Shown in pieces: positions 1 to 64,000 of a DNA stretch of 64,000 bases. Made by a program: the position numbers and the translations under genes. Under the pieces are notes generated by a model, which saw nothing but the letters and a program-made list of their open reading frames with translations, was not told the DNA's origin and did not search any database. Origin of the DNA: Roseinatronobacter sp. S2 (GTDB lineage Bacteria > Pseudomonadota > Alphaproteobacteria > Rhodobacterales > Rhodobacteraceae); assembly GCF_029581395.1 (NCBI RefSeq), contig NZ_CP121113.1, positions 983,501 through 1,047,500 on the forward strand, read 5' to 3'. Within the stretch, counting starts at the first letter, position 1, and each line of letters begins with the position of its first letter.

Positions 1-2967
1 GATCGACACAAAGACCTTGCCGCTTTCGGGCAATGTCACGCCTGCGCCCAGCTGCGCTTTGTAGAAGGCGCGCGCGAAATTGCGTGCCCAGCCCATCACC
101 TCGCCGGTTGAACGCATTTCGGGGCCAAGCAGTGTGTCCACACCCGGAAAACGTGCAAATGGCAACACCGCTTCCTTGACCGAAAACCACGGGGTCTGCG
201 GGTCTGCCAGTGTCAGGGGATCCCCCATGGGCAGCGGCTCGGTGGGTTTGACATCGCCATCCAGCGGCGCGCGCAGCGGAAAGTTCGACAACGGTTCGCC
301 CGCCATAAGGCGCGCGGCAATTGATGCGATTGCACTGTCCGTGGATTTGGCGACGAAGGGAACCGTGCGGCTGGCGCGCGGGTTCACTTCCAGCACATAG
401 ATCACATCATCCTTGATGGCGAATTGCACATTCATCAGGCCCACGACATTCAGCCCGCGTGCCATCGCTTCGGTTTGTTTGTGCAATTCAGCGATGATCT
501 CCTGCGACAAGGAATAAGGGGGAAGCGAACAGGCGCTGTCGCCCGAATGCACGCCCGCTTCCTCGATATGCTGCATGATGCCCGCAACATGCACGGCCTG
601 ACCGTCGCACAGCGCGTCCACATCAACTTCGACCGCGCCAATAAGATAGCTGTCCAGCAAAACGGGGTTCTTGCCCGACACCTGCACCGCATCACGGATG
701 TAGCGTTCCAGATGCGCATCGTCGCGCACGATTTCCATGGCGCGCCCGCCCAGAACATAGGACGGGCGGATCACCAGCGGGTAGCCCACCTTCTGCGCAA
801 TCTCGAATGCCTGATCGCGACTGGACGCGATGCCGTTGACCGGCTGTTTCAGCCCCAGCTTGTTCAGAAGCGCCTGAAAACGCTCGCGGTCCTCGGCCAG
901 ATCAATCGCGTCGGGGCTGGTTCCCAGGATGGGAATCCCTTCTTCTTGCAGCGCATTGGCCAGCTTCAGCGGGGTCTGTCCGCCGAACTGGACGATCACA
1001 CCGTGCAGCGTGCCGTTTTCCTGCTCAACCCGCAGGATTTCCAGCACATGCTCCAGCGTCAGCGGTTCAAAATACAGCCGGTCCGATGTGTCATAATCGG
1101 TGGACACTGTTTCAGGGTTGCAGTTGATCATGATGGTTTCATAGCCAACATCCGTTAGCGCGAAACAGGCGTGGCAGCAGCAGTAATCGAATTCGATCCC
1201 CTGCCCGATCCGGTTGGGTCCACCGCCCAGAATAACCACCTTCTTGCGGTCGGACGGGCGCGCTTCGCATTCCACATCGCCCATCACGGGGGTTTCATAG
1301 GTCGAATACATATACGGGGTCTGCGCCTCGAATTCGGCGGCGCAGGTGTCGATGCGCTTGAACACTGCGGTCACGCCCAGATTGCGGCGCGCGCGGCGCA
1401 CTTGCGCCTCGTCCCGGCCGGTCAGCGTTGCAAGGCGCGCATCGGTGAAACCCATCATCTTCAGATCGCGCAAGCCTTCGGCGGTGACGGGCAGCCCGTC
1501 GGCGCGTATTTGTGCTTCGGCATCGATGATTTCGCGGATACGGGCCAGAAACCAAGGATCAAACGATGTGGCGGCCTGAATTTCGTCATCTGACAACCCT
1601 TCGCGCATGGCCTGTGCGATCAGCCGGATGCGGTCGGGGGTCTGTGCGGAAATGGCCTTGATGACGGATGCCTTGTCGGGCGCGCCGGGAATGGCGATTT
1701 CGTCAAACCCGCTTAGTCCGGTTTCCATGCTGGCCAGCGCCTTTTGCATGGATTCGTGGAAGGTGCGGCCAATCGCCATCGCCTCGCCCACCGATTTCAT
1801 GGCGGTGGTTAGTTCAGGCTTGGAGCCGGGGAACTTTTCAAAAGCGAACCTTGGGATTTTCGTGACCACATAATCTATGGTCGGTTCAAACGAAGCGGGT
1901 GTCACTTTTGTGATGTCGTTGTCCAGCTCGTCCAGTGTGTAGCCTACTGCCAGCTTGGCCGCGATCTTGGCGATTGGAAAGCCTGTGGCCTTGGACGCCA
2001 GCGCGGATGACCGCGACACGCGGGGGTTCATTTCGATCACCACCATGCGCCCGTCTTCGGGGTTGATCGCCCATTGCACGTTCGACCCGCCGGTTTCGAC
2101 CCCGATTTCACGCAGCACAGCGATAGAGCCGTTGCGCATGATCTGGTATTCCTTGTCAGTCAGCGTCAGCGCGGGTGCCACGGTGATTGAATCGCCCGTG
2201 TGCACCCCCATCGGGTCCACATTTTCAATGGAACAAACGATGATGGCGTTGTCTGCGCGGTCGCGCACGACTTCCATTTCGAATTCTTTCCAGCCCAGCA
2301 GAGATTCATCGACCAGAATCTGCGCCATGGGGGATGCATCAAGCCCCGACCGGCAGATGCGTTCGTAATCATCGCGGTTATAGGCCACACCGCCGCCAGT
2401 GCCGCCAAGCGTGAAGGCAGGGCGGATAATCGCGGGCAGGCCGACATATTCAATGGCGGCCATGGCTTCGGCAACGCCTGCATTGATGTCATATTTGCCG
2501 TTGGGCAGTTTGGGCGCGGCAACGATGGTCGCGCGCGGGTTTTCAATGCCCAGCCTGTCCATGGCTTCGCGAAACAGCTTGCGGTCTTCGGCCATTTCAA
2601 TGGCCTCACGCTTGGCGCCGATCATTTCAACGCCGAATTTTTCCAGAACGCCCATATCCGCCAGCGCCAGCGACGTGTTCAGGCCGGTCTGCCCGCCCAT
2701 TGTGGGCAGCAGCGCGTCGGGGCGTTCCTTTTCGATGATCTTGGCGACAATTTCGGGCGTAATCGGTTCGATATATGTTGCATCGGCAAGGCCGGGGTCG
2801 GTCATGATCGTCGCCGGGTTCGAGTTGACCAGAATCACCCGGTACCCTTCCTCGCGCAGGGCCTTGCAGGCTTGTGTCCCGGAATAGTCGAATTCACAGG
2901 CCTGTCCGATGACGATAGGCCCCGCACCAATGATCATGATGGATTTGATATCGGTTCTTTTCGGCAT
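1..2967 (-). CDS. carB: Carbamoyl-phosphate synthase large subunit (3' end beyond window)
   Basis: Makes carbamoyl phosphate from bicarbonate, ATP and glutamine-derived ammonia for pyrimidine and arginine synthesis, in the cytosol with CarA. The start at 2967 reads [20 protein letters not shown], the classic CarB N-terminus, followed by the conserved stretch around [13 protein letters not shown]. About 989 codons are in the window and the frame is still open at base 1. The usual length is roughly 1,080-1,120 residues, so only the extreme C-terminal allosteric (MGS-like) part is missing. No carA lies next to it. It diverges from the histidine kinase gene across an AT-rich gap of about 260 bp. 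The family call is certain. Confidence 0.97.
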
Positions 2968-3231
2968 GATGGACCCCTGAATGGCGCGCGCAGCAGATAA
3001 CACAGCGCATTATTGCACCGTGTAAATTGCGCGCGTTATATCCAAGGCATGCGGCGGCGCAACCCCTGTTCGCACCTGACCATCGTTGTTCATGTAGCTG
3101 GTTTGCACTGTTGGATTTAAATCAAAAAATCAGTGTGGTATGCAAAAGGCCAGATTATGTTTACGACGATTATACTTAATGCATTGTGTTGGTGCGTAGA
3201 TGAAAGAATTTGTTAATGTAGAACAGGCAAA

Positions 3232-5391
3232 ATGCCTGGGCACGGCGCGAAACAGGACGAAATGACCGGCGACAGAAACCCCAACAGCAATGAAGCGCGC
3301 CTGACCGACATTCAGGGTCTGGTGGTGGAATTGATAAACCGCCTGCTTAGCACCAACATCGACGAAATTGACCACGCGATTGATGATGCGCTGGCCAAGA
3401 TTGGTGCCTTTACAGGCCGCGACCGTGCCTATGTGTTCGTACGCCATGAAGACACTGCCGACAATACACATGAATGGTGTGCCGCAGGGGTCGACCCCAT
3501 GAAAGAAGCCCTGCAGGGCATCTCGATGGAGGAGTTCCACACTGTCCGGGAGTTGCTGGACAAGGGGGAGGCTGCGAATATTTCAGATGTGCGGGATTAC
3601 CCCGAAACCTCTGATACGCGGCAGTTTCTGGATGCGCAGGGAATCCGTTCCATGCTGTTGGTGCCGATGGTGCCGGATGGTGAATTGTTCGGTGTGGTCG
3701 GATTTGACAGTGTGTCGGGCGTCGGGTTCTTTTCCCCAAGCGAGATTTACCTGCTGCGGTCATTTGCCGATGTGGTGACATCCGTTCTGTTGCGCCGCGA
3801 TTCGGTTCTGGCCGTTCGCGCAGCCCAGGAAGAACTGGCCCGCGAACGTGCGTTCCTTCAGGGAATTGTCAGCACCAGCGCCACGGGGTTTGTGGTTCTG
3901 TCCAGTGAGGGGCGCATCATTTACGCCAATGACGCCGCAGAATCCGTTCTGGGTGTGTCCCGCGACTTCATGATGGGCGAGATGTATAACAGCTCGAAAT
4001 GGGAAATGACCGATATTGATGGCAACCCCATCAAGGAAGAAGATGAACCCTTTGTAATTGTCCAGAAAACTGGGCGCATGGTTCAGAACCACCGTGTTGC
4101 GCTGCATTGCAATGACGGACTGCGGTATTCATCGTTCAACGCAGCACCCATTGCGGCCGCAGACGGGCAGGATGCGCGGGTCGTCTACGCCGTCACGGAT
4201 GTGACAGCCCTTGTCACCGCAGAGCAGGCGCGCGCTGTGGCGCTGGATGACGCGCGGCGCGCAAATGTGGCGAAATCGAACTTTCTGGCCAAGATGAGTC
4301 ATGAAATCCGGACCCCCCTGAACGGAATCTTGGGTATTTCCGATATTCTGGCAGAAACCATTGCGGACAAGACCAGCCTGCAAATGATCAATGTGCTGCG
4401 CAATTCCGGCACATTGCTTATGGGCATCATCAACGACCTTCTGGATATGAGCAAGATTGAAGCCGATGCACTGGAGCTGGAGGCCGTCCCCTTCCTGTTG
4501 TCGGATCTGGCGCGTCGCACCGAAGAAGTGCACACCCTGCGTGCTGCGGAGAAGGGATTTTCCTTCAGCGTTCGCATCGAAGACCCGATTGATGCGCCAC
4601 GCCTTGGGGACCCGCAGCGCCTGACGCAGATTTTGCATAACCTGATCAGCAATGCGGTGAAGTTCACGCAGCAGGGCTATGTCAATGTATGGCTGTCGGC
4701 CCTTGATTGCGGGATGATACAGATCCGCGTTGAGGACAGCGGCATCGGTATGACGCCGGCACAGCTGCAACGCGTTTTCGCGCCGTTTTCGCAGGCCGAC
4801 AGTTCTATCTCGCGGCGGTTCGGGGGCACAGGTCTGGGCATGTCCATCGTCAAGCGTCTGGTCGAGATGATGGATGGCACAATCGAGTTGGAGAGCACAG
4901 AAGGGCAGGGCACCACGATCACAATCAAGCTGCCGCTGCCGGTTTCCATGGAAAAAGATTCGGATGGTAAGCCCCAGCCCCCCAAAGACGGGGGAGAAAC
5001 TGAAAAAATCACCTTGCCGCCGCTGTCAATTCTGGTTGCAGATGATAACCGGACAAACCAGATGATCCTTGGTATCATGCTGGGCCAAATCGGTGCGCAA
5101 GCCACAATGGCAGATGACGGTCTGTCGGCGCTGGAAATTTACAGGCAGGGAAAGTTTGATGTTCTGGTGCTTGATATTTCCATGCCGGGTATGGACGGTG
5201 TCACGTTGTTGAATGCCATCCGCACCGAAGAAAGTTTGCGGGGCCTGCCGCACACGCCTGCGCTGGCATTTACCGCGAACGCAATGTCCCATCAGGTGGC
5301 GGCGTACCGCGCCGCAGGTTTTGATGACTGCCTGACAAAACCGCTCAGACGCGAAGATCTGGTTTTGGCCCTGTCACGGCTTGTCAACTGA
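3232..5391 (+). CDS. Hybrid sensor histidine kinase (GAF-PAS-HisKA-HATPase-REC)
   Basis: A soluble hybrid histidine kinase of 719 residues with no membrane segment, so it senses a cytoplasmic signal. Order: GAF-like domain (about 15-190), PAS domain (about 205-330), HisKA with phospho-acceptor His357 in SHEIRTPLNG, HATPase with N-box Asn474 and glycine boxes VEDSGIGM and GGTGLGMSI, and a C-terminal receiver with Asp648 in LVLDISMPGMDG. No response regulator, phosphotransfer protein or output domain is adjacent, so the partner is unknown. ATG 3262 (ten codons in, preceded by AGGA) is an alternative start. The domain call is firm; the signal cannot be inferred. Confidence 0.93.
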   Translation: MPGHGAKQDEMTGDRNPNSNEARLTDIQGLVVELINRLLSTNIDEIDHAIDDALAKIGAFTGRDRAYVFVRHEDTADNTHEWCAAGVDPMKEALQGISMEEFHTVRELLDKGEAANISDVRDYPETSDTRQFLDAQGIRSMLLVPMVPDGELFGVVGFDSVSGVGFFSPSEIYLLRSFADVVTSVLLRRDSVLAVRAAQEELARERAFLQGIVSTSATGFVVLSSEGRIIYANDAAESVLGVSRDFMMGEMYNSSKWEMTDIDGNPIKEEDEPFVIVQKTGRMVQNHRVALHCNDGLRYSSFNAAPIAAADGQDARVVYAVTDVTALVTAEQARAVALDDARRANVAKSNFLAKMSHEIRTPLNGILGISDILAETIADKTSLQMINVLRNSGTLLMGIINDLLDMSKIEADALELEAVPFLLSDLARRTEEVHTLRAAEKGFSFSVRIEDPIDAPRLGDPQRLTQILHNLISNAVKFTQQGYVNVWLSALDCGMIQIRVEDSGIGMTPAQLQRVFAPFSQADSSISRRFGGTGLGMSIVKRLVEMMDGTIELESTEGQGTTITIKLPLPVSMEKDSDGKPQPPKDGGETEKITLPPLSILVADDNRTNQMILGIMLGQIGAQATMADDGLSALEIYRQGKFDVLVLDISMPGMDGVTLLNAIRTEESLRGLPHTPALAFTANAMSHQVAAYRAAGFDDCLTKPLRREDLVLALSRLVN

Positions 5392-5410
5392 CACCCTGTG
5401 GCGCGTAGCC

Positions 5411-6058
5411 CTAGCGAATGGCGGGCATGTTCAGTGGTCCCGCACGGCAAGCCCGTTGCAATGTGCGCGCGTCACAGCGGCTTGGCCCCAGATCGCGGGT
5501 CAGGCAGATACGCAACTCCTGCAAGTTGCCCGAATGGCAGGTCGCGAACATCATGTCATCTTGTAGGGATGGGTTGGCCTGTTGCAGCGTATCAATCAAG
5601 TCGCCAGATTGTATGCGCTGGTCTGCCTGTGCCGCCTGGCGGGGAAACTGAAACGTGTTGAATGCGCGCCGCGTGGTGTCAAAATACGCATCAGCATTCA
5701 GCCCGCTGCATGTGCCATGTTTGCGCCATTGGTGCCACGCAAGGCCGGATGACCCCATGATGTCGACCATGCCCGCTGTCTGCGCACGACTGGGGGCTGC
5801 GTGCGCGGTGTCGCAAAATTCGGGCCATGTGCCATCAGGGTTTTGTGGCCACAGACCATGAACAAGCCACCCCGCGCCTGATCCGCGCGCGCACCTGTCG
5901 TCATTGCGGCTGTCCCCTTCATGGGCGCACCAGCTTGGTGTCCAGCTGACTGACAAAATGAAATACCCGTCATCTTCGTTCACAGAAGGGCCGCGCGCAA
6001 ACACCGCATAGAGTGCCAGCACCAGCCCCAGAATGACGACCCCGAACACAGCCCGCAT
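5411..6058 (-). CDS. Periplasmic ribonuclease T2 family protein
   Basis: A 215-residue RNase T2 homologue with an N-terminal hydrophobic signal or anchor (about residues 4-21), so probably periplasmic. Both active-site blocks are present: CAS1 as VHGLWPQ (His67) and CAS2 as WHQWRKHGTC (His109, Lys113, His114). In most family members the CAS2 block reads HEW, and that glutamate takes part in catalysis; here it is Gln110. ATG 6058 is chosen because an AAGGGA ribosome site precedes it and the signal peptide starts there; the frame is open further upstream. It converges on the kinase gene with a 19-bp gap. Expected to degrade RNA to nucleoside 2',3'-cyclic phosphates if active. Confidence 0.9.
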   Translation of the reverse strand: MRAVFGVVILGLVLALYAVFARGPSVNEDDGYFILSVSWTPSWCAHEGDSRNDDRCARGSGAGWLVHGLWPQNPDGTWPEFCDTAHAAPSRAQTAGMVDIMGSSGLAWHQWRKHGTCSGLNADAYFDTTRRAFNTFQFPRQAAQADQRIQSGDLIDTLQQANPSLQDDMMFATCHSGNLQELRICLTRDLGPSRCDARTLQRACRAGPLNMPAIR

Positions 6059-6203
6059 TTTCACTTTCCCTTGCAGCCAAGTGTCGCTATAACCCAGCCA
6101 TTCCCCGAAATCGAGGATAAGCAGGTTCGCCCTGCAGCCGATTCTCCGGCGGGAAGAATTTATGTGCGCATGACGGATGCGCCAAATGACAGGAGTGCAT
6201 GTC

Positions 6204-7001
6204 ATGTCGAAACCGCTGATGCCCAAGGCAACCGCCGTCTGGCTGGTGGACCATACGACCCTAAGCTTCAAACAGATCGCAGATTTCTGTGGTCTGCATG
6301 AACTTGAAGTGCAGGGCATTGCCGATGGTGATGTCGCAGGTGGCGTCAAGGGCTTTGACCCTGTTGCCAATAACCAGCTTGACCAGATTGAAATCGATCG
6401 TGGTGAAAACGACACCCGCTACAAACTGAAGCTGAAATACAACCCTGCTGCCGAAGGCGAAGAAAAACGCCGCGGGCCGCGTTATACGCCGCTGTCCAAA
6501 CGGCAGGATCGTCCTGCATCTATCCTGTGGCTGGTCAAGTTTCACCCCGAATTGGCAGATGCCCAGATCCGGCGACTGGTGGGGACCACCAACAGCACGA
6601 TTCAGGCCATTCGCGAACGCACACATTGGAACATAAGCAACCTGCAACCCATTGATCCGGTTGCACTGGGCCTGTGTCGTCAGTCCGAACTGGACAAGGA
6701 AGTTCAGAAATCTGCGGCCAAGCGCGCGGCCGAAGGTGGCATCATGTCTGATGATGAGCGCCGCAAACTGGTCTCGACCGAACAGTCGCTTGACATGGAC
6801 CCTGAACCCAAAATGCCCGCAGGCATTGCCGGTCTGGAAAACTTCACCATGAGCGATCTGAAATCGGAAGAAGAAGAACAACCGTCGCGCCCCGCTGATT
6901 ACAGCGATGCCGAAAGTTTCTTCAACCTGCCCGATGATGAAGATGACGCAGATGACGAAGATGATGCAAACGGTGACAGCACCGATCCGCGGGATCGCTG
7001 A
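6204..7001 (+). CDS. trcR: Cell-cycle transcriptional regulator TrcR (DUF1013 family)
   Basis: A 265-residue protein starting MSKPLMPKATAVWLVDHTTL, the signature of the alphaproteobacterial DUF1013 family, which databases name TrcR. The N-terminal block (about residues 8-45, FKQIADFCGLHELEV) looks like a helix-turn-helix, and a second repeat-like block (about 95-140, SILWLVKFHPELADAQI) follows. The C-terminus is a very acidic, probably disordered tail rich in Asp/Glu (about 215-265). Start ATG 6204 has AGGAG upstream. It stands alone between RNase T2 (divergent) and pheT, 51 bp before pheT. The family call is strong; its action in this organism is inferred. Confidence 0.9.
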   Translation: MSKPLMPKATAVWLVDHTTLSFKQIADFCGLHELEVQGIADGDVAGGVKGFDPVANNQLDQIEIDRGENDTRYKLKLKYNPAAEGEEKRRGPRYTPLSKRQDRPASILWLVKFHPELADAQIRRLVGTTNSTIQAIRERTHWNISNLQPIDPVALGLCRQSELDKEVQKSAAKRAAEGGIMSDDERRKLVSTEQSLDMDPEPKMPAGIAGLENFTMSDLKSEEEEQPSRPADYSDAESFFNLPDDEDDADDEDDANGDSTDPRDR

Positions 7002-7052
7002 TAGCCTAAGGCATGAATCTGCCCTCGTGGGACGCAAAATTGGGAAACACTC

Positions 7053-9479
7053 ATGAAATTCACGTTGTCATGGCTGGCGGACCATCTGGAAACTGATGCC
7101 ACGCTGGATCAGATCACCGATGCGCTGACGGATCTGGGGCTGGAAGTCGAAGACGTATCCGACCCCGCCGCAACGCTTGGCGCATTTCGCATCGCGCGTG
7201 TGATCGAAGCGACGCAGCACCCCGATGCGGACAGGCTGAGTTTGTGCCGTGTGGAAACATGGCCGGACGGGCCGGATGGTCCATCGCAGGAAGTGCAGGT
7301 TGTGTGCGGCGCGCCCAATGCCCGCACCGGCATGCGCGGTGTGTTCGCGCCCGTTGGCACCCATGTTCCCGGCACAGGCGTTGATCTGAAGCCCGGTGTC
7401 ATCCGGGGGCAGGCCAGCAACGGCATGCTGTGTTCCGAACGCGAACTGATGCTGTCTGACGAACATGACGGCATTATTGACCTGCCCGATGATGCGCCCC
7501 TTGGTCAGCGCTACATTGATTATGCGGGTCTGAATGATCCTGTGATCGACATTGCAATCACCCCCAACCGCCCCGATGCGCTGGGCGTGCGCGGGATTGC
7601 GCGTGATCTGGCGGCGCGTGGTCTGGGCACGCTGAAACCACTGGCCGTTGTGCCAGTAAAAGGGCAGTTTCCCAGCCCCGTCAGCGTGACCATCGCACCA
7701 GAGCTGAAGGAAAAAGGCTGCCCGCTGTTTGCCGGACGCGTCATCCGCGGGGTCCGCAATGGCCCGTCGCCCGCCTGGCTGCAAAAGCGGCTGCGCGCGA
7801 TTGGCCTGCGCCCCATTTCCGCGCTGGTGGATATTACCAATTTCTTCACTTTCGACCTGAACCGCCCCTTGCATGTGTTCGACGCAGACAAGGTGCAAGG
7901 CGGTTTGCGCATTCATCCCGCCAACGGGGATGAGGAAATTCTGGCGCTGGATGAGAAGACCTACAAACTTGCGGCAGGCCAGATGCTGATATCGGATGAT
8001 AACGGCGTTGAAAGCATTGCAGGCATCATGGGCGGCGCGCATTCCGGCTGCACCGAAGACACAGTGAATGTGTTTGTGGAATCGGCCTATTGGACGCCTA
8101 TCACCATCGCCGCGACAGGCCGCGCGCTGAAAATCAATTCCGATGCGCGCTACCGGTTTGAGCGCGGGGTTGATCCTGCCTTCACGCTGGACGGGCTGGA
8201 ACTGGCCACGAAAATGGTGCTGGACCTGTGCGGCGGCACCCCGTCCGAACTGGCGGTCGATGGCGACGTGCCCGACACCAACCGCGCCTACCGCTTTGAT
8301 GCGGCGCGCGTGGGGTCACTGGTCGGCATGGACATCCCCGTGGATGTCCAGCGTGCAACACTGACCGCGCTGGGCTTCCGGCTGAAGGGGGATCAGGCGT
8401 TTGTTCCAAGCTGGCGCCCCGACATTCATGGCGAGGCCGATCTGGTCGAAGAAATCGCCCGCATCGCATCGCTGACCAAGCTGCAAGGCAAGCCCTTGCC
8501 GCGCATGCAGTCGGGCGTGCCGCGCCCCATTCTGACACCGTTGCAGACACGCGAACGCGCAGCGCGCCGCATGCTGGCGGGGTTGGGCTATAATGAATGC
8601 GTGACCTACAGCTTCATCGATGGTGCAGCCGCTGCCCTGTTCGGCGGCGGGGGCGATGATGTGCGCCTTGAAAACCCGATTTCATCAGAAATGACGCATA
8701 TGCGCCCCGATCTGTTGCCCGGTCTGTTGCTGGCTGCCAGCCGCAATCAGGCGCGCGGCGCGCAGGATCTTGCCCTGTTTGAAGTGGGGCCTGCCTTTTC
8801 GGGGGGTGAACCGGGCGCGCAGCATATTCAGGCCGCAGGCATTCTGGTCGGTGCGACCGCGCCGCGTGATCCGTTCGGCACCCGCCGCGCGGTGGACCTG
8901 TATGACGCCAAGGCCGATGCCGAAGCGGTGCTGTCGGCGATTGGTGCGCCGTTGAAGTTCCAGATACACCGCAAGCTGCCAGACTGGTTCCACCCCGGTC
9001 GTGCGGGTGTCATCTCGCTTGGGCCGAAACTGCCGCTTGCGGTGTTTGGTGAATTGCACCCCCGCGTGATCAAGGCGTTTGACATCAAGGGGCCAGTCGT
9101 GGGGTTCACCGTTCTGGTCGAAAACCCGCCTTTGCCAAAGGCCAAAGCGCGCAAAACATCGCGTCAGGCGCTGAATATCAGCACGTTGCAGCCGGTTGAC
9201 CGCGATTTTGCCTTTGTCGTGGCCGCAGATGTCGAGGCGCTGAATGTGGTCAATGCCGCACTTGGGGCGGACAAGGCGCTGATTGCGGGCGTGCAGGTGT
9301 TTGACGAATTCACCGGCCCAAAGGCCGACGCGCAACTGGGCGCGGGCCTGAAATCGCTGGCGATTACGGTTCGCATGCAGCCCAGCGACAAGACCCTGAC
9401 CGAGGACGAGATTGAACAGGTCAGTCGCAAGATTGTCGAGAAGGTGCAAAAAGCCACAGGCGGCACATTGCGCGCATAA
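7053..9479 (+). CDS. pheT: Phenylalanine--tRNA ligase beta subunit
   Basis: Beta chain of the alpha2beta2 phenylalanyl-tRNA synthetase. The 808-residue length fits bacterial PheT. Visible in order: N-terminal MKFTLSWLADHLETD, tRNA-binding OB domain (about 40-150, VVCGAPNARTGM), B3/B4 editing domain (DITNFFTFDLNRPLHVFDADK), B5 domain, catalytic-like core (YNECVTYSFID), and C-terminal anticodon-binding fold (about 710-806, RDFAFVVAADVEALN). GGGAAA lies upstream of ATG 7053. pheS is not in the window, so the subunit genes are either split or lie further away; the gene immediately upstream is trcR. Confidence 0.97.
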   Translation: MKFTLSWLADHLETDATLDQITDALTDLGLEVEDVSDPAATLGAFRIARVIEATQHPDADRLSLCRVETWPDGPDGPSQEVQVVCGAPNARTGMRGVFAPVGTHVPGTGVDLKPGVIRGQASNGMLCSERELMLSDEHDGIIDLPDDAPLGQRYIDYAGLNDPVIDIAITPNRPDALGVRGIARDLAARGLGTLKPLAVVPVKGQFPSPVSVTIAPELKEKGCPLFAGRVIRGVRNGPSPAWLQKRLRAIGLRPISALVDITNFFTFDLNRPLHVFDADKVQGGLRIHPANGDEEILALDEKTYKLAAGQMLISDDNGVESIAGIMGGAHSGCTEDTVNVFVESAYWTPITIAATGRALKINSDARYRFERGVDPAFTLDGLELATKMVLDLCGGTPSELAVDGDVPDTNRAYRFDAARVGSLVGMDIPVDVQRATLTALGFRLKGDQAFVPSWRPDIHGEADLVEEIARIASLTKLQGKPLPRMQSGVPRPILTPLQTRERAARRMLAGLGYNECVTYSFIDGAAAALFGGGGDDVRLENPISSEMTHMRPDLLPGLLLAASRNQARGAQDLALFEVGPAFSGGEPGAQHIQAAGILVGATAPRDPFGTRRAVDLYDAKADAEAVLSAIGAPLKFQIHRKLPDWFHPGRAGVISLGPKLPLAVFGELHPRVIKAFDIKGPVVGFTVLVENPPLPKAKARKTSRQALNISTLQPVDRDFAFVVAADVEALNVVNAALGADKALIAGVQVFDEFTGPKADAQLGAGLKSLAITVRMQPSDKTLTEDEIEQVSRKIVEKVQKATGGTLRA

Positions 9480-9530
9480 ACTGCGGACTGGTCGCGCCTT
9501 GCGCGGCCAGCGTCCCGCCACCGTTGCGGA

Positions 9531-11318
9531 TTATGACACCAGCCCTGCATCCAGCCGCATTTTGTGACCCGCGCCCAAATCCTGCCATTGCGCCAGCGGG
9601 CGCTCCATGCCCAGCGGGTAAACCGGCGCGGCAGTGACGGCTGCTGCGGCATTGCGTGTGAACCGCTGGCCCGGATGGGACACGGGCACAGCTTCCAGCA
9701 GGCGTTTGGTATAGGGGTGGGCAGGGTTTGACAGAACGCTGCGCGCGGGGCCTTGCTCGACCACGCTGCCGCGATACATCACCAGAATGCGGTCCGCGAC
9801 CCGTTCGACCACCGCCATATCATGCGAGATGAACAAAAGCGCCATATCTTCGGAATGTTTCAACCCTTCCAGCAGGTCAAGGATCTGGCCCTGAATGGCC
9901 ACATCCAGTGCGGACACAGGTTCATCCGCGATCAGCACTTTCGGGCTTAGCACCAGCGCGCGGGCAATACATATGCGCTGGCGTTGCCCGCCGGAAAACT
10001 GGTGCGGGTAGCGGTCAAGCGTGCCCTTGGGCAGACCAACCTTGGCGACCAGTTCCTGCAACGCCGTATCACTGCCCTGCGCGGTCCGGCCCAGCCCGCG
10101 AATGCGCAAGGGTTCGGTCAGGATCTGGCGCACCGACATGCGCGGGTCCAGCGCAGCATAGGGGTCTTGAAAGATCATCTGGATATTGCGCCGCGCATGG
10201 CGCAGTTCTTCGCCCGTCAGGGTGAACAGATCCTGCCCGTCCAGAAATGCGCGCCCTTCCTTGCTGGGCACCAGCCGCAGCAGAGATTTCGCAAGCGTGG
10301 ATTTTCCGCACCCGCTTTCGCCGATGATGGCCACGGTTTCGCGCGGATGCAGATCGAAGGAAATATCTTCGACCGCGTGCAGGTTAGCGATATGCCTGCG
10401 CAAGAACGACGAATGCACGGGAAACTGTGTGCTTAGGTGACGCACCGACAGGATGGGCGCGGTTCCCTGCGCGTTCGGCACTGCTGCCTTGATCTGCGCC
10501 TGTTCCTGTCTGAACTTGGGCGCTGAATCCAGCAATTTTCGCGTATAATCATGCGCGGGCGCATCAAACACATCCAGCACGCGCCCTTGCTCTACAATGC
10601 GGCCGGTCAGCATAACCGCAACGCGGTCGGCAATTTCAGCGACCACGCCCATATCATGCGTGATGAACAGAACCGACATGCCGGTTTCTTGCTGCAAACT
10701 GCGGATCAGCCCCAGAATTTCGGCCTGAACCGTCACATCCAGCGCGGTGGTCGGTTCATCCGCAATCAGAATGCGCGGGCGGCAGACCAGTGCCATGGCG
10801 ATCATGACACGCTGGCGCATGCCGCCCGACAATTCATGCGGATATTGCCGCATGCGCCCTGCGGGGTCGGTCAGGCGCACTTTTTCCAGCATTGCAACAG
10901 CCGTGGCGCGGGCCGTGTCGATGGTGTCCGGCTGGTGCTGGTGGATGGCTTCCAGCAGTTGCGCGCCGATGGTCATGACCGGGTTCAGCGACGTCATCGG
11001 GTCTTGAAAGATCATCGCAATGCGCGCCCCGCGCAAGGCACGCATGCGTGCCTGTGACAGTTGCGCCAGATCAAGCGGGGCCGCCCCGTTTTGCTGATGC
11101 AACAGGATACGGCCCGCGCTGATATGCCCGCCCTGATGGTCGATCAGCCGCGTGATGGATTTGACCGTCACCGACTTGCCCGAACCGGATTCGCCCACCA
11201 GTGCCAGAACCTCGCCCTCAAACAAGGTCAGCGAGACATCCTTGACGGCGGGTGTGGTTGCATTGCCGAAATGGACATTCAGGTTTTCAAGCGTCAGGAG
11301 CGGGGTTGCAGCGGGCAT
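9531..11318 (-). CDS. Peptide/oligopeptide ABC transporter ATPase, fused DppD-DppF type
   Basis: A 595-residue protein with two complete ABC ATPase domains in one chain, as in GsiA and similar fused peptide importers. Domain 1 has Walker A GESGSGKS and signature LSGGMRQR; domain 2 has Walker A GESGCGKS and signature FSGGQRQR. Each is followed by the short C-terminal oligopeptide-transporter region (for example [10 protein letters not shown] and [10 protein letters not shown]). It powers import through the two permeases encoded upstream in the same operon. ATG 11318 is chosen because AAAGGA stands 6-7 bases before it; an in-frame ATG 15 bases upstream lacks a site. It is the last gene of the minus-strand operon. 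Confidence 0.93.
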
Positions 11319-11341
11319 GACGGTTCCTTTCATCGGTGGTT

Positions 11342-11725
11342 TCAGGCCGGAACGGGCGTGCGCATGGCCCATGCGCGGATTTCCAGCAGGGAATCGCGGC
11401 GCGACGCATCCATACGGACAACCGACAGGCCGGGGGGGGCGTTTGGGTCAACCCATTCGTTCCAGACGGGCACGAATGCAGGCCAGTCGCCCATATCGGC
11501 CAGCCAGACCTGAACCTGCACAATCTGGTCGTGCCCGCTGCCCATCTGCGCCAGCAATTCGTCGATGACGCCCAGAATATCGCGGCTTTGCGCGGCGAAA
11601 TCCGCAGCCTTGTCCGGCGCGGTCAGACAGACCGATGCAATATCACCCGCCGCAGACCCGAGAAAGATTTTAGGCCCCCAACTGTCGATGCGTCCTGTTT
11701 TCTGAATGCTCATGCTCATGCTCAT
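11342..11725 (-). CDS. RidA-family protein lacking the conserved arginine
   Basis: A 127-residue YjgF/YER057c/UK114 (Rid) fold protein. It pairs with the gene just upstream: both share the VxVWLxDM and VWNxWVD blocks. The arginine that binds the carboxylate of imine substrates in active RidA (context PPxR) is Leu100 here (APPGLSVV), so classical imine deaminase activity is doubtful. The start region holds three tandem ATGAGC units (ATG at 11725, 11719 and 11713). The first overlaps the upstream stop as ATGA; the second has better spacing from GAGG, so the exact start is uncertain. It is followed after 23 bases by the ABC ATPase. Confidence 0.85.
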   Translation of the reverse strand: MSMSMSIQKTGRIDSWGPKIFLGSAAGDIASVCLTAPDKAADFAAQSRDILGVIDELLAQMGSGHDQIVQVQVWLADMGDWPAFVPVWNEWVDPNAPPGLSVVRMDASRRDSLLEIRAWAMRTPVPA

Positions 11726-12087
11726 ACCTCGGGCCGGTAGGCGACGGCCACGATTTCCAGCAGCAGGTCGGGGCGATACAATTCGCCGGACACACAGGTG
11801 CGCGCGGGCGGGTTGGCGGCGTCCACCCACTGGTTCCAGACGGAATTCAGGCCGGAAAAGTAGCGCATGTCCTTCAGCCAGATGGTGACAGTGAACAGAT
11901 CGGCCTGCGTCAGGCCCGCTTCGCGCAGCAATTCGTCCAGCTTGTCTATCGCATCTTGCGCCTGCGCCTTGATGTCACCATCAAGGTTGCGCGGCTGGAT
12001 GCCTGTCATATGGACCCAGTTGCCGCTTTGGCACAAAAGCGCGCGATGTGCGCCGTCCATGGTTTCGGTGTGGCTGCGTGTGATCAT
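11722..12087 (-). CDS. RidA-family protein (putative 2-iminoacid deaminase)
   Basis: A 121-residue Rid-family protein. The motif NPPARTCVSGELYRPDLLLE keeps Arg96 at the position that binds the substrate carboxylate in RidA, so hydrolysis of reactive enamine/imine intermediates is possible. It starts at ATG 12087 with AAAGGA upstream and ends in an ATGA overlap with its arginine-less paralogue. Lying between the permeases and the ATPase of a peptide importer, it probably detoxifies or processes a product of the imported substrate; this is inferred from position alone. Confidence 0.88.
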   Translation of the reverse strand: MITRSHTETMDGAHRALLCQSGNWVHMTGIQPRNLDGDIKAQAQDAIDKLDELLREAGLTQADLFTVTIWLKDMRYFSGLNSVWNQWVDAANPPARTCVSGELYRPDLLLEIVAVAYRPEV

Positions 12088-12102
12088 GAATATGTCCTTT
12101 GG

Positions 12103-12990
12103 TTAGTGAGATTTCAGTTTAGGGTCGAACTGGTTGCGCAATGCGTCCCCCAGCAGGTTCAGCCCCAGCACAGTCAGGAAAATGGCCAGTCCCGGAAACA
12201 GCGCCATCCACCACGCACTGGAGATGTAGGAACGCGCATCTGACAACATGCCGCCCCATGTGGGAATACTTGGCGGGACCCCAAGGCCCAGAAAACTAAG
12301 CGATGATTCCGAGATGATGGCGTTTGCCATGGCAAAACTGGTCATGACAATGACCGACAGCATGACATTGGGCAGGATATGCTGGCGCAGAATGAACCAA
12401 TGCCCGGCCCCAAGGGATTGCGCGGCCAGTATGAATTCACGTTCGCGCAGGGCCATGGTTTCCGCGCGGGTCACGCGGCAATAGGGAATCCAGCGCTGTG
12501 CGGTCAGCGCGACAATCACAATGGTCAGCCCCTGTCCGATAAACGCCACGATGGCAATCGCCAGCATCAGGGGCGGAAAGGACCAGAAGATTTCGGCAAC
12601 TTTCTGGATTGCACTGTCAATCCGCCCGCGAAAATAGCCCGACACAATGCCCAGAAACACCCCAGCCACACTGGCAAACAACGCCACGGCGGTGGCAATG
12701 ATCAGCGACACCCGCGCGCCGTGGATAATCCGGCTAAGGATGTCGCGTCCGACATGGTCAGTGCCCAGAACATGCGGGCCGCGCCAGTCAGGCGGCGTCA
12801 GCGCCAGCATCAGATCCTGCCGGTTTGGGGCGTGCGGGGCAATCAGTTCGGCGAACAGGCCAAACACCACCAGCAACACAATCGTCAGAACCCCGTAGAT
12901 GCCCTTGAACCCTGTCAGGTGGCGATAATCCTCGCGCAGCTTTTGCCAGCGGTCGCGCAGGGACATCGTGGTTTGGGAAGCATTGTCCAT
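12103..12990 (-). CDS. Peptide-type ABC transporter permease (DppC-like)
   Basis: Inner-membrane permease of 295 residues. The N-terminal cytoplasmic stretch and first membrane helix (about 35-55) carry the OppC/DppC N-terminal motif. The binding-protein-dependent transport domain follows, with the EAA-type loop seen as YCRVTRAETMALREREFILAA (split here: YCRVTRAETM then ALREREFILAA) and GLGVPPSIPTWG near the C-terminus. It starts one base after the DppB-like gene stops, so translation is probably coupled. It works with the DppB-like permease and the fused ATPase. Confidence 0.93.
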   Translation of the reverse strand: MDNASQTTMSLRDRWQKLREDYRHLTGFKGIYGVLTIVLLVVFGLFAELIAPHAPNRQDLMLALTPPDWRGPHVLGTDHVGRDILSRIIHGARVSLIIATAVALFASVAGVFLGIVSGYFRGRIDSAIQKVAEIFWSFPPLMLAIAIVAFIGQGLTIVIVALTAQRWIPYCRVTRAETMALREREFILAAQSLGAGHWFILRQHILPNVMLSVIVMTSFAMANAIISESSLSFLGLGVPPSIPTWGGMLSDARSYISSAWWMALFPGLAIFLTVLGLNLLGDALRNQFDPKLKSH

Positions 12991-12991
12991 A

Positions 12992-13996
12992 TCAATTCAT
13001 CCGTATGCGCGGGTCAATAAGGGTGTAGATCAGGTCAATCAGCAGGTTCATCACAATGAACATGCCGGTATAAACCAGCACCAGCCCGATAATCAGCGGG
13101 AAATCCCGCGACGAAATGCCGGTAATCAGCAAGCTGCCAATGCCCGGCCATGCAAAGACCGTCTCGACGATCATTGCGCCCGACAAAAGCATGCCGAATT
13201 CCAGCCCGATGATGGTGACAACGCCTACCATGGCGTTGCGAAATGCGTGGCGCCATAACACGCGGGCCTCGCTTACACCCTTGGAGCGTGCGGTCATCAC
13301 AAAATCTTCGCGCAGCGCGTCCAGAACCTGTGCGCGGGTCATTTGCGTGATGATGCCCGTCATATTGGTGCCCAGCACGATTGCGGGCAATGCTAGGTAT
13401 TTCAGGGCCGCGCCCAATGCATCCCAGCGCCCTGCCAGAATGGAATCGATGATCAGAAACCCTGTGACATGCTCAACCCCCAGCCCCCAAGGTTCGCGCC
13501 CGCCAGAGGGCAGGATGTTGAAATAGCCGGCGAACAGCAAGATCAGCAGGATGCCCAGCCAGAAATTCGGCATGGATATGCCCGCAAAACTGAAGGCAGA
13601 TGCAATCGCATCCCATGCGGTTCCGGGGCGGGCGGCGGCCAGAACGCCCAATGGCACACCCACGCCCACCGCAATCAGCGTGGCGGCAACGGCCAGTTCT
13701 ATGGTGGCGGGCAGGCGTTCCATGACAATCTCGATCACGGGCATCTTGTAGCGAAAGGACATGCCGAAATCGCCGGTCAGGGCATTTCCCAGAAAGTTCA
13801 GAAACTGGATGAATGGCGGGCGGTCCAGCCCCCATGCTTCGCGGATGCGCGCCTTGTCAGCCTCTGATGCCTCGTCCGAGATCAGCATTGTCACCGCATC
13901 CCCCGGTGCCAGCTGCATCAGGGCGAAGATGATACCGGACACGACAATCAGAACCGGCACCGCGCCTGCAAGGCGTTTGATGAAATACAGCAGCAT
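12992..13996 (-). CDS. Peptide-type ABC transporter permease (DppB-like)
   Basis: A 334-residue integral membrane permease of the DppB/OppB family. It starts MLLYFIKRLAGAVPVLIVVS, has the ILLILLFAGYFNILPSGG loop and the permease motif around VMTARSKGVSEARVLWRHAF, and ends VNLLIDLIYTLIDPRIRMN-like (MNLLIDLIYTLIDPRIR). AAGGAAGG precedes ATG 13996. A strong stem-loop separates it from the binding-protein gene upstream, which usually lets the binding protein be made in excess. It forms the channel with the DppC-like protein. Confidence 0.94.
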   Translation of the reverse strand: MLLYFIKRLAGAVPVLIVVSGIIFALMQLAPGDAVTMLISDEASEADKARIREAWGLDRPPFIQFLNFLGNALTGDFGMSFRYKMPVIEIVMERLPATIELAVAATLIAVGVGVPLGVLAAARPGTAWDAIASAFSFAGISMPNFWLGILLILLFAGYFNILPSGGREPWGLGVEHVTGFLIIDSILAGRWDALGAALKYLALPAIVLGTNMTGIITQMTRAQVLDALREDFVMTARSKGVSEARVLWRHAFRNAMVGVVTIIGLEFGMLLSGAMIVETVFAWPGIGSLLITGISSRDFPLIIGLVLVYTGMFIVMNLLIDLIYTLIDPRIRMN

Positions 13997-14016
13997 ACGC
14001 GCCTTCCTTTCGAAAT

Positions 14017-14041
14017 CAGGCCCGAAACAGGTTCGGGCCTG
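14017..14041 (-). terminator. Intercistronic stem-loop between binding protein and permease
   Basis: A perfect 10-bp inverted repeat, CAGGCCCGAA / TTCGGGCCTG, with a 5-base loop, between the binding-protein stop and the dppB-like start. No U-run follows, so it is more likely an mRNA-stabilising or partial attenuator hairpin than a full terminator. Its place 3' of a solute-binding-protein gene matches the dctP-dctQ junction elsewhere in this window. Confidence 0.7.
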
Positions 14042-14052
14042 TGATCCGTCGC

Positions 14053-15567
14053 TTAGTTAACGAAGATTTCCCAACCATCCGCACGGTCAGCCGGGCGCGG
14101 CTGGAAAGAGATGTCCTTGGACACGCCCCAGCCCATCTGGTGCTGCCACATGAACGCGGCAGGCGCCTGATCTACCAGCCGGCGGATCGCGGCCTGCATC
14201 TTCAGCGCGCGTTCCTCGCCATCGAATTCTGACCGTTCAGCCGCCAGCAATTCATCAAGCTCGGGGTCCGAAAAGCCGATGCGTGGTGATCCGCCAGTGG
14301 CAAAATACTGGTGCAGCGCGCGCGACGGGTCGATCATGGACCCGCGGCCCATGTAGTAGAAGGGCACATTGCCTTGCTGCACATTGGCCCACAGGGTCGC
14401 CCATTCAGGCGTGTCCAGCGTAACGGTGAAGCCCGCTTCTTCCAGCATGGGAACCATGGCTTCGGCAATCTGGCGGTCGGCGGTATAGCGCCCCACAGGT
14501 GTGGACAGGGTCACTTCAACACCTTCCAGATCCACCGACTGCAACAGCGCGCGTGCTTTCGCGGGGTCATAGTCCAAGGGCGTGGTGAAATCAGGGTCAA
14601 AGCCGATCTGCCCCTCGCTTACAGGGCCATGCAGAATGGTTGCCTGATCTTGCAAAATGGCGCGGGCAATCGCTTCGCGGTTGATGGCGTGAACCACGGC
14701 CTGCCGCGCTTCCAGCACATCCCATGGGTGGGTGTTGGGCGACATGGCCAGAAACATCATCTCGACCGAATTGGTCGTGGCAATATCGGCATTCGGCAGG
14801 TCGCGCACGCGCTGCATCAGTTGCGGGGGCACGCCCTGGGCAATCTGCACCTCGCCATTGGCAAGGGCCGTCACACGCTGTTCGGGTTCGGGCATCAGGC
14901 GATACATGATCTGCGCGGGGTTATTTGGCGTAGTCATCGGGTGGGTGTCATCGCGTTCGATGATCATGTGCTGGCCGATGCTGACCTCGACCATCTTGTA
15001 GGGACCAGCGCCGTAAGGTGCCTGACGGAACATATCATCGCCAAGTTCATCAAACAGCGCCTTGGATGTGACCTGCACACCGGCCAGATTGTCGGGCACG
15101 GTGGCGTCAGGGGTATGCGTGGTGATGTGAACTGTCAGATCGTCAATCGCCTCGACACTGGCCCAGTCACTGACAAGGAAGGACTTTCCAGATCCGGGGT
15201 TGTTGCCCATATAGTCGATGGAATGCACGATGTCGGCTGCCAGCACCGGTTCGCCGTTATGGCGTGTCAGTCCTTCGGGCAGGGTTATTTCCCATGTCAG
15301 CTCGTCAATCGCCTCGACCGACTCGGCCAGATAGGGGACGAATTCCCCTGCATCAAAATCATAGCGCGTGACACAGCCATAGACCTGGCACCAGACGCTG
15401 CCCATCAATACGACGGGGTCGGCATAGGGGTTGTAGCCCGAAATGGTTTCGGTTGTGGCGACTGCGACGCGCGCATCTGTATAGTCCTGCGCAGCCAGAG
15501 GTATGGCCGTCGCGGCAAGGGCAGCCACGCTCAAGCTGGATAAAGTTGCTTTTCTCATCTTGGTCAT
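14053..15567 (-). CDS. Periplasmic solute-binding protein of a peptide ABC transporter (family 5)
   Basis: About 504 residues with a cleavable signal peptide (MRKATLSSLSVAALAATAIPLAAQ), then a family 5 (DppA/OppA) fold. Typical blocks are visible: YLAESVEAIDELTWEITLPEG, VLAADIVHSIDYM and YDPAKARALLQSVDLEGVEV. It captures the substrate in the periplasm for the permeases downstream. ATG 15567 or the in-frame ATG 15558 may be the start; an upstream TTG is less likely. It is first in the operon, and the divergent intergenic region holds two operator-like motifs. The substrate is not known: peptides, gamma-glutamyl compounds or opine-like molecules are all possible. Confidence 0.93.
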   Translation of the reverse strand: MTKMRKATLSSLSVAALAATAIPLAAQDYTDARVAVATTETISGYNPYADPVVLMGSVWCQVYGCVTRYDFDAGEFVPYLAESVEAIDELTWEITLPEGLTRHNGEPVLAADIVHSIDYMGNNPGSGKSFLVSDWASVEAIDDLTVHITTHTPDATVPDNLAGVQVTSKALFDELGDDMFRQAPYGAGPYKMVEVSIGQHMIIERDDTHPMTTPNNPAQIMYRLMPEPEQRVTALANGEVQIAQGVPPQLMQRVRDLPNADIATTNSVEMMFLAMSPNTHPWDVLEARQAVVHAINREAIARAILQDQATILHGPVSEGQIGFDPDFTTPLDYDPAKARALLQSVDLEGVEVTLSTPVGRYTADRQIAEAMVPMLEEAGFTVTLDTPEWATLWANVQQGNVPFYYMGRGSMIDPSRALHQYFATGGSPRIGFSDPELDELLAAERSEFDGEERALKMQAAIRRLVDQAPAAFMWQHQMGWGVSKDISFQPRPADRADGWEIFVN

Positions 15568-15609
15568 CCCGTTTGGGGCCAGTCGTTCAGACAAGGCGTT
15601 TGCTTATTC

Positions 15610-15661
15610 AGTGACCGTTCGCTACTTTTAGCGGGGTCAATCAATAAGTGAACGTTTACTT
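15610..15661. promoter_or_regulatory. Two similar operator-like motifs between the ABC operon and tetR
   Basis: AAGTGAACGTTTACTT (15646-15661) is a 16-bp near-perfect palindrome with 7 of 8 pairs. A related copy, AGTGACCGTTCGCT (15610-15623), lies 36 bp away, and both share GTGA[A/C]CGTT. Between them CGCTA-CTTT-TAGCG (15620-15633) is a perfect small inverted repeat. Paired palindromes between a transporter operon and a divergent TetR gene are typical TetR operator arrangements. That this TetR protein binds them is inferred. Confidence 0.6.
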
Positions 15662-15775
15662 ACCTAATGGGAAGCGATTAAACTGGTTTCATCTTGAAGA
15701 CGGGTGTGGTCACGGCACGGGTGATCATGATTTAGACAAAGCGCCTTACTTCTGCGCAAAACTGGGACAGGAATT

Positions 15776-16423
15776 GTGGAAAGCACGACAATAGACAGGG
15801 AAATCGATTCGGCCCTTGGCGTTCAGGAACGGCTGCTGGTCGCGGGCACTGCGGAATTTGTCCGCCACGGGTTTCAGGGGGCAAGTATTTCAACAATCGT
15901 AAGTGCTGCGCGGTGTAATGTGCGCATGGTGTATCATTATTTCGGCAATAAACTGGGTTTGTATCGCGCCTGTATTGCGCGTGTGTATCAGCATTTGCGC
16001 GACGCCGAGGCACAGGCGGAATTCTGGAATGCCCCCCCGCGCGACGCGATTGCCGAACTGGTGCGCTTTACTTTCGACTATATGCTGGAGCATCCTGAAT
16101 TTCAGGGCATGATGCGTGTGGAGAACATGGCCGATGGCCAGCATGTGCGCGAAGTATCCGACGTGAATGACCGCGCATCCAGCTTGTTCGGGCGTATGAA
16201 TACGGTGCTGGATCAGGGGGTGCGTACTGGCGATTTCAACCGGCGGCCGGATGCGGGCGCGCTGTATCTGTCCATTCTGGGGCTATGCACGATTCATATT
16301 GCCAACCGACACACAATGCAGGTTGTTATGGGCCGTGATCTGGCCAGTCCTGAATTCCTGACTGCGCGCCGCGAAGAAATTGTGGGCATTATTCTGGCAT
16401 CCTTGCAGCAGGACCCCGCATGA
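15776..16423 (+). CDS. TetR/AcrR family transcriptional regulator
   Basis: A 215-residue TetR-type repressor. The N-terminal helix-turn-helix is clear (about 18-62: LVAGTAEFVRHGFQGASIS then NVRMVYHYFGNKLGLYR). The C-terminal half is a TetR ligand-binding region. It starts at GTG 15776 with ACAGGA upstream. It overlaps the gamma-glutamyltransferase gene by ATGA and diverges from the peptide ABC operon, so it probably controls both, using the palindromes at 15610-15661. The ligand is unknown. Confidence 0.92.
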   Translation: MESTTIDREIDSALGVQERLLVAGTAEFVRHGFQGASISTIVSAARCNVRMVYHYFGNKLGLYRACIARVYQHLRDAEAQAEFWNAPPRDAIAELVRFTFDYMLEHPEFQGMMRVENMADGQHVREVSDVNDRASSLFGRMNTVLDQGVRTGDFNRRPDAGALYLSILGLCTIHIANRHTMQVVMGRDLASPEFLTARREEIVGIILASLQQDPA

Positions 16424-17949
16424 CAGCCGCCCTGACCACGCCGCACCCGCTGGCGACAGCGGCGGGCATGAACGTATTGCGCGCAGGCGGCACAGCGCCA
16501 GAGGCATTGATCGCCGCAGGGGCGGTGCTGGCGGTGGTCATGCCGCATTTTTGCGGCTTGGGGGGCGATGCGGTCTGGCTGGTGACAACGCCCAAAGGTG
16601 GCCCGCGCAGCTTCATGGCAATCGGGCAGGGGCTGGACCGCCCCTTTCCCACCGGTCCTATACCCTTGCGCGGGGCGGGGTCCATTATGACCAGCGCGGC
16701 CGTGGTCGCGGGCTGGGCGCATGCGCTGGATTTTGCGCGCGCTGAACTGGATGGCCGGTCCAGATGGGGTGATCTGCTTGCACCCGCGATACGCCACGCG
16801 GAAGCGGGCTTTCCCGTCACCGCGTCACAGGAATTCTGGACGCGCTTTCGGGCGGCTGACCTGCCAGCATGGCCCGGTTTTGCGCCGGTTTTTCTGCAAG
16901 ACGGCCAACCCCCAAAGGCAGGCCATATCCTGCACCAGCGCGAACTGGCGCATTCGTTGCGCAGCATCGCACAAGATGGCGCGCAGGCGTTCTATCGCGG
17001 TGCGCTGTCGCACAAGATTGTTGACGGGTTGCGCGCCGCAGGGGTTCACATCTCGCACGCGGATCTGGCCCGCACCACCTGCCGGGAGGGGCAGCCCCTG
17101 TCCCTGCCTTATCGGGGCCTGACCCTTCTGGCCCCGCCACCGCCCACCCAGGGGCTGACAACCTTGCAAATCATGGGCCAGCTGGCGGCGCTGGATTTCA
17201 GCAATGTGCAGGCAGGCAGCGCCGATCATATCCATCTATGTGTCGAGGCGGTGAAACGCGCCTTCTTGCAGCGCGGCCAGATCGCCGACCCTGCATTTCA
17301 CCCCATGGACATGCAACACCAGCTTGATCAATCGCGGCTGGACGGGTGGGCGCAGGACATCTCCATGTCCACGGCCCTGCCATGGCCGCATGTTTGGGCG
17401 CATGGTGACACTGTGTTTCTGGGCGCGATTGATGAGATGGGCAATGCGGCAAGCGTCTTGCAAAGCACATATTTCGACTGGGGCAGCGGCGTTGTCGCGG
17501 GTGATACGGGGATTATCTGGCAAAACCGCGGGGCGGCGTTCAGCGCGGACCCTGCCCATGTCAACGCGTTCGCACCGGGCAAGCTGCCGTTCTACACCCT
17601 TAATCCCGGCATCGCGCTTCAGGGGGGCAAGCCCAAATTCGTCTATGGCACGCAAGGTGCCGACGGGCAGCCGCAAACGCTGGCCATGGTCCTGACGCGG
17701 ATGATTGATTTCGGCCAATCCCCGCCCGATGCACTGGCCGGTCCGCGCTTCCTGCTGGGGCGCACGTTTTCAGACAGCCGCGACAGCCTGAAGCTGGAAG
17801 CCGATGTCGATGCGCCGACCCGTGCAGCGCTTGCCGCGCGCGGGCATGAAATCAGCATGATCGCGGCGCAAAGCCCGATGGCGGGGCTGGCGGGTGTTGT
17901 GCAATGCCGCGACGGGCGCAGGCAGGCATGGCATGACCCGCGCCTGTAG
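16420..17949 (+). CDS. Gamma-glutamyltransferase family protein
   Basis: A 509-residue Ntn-hydrolase of the gamma-glutamyltranspeptidase family. The N-terminal block TPHPLATAAGMNVLRAGG and the GLGGDAVWLV region (about 47) are typical. The autoprocessing and nucleophile threonine is probably Thr331 in HGDTVFLGAIDEMGNAAS, aligned with the usual TTHxSVVDxxGNAVS. The second Thr and His of TTH are Val and Phe here, so this is a divergent subfamily. No signal peptide is seen, so the enzyme is probably cytoplasmic. It is co-transcribed with TetR and faces a peptide importer with two Rid proteins. Cleavage of an imported gamma-glutamyl compound is a reasonable inference. Confidence 0.88.
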   Translation: MTAALTTPHPLATAAGMNVLRAGGTAPEALIAAGAVLAVVMPHFCGLGGDAVWLVTTPKGGPRSFMAIGQGLDRPFPTGPIPLRGAGSIMTSAAVVAGWAHALDFARAELDGRSRWGDLLAPAIRHAEAGFPVTASQEFWTRFRAADLPAWPGFAPVFLQDGQPPKAGHILHQRELAHSLRSIAQDGAQAFYRGALSHKIVDGLRAAGVHISHADLARTTCREGQPLSLPYRGLTLLAPPPPTQGLTTLQIMGQLAALDFSNVQAGSADHIHLCVEAVKRAFLQRGQIADPAFHPMDMQHQLDQSRLDGWAQDISMSTALPWPHVWAHGDTVFLGAIDEMGNAASVLQSTYFDWGSGVVAGDTGIIWQNRGAAFSADPAHVNAFAPGKLPFYTLNPGIALQGGKPKFVYGTQGADGQPQTLAMVLTRMIDFGQSPPDALAGPRFLLGRTFSDSRDSLKLEADVDAPTRAALAARGHEISMIAAQSPMAGLAGVVQCRDGRRQAWHDPRL

Positions 17950-17979
17950 CGGCTGCGGGTTCGGGACCATATAGCCTGA

Positions 17980-19047
17980 TCAGTGTGTCAGGCATCTGGC
18001 GATGACCTGCCGGAGTATGTGTGCCGTGTCCTGCCAGCCTGGCAAAGATGCCCCCGCCATTTGGCTTGTGCGCGTCAGCGCGTCATAAAGCGCGCTGTCT
18101 GACAACAGTTTGCGCAACGCCTGCGCAAAATCATCAGGGCTGTCGGGCGCGACCAGCAGGCCCGCGCCGCGCATCGTTTCTGTAACGGCCCCTGTCGCGC
18201 AGCTTACGCTCGGCAGGCCATGAAGCTGGGCTTCACCCAGCACCATGCCATAGCCTTCATACCGTGTGGCCAGTGCAAAGATATGGGCAGACCGATAGTA
18301 TTGTGACAGCGCCGCTGAAGACAACTTTCCCGCCAGCAAGACGCGGTCTTGCAGTTTCAGATCGCGGCGCACCGCTTCAAGCTGATGCAGATACGTAGGG
18401 TCCTGCACCATGCCCACGATGACAGATTGCCAGTCCATATCCGTGATCTGGCCAAGTGCGCGCAGCAGCACATCATGCCCTTTGCGCGGGCATATCAGAC
18501 CGACACTCAGGATAAGTGGCGGGTCCATGCGGGGCAGGGGCGCGGCCTGTTCGGCGCGGTCGAAACCGGGGGGCGCGACAGTGATGCGCGTGCGTGATAC
18601 CCCGAACCGGTCTTGCAACAGCGTGGCTACATGCGCCGATGGCACAATGATATGACAGGCGTGGCGCAGGTTCGCGGCTTCGCGCGTGATCAATTCTGCG
18701 GCGCGATCTGCGGCCAGTCCGGTTTCCAGCCCAAGCGGGTGATGCAACATCACAATCACGGGCCGGTTCAGGCGGGCCACGTCGCGGGTGGCCATTGCGC
18801 CAAATGTCAGCCCGTCAATGATTACGGGCATCATGTCTGGCAGGTCATGCAGCTGTGCAAGTGTCGCGCCTGTGCAGGCGGCGTCTGGCGTGGGCCAACC
18901 GGCAGGCAGGGCCACATGACGCACCGGATGGCCAAGTGCGCGCAAGGTTTCGATCACGCGGCGGTCGTAATATGTGCCACCACTTCGCATCATGATGTCG
19001 CCGGGCACCGCAAAGGCGATTTCAGGATATAGGCGCGCGCCGGTCAT
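17980..19047 (-). CDS. Glycosyltransferase, GT4-like, in the glucan operon
   Basis: A 355-residue glycosyltransferase with the GT-B fold. The C-terminal half has VGLICPRKGHDVLLRALGQI (about 200-220) and the nucleotide-sugar binding block RYEGYGMVLGEAQLHGLPSVSC, an E-x7-E type motif. It starts at ATG 19047, overlapping the OpgG/D stop as ATGA, and is the last gene of the four-gene glucan operon. It probably adds a sugar to, or branches, the periplasmic glucan or a linked lipid. Neither donor nor acceptor can be read from the sequence. It converges on the gamma-glutamyltransferase gene. Confidence 0.88.
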   Translation of the reverse strand: MTGARLYPEIAFAVPGDIMMRSGGTYYDRRVIETLRALGHPVRHVALPAGWPTPDAACTGATLAQLHDLPDMMPVIIDGLTFGAMATRDVARLNRPVIVMLHHPLGLETGLAADRAAELITREAANLRHACHIIVPSAHVATLLQDRFGVSRTRITVAPPGFDRAEQAAPLPRMDPPLILSVGLICPRKGHDVLLRALGQITDMDWQSVIVGMVQDPTYLHQLEAVRRDLKLQDRVLLAGKLSSAALSQYYRSAHIFALATRYEGYGMVLGEAQLHGLPSVSCATGAVTETMRGAGLLVAPDSPDDFAQALRKLLSDSALYDALTRTSQMAGASLPGWQDTAHILRQVIARCLTH

Positions 19048-20597
19048 ACGCCCCCCTCGCGGCTGCGGGTCCAGCGGTATAGCCAGACAGGGGCCAGCAG
19101 CGCGCCGGATGGCAGGCGCAGGCGCAAGCGCAATTCGGCCACGTCCAGATCGGGCGGGGGCGTAAAGACAAAACTTGCCCGCCACGCGCCCGCCTCATCG
19201 CGCAAGCGGTAGAATGCAGCCCCTGTCACATGGTTTGCTACATCATCTGCCCCGAAATCAAGCTGGACCTGCGCGGCGTCCATCGGCTGTGCCCCGTCGC
19301 GGGCAGGTGTGAAATCAATCACGAACAGCCGCCCCTTGGCCAGATTGGGTTCAATCCCCGATGCATTGCGCAAGGGCAAAAGCGGATACTCCCGCGCGGG
19401 CAGGGATGCGGGGCCGGGGGCACCCCAGTCCAGCCTGTAGGAAAAGCGATGCGCGCCTGCACCCAGCGCCGCAGCAGGGCGCCAGAACGCAACGATATTG
19501 TCGGCAAATTCGTTCGGGGTGGGGATTTCCAGCAGCATGACGGCCCCCGCGCCCCAATCGCCCTGCGGTGTCACCCATGCTGACGGGCGGCGGTGATACG
19601 CCCCTTCGTGATCACGGAAATCGTTGAACGCTGTTGGCATTTGCACCAATCCGAACCCGCGCGGCGATTGATCTGCAAAAGCCGATACCTGCACCTGTGC
19701 GGGGTTCGCCAATGGCCGCCACAGCCGTTCGCCCGCGCCATTGTCAATCACCAGCACGTCGCTGTCATGCACAGCGGGGCGAAAATCATCAATCGCTGCG
19801 GGGCCAAGATCGTTGTGCTGGAACATTGATGTCAGCGGGGCGATGCCCGCATCCTCGATCGGGGTGCGGGCAAACAGATGCAATGTGCAGTCCATCGTCG
19901 TGGTCTCGCCCGGGTCCAGCGTGGCGATCAGCGCGCCCGCACAGCGCGGGCTGTCAATAAGGCAGCCGAAATGCAGGCGCGCGTCACTGTGAAACACCGT
20001 GATATGGCGCGTGACGGGAAATTCCTCTGGTGTGGGTCCACCGGTGCCAAGGGACAAGGCGCGCGCTGACAGGCCGTAAACCGTGCCCTTGGCCAATGCG
20101 CGGAAATAGCTGGCCCCTTGCAAGACGATGACTTCATCCCAACTGCCCTTGCGGTTCAACTGATGGCGCAGGCGCAGGCCGGAAAACCCCATATCCGGCA
20201 ATGTTCCTGCCGTAGGGTGCGGGGTGAAATAGCGCGGATCATAGTCGAAAAGCTGCGCCGAAAATTCGGTGTCATGCGCTGGCAGGGTAATGCTGACGGG
20301 ATCGGGGAACAGCCAGCCCGGCGGCAGCAGGTCTGCCACGAAATGCGGCCCAAGCCCCAGATCTGCCGTGTCGCCTGTGCGGGGGCGAATTCCGCGATAG
20401 CTGTCATAACTCAGCCCGTCAAACGGTGCGTTCAGCACTTGCGGGTGCGGGGCATAGGGCTGCGCGGCAAGGTGGCGGGCGGCACCAATCATGGCCTGCG
20501 GGCTGCGCAGGGCGGTGTCTGCCTGCGCGCGGCGGGGCCGCCACATTGGCGCCAGTGCCGCCGCGCAAGCCCCGTTCAGAAAGTGGCGTCTGTTCAT
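19044..20597 (-). CDS. opgG: Periplasmic glucan biosynthesis protein OpgG/OpgD
   Basis: A 517-residue member of the MdoG family, which shapes osmoregulated periplasmic glucan backbones in the periplasm. The N-terminus MNRRHFLNGACAAALAP carries a twin-arginine (RRxFL) export signal, as in OpgD. The conserved family blocks FDGLSYDSYRGIRP and TPNEFADNIVAFWRP are present. It overlaps opgH upstream and the glycosyltransferase downstream by ATGA. E. coli has two paralogues, OpgG and OpgD; I cannot say which this matches. opgC and opgB are not in this operon. Confidence 0.92.
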   Translation of the reverse strand: MNRRHFLNGACAAALAPMWRPRRAQADTALRSPQAMIGAARHLAAQPYAPHPQVLNAPFDGLSYDSYRGIRPRTGDTADLGLGPHFVADLLPPGWLFPDPVSITLPAHDTEFSAQLFDYDPRYFTPHPTAGTLPDMGFSGLRLRHQLNRKGSWDEVIVLQGASYFRALAKGTVYGLSARALSLGTGGPTPEEFPVTRHITVFHSDARLHFGCLIDSPRCAGALIATLDPGETTTMDCTLHLFARTPIEDAGIAPLTSMFQHNDLGPAAIDDFRPAVHDSDVLVIDNGAGERLWRPLANPAQVQVSAFADQSPRGFGLVQMPTAFNDFRDHEGAYHRRPSAWVTPQGDWGAGAVMLLEIPTPNEFADNIVAFWRPAAALGAGAHRFSYRLDWGAPGPASLPAREYPLLPLRNASGIEPNLAKGRLFVIDFTPARDGAQPMDAAQVQLDFGADDVANHVTGAAFYRLRDEAGAWRASFVFTPPPDLDVAELRLRLRLPSGALLAPVWLYRWTRSREGGV

Positions 20598-23053
20598 GCG
20601 GCCACCTGTCGCCGCGTCTGGCGGTCCGGTCCGGTTTGTGCAGGATCAGGGGCGCGCAAGACGACCATGCTGTAGCTCATGATGCCCGCGCGGTAGGCCT
20701 GGGTCAGCGCATTGCCGCCCACCATATTGGCAAAAACCGCAAAGCGTGTCAGGCCCAGCCAGTCCGCAACCGGCCCCGCCAGCCGCAGCGCATGGTCGCG
20801 CTTGCGGTCCAGCCGCAACATTGGGTTCAGGTCATGTTCGGCAAGCGCATCATACCCCAGCGCCTGCGCGCGCGTAACAAATGTGCGGCGGGGCGTCACA
20901 TGGCCCAAACGCCAGCCCCGCGCGAAGGTGCGCACCAAGGCGCGTTCGCGCGGCGACAGGTGATCATCGGTGCGCGCCAGCATGTCATCAACCACCACCA
21001 GAATACCGCCGGGGGCCAGATGCGCGCGCGCCGCTTCCAGAAACCGGCTGGCACTGTCCGTGTGGACATGGCTTTCAATCGCCAGCACCAGATCGGCGCG
21101 CGGCAGGGTTGTGGGCAGCGTGAAATCGGATTGCACAAAGGTGCATTGCCGCGACAGCCCGCGCGTGCGCGCATGCATGCGCGCCAGTTGCACCTGTGTG
21201 GCGCTTAGGGTGATGCCGGCCATCTGGGCGTTCGGCCAAAGCCCCGCCAGATGAAACAGGCTGCCGCCCACCCCGCAGCCCAGATCGCAGACGCGGTCGG
21301 GCGCGCGCCCCAGCGCGGACAGGGCGGCGTTGGCAATCAGGTCATTGGCATGTGCGGCGGCGGCTTCGGTGCTTGTAATTCCGTCTGCCCATAGCGGGCG
21401 GTGAATGGCCAGTGCCGCGCCACTGCCGCCCACGGCCAGAAAGCGCGTTGTGCTGGCATCGTAGTAGCGCGCGACGGGGTCGTGGGTCGTGCTGGCATCA
21501 AGCCAGCGTATCAGCCAATGTGCCGCCAGCAGCGGGGCCACGACCGGCATGACCATGGCCGCAGACAGCAGCGCCGTTGCGCTGGTACCGATCAACATTT
21601 GCGGCGTGATCACGGCTATCAGGATGCCAACCGCCGAAATCTGTTCCCCGCGTCCGGTGAAACCTGCGCGCCGGACCACCTGCCCTGAAGGGTTCCAGCC
21701 TGCATCCTTGCCTGCCAGCACGGACAGCACGAAACCGCTGCGCCGTATCATCCCGATGGGCGCAAACAGCGTTGTCAACCACAGTTCGACCGCAAGCGCA
21801 CGCCATAAAATCCTGCGGCTGGCGGCGTGGCGCATGGTTCTGCGATGTGCGGCCACCCCCGCGAATTTGGGCACCACCAACAGCACCAATGCGCCCAGCA
21901 GCGACCATATGGCCTGCGCGCTGGCATGCACGGCCCCTGACCCCATCAGCAAAACCAGCGCCAGCCAGATTGGCGCGGACAGGTAGGAATGAATACCCGC
22001 CAGCAAATGCAGGCGGCTGGCAGGGTGCAGGCCCCGCCTGCCAATCAGGCGCAGGTGTTGCAAATTGCCCTGTGCCCAACGCCGGTCGCGGCGCAGATGG
22101 CCGGACACCGTTTCGGGCGCATCCTCGAACGAGCCGCGCGCATCGGGCGCAATCTGCACGCGCCATCCGGCGGCACGCATAAATGCGGCCTCGATGAAAT
22201 CATGGCTTAGGACGGGGCCACCAAAGGGCGCAGGGCCGCTAAGGGGTGCCAGTTGTGACACCTGCGCGAAGGCCGCAACACGCAACAGCGCGTTATGGCC
22301 CCAGTAATTGCCCGCGTCGCCACTTAGCCGGGCGAGAGCATGCACAAAAACCGGCCCGCACAGGCGCGCGGACAGCCGCTGCATGGCGGCAATCCGGCTG
22401 TTGCCCGGTCGCAGCCGGATTGCCGCCTGCACAAGCCCCAACTGCGCATCGTGCGCCATCATGGACCGCATGTCTGCCAGTCGCGCGGCGTCAAAACTGC
22501 TGTCTGCATCCAGAACCAGCATCGTGTCGAACGCATCGCCATGATCTATCAGCCAGTCATGCAGATTGCCGGGTTTGCGGCCTTCGGGGGCGGTGCGGTT
22601 GCGCCATATGATCCGGTTTTTCAGCGGGGCGAGTGCGGCGGCTTCGCGCGCCAGCGCTTGCGCGCCCTGGGTGTCTGACAGCACAAAAACCGTGCAGGAC
22701 TGTGATTGCCCGCTGCGGTCCAACCCGTCCAGCAGGGCCTTGATCCGCTGGGCCATGGGTTCGGGCGGCTCGCCACAGACCAGCCACAAGATCGCGCAGC
22801 GTTGCGCGGGGGCGGGCGACCGGGGCAATGCGCGGCGCGCAGGCGCGCCCTGCGTGGTCCACAGACCGATGAGGGCCGCAACAGCGGCGGCCGACAGCCA
22901 AAGGGCATTGGCCGCAAACAGCACAAGAACCACCGCCGCCAGTGCGGGGTGTGTCGCGGCCATGTCCAGCCCGTGCCATAACAATGCGACAAGCGCACCC
23001 GCAAGGCCAAGGCTGGCCAGCACATGCAATCGCCGCGCAGGTGTCAGCATCAT
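20594..23053 (-). CDS. opgH: OpgH glucan glucosyltransferase fused to a SAM methyltransferase
   Basis: An 819-residue bifunctional protein. Residues about 1-515 are the membrane-bound OpgH/MdoH GT2 glucosyltransferase: helices near 10-30 and 38-66, DxD-like LDADSS (182-184), HDFIEAA (284) and the processive-synthase R-x-x-R-W box (322-326), then several C-terminal helices to about 515. Residues about 520-805 are a class I methyltransferase with SAM motif I VCDLGCGVGG (588-597), like small-molecule or cyclopropane-synthase-type enzymes. There is no stop or frameshift between the two. E. coli OpgH has no methyltransferase domain, so a methyl-decorated glucan or lipid is suggested. It overlaps cytochrome b561 upstream and opgG downstream. 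Confidence 0.9.
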   Translation of the reverse strand: MMLTPARRLHVLASLGLAGALVALLWHGLDMAATHPALAAVVLVLFAANALWLSAAAVAALIGLWTTQGAPARRALPRSPAPAQRCAILWLVCGEPPEPMAQRIKALLDGLDRSGQSQSCTVFVLSDTQGAQALAREAAALAPLKNRIIWRNRTAPEGRKPGNLHDWLIDHGDAFDTMLVLDADSSFDAARLADMRSMMAHDAQLGLVQAAIRLRPGNSRIAAMQRLSARLCGPVFVHALARLSGDAGNYWGHNALLRVAAFAQVSQLAPLSGPAPFGGPVLSHDFIEAAFMRAAGWRVQIAPDARGSFEDAPETVSGHLRRDRRWAQGNLQHLRLIGRRGLHPASRLHLLAGIHSYLSAPIWLALVLLMGSGAVHASAQAIWSLLGALVLLVVPKFAGVAAHRRTMRHAASRRILWRALAVELWLTTLFAPIGMIRRSGFVLSVLAGKDAGWNPSGQVVRRAGFTGRGEQISAVGILIAVITPQMLIGTSATALLSAAMVMPVVAPLLAAHWLIRWLDASTTHDPVARYYDASTTRFLAVGGSGAALAIHRPLWADGITSTEAAAAHANDLIANAALSALGRAPDRVCDLGCGVGGSLFHLAGLWPNAQMAGITLSATQVQLARMHARTRGLSRQCTFVQSDFTLPTTLPRADLVLAIESHVHTDSASRFLEAARAHLAPGGILVVVDDMLARTDDHLSPRERALVRTFARGWRLGHVTPRRTFVTRAQALGYDALAEHDLNPMLRLDRKRDHALRLAGPVADWLGLTRFAVFANMVGGNALTQAYRAGIMSYSMVVLRAPDPAQTGPDRQTRRQVAA

Positions 23054-23613
23054 TGCGGCCCTTGGCCCAGTGGCGGCCAGATGCGTTTGAACACCCCGTC
23101 ACGGCGTATCAGATGAACCAGCCCCGCGCCCGCATGCCCCACGATCAGCAACGCCAGCGCAAAACGGGCATTGCCATGCACAAACTGCGCATATTCCGCC
23201 AGACTGTCTGATCGGGGCACAAAGCTTGGCACACCCAGTGCATCCAGCATCTCGATGGGAAAGCCGCCTGCACGCACGCGGACATAGCCGCTGACGGTCA
23301 TGACCAGCAGCAACGCATAAAGCGCCCAATGCGCGGCGCGCGCCAGTCGGGCTTGCAGCGCAGGCACACGCGCAGGCATCGGCGGTGCGGCAACGCGCAA
23401 GCGCCAGACCAGCCGCAGGACAACCAGCAGCAGGATAATCACGCCACCATTCTTGTGCAGTATAAACAGCAAATCCTGTGTCGGGCGGGCAAGCCCGTCT
23501 TGCAGCATGACCACGCCTATGGGGAACGTCGCAATCACCATCAGCGCGACGACCCAATGCAAAAAGCGTGTCATTGGCGCATAACGGGGCAGATGTTTCT
23601 GGCTGGCAATCAT
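23050..23613 (-). CDS. Cytochrome b561 family membrane protein
   Basis: A 187-residue four-helix di-haem b-type cytochrome. Likely haem-ligand histidines lie in TRFLHWVVALMVIATF (about His19), ILHKNGGVIILL (about 53), the third helix (AAHWALYALLL) and VGHAGAGLVHLIRR. Members transfer electrons across the inner membrane from quinol. ATG 23613 is used; a GTG just before it is also possible. It leads the glucan operon and ends overlapping opgH (ATGATG). Why a b561 cytochrome is coupled to glucan synthesis is not clear. Confidence 0.9.
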   Translation of the reverse strand: MIASQKHLPRYAPMTRFLHWVVALMVIATFPIGVVMLQDGLARPTQDLLFILHKNGGVIILLLVVLRLVWRLRVAAPPMPARVPALQARLARAAHWALYALLLVMTVSGYVRVRAGGFPIEMLDALGVPSFVPRSDSLAEYAQFVHGNARFALALLIVGHAGAGLVHLIRRDGVFKRIWPPLGQGPQ

Positions 23614-23659
23614 CACTAGACTTTCGAATGCGCGGAGTGTGTTAGATTGTAGCTTAGTG

Positions 23660-23688
23660 CGATCCAGAAAAAGGCAAGTATCGGATCG
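23660..23688. promoter_or_regulatory. Inverted repeat in the divergent region between glucan and lipid operons
   Basis: CGATCC (23660-23665) and GGATCG (23683-23688) form a perfect 6-bp inverted repeat with a 17-bp spacer, in the 115-140 bp AT-richer gap between the divergent cytochrome b561 and CDP-alcohol phosphatidyltransferase genes. It could be a shared operator; the arms are short, so chance is not excluded. Confidence 0.35.
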
Positions 23689-23752
23689 TCAGGCAATATG
23701 CTGTTCTTCAGAAATGATTTGACTTGGCGTGTCCAACGCTAAATCGGCGGGT

Positions 23753-24526
23753 ATGGTCGAATTATCCTATGCCAAACCCGCAAGTCCCATATCGCGCGTG
23801 CGACTGCATGCGCTTGCGCTTTTGGTGTGTGCAGGCGCATTCGCGGTCGCAGGGGCTTATTTATTAGGGGTTTTTGCGGGGTTTGGCACGGCTGCTGCGC
23901 TGCTGTGTGCGGCGCTGACCGGCATTATCTGGGCCGCTGGCGCGATTGCCATCATGGCAGGTCTAAGGGCGGATTATTTCCCGCATGACAGGCTGGGCGG
24001 GGCAAATGTCATCACAATACTGCGAGCCGCCGGAATCGCGGCAATGGCGGGGCTGCTGGCGGCACCCAACGAACTGGCGCAGGGCATGGGCTGGGCGCTG
24101 GTCACGGTGGCGGGCGTTGTTCTTGCGCTGGATGCGGTCGATGGGTGGGCCGCGCGGCGCACAGGTCTGATGTCAAGGTTTGGCGCGCGGCTGGATGTGG
24201 AAACGGATGTGGCGTTCGCACTTGTGACAGCGGCGCTTGCTGTGGCCGCAGGCAAGGTTGGCATCTGGTTTCTGGTGCTTGGGCTGTTGCGACCTGCCTT
24301 TCTGGCGGCGACTTTTATCTGGCCTGTTTTGCGCGCGCCGCTGCCCCCCGCACAACGGCGCCGCATTGTCGCGGGCGCGCAGATGGGTGCGCAGGTCGCA
24401 TTACTGGCGCCGGTGCTGGTGCCCCCTGCCTCGGCGGTGCTGGGCGGTGTTGTATTGATGGTGGTGCTGTGGTCCTTCACAATAGATATTCGCGCGCTGC
24501 TGGCGCGTCGTGGACAAACAGCGTGA
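23753..24526 (+). CDS. CDP-alcohol phosphatidyltransferase family membrane enzyme
   Basis: A 257-residue integral membrane enzyme with the full CDP-alcohol phosphotransferase motif D-x2-D-G-x2-A-R-x8-G-x3-D-x3-D, seen as DAVDGWAARR then GARLDVETD (first Asp is residue 127, second 130). Such enzymes join CDP-activated diacylglycerol or a CDP-alcohol to an alcohol such as inositol phosphate, glycerol phosphate or serine. A GTG at 23729 is an alternative start; neither start has a clear ribosome site. It opens a four-gene operon in which each gene overlaps the next. The substrate is unassigned; this is not the housekeeping PgsA by context. Confidence 0.88.
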   Translation: MVELSYAKPASPISRVRLHALALLVCAGAFAVAGAYLLGVFAGFGTAAALLCAALTGIIWAAGAIAIMAGLRADYFPHDRLGGANVITILRAAGIAAMAGLLAAPNELAQGMGWALVTVAGVVLALDAVDGWAARRTGLMSRFGARLDVETDVAFALVTAALAVAAGKVGIWFLVLGLLRPAFLAATFIWPVLRAPLPPAQRRRIVAGAQMGAQVALLAPVLVPPASAVLGGVVLMVVLWSFTIDIRALLARRGQTA

Positions 24527-26145
24527 ATTACCTGCGCACAGCTCTGGCGCTTGGCCTTCTGTATCTGGTGTTGATCCAGCCAAACCACCCCGCTGCCATG
24601 ACATGGGGCGCGCTTGGCCTCTTTCCGTTAGAATTGCCGGTGATTGTCGCGGCACTTGTTGCGATGGGCGCGGGCAGGGGCGGGCTTGTGTTGCGGGTTG
24701 TGCTGGTTGTGGCGATGGTGGTGATTGCGCTGCTGAAACTGGCGGATTTCGGCACATTCATCGCGTTTAACCGTGGCTTCAACCTTGTTGCTGATTACAA
24801 CCTTTTGCCTGCGGCGTGGGACTTGGCGCGCGGCAGTATCGGGCTGGCGATGGCTGCACTCGCGCTGGGCGGGGCCGTGGCGCTGGTGGCCCTGCTGGCG
24901 CTTGCGCTGTGGTGGACAACAGGGGTGTTTTCCAGCCTGACGCCTGCTGCGCGCCCGCGCGCGATAGCCGCGCTGCTGTTGGTTCCGGCAACCGCAATCG
25001 CGGTGGCGGAAATTGGTCAGGCGCGGCGGGCATGGTTCCTGCCGCCTGCTGTGTCAAACGCAATTCCGGGGGCGGCCTTTACCGCGCGCGTCGGACTGGA
25101 ACGTGTGGAACAAATTCGCACCACGCGCGCGGATCTGGCAAGGTTCAGGACCGCCGCGCAACAAGACAGTATGCGCGATGTAGCGCCATTGTTCGACAGG
25201 TTGGGCACGCGTGATTTTGTTCTGGTGTATGTCGAAAGCTATGGCCGGTCCAGTTTCGAGAACCCGCTTTATATTCCGACCCATACCGCGACCCTGCAAA
25301 CTATTGAGGGGGATCTGGCCGCGCGTGGTCTGGCCATGCGGTCGGGCTGGGCGCGTGCCCCTATGGTTGGTGGCCAAAGCTGGCTTGCGCATGGCAGTGT
25401 CGCATCGGGCATGTGGCTGGACACGCAGGCGCGCTACCGTGCGCTGATTGCCAGCCCGCGCCGGACACTGTTTCACTATGCGCAGGATGCAGGCCGTCGC
25501 ACGGTCGCCATTAAGCCCGCGCATGTGTTTCCATGGCCGGAAGGGGATTATTTCGGATTTGACGCGATCTATAATGCCGCCGATCTGGGCTATGAGGGGC
25601 AACCGTTCAACTGGGTGACCATGCCCGACCAGTTCACCCTGCACGCACTCGACCGGCTGGAGCGCAGCGATCCCGACCGCACGCCGCTTGTGGTGCAGGT
25701 GGCGCTGGTGTCGTCGCACGCACCTTGGGTGCCCATTCCCGAACTGGTGGATTGGGACGACATTGGCACCGGCACGATATTTGACCAATGGGCATTGTCC
25801 GGCGACCCGCCAGAAGTGGTCTGGCGCGACCATGACCGCGTGCGCGACCAATTCCGGCTGGCGGTGGATTACAGCCTGCAATCGGTCGGGGCATGGGCTG
25901 CACGCCATGCGGGTGACCCGCCGCTGATGGTTGTGCTTGGGGACCACGAACCCGCGCGTTTCGTGTCAGGGGTGGATGGGTTTGACGTGCCTGTCCATGT
26001 GATCGGCCCCGCCGATCTGGTGGACCGCTTCGCCGATCTGGACTGGACCGAAGGCATGATCCCCTCGCCCGCGACGCCGTCCATACGCATGGACGGCATG
26101 CGCGATGCCCTGCTTTCGCGCCTTGGCAGCGGGGCCACCCCATGA
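24523..26145 (+). CDS. LtaS/OpgB-like sulfatase-fold membrane transferase
   Basis: A 540-residue protein: an N-terminal membrane region with about five helices (to about 190), then an extracytoplasmic alkaline-phosphatase/sulfatase fold. Residues expected to bind metal or act as nucleophile are visible: Glu238 in YVESYGRS, Ser286 in VGGQSWLAHGS, and Asp474-His475 in LGDHEPARF. This layout matches lipoteichoic-acid synthase and OpgB phosphoglycerol transferases, which move a phospho-alcohol from a phospholipid to a glycan or lipid. The usual nucleophile there is Thr; here it would be Ser. It starts at GTG 24523 in a GTGA overlap with the CDP-alcohol enzyme. Hydrolase activity is an alternative. 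Confidence 0.87.
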   Translation: MNYLRTALALGLLYLVLIQPNHPAAMTWGALGLFPLELPVIVAALVAMGAGRGGLVLRVVLVVAMVVIALLKLADFGTFIAFNRGFNLVADYNLLPAAWDLARGSIGLAMAALALGGAVALVALLALALWWTTGVFSSLTPAARPRAIAALLLVPATAIAVAEIGQARRAWFLPPAVSNAIPGAAFTARVGLERVEQIRTTRADLARFRTAAQQDSMRDVAPLFDRLGTRDFVLVYVESYGRSSFENPLYIPTHTATLQTIEGDLAARGLAMRSGWARAPMVGGQSWLAHGSVASGMWLDTQARYRALIASPRRTLFHYAQDAGRRTVAIKPAHVFPWPEGDYFGFDAIYNAADLGYEGQPFNWVTMPDQFTLHALDRLERSDPDRTPLVVQVALVSSHAPWVPIPELVDWDDIGTGTIFDQWALSGDPPEVVWRDHDRVRDQFRLAVDYSLQSVGAWAARHAGDPPLMVVLGDHEPARFVSGVDGFDVPVHVIGPADLVDRFADLDWTEGMIPSPATPSIRMDGMRDALLSRLGSGATP

Positions 26146-27044
26146 CATGGGTTTTGCGGCTGCTGGCGTCGCTGGCGGCATTGAGCGCGGTAATCTGGCT
26201 TGTGGACCCCGCGACCCTTGGCCCGCATCTGCGCGGCGCCGACATGCGATGGATGGCGCTGGCCGTGGCGGTTCTGGGTGCGCAGGTGGTGGTGTCGGCG
26301 CTGCGCTGGCAGGTGACCGCGCAGGCCCTTGGCGTGCGCCTGCCCACCCTTTGGGCCATATGCGAATATCATTTGTCGGTGTTGGGCAACACAGTTTTGC
26401 CCGGCGGCGTTCTGGGTGATGTGGGGCGCGTGGCGCGGATGCGCGCCCATGGCGGCTGGCGGCTGGCCGTCGGATCGGTTGTTATCGAACGGCTTGCGGG
26501 GCAGGTGGCGCTGGCATGTGCCGCCATGTTGGGCGTGGGGTGGTGGGCGCTGACACAGCTGGGCGCTGCGGCGGTGCCGGTCATTTCATTGGGTGTGGCT
26601 GTGACAGTCGCGCTGGTATGGGGCGGGGTGCGCTTTCTGCCGGATGCGGTGCGCCGCGCGGTTTCGGCGGCGTGGTTTGCGCCGCAGTTTGCGCTGCGGC
26701 AGCTGGGCTATACTGCCGTGATCCTTTGCTGCAATCTCGGCGGTGTGTGGGCGGCGGCGCAGGCGGTGGGCGTGCAGCTTGGTCTTGGGGCGGCGTTGTT
26801 CGTCATTCCGCTGACTTTGCTTGCGATGTTGCTGCCTGTTTCTGTCAACGGGTGGGGTTTGCGCGAAGGGGCGGCGCTGCTGCTTTGGCCCCTTGTGGGG
26901 GTGGCCGGACCGCAGGCCGTGGCCGCCAGCATCAGCTTTGGTCTGGCTGCCCTTGGGGCCGCGATGCTTGCGATTGTTCCGTGGACGGTGCAGCTTGTCT
27001 TGCGGGACCGGCCCATGCCCGCGATGGCAAGCGACAGGAAATGA
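26142..27044 (+). CDS. Flippase-like membrane protein (lysyl-PG synthase TM-region family)
   Basis: A 300-residue multi-helix membrane protein of the family that includes the transmembrane half of MprF and related putative lipid flippases. Visible family blocks are ALRWQVTAQALG (about 48-59), LSVLGNTVLPGGVLGDVGRVARM (split: LSVLGNTVLPGG, VLGDVGRVARM) and SVNGWGLREGAALL near the C-terminus. There is no aminoacyltransferase domain. It overlaps both neighbours by ATGA, so it probably moves the lipid made by this operon across the inner membrane. Function by family and context only. Confidence 0.87.
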   Translation: MTWVLRLLASLAALSAVIWLVDPATLGPHLRGADMRWMALAVAVLGAQVVVSALRWQVTAQALGVRLPTLWAICEYHLSVLGNTVLPGGVLGDVGRVARMRAHGGWRLAVGSVVIERLAGQVALACAAMLGVGWWALTQLGAAAVPVISLGVAVTVALVWGGVRFLPDAVRRAVSAAWFAPQFALRQLGYTAVILCCNLGGVWAAAQAVGVQLGLGAALFVIPLTLLAMLLPVSVNGWGLREGAALLLWPLVGVAGPQAVAASISFGLAALGAAMLAIVPWTVQLVLRDRPMPAMASDRK

Positions 27045-27877
27045 CACTGAAACCTGCATTTATTCCACCGCACCTGCACGGTTGTCCCCACGGGGACACC
27101 CTTGCGGATGTCGTGCCAGAAGTTATCCGCGCTGGCGAAGGTCTGCTGGAATTCTGGTCGGCGCGTGACACATTGAACGTCGAAGAAAAGCGCGCGGGCG
27201 ATTTTGTCAGCGCGGCAGATCTGCGCACCGAAGCCTTGTTGCGCGACGCGTTGTGCCATCCGGCCGATGACTGGCTGGGAGAGGAGACGCGCAGCACCAA
27301 TCACACCCGTGCGCCCGCATCGCGCCAATGGATTGTCGATCCGCTGGACGGGACCACGAATTTTCTGCGCGGGATTGGCCATTGGGCGATTTCGGTTGCG
27401 TTGCAGGTGGACGGGGTGCGCGTTCTGGGGGTGGTGCATGATCCGGTGCGCAATGAGACCTTTTTTGCGCTGCGCGGGGCCGGTGCCTACCTGAATGGCG
27501 ATGCCATTCGCGCAGCACAGACACAGCGCATGCAAGATGCCCTGTTCGGAACCGGCATACCCTTTGGGCAGATGGCGCATATCGATGACCACGCAGCCCA
27601 GATCGCGCGCCTGATGCCGCAATGTGCGGGGGTGCGCCGGATGGGGGCTGCGGCGCTTGATCTGGCCTATGTGGCCTGCGGGCGGCTGGACGGGTTCTGG
27701 GAACGGCGGTTGCAGCCATGGGACATTGCAGCAGGTCTTGTGCTGCTGCGCGAAGCGGGCCTTCGGGTTGAAGCGTTGGACAAGTCCGAACGCCCAGAAG
27801 ACACCGGCACAGTGCTGACCGCCTGCGCGCCGTTGTTTGACCCGTTTGCCGCAGTCCTGCGCAATAGTGGCAAGTAG
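27041..27877 (+). CDS. Inositol monophosphatase family phosphatase
   Basis: A 278-residue Mg-dependent phosphatase of the IMPase/HisN/CysQ family. Metal-site motifs are clear: GEETRS (about 85, first acidic residues), WIVDPLDGTTNFLRG (about 98-112) and WDIAAGLVLLREAG (about 226). It starts at ATG 27041 in an ATGA overlap with the flippase-like gene. It could dephosphorylate an inositol-phosphate or glycerol-phosphate product of the CDP-alcohol enzyme, or a sugar phosphate. HisN (histidinol phosphatase) is an alternative identity from sequence alone, but the operon context argues for a lipid role. Confidence 0.88.
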   Translation: MTLKPAFIPPHLHGCPHGDTLADVVPEVIRAGEGLLEFWSARDTLNVEEKRAGDFVSAADLRTEALLRDALCHPADDWLGEETRSTNHTRAPASRQWIVDPLDGTTNFLRGIGHWAISVALQVDGVRVLGVVHDPVRNETFFALRGAGAYLNGDAIRAAQTQRMQDALFGTGIPFGQMAHIDDHAAQIARLMPQCAGVRRMGAAALDLAYVACGRLDGFWERRLQPWDIAAGLVLLREAGLRVEALDKSERPEDTGTVLTACAPLFDPFAAVLRNSGK

Positions 27878-27937
27878 CGCTGCCTGTTTATCTGTCAGCA
27901 GACGCGGCCAATCAGGGTGCCGCCTGCGCGCGCCATG

Positions 27938-28672
27938 TCAGCCCCGCAGCCGCGCGTATATGTCGCCCGACCCCGCATCAGGTGCCAGTGCGCCCAGCCA
28001 TGCCTGCATCGCCGCCAGATCGCGCCATGTCCCCCATTCGAAAGCGGCATTTTCACCGCGCACCACGTTGAATTCATACGCCCCCAGATCCGCGATCATG
28101 CTGATCGCGCGGTTGCTGACATCTGGCAGACCTGGCAGATATTCCACAGAAATCAACTGCACGGGGTGGGACAGGCCGGACAGAACCTCTGTCTCGAACC
28201 CTTCGACATCGATCTTGATGTAGCGCGGCAGCCCATGCTGCGCGATCATCCGGTCCAGCGATGTCATGGCCACATCTGCGCGGGCATCCCATTTCACATG
28301 CTCGAAACCGGGCATGGTGCGGGCTTCATCCGGCAGGCTGGCGCGCAGCGATGACACTGTCGGGTGACGCAATGACACCGACATTTCTGCGCGCATTTCT
28401 GACGGGCCAAGGGCCGCTTCCACAAGGACGATATCGCGCGGCAGGGTGTGGCGCAAGAAGCGCGCAAATGCGGGTTGCGGTTCAAATGCAACCACCCTTG
28501 CGCCGCAGCTGCGCATGGCCCGCGCGCGCGTGCCGACATGCGCCCCCACATCAAAGACCAGATCACCGCTGTTCAAAATTCCGTCATAAAGCTGTCTGGT
28601 CCGCCGCATCATCATAGGGTTGAAGTAAATCAACACCGACCGACACAGTCCCAATGCAACGCGCAAAGACAT
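27938..28672 (-). CDS. FkbM family methyltransferase
   Basis: A 244-residue SAM-dependent methyltransferase. The FkbM signature is present: motif I DLVFDVGAHVGTRARAM (about 37-53), VVAFEPQPAFARFLR (about 59-73) and YIKIDVEGFETEVL (about 149). Members usually O-methylate sugars in glycans, lipids or natural products. It starts at ATG 28672 with AGGTG upstream and lies alone on the minus strand between two plus-strand operons. The target may be the glucan or lipid made by the neighbours; that is inferred. Confidence 0.9.
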   Translation of the reverse strand: MSLRVALGLCRSVLIYFNPMMMRRTRQLYDGILNSGDLVFDVGAHVGTRARAMRSCGARVVAFEPQPAFARFLRHTLPRDIVLVEAALGPSEMRAEMSVSLRHPTVSSLRASLPDEARTMPGFEHVKWDARADVAMTSLDRMIAQHGLPRYIKIDVEGFETEVLSGLSHPVQLISVEYLPGLPDVSNRAISMIADLGAYEFNVVRGENAAFEWGTWRDLAAMQAWLGALAPDAGSGDIYARLRG

Positions 28673-28868
28673 ATTTACACCTGTTTTAATAGCACCAGAC
28701 GCTTAGATAGCGCCTGTGCGCCGGTGTCCAAGCGCTGCGGGGAAAAACCTGTGTGACCTGCGGCACAGGCGATTTGCTGCCAACGGAAAAAGCCGCGTTG
28801 CACTTGTTTTTCACGCCATCGCCCTAGTTGACCATCAGCATGTTCAACTTTTCCTTTTGGTGGGTTTC

Positions 28869-30005
28869 GTGACGTTTCCTATTGCAATCCCTACGGCCAT
28901 GACGGCGCCCGGCCTTGGCGTTGATCTTGGTGAACGGGTCGCGCGGCTGGTCTGCGATACCCGTCTTGGCCTGCCCGTGCTGATCGGCTGCGGTGCTGAT
29001 ATGACTATTGTCGCACCGGCCGAGACATTGCGGCAGGGCCGGTTTGCACAGCTTGCGGCGTTCGGGGTGCCACATCTGGTTTTGTCTGGCAGGCGGTTCG
29101 CCGCGCTATTGCCTGACACGCAACAGGCCACGCGAAGGGTGTGCACGCTGGCCCTGCCCGCCGCCACACCGTTGGATATGATGCGTCAGATTGCCGGTGG
29201 TGCGGATGTTGCGGCAAGCCTGCTGCCTGCTGGCACAGTGCAGGTGGACTGCCCCGACCCGCTGCCCGACGCTGCAATGTCACTGGCCAAGGCCGCCCAG
29301 CTTTTGCCCGCGATGCTGATGTGGCGTATTCCTGCGGCTGCACGCGACGCCTTGTTGCGTCAGGGGCTGGGGTATCTGCCCGCGCGCGATGTGCTGGATG
29401 AGCTGTCCAGCGAACGCGGTTTCGGCGCAGTCAGTTCGGCGGCCTTGCCGATGGTGTGCTCGGCTGCGGGCCGTGTGAAGGTGTTTCGCCCCGACAATGG
29501 CGGGGCTGAACATTATGCCATTACAGTGGGCACCATTGCGCCCGAACAGCCGGTTCTGGCGCGCTTGCATTCGGCGTGTTTCACAGGCGATGTGCTGGGC
29601 AGTCTGAAATGCGATTGCGGCCCCCAGTTGCAGGCAGCACTTGCCGCGATGGGGCAGGCGGGTGGCGGCGTGCTGATCTATCTTAATCAGGAAGGGCGCG
29701 GCATCGGGCTGGCCAACAAAATGCGCGCCTATGCCTTGCAGGATGCGGGCCTTGATACCGTACAGGCCAACCACCAGCTTGGTTTTGAAGATGACGAGCG
29801 TGATTTTCGCGTGGGGGCCACGGTTCTGTCCTCGTTGGGCATCAGGCGGGTGCGTTTGCTGACAAACAACCCCGCCAAGATGCGTATTCTTGCAAGCCAT
29901 GGGATTGATGTTGTGGAACGCGTGCCGCTTCAGGTCGGGCAGACACAGCAAAACGCGCATTATCTGGCGACCAAAGCGCTGAAATCCGGGCATATCCTGT
30001 CATGA
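28869..30005 (+). CDS. ribA: GTP cyclohydrolase II with a divergent N-terminal domain
   Basis: A 378-residue protein. The C-terminal ~200 residues are a complete GTP cyclohydrolase II: zinc cysteines in SACFTGDVLGSLKCDCG, GTP-binding NQEGRGIGLANKMRAYAL, and ANHQLGFEDDERDF and LLTNNPAKM blocks. This enzyme opens GTP to 2,5-diamino-6-ribosylamino-pyrimidinone phosphate. The N-terminal ~170 residues (LVLSGRRFAALLPDT region) look like a worn dihydroxybutanone-phosphate-synthase-type domain but I see no intact active site. GTG 28869 is chosen as start; ATG 28899 is possible. It leads a five-gene operon, so it may serve a special pathway rather than bulk riboflavin synthesis. Confidence 0.9.
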   Translation: MTFPIAIPTAMTAPGLGVDLGERVARLVCDTRLGLPVLIGCGADMTIVAPAETLRQGRFAQLAAFGVPHLVLSGRRFAALLPDTQQATRRVCTLALPAATPLDMMRQIAGGADVAASLLPAGTVQVDCPDPLPDAAMSLAKAAQLLPAMLMWRIPAAARDALLRQGLGYLPARDVLDELSSERGFGAVSSAALPMVCSAAGRVKVFRPDNGGAEHYAITVGTIAPEQPVLARLHSACFTGDVLGSLKCDCGPQLQAALAAMGQAGGGVLIYLNQEGRGIGLANKMRAYALQDAGLDTVQANHQLGFEDDERDFRVGATVLSSLGIRRVRLLTNNPAKMRILASHGIDVVERVPLQVGQTQQNAHYLATKALKSGHILS

Positions 30006-30952
30006 CCGGCCCGCGCGCCTTATGGGTTGTGGCCCCGAACCGTGCAGAAATCAGGCCCGCCAGTGCAGGGCAGGGGGTCCGGCTGCGCAGCCTGTATTCG
30101 GGCATCAGCCGCGGGACCGAACGGCTGGTCTTGCGCGGGGCTGTGCCCGTGGGCGAACACACGCGCATGCGGGCCCCCCATCAGGAAGGGGATTTTCCCT
30201 ATCCGGTCAAATACGGGTATTGCGTGGTCGCGGAAATAGCGCAGGGCGCGCAAGCGGGCCAGCCCGTCTTTGCGCTGTTCCCGCACCAGACATGGTTTTG
30301 CCTGCCGCAAGACGCATATACCCCCCTGCCTGATACCCTGCCGCCCCCGCGTGCGGTGCTGGCGGCAAATATGGAAACCGCGCTGAATATCATTTGGGAC
30401 AGCGGGCTTTCGGCGGGTGACAAGGTCAGCGTCATCGGGGCGGGGGTGCTGGGCGCGCTGGTGGGCTACCTGTGCGCGCGTCATCCGGGATGCGAGGTGA
30501 CCTTATGCGACATTGACCCCGCCCGCGCCGCATTGGCGCATGCGCTGGGGTGCGATTTTGCCGCGCCGCAGGATCTGCCGCAAGGGCAGGATGTTGTCAT
30601 CAATACCAGCGCGTCCGCGAAGGGGCTGGTGCAGGCGCTGGATATTGCAGGCATGGGTGCCACAGTGGTCGAGGCCAGCTGGCATCGCGAAGATATGGTT
30701 GCGCTTCCCTTGGGGGCGGCGTTTCACAGCCAGCGCCTGCGGTTGGTCAGTTCGCAGGTGGGGGCCTTGCCGCCCGCGCGCGCGCCGCGCTGGAATTTTC
30801 GCCGCCGCATGGACAAGGCACTGGCGCTTTTGTGCGATGACCGGCTGGACGTGCTGATTTCAGGCGAAAGCGCCTTTGATGATCTGCCGGATGATTACCC
30901 CCGTATTCTGAATGCGCCGGACACGCTGTGTCACCGCATTCGCTATGACTGA
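30002..30952 (+). CDS. Medium-chain dehydrogenase/reductase (zinc-less)
   Basis: A 316-residue MDR-superfamily oxidoreductase with a Rossmann NAD(P)-binding segment VSVIGAGVLGALVGYL (GAGVLG at about 146-151) followed by an acidic end of strand 2 (LCDID), suggesting NAD(H). The structural-zinc cysteine cluster and usual catalytic Cys/His of zinc alcohol dehydrogenases are not evident. The N-terminal ISRGTERLVLRG block is shared with BchC-like and related MDR proteins. It overlaps the ribA-type gene by ATGA. It probably oxidises or reduces an intermediate of the pathway encoded here; the substrate is unknown. Confidence 0.85.
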   Translation: MTGPRALWVVAPNRAEIRPASAGQGVRLRSLYSGISRGTERLVLRGAVPVGEHTRMRAPHQEGDFPYPVKYGYCVVAEIAQGAQAGQPVFALFPHQTWFCLPQDAYTPLPDTLPPPRAVLAANMETALNIIWDSGLSAGDKVSVIGAGVLGALVGYLCARHPGCEVTLCDIDPARAALAHALGCDFAAPQDLPQGQDVVINTSASAKGLVQALDIAGMGATVVEASWHREDMVALPLGAAFHSQRLRLVSSQVGALPPARAPRWNFRRRMDKALALLCDDRLDVLISGESAFDDLPDDYPRILNAPDTLCHRIRYD

Positions 30953-30967
30953 ACAGAAAGGACGCCC

Positions 30968-31363
30968 ATGTTCGCCGTCGAAGTCAAAGATCATATCATG
31001 ATTGCCCATTCGCTGCCCTCTCCCGTGTTTGGCCCAGCGCAAGGCATGCATGGCGCGACATTCACCGTGGATGCCGCATTTTTCACCGACGATCTGGACG
31101 TGCATGGTCTGGTGGTCGATATCGGTCTGGCCGTCGATGCGCTGGCTGAAACCCTGCAACCGCTGCGCTACAAGAACCTTGATGAAATTCCCGAATTCGC
31201 CGGAAAATTCACGACGACCGAATTCCTGTGCAAACACATCTTTGACCAGATGCGCGCCCATATCACTGCGGGCACGCTTAAGGATGCAGGCCGCGTGCGG
31301 CGGTTGCGGATTACGCTGCATGAAAGCCACATGGCCCGCGCCTGGTTCGAGGGAGAGGTGTAG
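30968..31363 (+). CDS. 6-pyruvoyl-tetrahydropterin synthase/QueD homologue, active site degenerate
   Basis: A 131-residue T-fold protein of the PTPS/QueD family: the FxVxxxFxxxxL start, GLVVDIGLAVDAL block and the FTTTEFLCKHIFDQM segment (normally NPTxExLA) are recognisable. The catalytic parts are altered. The zinc triad is His14 plus HGH in active enzymes, but here the second is HGA (His28, Ala30). The catalytic Cys before it is missing (FGPAQGMHG), and the LDHxxLN block is LRYKNLDE. So it probably does not do the usual side-chain chemistry and may bind a related pterin or pyrimidine. AAAGGA-like site before ATG 30968. Confidence 0.85.
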   Translation: MFAVEVKDHIMIAHSLPSPVFGPAQGMHGATFTVDAAFFTDDLDVHGLVVDIGLAVDALAETLQPLRYKNLDEIPEFAGKFTTTEFLCKHIFDQMRAHITAGTLKDAGRVRRLRITLHESHMARAWFEGEV

Positions 31364-31366
31364 ACC

Positions 31367-32170
31367 ATGGGTTTCGCGCCGCAATGGCTGGCCTTGCGTG
31401 AACCCGCCGACCGCGCGGCGCGTGACACGGCGTTGCTGGCCCGCGCGGCGCATCTTGCGGGACCGGCACCTGTCATCGTCGATCTGGGCGCGGGCACGGG
31501 GGCCAGTGTGCGTGCGCTGGGGGGGCATTTGCCGGATGCGGCGCGCTGGCGTCTGGTGGACAATGACGCAGCGTTGCTGGCGCTGGCGGTGGCGAACCAC
31601 CCCAATGCGCAAGCCTGCCAGCTTGACTTGAACCACCTTTCGGATCTGCCGCTTGACGGGGCGACACTGGTGTCGGCCTCTGCGCTTCTGGATCTTTTAT
31701 CCGAACGCTGGTTGCGCGCATTTGTGGATATTCTGGTCCGCCACCAGTTGCCGTTTTATGCGGTGCTGTCTTATGATGGTGTTATGCACTGGCAGCCCGA
31801 ACTGCCTGATGATGCGGGTATCACGGCGGCATTCAACCGCGACCAATGCACAGACAAGGGGTTCGGCCCCGCACTCGGGGCGGCGTCGGGCCATATCGCG
31901 CGGACGCTTTTTGAACAAGCGGGCTATTACGTCATGTTGGCACAAACTCCGTGGGTGCTGACGCAACAGGACGCGCGGTTGCAGGCGGAACTTCTGGACG
32001 GGATTGCCGGCGCGGCCGCGCGTGCGGGGCATGGTGGCGCGCCCGCATGGAATGCTGCGCGTCAGCGGCTGGTGTCGCAGGGGCGCTGCACAGTCGGCCA
32101 TCTGGATGTTCTGGCGGTGCCGACAGGTCGGGTGGCGCTGCTTGATGGTCATGGGTGCGGAAATGGATAA
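31367..32170 (+). CDS. Class I SAM-dependent methyltransferase
   Basis: A 267-residue methyltransferase with motif I VIVDLGAGTGASVRAL (about 37-51) and a following acidic loop (LVDNDAALLALA). No closer family is recognised. It begins three bases after the PTPS-like gene ends and overlaps the next gene, so it belongs to the same operon. It probably methylates the product of the cyclohydrolase/reductase pathway. O-, N- and C-methylation cannot be told apart here. Confidence 0.85.
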   Translation: MGFAPQWLALREPADRAARDTALLARAAHLAGPAPVIVDLGAGTGASVRALGGHLPDAARWRLVDNDAALLALAVANHPNAQACQLDLNHLSDLPLDGATLVSASALLDLLSERWLRAFVDILVRHQLPFYAVLSYDGVMHWQPELPDDAGITAAFNRDQCTDKGFGPALGAASGHIARTLFEQAGYYVMLAQTPWVLTQQDARLQAELLDGIAGAAARAGHGGAPAWNAARQRLVSQGRCTVGHLDVLAVPTGRVALLDGHGCGNG

Positions 32171-32987
32171 AGCCCTTGTCAGCGCCCGCGTGTGGCAGCG
32201 CATTCTGGACATACGCAATGGCACCGGCTGCCCCTGTTGCGGCGACTGGAGTGCTGCGGAACGTGCGGCCCTTGCCATATATGCGCCGCTTGCGCGCCGC
32301 GACCGGGGGCCTGTCACCATCGGCCAGATCGGCCAGTCGCTGGACGGGCGGGTGGCCACGGTTGCAGGCGATGCGCGCGACATATCGGGGCCGGACGGGT
32401 TGAAGCACCTGCACCGGCTGCGCGCCATTTCTGATGCGGTTGTCATCGGGGTGCGCACTGCGCTGCATGACAGCCCGCGCCTGACTGTGCGCCTGTGCGA
32501 TGGCCACAATCCCGCGCGTGTGGTGATTGACCCGCGCGGGCGGTTGCCAAACGATGCGCAGATTTTCGCAGATGACGGCGCGCGGCGCATCGTGTTGCAG
32601 CACGGTGATACGGCCCGCCCCAAAGGGGTCGAGGTTGTTCGCCTTCCTGCGAGCGCCGAAGGCAGCATGTCACCGCGCCATATTCTGCGCGCCCTGAACG
32701 GCACAGGGCTGAACACAGTGCTGATCGAAGGCGGGGGTATTACCGTGTCGCGGTTTTTTCAGGCGGGTTTGCTGACGCGTTTGCATGTGGCGGTCGCGCC
32801 CTTGCTGATCGGGGGCGGGCCGCAGGGGTTTCACACCCTCAATCCGGTGGCGCAACTGTCCGACGCCACGCGCCCTGATACGCGGGTGTTCAATATCGGG
32901 TCCGATATCTTGTTCGATTGCGGTCTGGCATCGGCACAGGACATTGTTTCAGCGCCATGGCACGGGGTCGCACGGCAAATGCGCTGA
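32163..32987 (+). CDS. RibD-type reductase without a deaminase domain
   Basis: A 274-residue protein whose main part (about 60-255) is the RibD C-terminal, dihydrofolate-reductase-like domain: QSLDGRVATVAGDA, HRLRAISDAVVIGVRTAL, LIEGGGITVSRFF and LLIGGGPQGF. In riboflavin synthesis this fold reduces the ribosyl chain of the pyrimidine to ribityl with NADPH. The N-terminal cytidine-deaminase domain of RibD is absent; instead there is a short region with CPCCG (about 23-27). ATG 32145, 32151 or 32163 could be the start, all overlapping the methyltransferase gene. It ends the operon before a terminator hairpin. Confidence 0.88.
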   Translation: MDKALVSARVWQRILDIRNGTGCPCCGDWSAAERAALAIYAPLARRDRGPVTIGQIGQSLDGRVATVAGDARDISGPDGLKHLHRLRAISDAVVIGVRTALHDSPRLTVRLCDGHNPARVVIDPRGRLPNDAQIFADDGARRIVLQHGDTARPKGVEVVRLPASAEGSMSPRHILRALNGTGLNTVLIEGGGITVSRFFQAGLLTRLHVAVAPLLIGGGPQGFHTLNPVAQLSDATRPDTRVFNIGSDILFDCGLASAQDIVSAPWHGVARQMR

Positions 32988-33025
32988 TGTGAATGGCCGC
33001 ATATCAAGGCACCCGCCGGGGAATG

Positions 33026-33065
33026 AAAAACGCCAGCGCGGGGGGATGCGCTGGCGTTTGTTTTG
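33026..33065. terminator. Bidirectional rho-independent terminator
   Basis: Perfect 9-bp stem CGCCAGCGC / GCGCTGGCG (33031-33039 and 33048-33056), with an A5 run before it and TTTGTTTTG after it. It lies between the converging RibD-type gene and the TonB-dependent receptor and can stop transcripts from both. Confidence 0.88.
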
Positions 33066-33084
33066 TGAACAGGGGGGGCAGCCG

Positions 33085-35187
33085 CTACCAGCTGAAGTTG
33101 CGCCCTACAGACATGCGCAGGTCACGCCCGCGGCGCGGCTCGTTCGTGGCGAGCCCGCCGTCAAGAATGTTGCGGTATTGCTTGTCAAACACGTTGTTGA
33201 CCGCCAGCTGCACCTCCAGTCCTGCAAGCGCACCCTGATCGGGGCGCCATGTGGCGTACAGGTCGTTCACGCCATAGCCCGGAAGATGGTCATAGGCACC
33301 GGGCGCGGGGCTGGCATTCCAGCGCTTTGACTTGCGCGCAAATGTGCCGCGCCAGCCATATTCCAGCGTCTGTTCAAACGCGCGTCCGCCCAGTTCCAGA
33401 ACAAGTTCATCCGCAGGGGTAGAGGTAAGTTGCAGCCCTGTTGTCTGGTCGGTGCCCAGAATGCGGGAATAGGCGAATTTGCCGAACATGTTTCCGGCAT
33501 CATAGCCCCCTTCCAGTTCAATCCCGCGAATATGGGCGCGCGCGATATTGGCATAGGTCGGGCCGGGGCCGGAAAAGCGTTCGATCTTGTCGCGAATGCG
33601 GTTTGAAAACACTGTCAGCTTCAAGTCCAGGTTGTCCCCGTCTGCAAGAACATTGCGCCCTGCATAGGAAAAGCCAAGATCCACGGTGCGCGCGCGTTCT
33701 GGCCGCAGGTCCAGCGAGACGGTTTTGCCCGCCCCTGTTGCCACGTCAAACACCTCGTCAATCGAGGGGGCGCGTTCCGTATGCGCCAAGGACCCGAACA
33801 CCGCCCATTCCTCGTTGAACCTGTAATGCAGCGCGAGCGAGGCAACCTGTGCGGTATGGCTGCGCTGCCTGCCTCCCACCACATCACCCGATGGCGTAAG
33901 CGTAATCCTGTCAGCGCGCAGGCCCAGCACCGCGGTCAGCCGGTCATCCCAGATGAATTCGTTTTGCAAGAACACGCCATAGCGCCGGTCTTTGCCTTCC
34001 GGGTGGAAGGAAATCGCACCGGATTCGCGCTGCGCTGCACGCTTTTGCTGGGACGCGGTGACCCCGACTGTCAGGTAGTTTTCCCAGCCTTCGCCGGAAA
34101 AGGTAAAGCGGTTTTCCGCGCGCAATGCCAGTGTGCGGTATTGGTAAAACGCATCTTCGAACAGCGGGTTACCCGCAAGGAACGGATTGCCGGGAATGGC
34201 ATTTTCCTGATCAATCAGCGTGCGCGAATAGGACAGCTGCACACGGCTGTCCAGCCACGGGGTGCCGCTGGCCGGATTGGTCCAGACCAGCGTTGCGGTG
34301 TCATCCTGCGCCTTGCGGTCGACAGTGCCGAAATCCGGAATATCGGCGACGGATGAATAATTCGCGCCATCCTCGTTACTGCGCCAGCGCGACAGCGACA
34401 GGCTTAGGGTTTGTTCGTTGCCGTCCCCAAAGCGGTAAGTGCCCTTCAGCAGCCCCGACGTTCCCGCCATGCCCGATCCGACAACCCGCGTGCCATCGCC
34501 TGACTTGTAATCCCCTTCGCGGCGATGGGTCAGCGCGGCCAGCACTTCGACGCTTTCGCCAAAGCGCTGGGCCAGTATGACAGACCCAAGCGTGCCGCCG
34601 CCATTGCTGTTTGCACCCGCTTTCACACGCAGCGCGGTTGTTTCGCCCATTTGCAGGAAATCGGCGGCGTCCTTGGTTTCGAACGCGACAACACCGCCCA
34701 ACGCGCCAGACCCGTAAAGGGCAGATGACGCCGGACCACGCAGCACCTCGACGCGGCGATATAGTTCGGGTTCGCCAAAGAACTGGCCCACCTGATACAA
34801 CTCGCCGTATTTTTCGACGCCGTCCACACTGATGATAATGCGGTTCTGGTCCGATGCGTCCCCGCCCACGCCGCGAATATTGTAGCGCTGGCCGGTCATG
34901 CGGTCGCCGCCCTGCACGGTGGCACCGGGAACTGTGCGCAACAAATCGCCCGGTGTGGCGGCCTGTTCGCGGTCGATGTCTTCCTGCTCTAGCGTGCTGA
35001 CGGCTTGGGGGGTGTCAATCGCGGTGCGCGCGCGGCCAAAGCCCAGAATGACGCGGCCCAGAAACGACCCCGGCGCGGCGGTCGTATCCGCGCTGGTTTG
35101 CGCGTGCGCGGGCAGTGAAGCGCCAATCAGTGCCGGAACGGCAATAACGGTCAGCAGGCGCGCAGTGCGCCTTTTTGTGTTGTCCAT
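33085..35187 (-). CDS. TonB-dependent haemoglobin/haem receptor
   Basis: Outer-membrane receptor of 700 residues. It has a signal peptide ending PAHAQ (about 25-30), a plug domain (about 55-170: PGDLLRTVPGATVQGG, YNIRGVGG, RVEVLRGPASSALYGSGALGG split over that stretch) and a 22-strand barrel ending in an aromatic residue (GRNFSW). The gene order with hmuVUTS and the haemoglobin-receptor-like plug point to haem as ligand. It starts at ATG 35187; a promoter with a 17-bp palindrome sits about 60 bp upstream. Energy comes from the ExbB-ExbD-TonB set encoded nearby. Confidence 0.93.
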   Translation of the reverse strand: MDNTKRRTARLLTVIAVPALIGASLPAHAQTSADTTAAPGSFLGRVILGFGRARTAIDTPQAVSTLEQEDIDREQAATPGDLLRTVPGATVQGGDRMTGQRYNIRGVGGDASDQNRIIISVDGVEKYGELYQVGQFFGEPELYRRVEVLRGPASSALYGSGALGGVVAFETKDAADFLQMGETTALRVKAGANSNGGGTLGSVILAQRFGESVEVLAALTHRREGDYKSGDGTRVVGSGMAGTSGLLKGTYRFGDGNEQTLSLSLSRWRSNEDGANYSSVADIPDFGTVDRKAQDDTATLVWTNPASGTPWLDSRVQLSYSRTLIDQENAIPGNPFLAGNPLFEDAFYQYRTLALRAENRFTFSGEGWENYLTVGVTASQQKRAAQRESGAISFHPEGKDRRYGVFLQNEFIWDDRLTAVLGLRADRITLTPSGDVVGGRQRSHTAQVASLALHYRFNEEWAVFGSLAHTERAPSIDEVFDVATGAGKTVSLDLRPERARTVDLGFSYAGRNVLADGDNLDLKLTVFSNRIRDKIERFSGPGPTYANIARAHIRGIELEGGYDAGNMFGKFAYSRILGTDQTTGLQLTSTPADELVLELGGRAFEQTLEYGWRGTFARKSKRWNASPAPGAYDHLPGYGVNDLYATWRPDQGALAGLEVQLAVNNVFDKQYRNILDGGLATNEPRRGRDLRMSVGRNFSW

Positions 35188-35237
35188 CGGTATCCCCTTG
35201 GTGGTTTTCTGGCTGGCGATACCGCTGGCGTTCTGAC

Positions 35238-35272
35238 AGGTTCGTTACTAATGCTTAGTAAAATAGTCAAGA
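35238..35272 (-). promoter_or_regulatory. Receptor promoter with a 17-bp palindromic operator
   Basis: On the minus strand TTGACT (35267-35272), 17-bp spacer and TAACGA (about 35244-35249) make a sigma70-like promoter for the receptor. TTACTAATGCTTAGTAA (35245-35261), a perfect palindrome with a 3-base centre, fills the spacer and overlaps the -10 box. A repressor bound there would block transcription. Iron or haem control (Fur, Irr or RirA family) is the likely reason but the sequence alone does not say which. Confidence 0.65.
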
Positions 35273-35276
35273 TTAC

Positions 35277-36065
35277 TTAGGCGATTTCCGCAGCTTGTGG
35301 CAGAATAAATGCCTCTCCCGCGCGGGGCAGGCGGGAGACGCGCAAGGCGCAGCCATAGGCGCGCGATAAATTGGCATCTGTCAGCACATCGCCCACGCCG
35401 CCCTGCGCCAGAACCTGCCCGTCCAGCATCAGCGTTATGTCATCGGCAAACATGGCCGTCAGGTTCAGGTCATGCATGACAGCAACCACGCCACCGCCCG
35501 CGCGGGCAAATTCGCGTGCCAATGTCATGACCTGTAGCTGATGGCCAATATCCAGTGCCGCAACAGGTTCGTCCAGAAACAACCAGCGTGGCACACCGTC
35601 CACGACTGGTTGCCAGACTTGCAGCAACACGCGGGCCAGTTGCGCGCGCGCCTGTTCCCCGCCCGACAGTTCCTGAAAATACCGCCCGCCATAGCCTGCC
35701 AGCCCCACCCGTTCCAGCGCGCGGGTCGGCAACTGGGCGGCGTCGGGCCGCAGCGCGGTGGTCCCGACCAACCCCAGACGCACGACTTCATGCACAGTGA
35801 AGGGAAAGGCCAACTGGCTGGCCTGTGGCAGCACCGCGCGAATTTCTGCAAGCGCCCATGCCGGTATCTTGCGCGTGTCCTGCCCGTTCAGATGCACCGA
35901 ACCGGAATGCGGCAGATCGCCGGTGACGGCGCGCAGAAGCGTGGTTTTCCCCGATCCGTTGGGGCCTACGATGACAGCCAGCCTGCCTGCCCTGGCGTGC
36001 AGCCGTGCATTGCGCAAAACGGGCTTTCCGCCAAGGGAGACATCAATATTTTTCGCGTCCAGCAT
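35277..36065 (-). CDS. hmuV: Haem ABC transporter ATPase HmuV
   Basis: ATPase of 262 residues with Walker A GPNGSGKTT (about 31-39), Q-loop region VLPQASQLAF, signature LSGGEQARAQLARVLLQ and Walker B RWLFLDEPVAALD. The length and LARVLLQ motif fit HmuV/BhuV. ATG 36065 is used; a GTG nine bases upstream would overlap the hmuU stop as GTGA. It is last in the hmuS-T-U-V operon and energises haem import from periplasm to cytosol. Confidence 0.93.
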   Translation of the reverse strand: MLDAKNIDVSLGGKPVLRNARLHARAGRLAVIVGPNGSGKTTLLRAVTGDLPHSGSVHLNGQDTRKIPAWALAEIRAVLPQASQLAFPFTVHEVVRLGLVGTTALRPDAAQLPTRALERVGLAGYGGRYFQELSGGEQARAQLARVLLQVWQPVVDGVPRWLFLDEPVAALDIGHQLQVMTLAREFARAGGGVVAVMHDLNLTAMFADDITLMLDGQVLAQGGVGDVLTDANLSRAYGCALRVSRLPRAGEAFILPQAAEIA

Positions 36066-36070
36066 GGCGG

Positions 36071-37171
36071 TCACATATCCACAATGCCGCGACGGCGCAG
36101 CAATATCCACAAAAACACCGGCCCGCCCAGAACGGCGGTGACAATACCGATCGGCAGTTCGGCAGGGGCAATGACAAGCCGCGCAATCATATCGGCCAGC
36201 AGCAACAGCCCCGCGCCCAGCAGTGCCGCAGCGGGCAGCAGGTAGCGATGGTCCGGTCCCATCGCCAAGCGCAGCAGATGCGGCACAACGATGCCGATAA
36301 ACCCGATCCCGCCGGACACGGCCACGGCAGCGCCTGTGGCACCCGCAACGGTCAGGATGGCCATGTTCTTCATGCGCTGCACAGGAATGCCCATATGCGA
36401 TGCCGCAGCTTCACCCAGCGCAAGCCCGTTCAGTGCGCGCGCCAGAACGGGCGCGGCAATCAGCGCCAGAACCATGATCGGTGCGGCAGCGGCCAGTTTG
36501 GCCCAGCTTGCGCCCGCCAGTGACCCCAGCCCCCAGAAGGTCAGGTCGCGCAATTGCTGGTCATCGGCAATATAGACCAGAATGCCCGTCAACGCGCCCG
36601 CCAGTGCCCCCAACGCGATGCCCGCAAGCAGCATGGTTGCAACCGATGTGCGCCCGCGCCGCGTGGACACGCGATACAGGATCAGCGTTGACGCCCAGCC
36701 CCCAAGGAATGCCGCCAGCGGCACCAGATGCATGCCAGCAACGGCCAGCACCGCAGGGGGCAGAAGCGCGCCCAGCACAATGGCCAGCACAGCGCCAAGC
36801 CCCGCGCCTGCGCCCACGCCCACGATGCCGGGATCTGCCAGCGGATTGCGGAACAGCCCTTGCATGACAGCGCCGGACACGGCCAGCGATGCGCCGACCA
36901 GAAGGCCCGTCAACAGCCGTGGCAGGCGGATGTCGAAGAGCACCACACGGTCGCGCAGACTCAGCGCCTCGCCCGATGCCAGTTGCCACAGGACATCCGG
37001 CAGGGACACGCCCGACGCCCCCACGCCCAGCGACAGGATGGACACGGCCACAACAAACACCGCAAGCGCGGTCATTGTGGCGCGTGCGCGCAAGGCGCGG
37101 TCGCCTGCGACCGCCATTGCAGGGGGGGCAGGGCGGCGGGGGCGGCGGCTGTTGAACGGCAGCGCGACCAT
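36071..37171 (-). CDS. hmuU: Haem ABC transporter permease HmuU (FecCD family)
   Basis: A 366-residue membrane permease of the BtuC/FecCD family, with about ten helices. Typical blocks: DIRLPRLLTGLLVGASLAVSG (as DIRLPRLLTG then LLVGASLAVSG), MQGLFRNPLADPGIVGVGAGAG and GIGFIGIVVPHLLRLAMG near the C-terminus. The first ~45 residues are a polar extension with several Pro/Arg. It starts four bases after hmuT ends. It forms the haem channel with HmuV and receives haem from HmuT. Confidence 0.94.
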   Translation of the reverse strand: MVALPFNSRRPRRPAPPAMAVAGDRALRARATMTALAVFVVAVSILSLGVGASGVSLPDVLWQLASGEALSLRDRVVLFDIRLPRLLTGLLVGASLAVSGAVMQGLFRNPLADPGIVGVGAGAGLGAVLAIVLGALLPPAVLAVAGMHLVPLAAFLGGWASTLILYRVSTRRGRTSVATMLLAGIALGALAGALTGILVYIADDQQLRDLTFWGLGSLAGASWAKLAAAAPIMVLALIAAPVLARALNGLALGEAAASHMGIPVQRMKNMAILTVAGATGAAVAVSGGIGFIGIVVPHLLRLAMGPDHRYLLPAAALLGAGLLLLADMIARLVIAPAELPIGIVTAVLGGPVFLWILLRRRGIVDM

Positions 37172-37175
37172 ACCC

Positions 37176-38018
37176 CTAGCCCCCCTGATGCGTCAGGTCA
37201 GGATAGATTGCCTTGTGCAGATCGCGCGCGGCCTGCGCTGTGCGCGGGCCAAAGCCCAGCAGGTAAATCCCGTCCATGCGGATGACCTGCCCGTTTTGCG
37301 CCGCAGGCGTCAGGCCAAGTGCGGGATGGCCGGTGATCTGCCCATTGCTCAGGGCGTGGTCGCCGTCGCGGTCCATCATCAGGATGACATCGGGGGCGGC
37401 GGCGGCAATCGCTTCGTCCGTCAGCAGGCGGTAGCCTGCGAAATCGTCAAAGGCATTGACGGCCCCTGCCATCTGGATCATCGCGCTTGCGCCGGTGTCG
37501 CGGCCTGCGGCGTTGATGCGGCCCCCTTGTGCGGACAGAACGAACATGACGCGCTGTGGCGTGCTGACCTGTGCGGTCTGTTCCGCCAGTGCCGCGAAAT
37601 CGGCGCGCAGGGTTTCAACAAGTTGCGCGCCCGCGTCCTGCGCCTGCAAATGCTGTGCTACCTTTTCCACACGTTCCACCACAGCGTCCATGGTGGGGGT
37701 TTCGGTGATCTGGACAAAGGGCACATCGGCGGCCTGCATGATCTGGATGGTTTCCAGCGGTCCCGACCCTTCGGATGCAAGGATCAGGTCGGGGTCCAGC
37801 TGCAACAGCCCTTCGGGGGACAGGGCGCGCATATAGCCCACATCGGGCAGGTCATTGACGGCGGGCGGAAAACTGGCCGTGGTGTCGCGACCCACGAGCC
37901 GGTGTTCCTGCCCCAACGCATAGACAATTTCGGCCAAGCCCCCGCCCACGACAACCACGCGGTCCTGCGCGACAGCCGGGGTGGCCAGCATCAGGGTTAC
38001 CAAGGCTGCACGGATCAT
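37176..38018 (-). CDS. hmuT: Periplasmic haem-binding protein HmuT
   Basis: A 280-residue class III (TroA-like) binding protein with signal peptide MIRAALVTLMLATPAVAQ. Motifs: GGGLAEIVYALG (about 25), VGRDTTASFPP, GYMRALSPEGLLQLDPDLILAS (as GYMRALSPEGLL, LDPDLILAS) typical of haem-binding HmuT. The conserved tyrosine for haem is probably Tyr in GYMRAL. It overlaps hmuS by ATGA and delivers haem to HmuU-HmuV. Confidence 0.94.
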   Translation of the reverse strand: MIRAALVTLMLATPAVAQDRVVVVGGGLAEIVYALGQEHRLVGRDTTASFPPAVNDLPDVGYMRALSPEGLLQLDPDLILASEGSGPLETIQIMQAADVPFVQITETPTMDAVVERVEKVAQHLQAQDAGAQLVETLRADFAALAEQTAQVSTPQRVMFVLSAQGGRINAAGRDTGASAMIQMAGAVNAFDDFAGYRLLTDEAIAAAAPDVILMMDRDGDHALSNGQITGHPALGLTPAAQNGQVIRMDGIYLLGFGPRTAQAARDLHKAIYPDLTHQGG

Positions 38019-39055
38019 GCCTTGTCCCCTTGCGCCAGCGGCAGCTTGTCCAGAAGCGCGCGAAAAGCCGTTGTGTCCGGTGCGCGTTTGCCGAATATCT
38101 GCGTGATCAGCGCGCCGTTTGCGTCAAATGCCTCGACCGAGTGGGCCATGCCGTGGCGTGTGGGTTTGGACACAAGCCAGACTTCGGCCACATGATCGGT
38201 GCGCAGATGCAGGTTAAAGCGCGGGTCCATAACATTGATCCATGGTCCCATCGGCTTGACCTGTTCAATGGTGCCACCGTGGATCTGGATGCAGCCCTGA
38301 TTGCCCACAAAGATCATCAAGGGCACGGCATTCGTCGCCGCCATGTGCAGCAATTCAGTTACCGCAGTCGGTGCAAGGGGCTGCGCCCATTCTTCGCCCA
38401 CAATGTGGTAGGCGCCAAGGCGGTTCATTTTCAGTCTGGAGGTGATGCGCAAAAACTGGTGCGTGTCGGTCATTGCGGCCCATTCCCGGCGCAACTCTTC
38501 CAGTTTGTCGGGGCGTGATTTCGCGCCCTCCACCGGGGCGCGCTGGGTCAACGCTACGCTGTCCGACTGGTCTGGCAGGCGCAGATCGGCCGCCAGCGTG
38601 TCAAACGCTGCGCGGTCTGACCCGTCGGTCAGAAAAACCTTATGAACCGCATCACCTGCTGCATCGAACACCTGCACCGATGGGCGTGGCCCGTCCAGAA
38701 GCGCAAATCCGTGGACCCAGTGGCGCGGGAACATGCGCAGATCAATTTCCGCGCCCAGCACCATGGATGCATGCGCGCCTGCGTGATAATCCTCATAGGT
38801 GCCCTTGCGTTCATGTACGACCGACTGGTTGCGCGTCAGTGCCATGACATCGCCCAGACGCTGGATTTCGGGCATCAGGCGGTCTAGCGCGGGGTCGATA
38901 CGCACGACATTCGTGCCATCGACATGGGCGGCGACAAGTGCGGCTTCGGTCACACCAAGGCTGTCGGCCAGATCGCGGGCGCGGGTTTTTGGGTGGTCAA
39001 GGCGCGCCTGCCGTAAATCGGCGGGCGTGGGGTGGGACACAAGGTCAAGCGTCAT
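38015..39055 (-). CDS. hmuS: Haem-degrading/chaperone protein HmuS (HemS/ChuX family)
   Basis: A 346-residue cytosolic protein with two tandem HemS-type domains. The N-terminal domain contains VVHERKGTYEDYHAG (possible haem-contact histidine near 89-90) and LGAEIDLRMFPRHWVHGFAL; the C-terminal domain repeats the pattern with FVGNQGCIQIHGG and VMDPRFNLHLR. The family binds imported haem and in several bacteria degrades it. AGGAG lies before ATG 39055. It is first in the hmuSTUV operon and diverges from the TonB operon. Confidence 0.93.
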   Translation of the reverse strand: MTLDLVSHPTPADLRQARLDHPKTRARDLADSLGVTEAALVAAHVDGTNVVRIDPALDRLMPEIQRLGDVMALTRNQSVVHERKGTYEDYHAGAHASMVLGAEIDLRMFPRHWVHGFALLDGPRPSVQVFDAAGDAVHKVFLTDGSDRAAFDTLAADLRLPDQSDSVALTQRAPVEGAKSRPDKLEELRREWAAMTDTHQFLRITSRLKMNRLGAYHIVGEEWAQPLAPTAVTELLHMAATNAVPLMIFVGNQGCIQIHGGTIEQVKPMGPWINVMDPRFNLHLRTDHVAEVWLVSKPTRHGMAHSVEAFDANGALITQIFGKRAPDTTAFRALLDKLPLAQGDKA

Positions 39056-39154
39056 GGAATTGCTCCTGTCAGTGCGCGTATTGTTTGGGTTTGGCGCGTG
39101 TCTGGCAGCAAGCTGGATGGCGCGAAACGGCAGCGCCGCTTCATTCTTGACAGT

Positions 39155-39183
39155 TTCACTAGGATAATGTTAGGCGCAGTTCA
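39155..39183 (-). promoter_or_regulatory. Candidate hmuS promoter with an imperfect palindrome
   Basis: On the minus strand TTGAAC (39178-39183), a 17-bp spacer and TAGTGA (39155-39160) fit a sigma70-like promoter about 100 bp before hmuS. CTAGGATAATGTTAG (39158-39172), an imperfect palindrome, lies over the spacer and -10, and shares CTAA(G)CATTA with the receptor operator read in its sense. A common regulator is inferred. A TTGACA on the plus strand (39146-39151) may serve the divergent TonB operon, but no good -10 follows. Confidence 0.45.
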
Positions 39184-39255
39184 AGCGCAAATTCCGCGCA
39201 GCCAGCCAATGTGCCAGCCCTTTCCGATAACACCTATGTCATGAAAGGCCGCGAT

Positions 39256-39669
39256 ATGCGCGTTCTGCCTATTTTCCGTGCGTTTGTTGTATATGTGGTG
39301 GTGGCCCTGCCGGTGCAGGCGGCAGACCCCGCGCTGCATATCCGGCTGGATCAGGCCACCCAGTTGCAGCAGGACTGCCAGCTTGTGTTTGTGCTGGAAA
39401 ACCGCATGGGCACGGGCATTGATGCCTTGCAGGCGGAAACCGTGCTGCTGAGTGCCGAAAACCGTGTCCTGCGGCTAAGCCTGCTGGATTTCCAATCCCT
39501 GCCCGAAGATGCGTTGCGGGTGCGCAGTTTCCAGTTTTCCGGCCTTGCATGTGACCAGATCGGGCGGGTGCTGTTCAATGCAGTTGGACCTTGCACGCCT
39601 TTGGGCGCGGGGGAATGCACTGCCGCGCTGCATGTGGGTAGCGAAACCGCGATCGAGGTGGTGAAATGA
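39256..39669 (+). CDS. Small exported protein leading the ExbBD-TonB operon
   Basis: A 137-residue protein with a signal peptide (MRVLPIFRAFVVYVVVALPVQAAD) and a beta-rich mature part containing three cysteines (LQQDCQLV, LACDQIG, PCTPLGAGEC region). No named domain is recognised. ATG 39256 is chosen because AAAGG lies about 8 bases upstream; ATG 39241 is possible. It overlaps exbB by ATGA, so it is co-translated with the TonB energising complex and probably acts in the periplasm with it. The function is unknown. Confidence 0.75.
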   Translation: MRVLPIFRAFVVYVVVALPVQAADPALHIRLDQATQLQQDCQLVFVLENRMGTGIDALQAETVLLSAENRVLRLSLLDFQSLPEDALRVRSFQFSGLACDQIGRVLFNAVGPCTPLGAGECTAALHVGSETAIEVVK

Positions 39670-40364
39670 CATTCACCACAGCCGAAATTATGGACAGCAT
39701 TCTGGATTTTCTGGCGCTGGGCGGTCCGGTGGTCGCGGTGTTGCTGGCAATGTCGCTGGTAGCGCTGGCGCTGATATTGCTGAAGCTGTGGCAGTTCCGG
39801 CGCGCGGGTGTCGGCCATCATGCCGATATCATTGCGGCGCTTGACCTATGGGACAGGGGGGCGGTGCAGCCCGCCACGCAGCGCGCGGCACAAGGGCGCA
39901 ACCATCTTGCGCCGCTGACAGTGCTGGCGCTGACCGCGGCAAATGCACAGGATGCGGCCCCTGACGCGCTGCGTGCCCGCCTGACGGGGCTGGCCGAAGC
40001 CGCGACATTGCGTCTGCAATCGGGGTTTCGCGCTTTGGACAGCATTGCACAGGTGGCGCCGCTTCTGGGGTTGTTCGGCACGGTGTTGGGCATGATCACC
40101 GCGTTCCAGTCCTTGCAGGACGCGGGCGCGGCGGTGGACCCTTCGGCCCTTGCGGGCGGGATCTGGGTGGCGCTTTTGACAACTGCGGTCGGGCTGGGCG
40201 TTGCCATGCCAACCGCGCTGGTGCTGACATGGTTTGAATCGCGCGTCATGCGCGAAGCGCAGCTGGCCATGCAGATCATTGATGTGTCGCTGTGTTCGGG
40301 TCTGGCGCAGGAGTGCCCGCTTGGGGTGCCCGCAAACCGCGCGGCTGTGGCACAACATGCCTGA
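39666..40364 (+). CDS. exbB: MotA/TolQ/ExbB proton-channel protein
   Basis: A 232-residue inner-membrane protein with three helices: about 15-40 (FLALGGPVVAVLLAMSLVAL split as FLALGGPVVAV, LLAMSLVAL), about 125-150 (SIAQVAPLLGLFGTVLGMI as SIAQVAPLLGLFG, TVLGMI) and about 165-190 (LAGGIWVALLTTAVGLGVAMP). The APLLGLFGTVLGMI motif is the ExbB/TolQ hallmark. It uses proton flow to drive TonB. It overlaps the small exported protein upstream and ExbD downstream. Confidence 0.94.
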   Translation: MTFTTAEIMDSILDFLALGGPVVAVLLAMSLVALALILLKLWQFRRAGVGHHADIIAALDLWDRGAVQPATQRAAQGRNHLAPLTVLALTAANAQDAAPDALRARLTGLAEAATLRLQSGFRALDSIAQVAPLLGLFGTVLGMITAFQSLQDAGAAVDPSALAGGIWVALLTTAVGLGVAMPTALVLTWFESRVMREAQLAMQIIDVSLCSGLAQECPLGVPANRAAVAQHA

Positions 40365-40746
40365 ACGGCGCGCCATAGCGATCCGTCGCAAGCGGTTGTC
40401 GATGACATCGCTGATTGACGTGATCTTCCTGCTGCTGCTGTTTTTCATGCTCAGCTCCACTTTTGCGCGTCAGGGGGAACTGCCGCTTGATCTGGCGATG
40501 GGCGGGGCTGACAGCGTGCCGGAAACCCCGCCGTTGTTTTTGCAGCTGCTGCCCGATGCGTTGCGCCTGAACAGTGTTGATGCCACGGTGGAAGACCTGC
40601 AAGCCGCCCTTGACGACCCCGAAGGCGGGCTGGTTCTGATTGCCATGGCCGACGGCGTGGAGGCGCAGGGTCTGGCGGATATCCTGCATCTGGTCCAACG
40701 CCGGAACGGCTGGCGGATCGGGGTGATCGGGGCGGGCGGATCATGA
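40357..40746 (+). CDS. exbD: Biopolymer transport protein ExbD (copy 1)
   Basis: A 129-residue protein with one N-terminal membrane helix (about 20-37, LIDVIFLLLLFFMLSST) containing the conserved Asp22 of the ExbD proton path, then a short periplasmic domain. ATG 40357 lies inside the end of exbB (8-bp overlap). It forms the ion-driven motor with ExbB. Confidence 0.92.
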   Translation: MPERRAIAIRRKRLSMTSLIDVIFLLLLFFMLSSTFARQGELPLDLAMGGADSVPETPPLFLQLLPDALRLNSVDATVEDLQAALDDPEGGLVLIAMADGVEAQGLADILHLVQRRNGWRIGVIGAGGS

Positions 40747-41132
40747 CACGGCGCGGGATGACCCTTGTGCCGCGCGCGCGGCCGGAACCGAATATAGCCC
40801 TGATCAACATCGTGTTTCTGATGCTGGTGTTTTTCCTGATCGCGGGCAGTCTGGCCCCGCGCCCGGACCCTGACATAACGCTTATCAACCTGTCGGAAAT
40901 TGAGACCGAGCCGCCACGCGATGCGCTGTTGCTGCTGGCGGATGGCGGCTTGCGGCTGAACGGGGCGGATGTGGCGCTGGCAGAGGCGGTGGCCCATTTT
41001 GCCGATGAACATGATGTACGCCTGCTGCCTGATCGTGCGGCGCCTGCGGCCAGACTGATTGAAACCGCGCAGGCGTTGCGCGCAGGCGGGGCGCAGAAAC
41101 TGGTGATCGTCACGCAAGAGGGGGTGAAATGA
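40743..41132 (+). CDS. exbD: ExbD/TolR family protein (copy 2)
   Basis: A second ExbD-like protein of 129 residues. The helix (about 18-38) reads NIALINIVFLMLVFFLIAG. The position of the conserved Asp in copy 1 (LIDVIF) is Asn here (LINIVF, Asn22), so this copy probably cannot carry protons itself and may be a structural partner. It overlaps copy 1 and tonB by ATGA. Confidence 0.9.
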   Translation: MTRRGMTLVPRARPEPNIALINIVFLMLVFFLIAGSLAPRPDPDITLINLSEIETEPPRDALLLLADGGLRLNGADVALAEAVAHFADEHDVRLLPDRAAPAARLIETAQALRAGGAQKLVIVTQEGVK

Positions 41133-42190
41133 CCGCAGCAGCCGTGTTCCGGGCCTGCCCAAGGGTGAATGGCTGTCCTTTTGTGACCACGCGGCATTTG
41201 CGCGCGCTGGACCTGCGCCCGAAGGCGCGCACCATCGCGCTGGCGCTGGTTGTGTCCACGGCCCTGCATCTGGGTGCTGTGGCGGCATTGGGGCCGCAAG
41301 GCGCAGTCGTCATGACCGAAGGCGGGGGGGACGCGGCCCCCGCAGCGCTTGGCACGAGTTTTGAGGATTTTGCCATGGGCAGCACGCAACCCGCGCCCAT
41401 GACCGAGGCCCAGCCCCCCGATGCTGCGGAACCGCCGCCCGTCCCACAGCAAACGGCACTGGCCCCGCCTGTTGCGGCGGCAGTCCCTGATTCCGCGCGC
41501 CCGCCCGAGCAGGCAATGCAGCCCGTGATGGACGCGCCCGCACCCGAAGATGCGGTTTTGCCGCAGATGGCCGAGCCGGTCGCACCGCAGCAGCCTATGG
41601 CCCCGTCCCCGACGGAAACCACGCCCCATCAGCAGGCCGAGGCGATGGAGGCCAGCCGCCCCGACCCTGTCGCGCCCACCGAGACCCCGCATGAGGCGAT
41701 AAGCCCCGATGCGACAAGCCCAGACACGAGCCCCCGCCCGCCCGCGCGCCCGTCTGAACTGGCCGCACCGCCCCCGCCGCCGCGCCCCGCGCCGCAGCAA
41801 ACCGCCGCCGCCCCTGCCAGTCCGCCCGGGAATGCGCAGCAAAACGCACAACGCGGATCGCAACAAGGCACGGACGGGCAGGCGGCACACACGACCGACG
41901 CGCGCCCGGCCACCACGCAGGCGGGCAATGCGGCGGCGTCCAATTATCCCGGTGAAGTGATGCGCCGCATCCAGCGGGTGCGTCAGGCGCGAAGCCCCGC
42001 GCGCGGGCGCGTCATCGTTGCGTTTGGCATTGCGGCTGATGGCAGCTTGGCGTCGGCCAGTGTTGCGCGCACATCGGGCAGCGCGGCACTGGATCAGGTG
42101 GCGCTGGACCATATCCGCCGCGCCGGACCGTTCCCCGCGCCGCCCGCAGGGGCGCAGCGGCAATTCAGTTTTGAATTCGTGGGGCGGTGA
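41129..42190 (+). CDS. tonB: TonB energy-transducing protein
   Basis: A 353-residue protein: one membrane helix (about 34-55, ARTIALALVVSTALHLGAVAA split as ARTIALALVVS, TALHLGAVAA), a long proline/alanine-rich periplasmic spacer (about 75-265), and a C-terminal TonB domain (about 272-353) with NYPGEVMRRIQRVRQ and RGRVIVAFGIAADGS and a final ALDQVALDHIRRAGPFPAPP. The His in STALHLG matches the conserved TonB membrane histidine. It links the ExbB/ExbD motor to the haem receptor. Confidence 0.93.
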   Translation: MTAAAVFRACPRVNGCPFVTTRHLRALDLRPKARTIALALVVSTALHLGAVAALGPQGAVVMTEGGGDAAPAALGTSFEDFAMGSTQPAPMTEAQPPDAAEPPPVPQQTALAPPVAAAVPDSARPPEQAMQPVMDAPAPEDAVLPQMAEPVAPQQPMAPSPTETTPHQQAEAMEASRPDPVAPTETPHEAISPDATSPDTSPRPPARPSELAAPPPPPRPAPQQTAAAPASPPGNAQQNAQRGSQQGTDGQAAHTTDARPATTQAGNAAASNYPGEVMRRIQRVRQARSPARGRVIVAFGIAADGSLASASVARTSGSAALDQVALDHIRRAGPFPAPPAGAQRQFSFEFVGR

Positions 42191-42230
42191 GGGCGCGCGC
42201 ATATGCCGTGACAGGGCTGTTTTTGAAAGG

Positions 42231-42325
42231 GGGGTTGGGGGCTGCTGCCCCGACCCCCGCCTCAAGGGGGCATCCCGCCCCCTTGAGAAACCCTGCTCAG
42301 GGGATATTTAGACCAGAATGAAAGA
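42231..42325 (+). repeat. Intergenic hairpin repeat element, copy 1
   Basis: After tonB come two stem-loops and a conserved tail. First: GGGGTTGGGG with GCCCCGACCCC (42231-42258). Second: perfect 10-bp stem CTCAAGGGGG / CCCCCTTGAG (42261-42270 and 42278-42287). Then, about 15 bases on, GGGATATTTAGACCAGAATG (from 42301). The same plan, a G-rich hairpin then a TATTT...AGAATGAA-like tail, recurs at 51431-51493 on the other strand. The second stem can also end tonB transcripts. Confidence 0.6.
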
Positions 42326-42447
42326 GTAGTGTTCCGTGCTTTGGGCGATAGTGCCGCTGATTGCGCCATGGCACTGCGGGACTGACAGGTGGTTTTCCCT
42401 GTTCACACATCAATGTGCCGGGGCGCGTGCATATTTTGCGAGACGCA

Positions 42448-43764
42448 TCAGCGCGCTGCATTGCCTGACATCAGATCGGGCAGGAACAGCACGAGCGCCG
42501 GAAAGGCCACAATCAGCGCGATGACCACGAAATCCGCAAGGATAAAGGGCAGCACGCCGCGAAACACCTCTGTCACTGTGACATATTTGCTGGCCACGTT
42601 CTTGATGACAAACACGTTCATCCCCACAGGGGGCGTTATCATGCCGACCTCCAGCAGCTTGACGACCAGAACCCCGAACCACACAAGGCTAAGCCCTTGG
42701 GCGTCAATCAGGGGCAGGAAAATGGGCAGGGTGACCAGCATTGCCCCGAAGGGTTCCATGAAGGTGCCAAGGATCAGGTAGATGATGATGATCACCAGCA
42801 GGACCGTCACATAGGTCATGCCCGACCCTGCCACAAAGGATGAAATCAGGTTCGACACGCCCGACAGGCCCAGAAAGCGGGTGAACATGGTGGCACCAAT
42901 GCCGATGATCAGCAGCGAACTGGTGGTGATGACCGTTTCAGTGACGGAATCCGTGAACGCCTTGCGTGTCAGGCGCCCCATGGATGCGGCAAGGATGATG
43001 GTTCCCAGCGCGCCGACTGCGCCTGCCTGTGTGGCCGTGAACAGGCCCGAGAACAGCCCGCCGAATATCAGTCCGATCAAGGCCAGAATCGGCGCAACCT
43101 GTGCCAGCGAGCGCCACAGATCCGCGCGTTCAACATGTGCCTGCCGTGGAATGATGTCGGGGCGCAGCCACGCGATGATCAGCACGACCACGCAATAGGA
43201 AATCGCGGTCAGCAGCCCGATGGCGATGCCGCCAAGAAACACTTCGATGATCGAGGTTTCGGCGATCACGCCATAGATGATCATCAGGATCGAGGGCGGG
43301 ATAAGCGCGCCGATTGTGCCGCCGGCGGCAATACAACCCGATGCGATGGACGGGCGGTAGCCTGCCTTGACCATTTCAGGAATGGCAATGCGCCCCATTG
43401 CGGCCGCGCAGGCCAGTGATGATCCCGACACGGCGGCAAAGCCCGAACAGGCGAAAACCGAAGAGATGGCCAGCCCGCCGGGTAATCTGGCAAGCAGGGC
43501 CTTGGCGGCCTCGAACAGGCCGCCGGTCAGACCGGTATGATAGGCGATGAAACCCATCAGCAGGAACATGGGAACCGCACTCATGGTCCATTTGGCCGCA
43601 AAGGAATAGGGCGTGTTCGACAAGATGCCCATGGCGGGGTTCCAGCCGATCATGGCCCAGATGCCGCCGAAGGACACGATGATCAATGCCAGTGCAACGG
43701 GCAGGCGCAGCACCAGCAACCCCATCAGGATGGCAACACCCCAAAGACCGATTTCGACGCTCAT
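42448..43764 (-). CDS. dctM: TRAP transporter large permease (DctM)
   Basis: A 438-residue multi-helix membrane protein of the DctM family. It starts MSVEIGLWGVAILMGLLVLR and includes SGSSLACAAAMGRIAIPEMVKAGY (as SGSSLACAAAMG, RIAIPEMVKAGY) and IPPSILMIIYGVIAE, plus the C-terminal PVGMNVFVIKNVA motif. It uses a sodium gradient to import organic acids. It overlaps dctQ by ATGA and ends the operon. The setting (feruloyl-CoA synthetase, crotonase) suggests aromatic acids such as hydroxycinnamates, as with the TarPQM system of Rhodopseudomonas. Confidence 0.95.
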   Translation of the reverse strand: MSVEIGLWGVAILMGLLVLRLPVALALIIVSFGGIWAMIGWNPAMGILSNTPYSFAAKWTMSAVPMFLLMGFIAYHTGLTGGLFEAAKALLARLPGGLAISSVFACSGFAAVSGSSLACAAAMGRIAIPEMVKAGYRPSIASGCIAAGGTIGALIPPSILMIIYGVIAETSIIEVFLGGIAIGLLTAISYCVVVLIIAWLRPDIIPRQAHVERADLWRSLAQVAPILALIGLIFGGLFSGLFTATQAGAVGALGTIILAASMGRLTRKAFTDSVTETVITTSSLLIIGIGATMFTRFLGLSGVSNLISSFVAGSGMTYVTVLLVIIIIYLILGTFMEPFGAMLVTLPIFLPLIDAQGLSLVWFGVLVVKLLEVGMITPPVGMNVFVIKNVASKYVTVTEVFRGVLPFILADFVVIALIVAFPALVLFLPDLMSGNAAR

Positions 43765-44291
43765 GCTTCATCGCTTTCTGTGGTGGTGCGCAGGGTATGG
43801 CGAATGCTGAGAGACAAGATTGCCAGCGCCATCAGCACACAGGCCAGCGTCGCAAGGGCAAAGCCCGCAGGCACAATGAAATAGGAATGCCAGACCGGCA
43901 TCTGAAACCGAACCAGTTCGACATATGAACCTGAGTTCGCTTCGCGCAGCGCTTTGATCCAGTTGGCATAGGTCATGACGGCATAGACGCCCGCGGCGAT
44001 AATATAGATCACGAAATCGGACACCATCCGCACTGGGCGCGACATTGCGAATTCAAGCAACTCGACCGCGATCATCTGGTTGCGCAATGTCAGCCAGCCC
44101 AGCGGCAGGAAGGCCACGGCAACCATGTAGTAGCGTGCCACGATTTCAGGTGTGGTGTTCATGGACAGGCGAAACACGTTCAGCAGCACGACATCAACAC
44201 TGACATGCACCATCATCAGCACCACAGCGGCTGCCCCTATCAAGGACATACCCCGACACAGGCCCACGGCCAGTTTGATCAGAAAAATCAT
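43761..44291 (-). CDS. dctQ: TRAP transporter small permease (DctQ)
   Basis: A 176-residue membrane protein with four helices and the DctQ motif PLGWLTLRNQMIAVELL (about 84-100). ATG 44291 (GGGG eight bases before) is preferred over the GTG nine bases upstream. It pairs with DctM and DctP in the import of the TRAP substrate. Confidence 0.92.
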   Translation of the reverse strand: MIFLIKLAVGLCRGMSLIGAAAVVLMMVHVSVDVVLLNVFRLSMNTTPEIVARYYMVAVAFLPLGWLTLRNQMIAVELLEFAMSRPVRMVSDFVIYIIAAGVYAVMTYANWIKALREANSGSYVELVRFQMPVWHSYFIVPAGFALATLACVLMALAILSLSIRHTLRTTTESDEA

Positions 44292-44309
44292 ATCAGGCAC
44301 CCCGAAAAT

Positions 44310-44335
44310 CCCTTCGGCCGCATTGGGCCGAAGGG
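44310..44335 (-). terminator. Intercistronic stem-loop between dctP and dctQ
   Basis: A perfect 10-bp inverted repeat, CCCTTCGGCC / GGCCGAAGGG, with a 6-base loop, right after the dctP stop. No U-run follows, so it probably protects or attenuates the binding-protein message rather than ending it fully. It is like the hairpin after the family 5 binding protein at 14017-14041. Confidence 0.7.
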
Positions 44336-44355
44336 GAACGTATCATACGCGATTA

Positions 44356-45444
44356 TCACAAACCGTAGGTGGACAGATCGACATTCTCCCAGATTTCATC
44401 CATCGCACGGGCGGCCAGTGCTTCGGGATCATCGCCAAGTTCCTCGACGATTGCGGTCCATTTTTCGACGAGTTCCGCGAAATCTGCGGCCAGCGGATCG
44501 GCGCTGATGCGCGCTTCGGCGTCGGCGGCAGAAAATGCGTTCGAAGCTTCCAGCAGGGACTCATCGGGTGTGATGACTTCGATTCCTGCATCTGCAACGG
44601 CATTGCGGGCGGCTTCAGGCAGCTGGAACCCCCAGCGGTCAGTTAGGGTCGGGTTGGCGCGGTTGGCTGCACGCACGAAGGTTGCGCGGTCTTCCTCGTT
44701 CATGGTGGACCATGTGGACTGGTTCACAGTGAAGTTCGATGTCACATGATATGTCCCCAGCGGAACGCTGGTTGTATAGCGTGCCACATCGACCAGACGG
44801 AAGGACAGCATGTCAACGATGGACGCCATGGAGCCGTCAATCGTGCCTTGGTTCATGCCCTCAAACTGTTCGCCGACAGGCATGTTCACAGGCGTTGCGC
44901 CAAAATGCTCTGCCCAACGCGAGAAGGGTGCGCCGCCAGACCGCAGGCGCAGGCCCTGCAGGTCTTCAGCGGTGCGCACGGGCGATGTTGTGATCAGAAC
45001 ATAGGGGTCGGACGCGCCTGCACCCAGAAACACCATGCCTTCGCTGCTGAATTCCTGCTGGCAGGGTTCACAATTCACCACGAATTCCGTCATTGCCAGC
45101 GCCATCGCGTGCGAAACACGACCGATCAGGGCCATGTCGCCTGCAACATTGGTGCGCGGGAAATCTGCGGGAAAGAACAGCGGCAACAGGTTGCCGACAT
45201 TGATCAGTTCTGATTGCAGCGCGTCGGGAACCTGCGTCAGCGATACCACTTCGGGGCCGATCAGTGTCAGGCTCATGCTGCCGCCGCTTTCTTCTTCAAG
45301 ATAGGTGGCGAATTTTTCATACATATATGTCGAGGGGTGCGCTTGCGACGCGCCTGCGGCACCGCGCAGGTTCTGTGCTTGCGCACCACTTGTGGCGGCA
45401 ACGGCAAAAGCTGCGCCCATCATCAGTGTTCTTGTCAGTTTCAT
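44356..45444 (-). CDS. dctP: TRAP transporter periplasmic binding protein (DctP)
   Basis: A 362-residue secreted binding protein of the DctP/TAXI-like TRAP family, with signal peptide MKLTRTLMMGAAFAVAATSG ending AQAQ. Family signs: LQGLRLRSGGAPFSRWAEHFG (as LQGLRLRSGG, APFSRWAEHFG), Arg in the carboxylate-binding loop, and FEGMNQGTIDGSM. GGGAGGA precedes ATG 45444. It binds the substrate in the periplasm. The aromatic-acid setting suggests a hydroxycinnamate or related acid; not proven. Confidence 0.93.
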   Translation of the reverse strand: MKLTRTLMMGAAFAVAATSGAQAQNLRGAAGASQAHPSTYMYEKFATYLEEESGGSMSLTLIGPEVVSLTQVPDALQSELINVGNLLPLFFPADFPRTNVAGDMALIGRVSHAMALAMTEFVVNCEPCQQEFSSEGMVFLGAGASDPYVLITTSPVRTAEDLQGLRLRSGGAPFSRWAEHFGATPVNMPVGEQFEGMNQGTIDGSMASIVDMLSFRLVDVARYTTSVPLGTYHVTSNFTVNQSTWSTMNEEDRATFVRAANRANPTLTDRWGFQLPEAARNAVADAGIEVITPDESLLEASNAFSAADAEARISADPLAADFAELVEKWTAIVEELGDDPEALAARAMDEIWENVDLSTYGL

Positions 45445-45484
45445 GGTGTTTATCCTCCCAGGTGTTAATCTTAAATATTGTCCC

Positions 45485-46021
45485 TCAGGCTTGGCGCGGT
45501 TGGTCTGCGCACGTCTCCTCCGTTGGGGCAATTCCGCAATATTTCCGCAGCAAGCGGTTCAGATCCTGCTGTTCGGTTTTGGTCAGCCCGCCGCTTTCAT
45601 GGGGGGCATTGGCGCTGTACATTGCGCGCGCCTTTTCCAATGCCACCAGTCCCGCAGGCCGGACTGACAGCATGACCGTGCGCCGGTTTTTCGGGGGAAT
45701 GGTGCGAATAACAAGGCCGCGATCTTCGAACCCGCGTATCAGGCGGGTCATTGCTGCGGCCTTGATATACAGCGCGCGGGCAAGCTGGCCCTGTCTTACG
45801 CCGGGGGTTCGGGCGATGACCTGAAGTATTGTGAATTCTGCCGCACTCAGGCAGATGGCGCCTTCGCTTTGGTCCAGTGTTTCACGCACTTGCAGCCATG
45901 CCATGCGCAGCAGGAAACCCGTGTTGTGCCGCAGTCCGCCGAAGTTCAGCCCGTCTTCAGGGTCCGTCAGTGGCGGAGAATCATTGAGCTGCGCTGTCGC
46001 CCCTCGTGCGTTTTCCGGCAT
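45485..46021 (-). CDS. MarR family regulator (TRAP/aromatic operon)
   Basis: A 178-residue MarR-type winged-helix protein; the DNA-binding core is about 60-130 (LSAAEFTILQVIARTPGVRQ, ARALYIKAAAMTRLIRGFEDRGLV). GAGGGGG lies before ATG 46021. A 22-bp inverted repeat over its promoter (46058-46079) suggests it represses itself and the TRAP genes that follow after 40 bp. A ligand, possibly an aromatic acid or its CoA ester, is inferred. Confidence 0.9.
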   Translation of the reverse strand: MPENARGATAQLNDSPPLTDPEDGLNFGGLRHNTGFLLRMAWLQVRETLDQSEGAICLSAAEFTILQVIARTPGVRQGQLARALYIKAAAMTRLIRGFEDRGLVIRTIPPKNRRTVMLSVRPAGLVALEKARAMYSANAPHESGGLTKTEQQDLNRLLRKYCGIAPTEETCADQPRQA

Positions 46022-46044
46022 GACAAATTCCCCCTCTGAAAGAA

Positions 46045-46079
46045 ATGTTATGCGATTAACTGTTCCAGATCAAACAGTT
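46045..46079 (-). promoter_or_regulatory. Promoter and operator of the marR-TRAP operon
   Basis: Minus-strand promoter TTGATC (46068-46073), 17-bp spacer, TAACAT (46045-46050). AACTGTT (46058-46064) and AACAGTT (46073-46079) form a perfect 7-bp inverted repeat with an 8-bp spacer, covering the -35 box and upstream spacer. This position suits repression by the MarR protein encoded 24 bp downstream. Confidence 0.7.
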
Positions 46080-46113
46080 TCTTCTGGTGCTTTTTGTGTG
46101 ATCCGGCGCGCGT

Positions 46114-47898
46114 TCATGCCGTGATGATTTTATCATGATCGCCGAACAGGTCCGCAATGCGTTGGGCGTGGCTGTCGCGCATTGCGCGTTGGTTCAGGCT
46201 GCCTTTTTCAGTGATTTCGCCCTTGTCGAAACTGGGCGTTGTATCCACCACCAAGGCCCTGCGCACACGGCTGGCGGAACCGGTGGCAAGTTTTGCAGCC
46301 TTTGCCAGACGGTCTTGCAGCAGCGCGGTCAGGTCTTCGTCCGGCATCGATCTGGCGTTGCTTGACAGCAGCAGCAATGCGCCCAGTTCGGGCTGGTTTT
46401 CCCCCACGATCACCGCATCGCGAATCAGCCCTCCCATGGCATCGACCAGTGCCGCCCGTACGGCCCCCACAGACACCCATGTGCCTGTCGACAGCTTGAA
46501 GTTTTCCGCCACGCGCCCGTCGAAATAAAAGCCCTTGGCCAGATCCTGCGGATCGGCGGGGCGCAGCGCATCGCCCAGACAGTAGAATCCTTCGTCGTCG
46601 AACGCATCGGCGGTGCGGGCAGGGTCGCCAAAATACCCTGGTGTGATGGTCGGCCCTTTCAGGCGCGCTTCCAGCTTGTCGCCCGATGGCACCAGTTTCA
46701 GTGTCAGCCCGCGCGACGGAACGCCCAGATTGCCCGCCTTGTCCTGAACATGGGTGCAGGCCAGCGCGAAGGGGGCGGTTTCGGTTGCTCCCAGCCCCGT
46801 GGCCAGCAGCACATCGCGCCCCGTCACCTTGCGCCCCAGCGCGGACAGGCGGTCCCATGTGTGTTGCGCCATGCCTGCGCCCGCATAGAACAACATGCCC
46901 AGTTTCGCATAGAATTTCTGTGCCAGCGCGTTGTCCTGTTCCAGCGCATCAATCAACATGTCATAGCCGACAGGCACGTTGAAATACCATGTGCAGGACA
47001 CGTCTTGCAGGTTGCGCAGGGTTTCGTCGAATTTGCCGGGAACAGGGCGCCCGTCGTCAATATAGTAGCTGCCGCCATTGGTCAGGACCAGATAATTGAC
47101 CTTGTTTCCCGCAGCGGTATGGTTCCACGGTGCCCAGTCCAGCACAACGGGCGGTTCCCATGTCACAAAGCGGTAGCAATCGCGCATCATCGTGGCCATG
47201 GCGCAGATCATGCGGTTGGTGTTTATCACGGCCTTCGGGCTGCCGGTGGACCCTGATGTAAACAGATATTTGACCACAGTTTCAGGGGTAAGTGTGGCGC
47301 GCGCGGTATCTGCCGCGGCCGGATCGGCTGTCAGCAACGTATCAAACGCGACCGCATCTGCACCGCCGTCACGCAGCGTGATGACCGTCCGGCCCGTGGC
47401 CGCGATTGCCGCAAGTGCGGGCGCGAACGCCGCGCCGTTGTCGGCGAATACCGCACCCGGTTGCAGCAGCGTGGCAATGTCGCGCAGCTTTCCATGGTCC
47501 TTGGACACCAGCGAATAGGCAGGGGACACGGGCGCATAGGGAATGCCCGCATAGGTGCAGGCAATGCCCAGCAGCGCGTGTTCCAGACTGTTTTCGGACA
47601 GCACCAGCAAGGGCCGGTCTGGCCCCAGCCCCAGACCCAGCAAGGCCGATCCGATGTGGCGTGCCATGGCGCGCGCCTGCGCATAGCTAATGCGCCGCCA
47701 GTCCCCGCCCCCGTCGCGGCGTGCCATCCATGTGGCGTCCGGTGTCGCATCGGCCCATTTGTCCAGATAATCGGCGACCAAGGGTAAATGGTCTGGCAGG
47801 GGGTCTGTCTGGCGCATCAGAATTGTGCCATCGGGGCGGTGTTCATAGTCAAACACGGGCGACCAGAAGCGGGCCTTGGCGGGGGGCTGGACGGTCAT
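46114..47898 (-). CDS. ferA: Feruloyl-CoA synthetase-like AMP-forming ligase
   Basis: A 594-residue adenylate-forming enzyme. Motifs: P-loop YLFTSGSTGSPKAVINT (about 214-230), A5 LATGLGATETAPFAL (about 385), A7/A8 ending in GDALRPADPQ and FYFDGRVAENFKLSTGTWV, and catalytic Lys region FDKGEITEKGSLNQ near the C-terminus. The N-terminal style (MTVQPPAKARFWSP, WADATPDATWMARRD) fits feruloyl/coumaroyl-CoA synthetases. It activates hydroxycinnamates with ATP and CoA. It lies upstream of marR and the TRAP genes and converges with nothing; another MarR gene is just before it. Confidence 0.88.
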   Translation of the reverse strand: MTVQPPAKARFWSPVFDYEHRPDGTILMRQTDPLPDHLPLVADYLDKWADATPDATWMARRDGGGDWRRISYAQARAMARHIGSALLGLGLGPDRPLLVLSENSLEHALLGIACTYAGIPYAPVSPAYSLVSKDHGKLRDIATLLQPGAVFADNGAAFAPALAAIAATGRTVITLRDGGADAVAFDTLLTADPAAADTARATLTPETVVKYLFTSGSTGSPKAVINTNRMICAMATMMRDCYRFVTWEPPVVLDWAPWNHTAAGNKVNYLVLTNGGSYYIDDGRPVPGKFDETLRNLQDVSCTWYFNVPVGYDMLIDALEQDNALAQKFYAKLGMLFYAGAGMAQHTWDRLSALGRKVTGRDVLLATGLGATETAPFALACTHVQDKAGNLGVPSRGLTLKLVPSGDKLEARLKGPTITPGYFGDPARTADAFDDEGFYCLGDALRPADPQDLAKGFYFDGRVAENFKLSTGTWVSVGAVRAALVDAMGGLIRDAVIVGENQPELGALLLLSSNARSMPDEDLTALLQDRLAKAAKLATGSASRVRRALVVDTTPSFDKGEITEKGSLNQRAMRDSHAQRIADLFGDHDKIITA

Positions 47899-47970
47899 GG
47901 ATTGGGTTCTCCGAATGGTGGCGTTGGGACGCGGATAGGGATTGTGGGCTGCGCAGTCTTTGCCGCCGTG

Positions 47971-48453
47971 TCAGTCATTTATGTCGGATTCATGCGTGGT
48001 GCGCAGCTTGCGCAGAAGCTGTAACAACTGTGCCTGTTCTTGCGGGTGAAGGGCTGACAGCAGCGGCTGTTCGCGGGCCTGCGCTTGCGACATGACAAGG
48101 TTGAATTGTTCGCAGCCCTGCGTCGTGGGCAGCAGCGCTTGCGAGCGTCTGTCCCCCGGCACGGCTTCGCGCCGGACCAGACCGCTGCCTTCCAGATCGT
48201 CAATGATGGCGACAATGCCGGAACGTTCTATGCCCAGCCGCCGTGCCACGTCACTTTGAGTAATATGCGGGCATTCCACGATAAGGGCCAGGATCGACAT
48301 CGCACGCGGCGACATGCCAGCGCTTTCGACACCAAGGCGAAAATCATCGCGAAAAATCATATAGGCGCGCTTCAGGTTGTATCCGAAAAGCGATTCTATG
48401 CTGCGCTCTGTGGCGTCATCATGGACCGGGTCCTGGTCTGTAGGTGTTTGCAT
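47971..48453 (-). CDS. MarR family regulator, CouR-like
   Basis: A 160-residue MarR-type regulator. The wing-helix region is about 52-118 (ALIVECPHITQSDVARRLGIE, IVAIIDDLEGSGLVRREAVPGDRRS). GGAAG precedes ATG 48453. It diverges from the crotonase gene and lies beside the feruloyl-CoA synthetase, as CouR of Rhodopseudomonas palustris does beside its hydroxycinnamate genes. By analogy it may be released from DNA by a cinnamoyl-CoA thioester. Confidence 0.9.
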   Translation of the reverse strand: MQTPTDQDPVHDDATERSIESLFGYNLKRAYMIFRDDFRLGVESAGMSPRAMSILALIVECPHITQSDVARRLGIERSGIVAIIDDLEGSGLVRREAVPGDRRSQALLPTTQGCEQFNLVMSQAQAREQPLLSALHPQEQAQLLQLLRKLRTTHESDIND

Positions 48454-48514
48454 GTCATCTTCCGGCAAGTTCAGCGTGGGGCAATGCGTTCGCGGACAGG
48501 TAACGATTAGCAGG

Positions 48515-48550
48515 TTGATAGTTACCTTACAATACTGTTTACTATGTAAC
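48515..48550. promoter_or_regulatory. Operator-like region between marR and the crotonase gene
   Basis: GTTAC (48521-48525) and GTAAC (48546-48550) are inverted repeats about 20 bp apart, flanking TTACAATACTGTTTACTAT, itself an imperfect palindrome. TTGATA (48515-48520) with TACTAT (48540-48545) could form the crotonase promoter, spacing 19. Likely target of the divergent MarR; assignment is inferred. Confidence 0.5.
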
Positions 48551-48591
48551 GTATTTCTGCGATACGAGAACTGACCAGACAGGAGAGAACG

Positions 48592-49383
48592 ATGGACGGC
48601 ACCACGCAAACGCTTGTGACATATGAGCTTCAGGGCGACATTGCCGTCATTGGGCTGAACCGCCCTGAAAAGCGCAATGCCATTTCGGACCGGCTGGTCG
48701 AGGCACTGCACGTTGTGGCAACCCGTGCCAGAGCAGAAGCCCGCGCTGCTGTCATTCACGGTGCTGGCGACCATTTCTGCGCCGGGCTTGATCTGGCCGA
48801 ACACAAGGAAAAGCCCCTGTTCGAGGCGATTCAGGGGTCGCGGCGCTGGCATACGGTGTTTACCGAATTTGAACGTGGGGAAATCCCGTTCATCAGTGCG
48901 CTGCATGGCGCCGTGGTGGGCGGCGGGTTTGAACTGGCCGCCGCAACCCATATTCGCGTGGCCGATGAAAGCACGTTCTTTGGCCTGCCCGAAGGCCAGC
49001 GCGGCATTTTCGTGGGCGGCGGCGGGTCTGTGCGTGTGGGCCGCCTGATCGGGGCTGCGCGCATGACCGACATGATGCTGACAGGGCGCACCGTGTCCCC
49101 TGCCCAGATGGAGCAATGGGGCGGCGTGTCCTATGTCGTGCCCAAGGGGCGTGCGCTGGACACGGCCATGGACCTTGCGCGCGCGGCTGCATCCAACGCG
49201 CCAATGTCGAATTACGCGGTGCTGAATGCCCTGCCGCGTATTGCCGAAATGTCGGTCGAGGATGGCTTGTTCACCGAATCGATTGTGTCTGCGCTGACAT
49301 CGGAAACACCCGAAGCAAAGCAACGCCTGCGTGATTTTCTGGAAAAGCGCACTGCCCGCCTGAAAGCCCCTGACGCGCAGTAA
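48592..49383 (+). CDS. Enoyl-CoA hydratase/isomerase (crotonase) family protein
   Basis: A 263-residue crotonase. The oxyanion-hole blocks are present: FCAGLDLAEH (about 62-71) and ISALHGAVVGGGFELAAATH (about 101-120), then RVADESTFFGLPEGQRGIFVGGG (as RVADESTFFGLPEG, QRGIFVGGG). Genes for hydroxycinnamate use need a hydratase or hydratase-lyase at this step (feruloyl-CoA to vanillin plus acetyl-CoA, or to the 3-hydroxyacyl-CoA). The sequence alone cannot say which. AGGAGAG precedes ATG 48592. It is followed closely by the amidohydrolase. Confidence 0.9.
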   Translation: MDGTTQTLVTYELQGDIAVIGLNRPEKRNAISDRLVEALHVVATRARAEARAAVIHGAGDHFCAGLDLAEHKEKPLFEAIQGSRRWHTVFTEFERGEIPFISALHGAVVGGGFELAAATHIRVADESTFFGLPEGQRGIFVGGGGSVRVGRLIGAARMTDMMLTGRTVSPAQMEQWGGVSYVVPKGRALDTAMDLARAAASNAPMSNYAVLNALPRIAEMSVEDGLFTESIVSALTSETPEAKQRLRDFLEKRTARLKAPDAQ

Positions 49384-49432
49384 GCCCCCGCGCGTGCCTC
49401 CACCCTTCAAATTGCCTGCAAAGGATCAGCCC

Positions 49433-50311
49433 ATGAACCTGGACGAGATCGTCGCAATCGACTTTCACACCCATGCAGAAGAACCCTGCAACTGCCACCG
49501 CGATGACGGATATAACGAATTTCAGCAAGGGATGGCTGCGTATTTCAAAAACCCGGCCGGGGCAGATGGAATGTTGCCCACCGTTCCGCAAACCGCCGCC
49601 TATTACCGCGAGCGCAAGATTGCCGCTGTGATTTTCGGGGTCGATGCAGAACGCGAAACCGGCTTTTACCGGCACACCAACGAAGAAATCGCGCAACATT
49701 GTGCGGAAAATTCCGACATTCTGATTCCCTTCGCGTCCATCGATCCGGCCAAGGGCAAGCTGGGCGCACGCGAAGCGCGCCGCCTTGTGCGCGATTTCGG
49801 GGTCAAGGGGTTCAAATTCCACCCGACCATGCAGGGGTTCTTCCCCAATGACCGCATGGCCTATCCCTTGTATGAAGCCATCGCCGAAGAAGGCGCGGTT
49901 ATGTTGTTCCACACGGGGCAAACAGGGGTCGGGTCGGGCATGCGCGGGGGGATGGGCATGCGGCTGAAATATTCAAACCCCATGCATATCGATGATGTCG
50001 CGGTGGATTTCCCCGATACACAGATCGTTCTGGCGCACCCCTCCTTTCCCTGGACGGAAGAGGGGCTTTCCGTCGCGCAGCATAAACCCAATGTCTATAT
50101 CGACATGTCGGGCTGGGCGCCGAAATATTTCCCGCCGATCTTCATCCATTACGCCAACACGCTGCTGAAACGCAAAATGCTGTTCGGGTCGGACTGGCCC
50201 GCGATCACACCGGACCGATGGTTAAGTGATTTTGCGGAACTCAACATCCGCGACGAAGTGCGCCCGCTGATCCTGAAGGAAAATGCCGCGCGCCTGCTGA
50301 AGCTGATGTAG
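49433..50311 (+). CDS. Amidohydrolase family protein (COG2159 type)
   Basis: A 292-residue metal-dependent hydrolase with an amidohydrolase barrel: metal-binding DFHTHAEE (about 8-15), VKGFKFHPTM (about 126), MLFHTGQTG (about 161), VLAHPSFPW (about 199) and FGSDWPAITPD (about 258). AAGGA lies before ATG 49433. It is 49 bp after the crotonase, so co-transcribed. In Rhodococcus hydroxycinnamate clusters a hydrolase of this superfamily (CouO) cleaves the beta-keto-CoA chain; gamma-resorcylate-type decarboxylation or 2-pyrone/oxalomesaconate hydration are also possible. The role is inferred from context. Confidence 0.88.
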   Translation: MNLDEIVAIDFHTHAEEPCNCHRDDGYNEFQQGMAAYFKNPAGADGMLPTVPQTAAYYRERKIAAVIFGVDAERETGFYRHTNEEIAQHCAENSDILIPFASIDPAKGKLGAREARRLVRDFGVKGFKFHPTMQGFFPNDRMAYPLYEAIAEEGAVMLFHTGQTGVGSGMRGGMGMRLKYSNPMHIDDVAVDFPDTQIVLAHPSFPWTEEGLSVAQHKPNVYIDMSGWAPKYFPPIFIHYANTLLKRKMLFGSDWPAITPDRWLSDFAELNIRDEVRPLILKENAARLLKLM

Positions 50312-50312
50312 C

Positions 50313-50337
50313 AAAAAGGGGCCTTCCGGCCCCTTTT
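50313..50337. terminator. Bidirectional terminator between the converging aromatic operons
   Basis: GGGGCC TTCC GGCCCC (50318-50333), preceded by AAAAA (50313-50317) and followed by TTTT. A classic rho-independent hairpin in both directions, at the junction of the amidohydrolase and galD stops; the galD stop codon lies just inside the T side. Confidence 0.85.
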
Positions 50338-51424
50338 ATCCAGCGTTTTCCGGTCTTGGCGGCGCGGGAAAGACCCGCCCGTCGAAAATCTTGCGCGCGG
50401 TGCGCATGACGCCCGCGCGGGTCACCGCGCCATTGGCGTCTGTTTCGATCAGAACATCGGCGGCCCCTGTCGGGTGCTCAATGATGTAGCGGCCATCTTG
50501 CGGCCTGCGCGCCAAAGGATATGCCACACTTCCGGGGATGGTGCAGGCCGTCGCCACCGAGACAGCGGCAAAAACACCGATTGTCGCGTGGCACCGATGC
50601 GGGATGAAACTGCGGGTGGAAATCGCGCCACCTGCAACCGCTTCAGACACCAGCGTCATTTTCGGCACGGATTTGTCGCGCACATCGCCCAACTGCATCA
50701 TCGGACCCACGGCCAGACGTATCGCCTCCAACCGCGATTTCAACGCATCATTGGTGTCCAGATCCTCGCGGCTTTCCTGTCCGGCTATCCCGAAATCAGT
50801 GGCGCGCAGCACCACAATCGGCATGCCGTTATCGATGCAGGTGACCTCCACCCCCTCCACCATATCCACGGCATTGCCCGTGGGCAGAAGTGCCCCGCAC
50901 ATCGACCCCGCAATGTTTTCAAACAGCAAGGGCAGGGCGGCATGACGGCCCGGCACCCCGTCTATGGCCGTGTCCCCCGCATAGCTGACCTTGCCCTGCG
51001 GCGTGCATACGCGCGCCAAAGCCACCTCGCCGGTGTTGCGCATGTGAATGCGCACCGTCGTTTCGCCATCCTGCGCACGAACCAACCCGCGCTCAATCGC
51101 GGCTGGTCCGACACCGGCCAGAATATTGCCGCACCCTTGGGCGTCCGACACAAGTGCCTGATCGACAAAAACCTGCAAGAACTGATAATCGACATCCGCA
51201 TCGTCGCGACTTGGCGGCGACAGGATTGCCACTTTCGACACCAGCGGATCACCGCTGCCCATGCCGTCAATCTGGCGCGGATCGGGGCTACCCATGATGC
51301 GCAGCAACAGCGTATCGCGCGCGTCTGGGTCGTCCGGCAGGTTGCTGGCCAGAAAATACGCCCCTTTTGATGTGCCCCCCCGCATCCAAAGGCAGGGAAT
51401 GCCCTGATCGTCGATCTCAGACAT
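50336..51424 (-). CDS. galD: 4-oxalomesaconate tautomerase (GalD, PrpF family)
   Basis: A 362-residue PrpF-fold isomerase. Signs: CLWMRGGTSKGAYFLASNLP (about 10-29), DAQGCGNILAGVGPAAIERG (about 93-112), and the C-terminal IPHRCHATIGVFAAVSVATA. It converts the keto and enol forms of 4-oxalomesaconate in gallate or protocatechuate 4,5-cleavage pathways. ATG 51424 has AGGGG upstream; an earlier ATG at 51439 is possible. It is last in the GalB-dioxygenase-GalC-GalD operon. Confidence 0.9.
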   Translation of the reverse strand: MSEIDDQGIPCLWMRGGTSKGAYFLASNLPDDPDARDTLLLRIMGSPDPRQIDGMGSGDPLVSKVAILSPPSRDDADVDYQFLQVFVDQALVSDAQGCGNILAGVGPAAIERGLVRAQDGETTVRIHMRNTGEVALARVCTPQGKVSYAGDTAIDGVPGRHAALPLLFENIAGSMCGALLPTGNAVDMVEGVEVTCIDNGMPIVVLRATDFGIAGQESREDLDTNDALKSRLEAIRLAVGPMMQLGDVRDKSVPKMTLVSEAVAGGAISTRSFIPHRCHATIGVFAAVSVATACTIPGSVAYPLARRPQDGRYIIEHPTGAADVLIETDANGAVTRAGVMRTARKIFDGRVFPAPPRPENAG

Positions 51425-51430
51425 GAACGG

Positions 51431-51493
51431 CCCCTTCATCTTGCTGAAAATACTCTATGGGCGCATCGCCAAGGACGGGGGCAGACAGCCCCC
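51431..51493 (-). repeat. Intergenic hairpin repeat element, copy 2
   Basis: Minus strand: GGGGGC-AGACA-GCCCCC type hairpin (51477-51482 with 51488-51493), then about 20 bases on GAGTATTTTCAGCAAGATGA (51431-51455 region). This matches copy 1 at 42231-42325 in plan: G-rich hairpin, then a TATTT...AGA(A)TGAA tail. Here the tail runs into the galD ribosome site. Confidence 0.55.
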
Positions 51494-51503
51494 CTAGCCT
51501 GCA

Positions 51504-52175
51504 TCAGATGTATTTCAGGCCCTTCTCGGCCAGTCTTGCGCGCATGTTGTAAATATCCAGCCCCAATTCACCCGCCGCCAGCCTTTTGCGCTTGGCCTCT
51601 TCCGCGTCCAGCCGTTCGGTGGCTTTGGCGGCCACTTTGGCGGCCTGCGCGTGGGGCACGACGACGACGCCATCATCATCGGCGATAATCACATCACCCG
51701 CCTGTACGGCCTGACCTGCGCAGACAATCGGCACATTCACCGACCCCAAGGTTTCCTTCACGGTGCCTTGTGCCGAAATGGCCTTGGACCAGACCGGAAA
51801 GCCCATCTCCTGCAAATCGGCCACATCGCGCACACCTGCATCGATGATCAGCCCGCGAGAGCCCCGCGCCATGGCGCTGGTGGCCAGCAGATCGCCGAAA
51901 TAGCCATTGTCGCAGGGGCTGGTGGGGGAAAGAACCAGAATGTCACCGGGTTGCAACTGTTCAATGGCGACATGCAGCATCCAGTTGTCACCGGGGGGCG
52001 CGCTGATGGTCACGGCAGACCCCGCAATGCGTGCCCCGCGCCAGATGGGCCGCATATAGGCGGCAAGACAGCCCGTGCGCCCCTGCGCTTCGTGCACGGT
52101 GGCCACGCCTGCGCGGCCAAGCGTGTCAATAACAGCGCTGTCCGCGCGGGGAATACTCTGGACAACAACGGACAT
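51504..52175 (-). CDS. galC: 4-carboxy-4-hydroxy-2-oxoadipate aldolase (GalC/LigK, RraA-like fold)
   Basis: A 223-residue RraA-fold aldolase. Visible: [19 protein letters not shown] (about 17-35), [25 protein letters not shown] region with the G-x20-R-D metal/active-site end [10 protein letters not shown] (about 109-118), and [13 protein letters not shown] near the C-terminus. It splits the last intermediate to pyruvate and oxaloacetate. AAAGG precedes ATG 52175; the gap to the dioxygenase stop is three bases. Confidence 0.9.
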
Positions 52176-52178
52176 GGA

Positions 52179-53159
52179 TCAGCCTTTCTGTGGCACAGGC
52201 GGGGTGCCATGGGTGTGGAATGTCTCGATGGTTTTCAACCCCCAGGCCTGCCCCTTCTTGCGGTCGGCCTCGGTCCAGCAGACGGGTTCCCAATCAGGTG
52301 CAAGGATCAGGCGCGCGCCCGCATTGGCCAGTTCCACGCGGTTTCCGGCGGGTTCCCAGACATACAGGAAAAACGTGCCCTGAATGGCGTGTTTGTGCGG
52401 GCCGGTTTCGATATGCACGCCGTTTTGCAGGAATATATCGGCGGCGCGCAAGATATCCTCGCGCTGGTCGGTGGCATAGGTGACATGATGCAGCCGCCCG
52501 CCCCCTTCGAAATATGGCCCGCCGCCATGTTCTTCGGTGCAGGCCAGATCATAGGTCTTGTTGTTGATGGTGAACCAGCACCCCCCGATGCGACCATTGT
52601 CCAGCTGGATGTATTCCGTCACCCTGCTGCCCAGACAGGTTTCCATGAAGTGGCGAAACTCACGCACATCGGCGGCCAGAAGGTTCAGGTGGTCAATCCG
52701 GCGCGGGGCCGCCCCCGTGAATGCACTGGCCATGTTCTTCAGCGCGGGTTTGTCGGCCGCGTCAGGTTCGGCGCGGCGGGTGTCGTAATATATCTCGAAC
52801 ACATGGCCGAACGGATCTTCAAAGCGGAAGGCGCGCCCATGGCTTTGATCGCCGTCAATCCAGCCATGCACCTTGTAGCCAGACGCCTTTATGATCGCCA
52901 CTCGCCGTTCCAGCGCATCGGGGCTGCTGGCGCGATACCCGATATGGCCCACGCCAGTGATGGCAGCGCGTGTCAACTTCAGGCTGGCATATTCATAATC
53001 TTCCCATGCCCGCAGATAGGCGCTGTTTTCATCCTGTCCCGACAGTTTCAGCCCGTAGACGCGGGTAAAGAAATCAAGGCTTTCGTCAAACCTGTCGGTC
53101 AGCATTTCGACATGGCCCAGATGGGCAATATCGAAACTTTGGGTCGTGGATGTGGCCAT
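52179..53159 (-). CDS. Type I extradiol (VOC) ring-cleavage dioxygenase
   Basis: A 326-residue two-domain vicinal-oxygen-chelate protein. In the second domain the likely Fe(II) ligands are His in RRIDHLNLLA (about 156), His in GRLHHVTYATD (about 224) and Glu in PAGNRVELA (about 275), as in BphC/catechol 2,3-dioxygenase. GGAGGG precedes ATG 53159. It lies between GalB and GalC, where a gallate dioxygenase (type II, GalA/DesB) would be expected; it is not of that family. It probably opens the aromatic ring whose product feeds GalBCD; the substrate is unknown. Confidence 0.88.
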   Translation of the reverse strand: MATSTTQSFDIAHLGHVEMLTDRFDESLDFFTRVYGLKLSGQDENSAYLRAWEDYEYASLKLTRAAITGVGHIGYRASSPDALERRVAIIKASGYKVHGWIDGDQSHGRAFRFEDPFGHVFEIYYDTRRAEPDAADKPALKNMASAFTGAAPRRIDHLNLLAADVREFRHFMETCLGSRVTEYIQLDNGRIGGCWFTINNKTYDLACTEEHGGGPYFEGGGRLHHVTYATDQREDILRAADIFLQNGVHIETGPHKHAIQGTFFLYVWEPAGNRVELANAGARLILAPDWEPVCWTEADRKKGQAWGLKTIETFHTHGTPPVPQKG

Positions 53160-53173
53160 GCGTCCCTCCGCTT

Positions 53174-53905
53174 TCAAAGTTCATCTACGGTGCGGGGGAA
53201 TATGGACTGGAACCCTTCGGCATATTTGCAATCGCGCCCGCCTGACATGCCCCCCGAATTACGTTTGAAGTGATTGGCGCGCTGTTGGGCTACGCGGGTG
53301 TAATAGTCCCACAGATGGACCTGCCCGTTCATGTGCTCCATCGCCGCGCGCTTCTTGTCCCAGACGGGCGTGATGTCCAGAAACGTGTCCGGCTTCCAGC
53401 CCATCTGTTCGGTCTGGTGCGGTTCAAACAGGTATAGCTGGGGTGCGCCCAGAACCTTCTCGCCCGGATTGTGGCCCCATGCCTGCGCGATCATGCGGCA
53501 TTCAAGGGCGATCTGGGTGGTATACATATGGTCGGTGTTATAGGGGTCATACTGGCTGTGGCACAGCATGAAGGCGGGCTGCACCTTGCGCAGCAGATCA
53601 ACCAGTTTCATCTTGTCACTTTGGTCCAGATGCAGCGGGTAATCGCCCAGATCGAAGCATTCCAGATGATGCACGCCCAGCACGTCGGCTGCGGCTTCTG
53701 CCTCGGCACGACGAATGGCTTTGACCTCGTCCAGTGATTTGCCGTCCTTCCACAGCCGCGCGCTTTCGCCGCGTTCGCCAAATGACAGGCAGGCGACTGT
53801 CACCTGATAGCCCATCTCGGCATGCAGTGCGATTGCGCCCCCGCAGCGCCAGACAAAATCAGCAGCATGGGCAGAAATCACAAGCGCGGTTTTGGGCGCA
53901 GTCAT
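53174..53905 (-). CDS. galB: 4-oxalomesaconate hydratase GalB (PIG-L fold)
   Basis: A 243-residue PIG-L/LmbE-fold enzyme. The N-terminal metal motif SAHAADFVWRCGGA (about 10-23) is the GalB type rather than the usual AHPDD; CHSQYDPYNTDHMYTTQI (about 110-127) supplies more metal ligands. It hydrates 4-oxalomesaconate, giving the GalC substrate. GGAGGC precedes ATG 53905. It is first in the four-gene operon. Confidence 0.9.
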   Translation of the reverse strand: MTAPKTALVISAHAADFVWRCGGAIALHAEMGYQVTVACLSFGERGESARLWKDGKSLDEVKAIRRAEAEAAADVLGVHHLECFDLGDYPLHLDQSDKMKLVDLLRKVQPAFMLCHSQYDPYNTDHMYTTQIALECRMIAQAWGHNPGEKVLGAPQLYLFEPHQTEQMGWKPDTFLDITPVWDKKRAAMEHMNGQVHLWDYYTRVAQQRANHFKRNSGGMSGGRDCKYAEGFQSIFPRTVDEL

Positions 53906-54023
53906 GGCAGCCTCCGTATCAGGGTTGGGGGTCTGTGATCCCACGGGGGCGCGTGTTGTGCAATTTTGAAGCGTGTTCAGGGGTATAAGAAATTGCTATA
54001 GCGAATTTGCGGTGCTGGTGTCG

Positions 54024-54869
54024 TCAGGTAAGTGCGGGCGCGGTCAGGGACGGCCGGAAATGCCCGATGAACGGTGCATCAGGGGCAATCCTGCCCATGG
54101 CTGATTTGCGATCCTCATAGGCCACCGACATGGTATGCGCATTGGCGTGCAAAATGGTGTCAGGGTCCGCAATAAATGCCACATGACCGCGCCAGAACAA
54201 CAAATCCCCGCGTTGCGGCGCGGCACCCGCGCCCAGCTTGGGGCCAAACGCAGTTGCCTGCATATCGCTGTCGGCGGGGCAGGGCAGGCCACAGGCATGC
54301 AGCGCCACCTGAACAAGGCCGGAACAATCTATGCCAGCGCTTGAATTCCCCCCCCACAGATAGGGCGTGCCCAACAAAAGTTCGGCGACACTGACAGGGT
54401 CGGTCGCAGGGCGATCAAGGGCGCATAAATGCTGCGCGGGTATCCAGCCCCCGCATTGGGCGCGCAGAAATTGCCCGTCTTGGCCGGTGACCAGAACCTG
54501 AGCATTCAGCGAAAGCGGACCCGTTTCCGCGCTTTTCAGGTCGGGGCGGGAATAAAGATGTGTGGCGCGCGTGCAAACGCGGTGCGTGACAGGATGGTCA
54601 GGCGTCAGCGCCGCGTCGCGCAGCCAGCCACAATACCCGTCTGCATGCATCTGCACGAAGCAATACCCGTCGCGCTGTTCAATCATGGTCAGCGCTGCGC
54701 CGCGCAGCACCTGCCTGTCGCGTGGCCCGTGGGCGTGGCGCAACAGGTCTGCCAGTGCCGCGCCCGCCCGCATGGGGGTGCCGGTGGTGAACTGGGGTGC
54801 ATCCAGCGTGGGGCGCAAGACATCCAGTGCAACGCGCCCGCTGAACGGTGTCAGGCGTGGATCGCTCAC
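54024..54869 (-). CDS. NlpC/P60 family peptidase with SH3-like domains
   Basis: A 281-residue cysteine peptidase. Two SH3-like regions (about 50-150, DGYCGWLRDAALTPDHPVTH region and DGQFLRAQCGGWIPAQHL) precede a C-terminal NlpC/P60 domain (about 160-275) with catalytic Cys in GIDCSGLVQVA (about 180) and His in WRGHVAFI (about 228). No signal peptide is evident, as in similar alphaproteobacterial murein-peptide recycling enzymes. It starts at GTG 54869, overlapping the aminopeptidase stop (GTGA). It probably cleaves peptidoglycan peptides. Confidence 0.88.
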   Translation of the reverse strand: MSDPRLTPFSGRVALDVLRPTLDAPQFTTGTPMRAGAALADLLRHAHGPRDRQVLRGAALTMIEQRDGYCFVQMHADGYCGWLRDAALTPDHPVTHRVCTRATHLYSRPDLKSAETGPLSLNAQVLVTGQDGQFLRAQCGGWIPAQHLCALDRPATDPVSVAELLLGTPYLWGGNSSAGIDCSGLVQVALHACGLPCPADSDMQATAFGPKLGAGAAPQRGDLLFWRGHVAFIADPDTILHANAHTMSVAYEDRKSAMGRIAPDAPFIGHFRPSLTAPALT

Positions 54870-56275
54870 AGGTCCAGCGCGGCTGGCAGGGCGTCAAACA
54901 AGGCGCGCGCGGCCTGACCAATGCCACCTTTGGGGCGTGCGGGTGCGGCACTTGGCTGGTAGCCATAGATATCGAAATGCACAAATCTTGGTGTATGCTC
55001 GACAAACCTGTGCAGGAACAGGGCCGCAGTGATGGCGCCTGCCATGCCGCCCGCAGGCGCATTGTCCAGATCGGCAATGCTTGGCTGGATCTTGGTTTCA
55101 TAACCCGGATGCAGGGGCAGGGGCCAAACGGGATCGCGCACAGCATCACCCGACCGCAAGATCGCATCGCTTAGCGCGCGATCGCGGGTGAAATAGGGCG
55201 CAATATCGGGGCCGACTGCCACACGGGCGGCCCCTGTCAGTGTGGCCATGCACACCATCAGGTCCGGTGGTTCCTCATCTGCCAGCGCAAGCGCGTCTGC
55301 CAGCACCAGCCGCCCTTCGGCGTCAGTGTTGTTGATCTCCACGCTTAGGCCTTTGCGCGACACAATAACATCGCCGGGCCGCATGGCATTGCCGGACACC
55401 GAATTTTCCACCGCCGGAATGATCACACGCAACCGCACCGCCCAACCCTGTGCCATGATCATATGCGCAAGGCCCATGACGGTGGCCGCCCCGCCCATGT
55501 CCTTTTTCATCAACCCCATGGACGCGCCGGGTTTCAGGTTCAGCCCGCCCGTGTCAAAGCAAACCCCCTTGCCGACAAGCGTCAGTTGCGGGCCGGTCGT
55601 GCCCCAACGCATGTCCAGCAAGCGCGGGCTGCGGTCGGATGCGCGCCCGACGGTATGCACCAGCGGGAAATTGTGTTCCAGCAAGTCGTCGCCGCGAATT
55701 ATCGAAAGTTCGGCCCCGAAAGTATTGGCCAGCCCGACAAACGCGGCCTCCAGTTCCGCCGGTCCCATATGGGACGCTGGCGTGGTGATAAGATCGCGGG
55801 TCAGCGCCTCGCCTGCGGCGATGGCCTCCAGCCGTGCGACATCCACGCCCTTTGGGGCGATCATGTCTGCCAGCGGGCGGGATGGCGGGGTGCGGAACCT
55901 GTCAAAACGGTAGCCCGCCAACAACCAGCCAAGCAGTTCTTCGTCAAGTGTGGACTGGGCCGACAGGTGTTCCAGATGGAATGTTGCGGCAGGCAATTTC
56001 GCGCGTGCGCCGCCAAGACAAAAGCGCGTGCGCTGGCGGTCGGTGTCAGACCCAAGGCCCACGGCCACCGCAGCAAGATTGCCGTCGGGGTCGGGGACAA
56101 GGGCGGTTGTGCCGGACGCCGCGTTGAACCCTGTTGCGTCCAGCCATGCGCGCATGCGACCGGGTTGCATTTCTGTCCAGCTTGCCAACTCGTCCTTGGT
56201 GACAAGATGCAAAGGAATTGTGCGCCCGTTCGGGACAGCAAAACGCATAGTGGGGGGGGCTGTGAATTCGGTCAT
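54866..56275 (-). CDS. Leucyl aminopeptidase (M17 family)
   Basis: A 469-residue cytosolic zinc/manganese aminopeptidase. Active-site blocks: LVGKGVCFDTGGLNLKPG (Lys236, Asp241), MKKDMGGAA (Asp259) and the signature NTDAEGRLVLAD (316-327). Shorter than PepA, close to the PepB-like group. It removes N-terminal amino acids. It is co-translated with the NlpC/P60 peptidase, so the pair may recycle cell-wall peptides together. Confidence 0.93.
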   Translation of the reverse strand: MTEFTAPPTMRFAVPNGRTIPLHLVTKDELASWTEMQPGRMRAWLDATGFNAASGTTALVPDPDGNLAAVAVGLGSDTDRQRTRFCLGGARAKLPAATFHLEHLSAQSTLDEELLGWLLAGYRFDRFRTPPSRPLADMIAPKGVDVARLEAIAAGEALTRDLITTPASHMGPAELEAAFVGLANTFGAELSIIRGDDLLEHNFPLVHTVGRASDRSPRLLDMRWGTTGPQLTLVGKGVCFDTGGLNLKPGASMGLMKKDMGGAATVMGLAHMIMAQGWAVRLRVIIPAVENSVSGNAMRPGDVIVSRKGLSVEINNTDAEGRLVLADALALADEEPPDLMVCMATLTGAARVAVGPDIAPYFTRDRALSDAILRSGDAVRDPVWPLPLHPGYETKIQPSIADLDNAPAGGMAGAITAALFLHRFVEHTPRFVHFDIYGYQPSAAPARPKGGIGQAARALFDALPAALDL

Positions 56276-56428
56276 GGTCGCTTTTCGGTCATTTGCGGAT
56301 CAAGCGCGACACTAGATCAATTTCAGCACAAGGGGAAAGCCGGATTCGCGTGCACACGAAAGGGTGTGCGCTTTTTGTCTGGCAGTGCCGCTGGATGATT
56401 ACCTTGGCGGCAATGCGGCTTGCAATCG

Positions 56429-56809
56429 TCACATTTGTAGCAATGGAAGTTCCCACAGATCCACAAACGACATATCCCCGACACGGGTGGCGCGATGCCA
56501 CAGCGCGTGTGCAGCAGTTATGTTCTGATCCTGGCAAGCAGCGTCAAGCTGGGCAAGGATGGACGCCAGCGAAACCAACCCTATGGCTTCCGCCTGATCA
56601 CAGGCGGCTTGCGCATGTTCCGGCACCTGATCAAAGCGGCTATCGGCAAGGGCGGCTTCGGTCAGACGCAGGTGGGCCATCAGATCCTCAATGGCGGTAA
56701 TGATGGCCATTTCCGCCCGTGCCGCACCCATATGCCGGAACATCGCCGCGATGTGATTTGAATCGACGGCTACGGATTCGCGCTGTCGTAGGTGAACAAC
56801 TGTCCCCAT
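56429..56809 (-). CDS. Small helical protein of unknown function
   Basis: A 126-residue, mostly alpha-helical acidic protein, starting MGTVVHLRQRESVAVDSNHI with AAGGGGCAAGA upstream of ATG 56809. Helices include AEMAIITAIEDLMAHLRLTE (about 32-51) and AQAACDQAEAIGLVSLASI (about 69). No known domain is recognised; an Hpt-like helical bundle is possible but no Hpt histidine motif is clear. It lies alone between two convergent or separate genes. Confidence 0.6.
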   Translation of the reverse strand: MGTVVHLRQRESVAVDSNHIAAMFRHMGAARAEMAIITAIEDLMAHLRLTEAALADSRFDQVPEHAQAACDQAEAIGLVSLASILAQLDAACQDQNITAAHALWHRATRVGDMSFVDLWELPLLQM

Positions 56810-56980
56810 TCTTGCCCCTTTGCCGTTTCAGGTTTCCATGCGGAACCACACGCAGAAAGCACTTCGTCGGTCCGTGTCGTGCCAAATTATAAGGGCTACA
56901 GCCTAATAAAAGAATGTAGCAAGAATAAGGCAAGCCGTTTCAGACCGCGTCCGTGCAGGGGCAAAAACACTTGATTTGTG

Positions 56981-57373
56981 TCATTCCGGCATCGCCGAAG
57001 AGTGGTGTTCAATGATTTTCCACCCCGTATCATCCCAACGATAGATGAACGTGTAGCGACACATTACCTTGGTTTCGACGCCATCTCTTGTCATGGTTAC
57101 TTCATAGACGCCGGAGTTTACCGACAACCCGTCAAACAGGCGAATGTTCTGGTCAACGGCCTTGGCCCGCGACTTGAACCGCAGAAACACATCGAAATAA
57201 TCGCGGATTGCGGCGGGTGTTTTGCGCACTTCGTTGGAGACTGTCGGCAACAATATGGCATCGCTTGCGTAAAGGGCAGCAACGGTTTCCGGATCGCGCG
57301 TTTGCAGGGCTGCGTCCCAGCTTTCCAATAGTCCGGCAATTTCCGCTACGTCATGTTGCTTGGCGATTGTCAT
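56981..57373 (-). CDS. SnoaL-like / DUF4440 nuclear-transport-factor-2 fold protein
   Basis: A 130-residue cone-fold protein of the SnoaL/DUF4440 group: MTIAKQHDVAEIAGLLESWD then ALQTRDPETVAALYASDAILL (about 23-43), and the end RYTFIYRWDDTGWKIIEHHSS. GGGGAAA lies upstream of ATG 57373. Members include ketosteroid-isomerase-like enzymes and small-molecule binders. No clear catalytic residue set is seen and no operon partner. Confidence 0.8.
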   Translation of the reverse strand: MTIAKQHDVAEIAGLLESWDAALQTRDPETVAALYASDAILLPTVSNEVRKTPAAIRDYFDVFLRFKSRAKAVDQNIRLFDGLSVNSGVYEVTMTRDGVETKVMCRYTFIYRWDDTGWKIIEHHSSAMPE

Positions 57374-57487
57374 ATTGTGCTTTCCCCTTAAATTTGCTTT
57401 TGTTCTGAACTCTAGGTGTGGTGCCGACTTTGTGACAAGCAACCATAAATTAGGTTCGTCCATCGGGCAAGTCAGGGCATTCTTGCG

Positions 57488-57808
57488 ATGACAAACGCGT
57501 TACATTCGCAACAGGGTCCGGTTTGCCCAATATGTGGCCGGCCCATCCCTGCGCATGTGCTGCAAAGCCTGCATCATCTGGTGCCGAAATTGCGCGGGGG
57601 CAAGGGCGGGCCGGTTGTGTTGCTGCACCATATTTGCCACCGTGAAATTCACGCGACATTGTCTGAAAGCGACCTTGCAAGACACTACAATACGGTCGCG
57701 GCATTGCGCGCACATCCCAGACTGGCAAAGTTCGCCGCATGGGTCGCGAACCGCCCGCCCGAATTCATGTCCAGGGTGCCCGGCGGCAGACGCGGGCCGC
57801 GCCGGTAA
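57488..57808 (+). CDS. Small HNH-motif protein
   Basis: A 106-residue protein with a zinc-knuckle and HNH-like core: CPICGRPIP (about 13-21), then SLHHLVPKLRGGKGG (His-His as the HNH histidine) and HHICHREIHA (about 48-57). Such proteins are small nucleases or nuclease-like domains. There is only a weak ribosome site before ATG 57488. It has no toxin-antitoxin or phage neighbours. Confidence 0.75.
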   Translation: MTNALHSQQGPVCPICGRPIPAHVLQSLHHLVPKLRGGKGGPVVLLHHICHREIHATLSESDLARHYNTVAALRAHPRLAKFAAWVANRPPEFMSRVPGGRRGPRR

Positions 57809-57905
57809 CCCGCTGTTAAAGTGGATCTGTCATCTTATGGCCGTTGGGGAACAGCGGGGGGCGATGAATATGGCCTGTCGCGGTGTAATTCAGGGGTGCC
57901 AAGTG

Positions 57906-58271
57906 ATGCGACGAACAGAACCTTTATCGGTGCGTCAGGCACGGGTGGGCATAATGGCCAACCCTGCCGTAATCCGGCTGCCTGTCCATCTTCCGCGCGA
58001 TGTGTGGACGCGGTGGCCTGACATGCGATCACGGCGTCGCTATCATGGTGCGCGCGCGAAAGATGCGGCGCCCGGGTTCGGCGATCCGGTTCTGGATGGC
58101 CTGCTGCTGGGTGATTTTGCGCGCGATTTGCGCGCGGGCAAGTGCGATGGCCAGACACGAACAGGGATGTTCGGGGGCGGCATGGCTGTTCTAGGGCGCG
58201 CGCGACGGTTTGCGGTGATTTGTGGTATCGTCGTGATTGCAGCGGCACTAAGCGTTGCCCTGCTGCGGTAA
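57906..58271 (+). CDS. Possible small membrane-anchored protein (uncertain)
   Basis: A frame of 121 codons from ATG 57906 ending in a hydrophobic helix (about 100-119, FAVICGIVVIAAALSVALL), with a moderately basic N-terminal part (MRRTEPLSVRQARVGIMA). No family is recognised, codon use is similar to neighbours and the ribosome site is poor. The stretch 57809-58420 otherwise has no gene. A real tail-anchored protein and a chance frame are both possible. Confidence 0.4.
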   Translation: MRRTEPLSVRQARVGIMANPAVIRLPVHLPRDVWTRWPDMRSRRRYHGARAKDAAPGFGDPVLDGLLLGDFARDLRAGKCDGQTRTGMFGGGMAVLGRARRFAVICGIVVIAAALSVALLR

Positions 58272-58420
58272 ATGCGTGGGGCTTTGTCGCCAACACTCAG
58301 GCAAGCCGCAGGCGATGTGCGAAATTGAACATGACAGGTTCACAAAACCGCAGTTGTAAACGGCCATTCGCAGAACGATCTTCAAGCTAACAAAAAGCAA
58401 CGCATTGATCGGAGTTTGCA

Positions 58421-59332
58421 ATGTCTATCCGCCCCACAGTTGAAACCCGCAAGGCCGTGCCAACGATGGAAGGCGCAGGCGTTCATCTGCACCGCGCTTT
58501 CGGCTTTCAGGACCCGAGCGAGCTGGACCCGTTCCTGCTGTTTGATGATTTTCGCAACGAAGTGCCGGAACATTACCTGCGCGGGTTTCCATGGCACCCA
58601 CACCGCGGCATTGAAACCATCACATATGTTCTGACCGGCGAGGTGGAGCATGGCGACAGTTTGGGCAACCGCGGCACACTTGGCGCAGGCGATGTTCAGT
58701 GGATGACCGCAGGATCCGGGATCATGCATCAGGAAATGCCGCGCGGGAACGCCAAGGGGCAGATGCACGGCTTCCAGCTATGGGCGAACCTGCCCGGCAG
58801 CCTGAAAATGACCGCGCCGCGCTATCAGGATGTGAACGCGAAGGAAATTCCGGAAGTGATTGATGATGACGGAACACGCGTCCGTGTCGTCGTCGGTGAT
58901 TTCTGGGGCAAGCGCGGTCCCGTTGACGGCATTGCGGCAGACCCGCAATATCTGGATATATCCGTGCCGCCGGGGGTGCGCAAAACCTTCAAGGTTGACA
59001 CATATCGTCGGGCGTTTGCCTATGTGTTCGCGGGGTCCGGCGCGTTTGCGGATGCATCGCAGCCCACAGGCGTGCTGCTGGAAAAAGAAGTCATGGGTGA
59101 AGAAGTCAACATTCGCGACATGTCCGGCGACCGAACGCTGATCCGTTTTGGCACGGGTGAAGAAGTGACCGTGCAGGCGGGCGAGGAAGGCGTGCGCTTC
59201 TTGTTGGTGTCGGGCGCGCCGTTGCAGGAACCTGTTGCATGGCACGGGCCGATCGTCATGAACACCCGCGAAGAAATCCAGCAGGCCATCCGTGACCTGC
59301 GTAACGGCACATTCATTCGGCCAGCGCATTGA
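58421..59332 (+). CDS. Pirin family protein
   Basis: A 303-residue bicupin of the pirin family. The N-terminal cupin has the Fe(II) motif WHPHRGIETITYVLTGEVEHGD (as WHPHRGIETITY, VLTGEVEHGD) and GSGIMHQEMP. Bacterial pirins act as redox-sensing regulators, and one class has quercetinase-like activity. GGAG precedes ATG 58421. It is not in an obvious operon with the next gene. Confidence 0.93.
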   Translation: MSIRPTVETRKAVPTMEGAGVHLHRAFGFQDPSELDPFLLFDDFRNEVPEHYLRGFPWHPHRGIETITYVLTGEVEHGDSLGNRGTLGAGDVQWMTAGSGIMHQEMPRGNAKGQMHGFQLWANLPGSLKMTAPRYQDVNAKEIPEVIDDDGTRVRVVVGDFWGKRGPVDGIAADPQYLDISVPPGVRKTFKVDTYRRAFAYVFAGSGAFADASQPTGVLLEKEVMGEEVNIRDMSGDRTLIRFGTGEEVTVQAGEEGVRFLLVSGAPLQEPVAWHGPIVMNTREEIQQAIRDLRNGTFIRPAH

Positions 59333-59395
59333 TCCCCCCTGTTCCGGGCATGGGCTTGTGACTATACTTCCGGTCACATCATGCAGGAGGATGTC

Positions 59396-60142
59396 GTGAC
59401 ACGCGCAATCATCAAATTGACCGGCACAGACCCTGCAACGTTTTTGCAGGGTCTTGTCACCAATGACATCCGGCGGCTTGGGCCGCAGGCCCCGCTATAT
59501 GCCGCGCTTCTGACGCCGCAGGGCAAGTATCTGGCGGATTTTTTCATTGTGTCGTGGGGGGATGATATTTTGATTGATGTCGCAGCCCCGCTTGCGGATG
59601 ATCTTTTCAAACGCCTGAGCATGTATAAACTGCGATCCCCTGTCACGCTGGAGCACGTTGATATCCCGGTCAGTCGCGGCACAGGAACCGCGCCGGAAGG
59701 GGCCATGCCCGACCCGCGCCACCCTGCGCTGGGGTGGCGGCTTTACGGGACGGCCCTGCCGGATGACGGGACGGATTGGGATGCCCTGCGCGTGGCACAT
59801 TGCGTGCCCGAATCCCTGATCGAGCTGGTGCCCGGCGAAACCTTCGTGCTGGAGGCCGGATTGCCGCGCCTGAATGGCGTCGATTTTCGCAAAGGGTGCT
59901 ATGTCGGGCAGGAAGTCACGGCGCGCATGCATCACAAGACCGACCTGCGCAAAGGCTTCGTGACAGTGTCCATTAGCGGTTCCGCGCCCGTGGGCACCGA
60001 AATTATGGCAGGCGCGAAGGTTGCAGGACAGCTTTTCACCCAAAGCGGCGGCCGCGCGATTGCCTTTTTGCGGTTTGACCGTGCACAACCGGCCATGCAG
60101 GCGGATAGCGCGGTGATTGATTGGTATCAGGCGGCCAGCTGA
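59396..60142 (+). CDS. ygfZ: Folate-binding protein YgfZ (Fe-S cluster assembly factor)
   Basis: A 248-residue GcvT-like protein with the YgfZ signature RKGCYVGQEVTARMHHKT (about 168-185), which contains the K-G-C-Y-x-G-Q-E motif with its key cysteine. It helps repair or maintain certain Fe-S enzymes in a folate-dependent way. The start is GTG 59396 with a strong AGGAGG; an in-frame ATG 15 bases upstream overlaps that site and is unlikely. The next gene starts 63 bases on. Confidence 0.92.
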   Translation: MTRAIIKLTGTDPATFLQGLVTNDIRRLGPQAPLYAALLTPQGKYLADFFIVSWGDDILIDVAAPLADDLFKRLSMYKLRSPVTLEHVDIPVSRGTGTAPEGAMPDPRHPALGWRLYGTALPDDGTDWDALRVAHCVPESLIELVPGETFVLEAGLPRLNGVDFRKGCYVGQEVTARMHHKTDLRKGFVTVSISGSAPVGTEIMAGAKVAGQLFTQSGGRAIAFLRFDRAQPAMQADSAVIDWYQAAS

Positions 60143-60205
60143 CTTGATCGTGAATGCGCAGGCATGATAGCGGTATCATGTCGGGGCAGTGAAAGATCAA
60201 TAGTG

Positions 60206-61195
60206 ATGGGCCGCATATTCAACTCTCCTTTTGCGGGGCCGGTTCTGGCCTTGGTCGCTTATGCCTTGTTTTCGGCGCATGATGTGCTGGTGAAATCGCT
60301 TGGCGGCAGCTACAGCCCTGTCCAGATCGTGTTCTTCAGCGTTTTGCTTAGTCTGCCATTGGCGTTTTTGATGCTGATGCGCGACAAGACAGACGGCAAC
60401 CTGCTGCCGCGCCGTCCGGGTTGGGTTGCCTTGCGCACGGCTGCGGCGGTGTGGACAGGGGTAAGCGTGTTCTACGCGTTCACTGTGCTGCCCATGACGC
60501 TGGTTTACGCCATCTTGTTTGCCACACCGCTGCTGATCACGCTTCTGGCTGTGCCGATGCTGGGCGAAAAGGTGGGCTGGCGGCGCAGCGGTGCGGTTCT
60601 GGTCGGGCTGCTGGGGGTTTTGATTGTGCTGCGGCCGGGGCAGGGGGACGGAATATCCCTTGGGCATCTGGCGGCATTGCTGGGGGCACTTGGGGGCGCT
60701 GTTTCCGCGATTATTGTGCGCAAGATCGGCCGCGAGGAACGCAATGTCGTTTTGCTGGTCTATCCGCTTATGGCCAATCTGGGGGTTATGGGCATTGCCT
60801 TGCCGTTCGTATATCAGCCCATGCCGCTGGCGGATCTGGGGGCATGGGCTGCGATGGCCGCCATGGCGTTTGTTGCCAGCCTGTGTGTGATTTGGGCCTA
60901 TAAATTGTCGTCTGCTATTCAGGTTGCGCCAATGCAGTATTCCCAGATCATCTGGGCGGCATTATTCGGCGCATTGTTCTTCGGCGAAGTGCCGGACATA
61001 TTCACTGTGCTGGGTGCCGTGGTCATCATTGCAAGTGGCGTCTATATTGTGCTGCGCGAAGATTCCGCCAAGGTGTCGGAAAACCGGCCGGTTCTGGAAA
61101 CCCGCACGCGGACCGAAACCGGCACCTTCCCGCGCGCCAGCCAGCTGGGCCGGTTTGACGAACATGACGACGACGACCCCGACAAGTTGAAGTGA
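60206..61195 (+). CDS. DMT superfamily permease (EamA family)
   Basis: A 329-residue transporter with two EamA repeats and about ten helices: first repeat about 8-140 (AYALFSAHDVLVKSLGG, VLPMTLVYAILFATPLLITLL as VLPMTLVYAILF, ATPLLITLL) and second about 155-290. The C-terminal ~35 residues are charged and cytoplasmic, rich in Asp at the end. It exports or imports a metabolite; the substrate is unknown. ATG 60206 is preferred; ATG 60164 is possible. Confidence 0.9.
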   Translation: MGRIFNSPFAGPVLALVAYALFSAHDVLVKSLGGSYSPVQIVFFSVLLSLPLAFLMLMRDKTDGNLLPRRPGWVALRTAAAVWTGVSVFYAFTVLPMTLVYAILFATPLLITLLAVPMLGEKVGWRRSGAVLVGLLGVLIVLRPGQGDGISLGHLAALLGALGGAVSAIIVRKIGREERNVVLLVYPLMANLGVMGIALPFVYQPMPLADLGAWAAMAAMAFVASLCVIWAYKLSSAIQVAPMQYSQIIWAALFGALFFGEVPDIFTVLGAVVIIASGVYIVLREDSAKVSENRPVLETRTRTETGTFPRASQLGRFDEHDDDDPDKLK

Positions 61196-61316
61196 AGCGG
61201 TCGCGGCACAAGTGCAACGCCCGCGACACCTTGCTGAACATGTGTGCTTCTGCACTGGCCTCGGGGGGGGCGGGGCGCTATGACATGCGCTGAATATTGC
61301 CGAAGGACGACCCAGC

Positions 61317-62405
61317 ATGAAAACTGCTATCCAACCGCAACCCGGTATACTTGACATCGCGCTTTATCAGGGCGGGACCTCCAAGATCATCGGACGTGAT
61401 GATGCCGTGAAATTGTCGTCAAACGAGAACCCGTTCGGGGCAGGGGATATGGCGCGGCAGGCTTATCTGCGCGCAGGCCATGACCTGCATCGCTATCCGT
61501 CCACCGATCACGGCCCGTTGCGCGCAGCGATTGCAGCGCGCTATGGTCTGGATGCCGGTCGCATTATTTGCGGGGCCGGTTCCGATGAGGTGATTTCCTT
61601 TCTGTGTCAGGCCTATGCCGGTCCCGGTGACGAAGTGCTGTATAGCCAGCACGGGTTCTTGATGTATCGCATATCGGCGCTGGCGGCGGGGGCGACACCG
61701 GTTGCGGCACCTGAACGCGACCGCACCACGAATGTGGATGCACTTCTTGCCGCCTGCACTAAGCGCACAAAGCTTGTATTTATCGCCAACCCCAATAACC
61801 CTACAGGGACAATGATCCCGATTTCGGAACTTGAACGCCTTGCGAAAAAGCTGCCAGCGCAGGCATTGCTGGTTCTTGATGGTGCCTATGCCGAATATGC
61901 CGAAGGTTATGATGGCGGCGCGGCCCTTGTCGATCAACGCCAGAATGTGGTGATGACGCGCACCTTCTCTAAGCTGTTTGGTCTGGGGGGCTTGCGTGTG
62001 GGCTGGGGCTATGGGCCGCAACATGTCATTGATGTTCTGGGGCGGGTCCGCGGCCCGTTCAACCTGTCGACCACGCAGCAGGATGTGGCCGAAGCAGCCC
62101 TTGCCGATGAGGCGCATATATCACGCAGCCTGGCCGAGAATGCGCGAATGCGCACATGGCTGGCCGACCGTCTGAACGCCATAGGCGTTGCGACAGATCC
62201 ATCCTATGCGAATTTTGTTCTGGCCCGTTTCAAGGACCCAGCGCAGGCCAACGCGTGCAACACGGCATTACTGGCGGGCGGTTTGATTGTGCGCAAGGTG
62301 GACAGCTATGGCCTGCCGGAATGCCTGCGTATTACCATAGGCGACGAATCCGCGTGCCGGCGCGTGCTGCATGTCATCACCCAATTCATGGAGCAGCAGG
62401 CATGA
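61317..62405 (+). CDS. hisC: Histidinol-phosphate aminotransferase
   Basis: A 362-residue class II-type PLP aminotransferase. The PLP lysine is Lys219 in [15 protein letters not shown]; also [10 protein letters not shown] (about 36), [19 protein letters not shown] and [11 protein letters not shown]. It makes histidinol phosphate from imidazole acetol phosphate, and in many alphaproteobacteria also transaminates aromatic amino-acid precursors, which fits its overlap with tyrC. AAGGA precedes ATG 61317. Confidence 0.93.
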
Positions 62406-63316
62406 GCGCAATATACAAGCGCGTCGCATTCATTGGTCTGGGGTTGATTGCATCCTCCATGGCGCATGCCATCCGGCGCGCCGGGCTGGCAGAACATATC
62501 GCTGGCACCGCGCGTTCGCCCGAAACCCGACAGGTTGCGCTTGAAATCGGGCTGGTTGATGCCGTCTTTGACACGGCGGCAGAAGCGGTCAGTGGCGCGG
62601 ATCTGGTGGTGCTGTGCGTGCCGGTTGGTGCCATGGCCGACATTGCCCGCGAAATTGCACCCCATCTGGATGCCGGGGTGACCGTCACGGATGTCGGTTC
62701 GGTCAAGCAGGCGGTGATTGACGCGGTCGCCCCCCACCTGCCGGATCATGCCCATTTCATACCCGGCCATCCGCTGGCAGGGACCGAACATTCCGGGCCC
62801 CGCGCGGGCTTTGCGGAATTGTTCGACAATCGCTGGTGTATCCTGACCCCGGTTGACGGCGGCGACAGTCCTGAACTTCAGCGGCTGATCGCCTTCTGGC
62901 AGGGTATCGGCGCGCATGTCGATCTGATGGACCCGCCGCATCATGATCTTGTGCTGGCCGTCACCAGCCACACGCCGCATCTGATCGCCTATACAATGGT
63001 CGGTGTGGCCGATGACCTGCGCCGTGTCACCGATAGCGAAGTGATCAAGTATTCCGCGGCGGGGTTTCGGGATTTCACGCGTATCGCGGCGTCTGACCCG
63101 ACAATGTGGCGTGATGTGTTCCTGACCAACAAGGATGCCACCCTGGAGGTGCTGGGCCGCTTCACAGAAGAGCTGTTCGCCCTTCAACGTGCGATTCGTA
63201 CCGGCGACGGCGCATTGCTTCATGACTACTTCTCGCGCACCCGTGCGATTCGCAGGGGAATCATCGAAGCGGGTCAGGATACGGCTGCCCCCGATTTCGG
63301 GCGCGCAAAGCGCTGA
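62402..63316 (+). CDS. tyrC: Prephenate/cyclohexadienyl dehydrogenase
   Basis: A 304-residue NAD(P)-dependent dehydrogenase of the TyrA/TyrC family: [19 protein letters not shown] (about 9-27) as the nucleotide fold, [17 protein letters not shown], and active-site [18 protein letters not shown] (about 120-137). It makes hydroxyphenylpyruvate or tyrosine from prephenate or arogenate. It overlaps hisC by ATGA, a common alphaproteobacterial pair. Confidence 0.93.
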
Positions 63317-63348
63317 GGGACAATAATTGTGCGGTTTTTCATGCTTTC

Positions 63349-63368
63349 GGCGGCCCGGACGGGCCGCC
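63349..63368 (+). terminator. Likely terminator after tyrC
   Basis: GGCGGCCC-GGAC-GGGCCGCC, an 8-bp perfect stem (63349-63356 and 63361-63368), shortly after the tyrC stop. Only a short T-containing tail (GCTTTGCGTT) follows, so strength is uncertain. Confidence 0.6.
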
Positions 63369-63521
63369 GCTTTGCGTTGCGGTGATGCACGGAAGCAAGA
63401 TCACCTGTCTTGCGGCGGGTGCGGGGGATGCAATGGAATTGTTGTGCGCGCGCCAACCCTCATATTTATAGGGGTATCCGCTGCGTCAGTCGATTTTTTC
63501 GCGGTTTTTTACATTTTCCTC

Positions 63522-63550
63522 TTGCGTGTGAAAGAGTGATTGCCTAGATA
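63522..63550 (+). promoter_or_regulatory. Candidate rRNA operon promoter
   Basis: TTGCGT (63522-63527), 17-bp spacer, TAGATA (63545-63550), then a GC-rich discriminator GCGC, with a T-rich, UP-element-like block (63491-63520) just upstream. GC discriminators are typical of stringently controlled rRNA promoters. More promoters may exist upstream. Confidence 0.5.
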
Positions 63551-63697
63551 GCGCTTCACCGGCGGCGGGAAGCTGCTGGTTGCCTTGGGCGGCTTGATGC
63601 GGAAGTGTTATTGCTGTTTTGGGTTTGAGATTTAGGGACAGGTATGCATGTGGATGCGCCTTATGTATGGCGCTTCTTACGTGTGTTTTTGTTTCTG

Positions 63698-63709
63698 TGC
63701 TGTTTGAAA
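63698..63709 (+). promoter_or_regulatory. boxA-like antitermination sequence
   Basis: TGCTGTTTGAAA resembles the rRNA boxA consensus (TGCTCTTTAACA) at 9 of 12 bases, lies downstream of the promoter and about 240 bases before 16S. Binding site for NusB/NusE is inferred. Confidence 0.4.
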
Positions 63710-63950
63710 TTTTTGGAAACTTGAAGAGATATGTGGGCGGTTTGGTCTATTTCGATGGATCGGCCTGACACATATCGGCTCGCTAGGGTGGTTTCGGCTG
63801 CCCGATGATGTGAGTGTCAGCTTCACTGTTTTGCGGCTTTTGTTTCTTTGGAACGGAAGCACAGAACAGAGATAACGTGGTCGGATGTAATGTCTGATCA
63901 TGTGATATGTGCTTGGGTTTGACGTCAAGGATATGGATTTCGGTCCATTT

Positions 63951-64000
63951 CAACTTGAGAGTTTGATCCTGGCTCAGAACGAACGCTGGCGGCAGGCTTA
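63951..64000 (+). rRNA. rrs: 16S ribosomal RNA, 5' end (partial)
   Basis: Starts at CAACTTGAGAGTTTGATCCT and continues through GGCTCAGAACGAACGC to the window end, the universally conserved first ~50 bases of 16S rRNA. The exact mature 5' end is at about 63950. The bulk of the gene lies beyond the window. Confidence 0.97.

Follow-up and report, generated by a model that had tools for sequence, protein, structure and literature searches.

Genes at the locus

The window analysed here is a stretch of 64,000 nucleotides from Roseinatronobacter sp. S2 (contig NZ_CP121113.1), in which the following genes concern us.

17980..19047, minus strand: GT4 glycosyltransferase (core member in relatives)
19044..20597, minus strand: OpgG (MdoG) periplasmic glucan protein, accessory (PF04349, 1.3e-131)
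20594..23053, minus strand: OpgH-type glucosyltransferase fused to a SAM methyltransferase, accessory
23050..23616, minus strand: cytochrome b561, accessory (PF01292, 2.8e-25)
23729..24526, plus strand: CDP-alcohol phosphotransferase, CDP-OH (PF01066, 1.3e-13)
24523..26145, plus strand: membrane-bound alkaline-phosphatase-superfamily transferase, putatively of LtaP/LtaS-like fold (PF00884, 2.4e-07)
26142..27044, plus strand: lysylphosphatidylglycerol-synthase TM-region (flippase-like) protein (PF03706, 3.7e-31)
27041..27877, plus strand: inositol-monophosphatase-family phosphatase, IMPase (PF00459, 2.2e-54)
27938..28672, minus strand: FkbM methyltransferase, accessory, between the two plus-strand operons (PF05050, 3.6e-14)
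28869..30005, plus strand: GTP cyclohydrolase II (GCHII) with N-terminal extension, a dedicated second copy of the Tyr type (PF00925)
30002..30952, plus strand: medium-chain dehydrogenase (MDR) without zinc, motif SRGTE, very weakly BchC-like (Pfam; zinc motif search)
30968..31363, plus strand: PTPS/T-fold protein of SCO6650 type, with HGH changed to HGA and the catalytic Cys lost (PF01242 (PTPS), 6.1e-21)
31367..32170, plus strand: class I SAM methyltransferase, MT (Pfam; AlphaFold model)
32151..32987, plus strand: RibD_C reductase without deaminase (RibD_C, 2e-35; profile search against solved structures)

The last five genes were described in an earlier note as one tight operon (28869-32987), and both the Pfam matches and the gene limits bear this out. 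GCHII starts at 28869 (GTG) or 28899 (ATG) and ends at 30005, where the MDR start overlaps it through an ATGA (30002), and the RibD-like gene begins inside the MT gene, at 32151 or 32163, and ends at 32987. The GTP_cyclohydro2 domain spans residues 192-353 of the 378-residue GCHII (1.3e-59) and the N-terminal ~190 residues have no Pfam match; the protein carries both the zinc Cys triad CFTGDVLGSLKCDC and the catalytic Tyr (KMRAYALQ), which we take to be Tyr105. For MDR, the ADH_zinc_N match (3.5e-05) falls below its cut-off and the Rossmann-type 3HCDH_N match lies barely above its own, and the usual zinc-ADH motif C[GA][TS][DE] occurs in 0/141 MDR sequences, the window's included. The Methyltransf_25 match of MT (2.3e-05) is also below cut-off; its AlphaFold model (pLDDT 95.8) has methyltransferases as nearest folds, with a best TM of about 0.6. 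Both this assignment and that of the LtaS-like transferase, for which the best Foldseek match is LtaP (9.9e-10, TM 0.40/0.51), are only fold-level predictions (TM about 0.4-0.6). Pfam finds no deaminase domain in the RibD-like protein and, because no Rfam family reached threshold in the window, no FMN riboswitch was found there; with RibE and RibH mapping elsewhere, the absences listed in the earlier note hold.

Outside the operon, the GT4 gene is the last of the OPG operon and overlaps OpgG by 4 nt. The nearest solved relatives of its product are Tll1590 (6kih), 3c4q/3c48, phosphatidylinositol mannosyltransferase (3oka) and D-inositol-3-phosphate glycosyltransferase (7qsg). The CDP-OH motif D..DG..AR.8G...D...D is intact in the window protein and present in 86 of 87 sequences.

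Conservation of the cassette and its membrane genes

We compared 142 neighbourhoods from Proteobacteria, Actinobacteria, Acidobacteria and Gemmatimonadota. PTPS, the marker gene, is present in all 142, followed by MDR (141), MT (133), GT4 (129), RibD (107), CDP-OH (91), GCHII (85) and the flippase (69). At the same thresholds, MDR, PTPS, MT, RibD, GCHII and GT4 are found in 0/40 control windows, which were taken from 40 alphaproteobacterial genomes with the cluster, one window per genome (GT4 in 2/40 at 40 bits). The genes of the operon thus keep together in relatives, GCHII and RibD less constantly, and all five of the families first named co-occur in 67/142 loci. That set of five is nevertheless too small: the conserved cassette has about ten genes, including GT4, which is nearly as constant as MT, and sometimes adds the LtaS/LtaP-like transferase, IMPase, cytochrome b561 and YceI. 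All of these families except YceI are present in the window, and the genes at 17980-27877, which had been missed, go together with the operon.

OpgG (7/142) is not enriched relative to controls (1/40), the OpgH-type fusion occurs in 23/142 loci against 1/40, and cytochrome b561 (19/142 against 1/40) is not significant (p 0.08). IMPase, found in 17/22 Rhodobacteraceae-type loci and 20/142 overall, is barely significant against controls (p 0.049); FkbM is found in 28/142 loci. In alphaproteobacterial loci CDP-OH is present in 21/62 and the flippase in 5/62 (0/40 outside the Rhodobacteraceae set). On the Agrobacterium pAt plasmid, which was annotated independently, genes for sulfatase, flippase, CDP-OH, ribA, MDR, PTPS, GT4, MT, RibD and cytochrome b adjoin within 9.3 kb. 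The MDR orthologue occurs in 23/244 genomes of the order draw, its own included, and the marker gene has at least 585 relatives in one species-level collection.

We consider it probable, though far from certain, that this is an orphan cassette of about ten genes which converts GTP into a glycosylated, methylated 2-amino-4-oxo-pyrimidine or pterin borne on the membrane or moved across it, the operon being its cytoplasmic half. Its connection with the membrane is suggested by the genes for CDP-OH, the flippase and the LtaS-like transferase. An unlikely competitor is a pterin or pyrimidine glycoside that is soluble and exported, comparable to the cyanobacterial pterin glucosides, with those three genes being part of an adjacent system for glycolipids or periplasmic glucans that is merely co-located. 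This would agree with MDR-PTPS-GT4-MT being the tightest unit, all four occurring in 121/142 loci, and with one genome (G125) in which a block OpgG-OpgH-b561-CDP-OH-SULF-LPGS is separated from the core by about 1 Mb, showing that CDP-OH and flippase can sit away from it. However, CDP-OH and the flippase flank the core in the same order, CDPOH-MDR-PTPS-GT4-MT-LPGS, across Gamma-, Beta- and Actinobacteria and Gemmatimonadota (e.g. L130, L165, L182), and OPG genes are found in only 7/80 named loci (OpgH in L153, L154, L202 and L204; OpgG in L186, L198 and L206).

The T-fold protein, riboflavin genes and the proposed first chemical steps

The PTPS family profile matches PDB 3d7j, of the SCO6650 subfamily, at 3.6e-59. 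In 143/143 sequences the zinc-ligand His is replaced by Ala30 and no Cys lies between residues 15 and 31, while His14, His28, Asp51, Asp72, Glu85 and Glu119 are kept. Such a loss of catalytic residues beside retained acidic and His residues would fit a non-catalytic pterin sensor or scaffold in a cluster that makes a signal, comparable to PruR periplasmic pterin signalling in Agrobacterium. Periplasmic pterin signalling and an unknown pterin export are described in PMC13259868, and a LysR-type regulator recurs in 9/142 loci, in one (L127) directly before MDR. LysR regulators are common, though, that count stands without a control comparison, and no signal receptor was identified; we consider this reading improbable.

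The GCHII and RibD families might also suggest an ordinary supply of riboflavin, lumazine or deazaflavin from spare copies of early riboflavin genes. Elsewhere in the same genome, however, the riboflavin genes are complete, with another GCHII of the same architecture (C1:805825-806991), a ribBA whose GCHII half is weak, a RibD of 368 aa, two RibH and one RibE. The operon genes are therefore neither the sole ribA and ribD nor housekeeping riboflavin genes, as the earlier note had left to be checked. Across 22 cluster genomes, the 16 with an in-cluster GCHII have two strong GCHII matches (over 160 bits) and the 6 without it have one, as does each of 22 genomes without MDR. Given also the lack of a deaminase domain and riboswitch here, RibE and RibH lying elsewhere, and partners such as a frequent glycosyltransferase and a constant PTPS-like protein, a riboflavin supply is already contradicted and very improbable.

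PMC5041015 gives the COG0720 signatures of PTPS-I (QueD), PTPS-II and PTPS-III as CxxxHGH, CxxxxxHGH and ExxHGH and describes the function of PTPS-V as still unclear. The window protein shares the T-fold and PF01242 with these enzymes, but lacks the signatures given there and has FGPAQxxHGAT instead. The 'QueD' label is unlikely because the zinc-ligand His is Ala throughout, and since 14/20 plasmid records call the marker gene 6-carboxytetrahydropterin (queuosine) synthase, many genomes are probably misannotated. A queuosine/7-deazaguanine or tetrahydrobiopterin pathway, suggested by the PTPS fold and the public name 6-carboxytetrahydropterin synthase, is likewise very improbable, given HGA for HGH, the missing motif Cys and a score of 30.5 bits against the NCBIfam QueD equivalog cut-off of 89.25.

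Where GCHII lacks the catalytic Tyr, a creatininase-family protein is present in 22/22 loci, against 19/63 where the Tyr is kept; that of L182 matches PF02633 at 6e-67, and none was found in the window. This co-variation fits a putative FAPy deformylase and a route via 2,5-diamino-6-ribosylamino-pyrimidinone phosphate. The RibD profile finds 6p8c (2.6e-44) and 2azn (6.7e-40), both reductases of the 2,5-diamino-6-ribosylamino-pyrimidinone-phosphate type in a profile search of solved structures, ahead of bacterial RibD (8.7e-33), with other same-named reductase chains lower (4ha7 7.9e-17, 9l1f 1.5e-15). Because no RibD was found close to 35/142 clusters, including the Streptomyces loci L182 and L184 that are uncut by a contig end, the reductase is either non-essential or encoded elsewhere.

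A proposed pathway and the closest known systems

For the membrane-linked product we infer the chemical steps and their order as follows. GCHII would open GTP to 2,5-diamino-6-ribosylamino-4(3H)-pyrimidinone 5'-phosphate (DARPP); in those actinobacteria whose GCHII is altered, a deformylase of the creatininase family would complete the reaction via FAPy. The RibD-type reductase would take the non-deaminated compound, and therefore the 2-amino-4-oxo (pterin-type) ring would be kept. The SCO6650-type T-fold protein, probably zinc-free, would bind this ring and, with the BchC-like dehydrogenase, form or alter the ring or a side chain, after which MT would methylate and GT4 glycosylate. Finally, CDP-OH, the flippase-like protein and the LtaP/LtaS-like transferase may link the product to the membrane or move it across; on the outer side, cytochrome b561 and YceI hint at a link with redox or quinone chemistry. 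A dedicated, non-riboflavin GTP pathway to a methylated pyrimidine/pterin-type molecule, as first proposed, is supported; nothing points to a deazaflavin. Tentatively, and somewhat doubtfully, Proteobacteria, Actinobacteria, Acidobacteria and Gemmatimonadota could share a new class of membrane molecule, in which a phospho(glyco)lipid carries a redox-active pterin or ribityl-pyrimidine that is both glycosylated and methylated. GCHII would build it from GTP, the LPG-type protein would flip it to the outer leaflet, the LtaP-like enzyme would finish it, and it would be reduced via cytochrome b561, with YceI as carrier.

The cassette matters as a recurrent biosynthetic unit in very distant bacteria for which no known product was found. 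GCHII/creatininase co-variation suggests a concrete first chemical step and would explain why an early-stopping GCHII can persist. If the product is located in the membrane or outside it, it would be relevant to questions such as pterin efflux, for which a 2026 review reports no identified system (PMC13259868).

No paper on the cassette as a whole was found. The earlier statement that no named pathway has this gene set stands as far as a product goes, but needs qualifying, as the PTPS (SCO6650) and GCHII (SCO6655) of Streptomyces coelicolor have reportedly been studied singly. SCO6655 is the GCHII reported to stop at FAPy, and SCO6650 (PDB 3d7j) defines the subfamily of the window protein. The S. 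tendae locus L182 reads CDPOH-MDR-PTPS-GT4-MT-LPGS-creatininase-GCHII, an order that would fit the six consecutive numbers 6650-6655 of S. coelicolor. The window shares the SCO6650-subfamily PTPS, MDR and MT in the operon, a GT4 ~12 kb off and GCHII at 28869-30005, but its GCHII keeps the Tyr, no creatininase was found, and it has RibD, the LtaS-like gene and IMPase. The toxoflavin (tox) operon also uses GCHII, a RibD-type enzyme and a methyltransferase from GTP; it is not known to have PTPS-like, GT4 or CDP-alcohol genes. Cyanobacterial pterin glucosides (UDP-glucose:tetrahydrobiopterin glucosyltransferase) likewise involve a PTPS-type protein and a glycosyltransferase, but start from GTP cyclohydrolase I, where the cassette uses GCHII. 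In archaeal and fungal riboflavin synthesis, GCHII or ArfA/ArfB is followed by a reductase ahead of the deaminase; the cassette resembles it in GCHII, in the creatininase-family protein of some loci and in a reductase whose two best-scoring solved relatives are such enzymes, but lacks the deaminase, lumazine synthase and riboflavin synthase and adds GT4, MT, MDR and the membrane genes.

The gene set in the window

The earlier note described a tight operon for GTP cyclohydrolase II (GCHII), a zinc-less MDR dehydrogenase, a PTPS-like protein, a methyltransferase and a deaminase-less RibD-like reductase, and gene limits together with Pfam searches of the window's proteins bear out all five genes. 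The MDR and GCHII genes overlap in ATGA, 15 nt separate the MDR end from the PTPS-like start, the methyltransferase gene starts 3 nt past the PTPS-like gene and the RibD-like gene starts within the methyltransferase gene; the five are translationally coupled or nearly so. Two further operons belong to the cassette:

28869-32987, plus strand: the five-gene operon
23729-24526, plus strand: CDP-alcohol phosphotransferase, first gene of the second plus-strand operon
24523-26145, plus strand: LtaP/LtaS-like transferase, 4-nt overlap with the CDP-alcohol phosphotransferase gene
26142-27044, plus strand: LPG-type flippase, 4-nt overlap with the LtaP/LtaS-like gene
27041-27877, plus strand: IMPase, 4-nt overlap with the flippase gene
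23616 down to 17980, minus strand: cytochrome b561, OpgH-methyltransferase fusion, OpgG and the glycosyltransferase GT4, in that order, with 4-nt overlaps

GT4 is a core pathway member in relatives and is coupled in the window to the glucan operon. In the OpgH-type glucosyltransferase (20594-23053, minus strand) a SAM methyltransferase domain is fused at the C-terminus (residues about 586-689). Models for the creatininase and YceI families have no match in the window, and a search of the window found no riboswitch. Directly after the five-gene operon, at 33085-39055 on the minus strand, a TonB-receptor-like gene is followed by an ABC-importer-like set that by eye resembles haem/iron uptake.

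Conservation of the cassette in relatives

MDR orthologues occur in 23 of the 244 genomes drawn from the order, our own included, and the genes stay together: the 22 other MDR neighbourhoods contain the PTPS-like gene in 22 cases, the methyltransferase in 22 and RibD in 21. A PTPS search finds 45 of 385 genomes of the class, a PTPS profile finds 27 of 398 genomes of the phylum, and a species-level collection yields at least 585 relatives, the best 80 of which are, by record title, Gamma-, Beta- and Alphaproteobacteria, Actinobacteria, Acidobacteria and Gemmatimonadota. The PTPS marker is also carried on 20 of 72,556 plasmid records. For four plasmid regions the public annotation agrees with ours, except that RibD is unlisted in the Streptomyces region and CDP-alcohol phosphotransferase in two; on the pAt plasmid of Agrobacterium tumefaciens (CP048471.1) ten cassette genes lie within about 9.3 kb. 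Carriage by phages was rejected, with no match among 50,697 phage records.

We compared 142 neighbourhoods with 40 control windows. Selection was by MDR for 22 loci (all orthologues besides our own, with 3 weak matches dropped), by PTPS for 40 of the 44 other class matches (genomes G403, G446, G477 and G576 left out), and by PTPS for 80 named loci, the best 80 of at least 585. Presence counts are lower bounds, as contigs often end inside the stretch: MDR 141 and PTPS 142 (both conditional on how loci were selected), methyltransferase 133, GT4 129, RibD 107 (with none seen close to the core in the other 35), CDP-alcohol phosphotransferase 91, GCHII 85, flippase 69, creatininase 47, LtaS-like 29, FkbM 28, YceI 25, OpgH 23, IMPase 20, b561 19 and OpgG 7. 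At the same thresholds MDR, PTPS, methyltransferase, RibD, GCHII and GT4 are each found in 0 of the 40 control windows, and CDP-alcohol phosphotransferase, the LtaS-like 'sulfatase', the flippase, IMPase and creatininase match one each. These statistics are limited because loci were selected by PTPS or MDR, controls were hand-picked (from cluster genomes of Alphaproteobacteria only, with 80 of the 142 loci from other taxa) and sequences are kin; score thresholds were placed by us in gaps of the score distributions, with family models built from these same loci.

The accessory genes separate less clearly from controls. OpgG is not enriched (7/142 loci vs 1/40 controls), and the signal is weak for b561 (19/142, Fisher p 0.08), OpgH (23/142, p 0.03) and IMPase (20/142, p 0.049); these values, like those for GCHII and creatininase below, overstate independence because the sequences are related. 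The sole control match for each of OpgG, OpgH, b561, CDP-alcohol phosphotransferase, 'sulfatase' and flippase comes from one window, L211 (G125:C1, about 2,004,400-2,011,600), which is itself a block of these six genes in that order. Because this block lies far from the core (L047) of the same genome, the accessory half is able to form a separate unit. CDP-alcohol phosphotransferase and flippase are missing from the vicinity of the core in most sampled Alphaproteobacteria, and in one genome, G125, they are found elsewhere as a block. Outside Rhodobacteraceae a frequent order is CDP-alcohol phosphotransferase (divergent), MDR, PTPS, GT4, methyltransferase, flippase, RibD (reversed), GCHII.

A YceI-family protein (PF04264, confirmed by Pfam for two) occurs in 25 loci (L098, L102, L136 and 22 others), and one of its neighbours among the listed genes is CDP-alcohol phosphotransferase or RibD in 20 of 22 layouts. 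A LysR-type regulator (PF00126/PF03466) occurs in 9 of 142 loci; the copy at L127:6534-7439 ends just ahead of MDR. The gamma-glutamyltranspeptidase gene near the cluster (16420-17949) was left out of the cassette as too sparse (9/142 loci vs 0/40 controls).

Riboflavin genes elsewhere and the proposed first steps

Could the operon simply supply housekeeping riboflavin? Our genome carries a complete riboflavin set elsewhere, with another full GCHII, ribBA, a 368-aa RibD, two RibH and one RibE; its two lumazine synthase genes lie at G000:C1:2898394 and 2925689. With a strong GCHII match defined as >160 bits, a threshold of our choosing, all 16 relatives with GCHII in the cluster (44 relatives compared) have exactly two, and one each is found in 6 cluster genomes without cluster GCHII and in 22 genomes without MDR; a weak copy stands beside the strong one(s) in 43 of 44. 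The GCHII half of our RibBA (L009:3852-4979) gives a weak score and has a degenerate look, which makes the separate GCHII at L008:5826-6992 the probable housekeeping ribA. On the riboflavin genes elsewhere and the extra GCHII copy, the housekeeping reading is rejected. The earlier note's interpretation, a dedicated non-riboflavin pathway, is partly supported: the set is conserved, but its five genes were too few and are enlarged by the two further operons.

A queuosine or biopterin role is rejected from the residues. The PTPS-like gene is the sole PTPS in our genome, and its profile hits PDB 3d7j, which is SCO6650 from Streptomyces coelicolor, at 3.6e-59, with other PTPS entries at 5.2e-08 at best. 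Among 143 sequences Ala takes the place of the third zinc His in every one, Cys is absent between residues 15 and 31, His14, His28, Asp51, Asp72, Glu85 and Glu119 are invariant, and HGH falls outside its motif position in 2 reading frames. The structure's authors reportedly saw no zinc, catalytic triad or PTPS activity, and a pterin-like pocket. The PTPS-I, II and III signatures, as given in PMC5041015, are absent. Of the 20 plasmid records, 14 label the gene 6-carboxytetrahydropterin synthase.

The strongest chemical clue is co-variation of GCHII with creatininase. The window's GCHII retains the Tyr of the KMRAY motif, while Met or His takes this position in many actinobacterial cluster GCHIIs; SCO6655, a Met form, is said to stop at the formamide FAPy. 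Among 85 GCHII-bearing loci a creatininase-family protein accompanies 22 of 22 non-Tyr forms vs 19 of 63 Tyr forms (within Actinobacteria, by locus titles, 21/21 vs 0/16). Archaeal ArfB, a FAPy deformylase, is of the creatininase family. This co-variation points to a route via 2,5-diamino-6-ribosylamino-pyrimidinone phosphate (DARPP). In the RibD profile search the nearest structures are 6p8c, a reductase that bears this compound's name, and the archaeal 2azn, ahead of bacterial RibD, though other chains named like 6p8c rank lower; the cluster RibD has no deaminase domain. The DARPP-type route, these nearest structures and the lack of a deaminase domain make it probable that the pathway retains the pterin-type 2-amino-4-oxo ring; the Glu residues conserved in the T-fold protein are in keeping with this.

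Proposed later steps and known systems

The further steps, which would fall to the dehydrogenase, methyltransferase, GT4 and membrane genes, we infer. In 141 of 141 sequences the dehydrogenase is without the usual zinc motif, and it scores weakly against BchC (30.6 bits, cut-off 291), and the methyltransferase model (pLDDT 95.8) resembles class I methyltransferases. GT4 has distant likeness to inositol and phosphatidylinositol glycosyltransferases, LtaP and LtaS are the closest structures to the 'sulfatase' model (mean pLDDT 86.7), and 86 of 87 sequences have the CDP-alcohol motif intact; taken together, these suggest a product attached to, or carried through, the membrane, with lipid attachment read from gene content. 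In loci that carry them, cytochrome b561 and YceI suggest contact of a redox or quinone kind.

In the open-access literature we found no paper describing the whole gene set. A phosphatase paper on Aquifex riboflavin (PMC12051542) includes an IMPase structure among those solved. SCO6652, which by gene numbering would be the cluster methyltransferase in S. coelicolor, is listed in a table of a comparison between first and second mycelium (PMC3610822). The cassette is a GTP-cyclohydrolase-II type of pathway, whose Streptomyces counterpart is partly studied but orphan.
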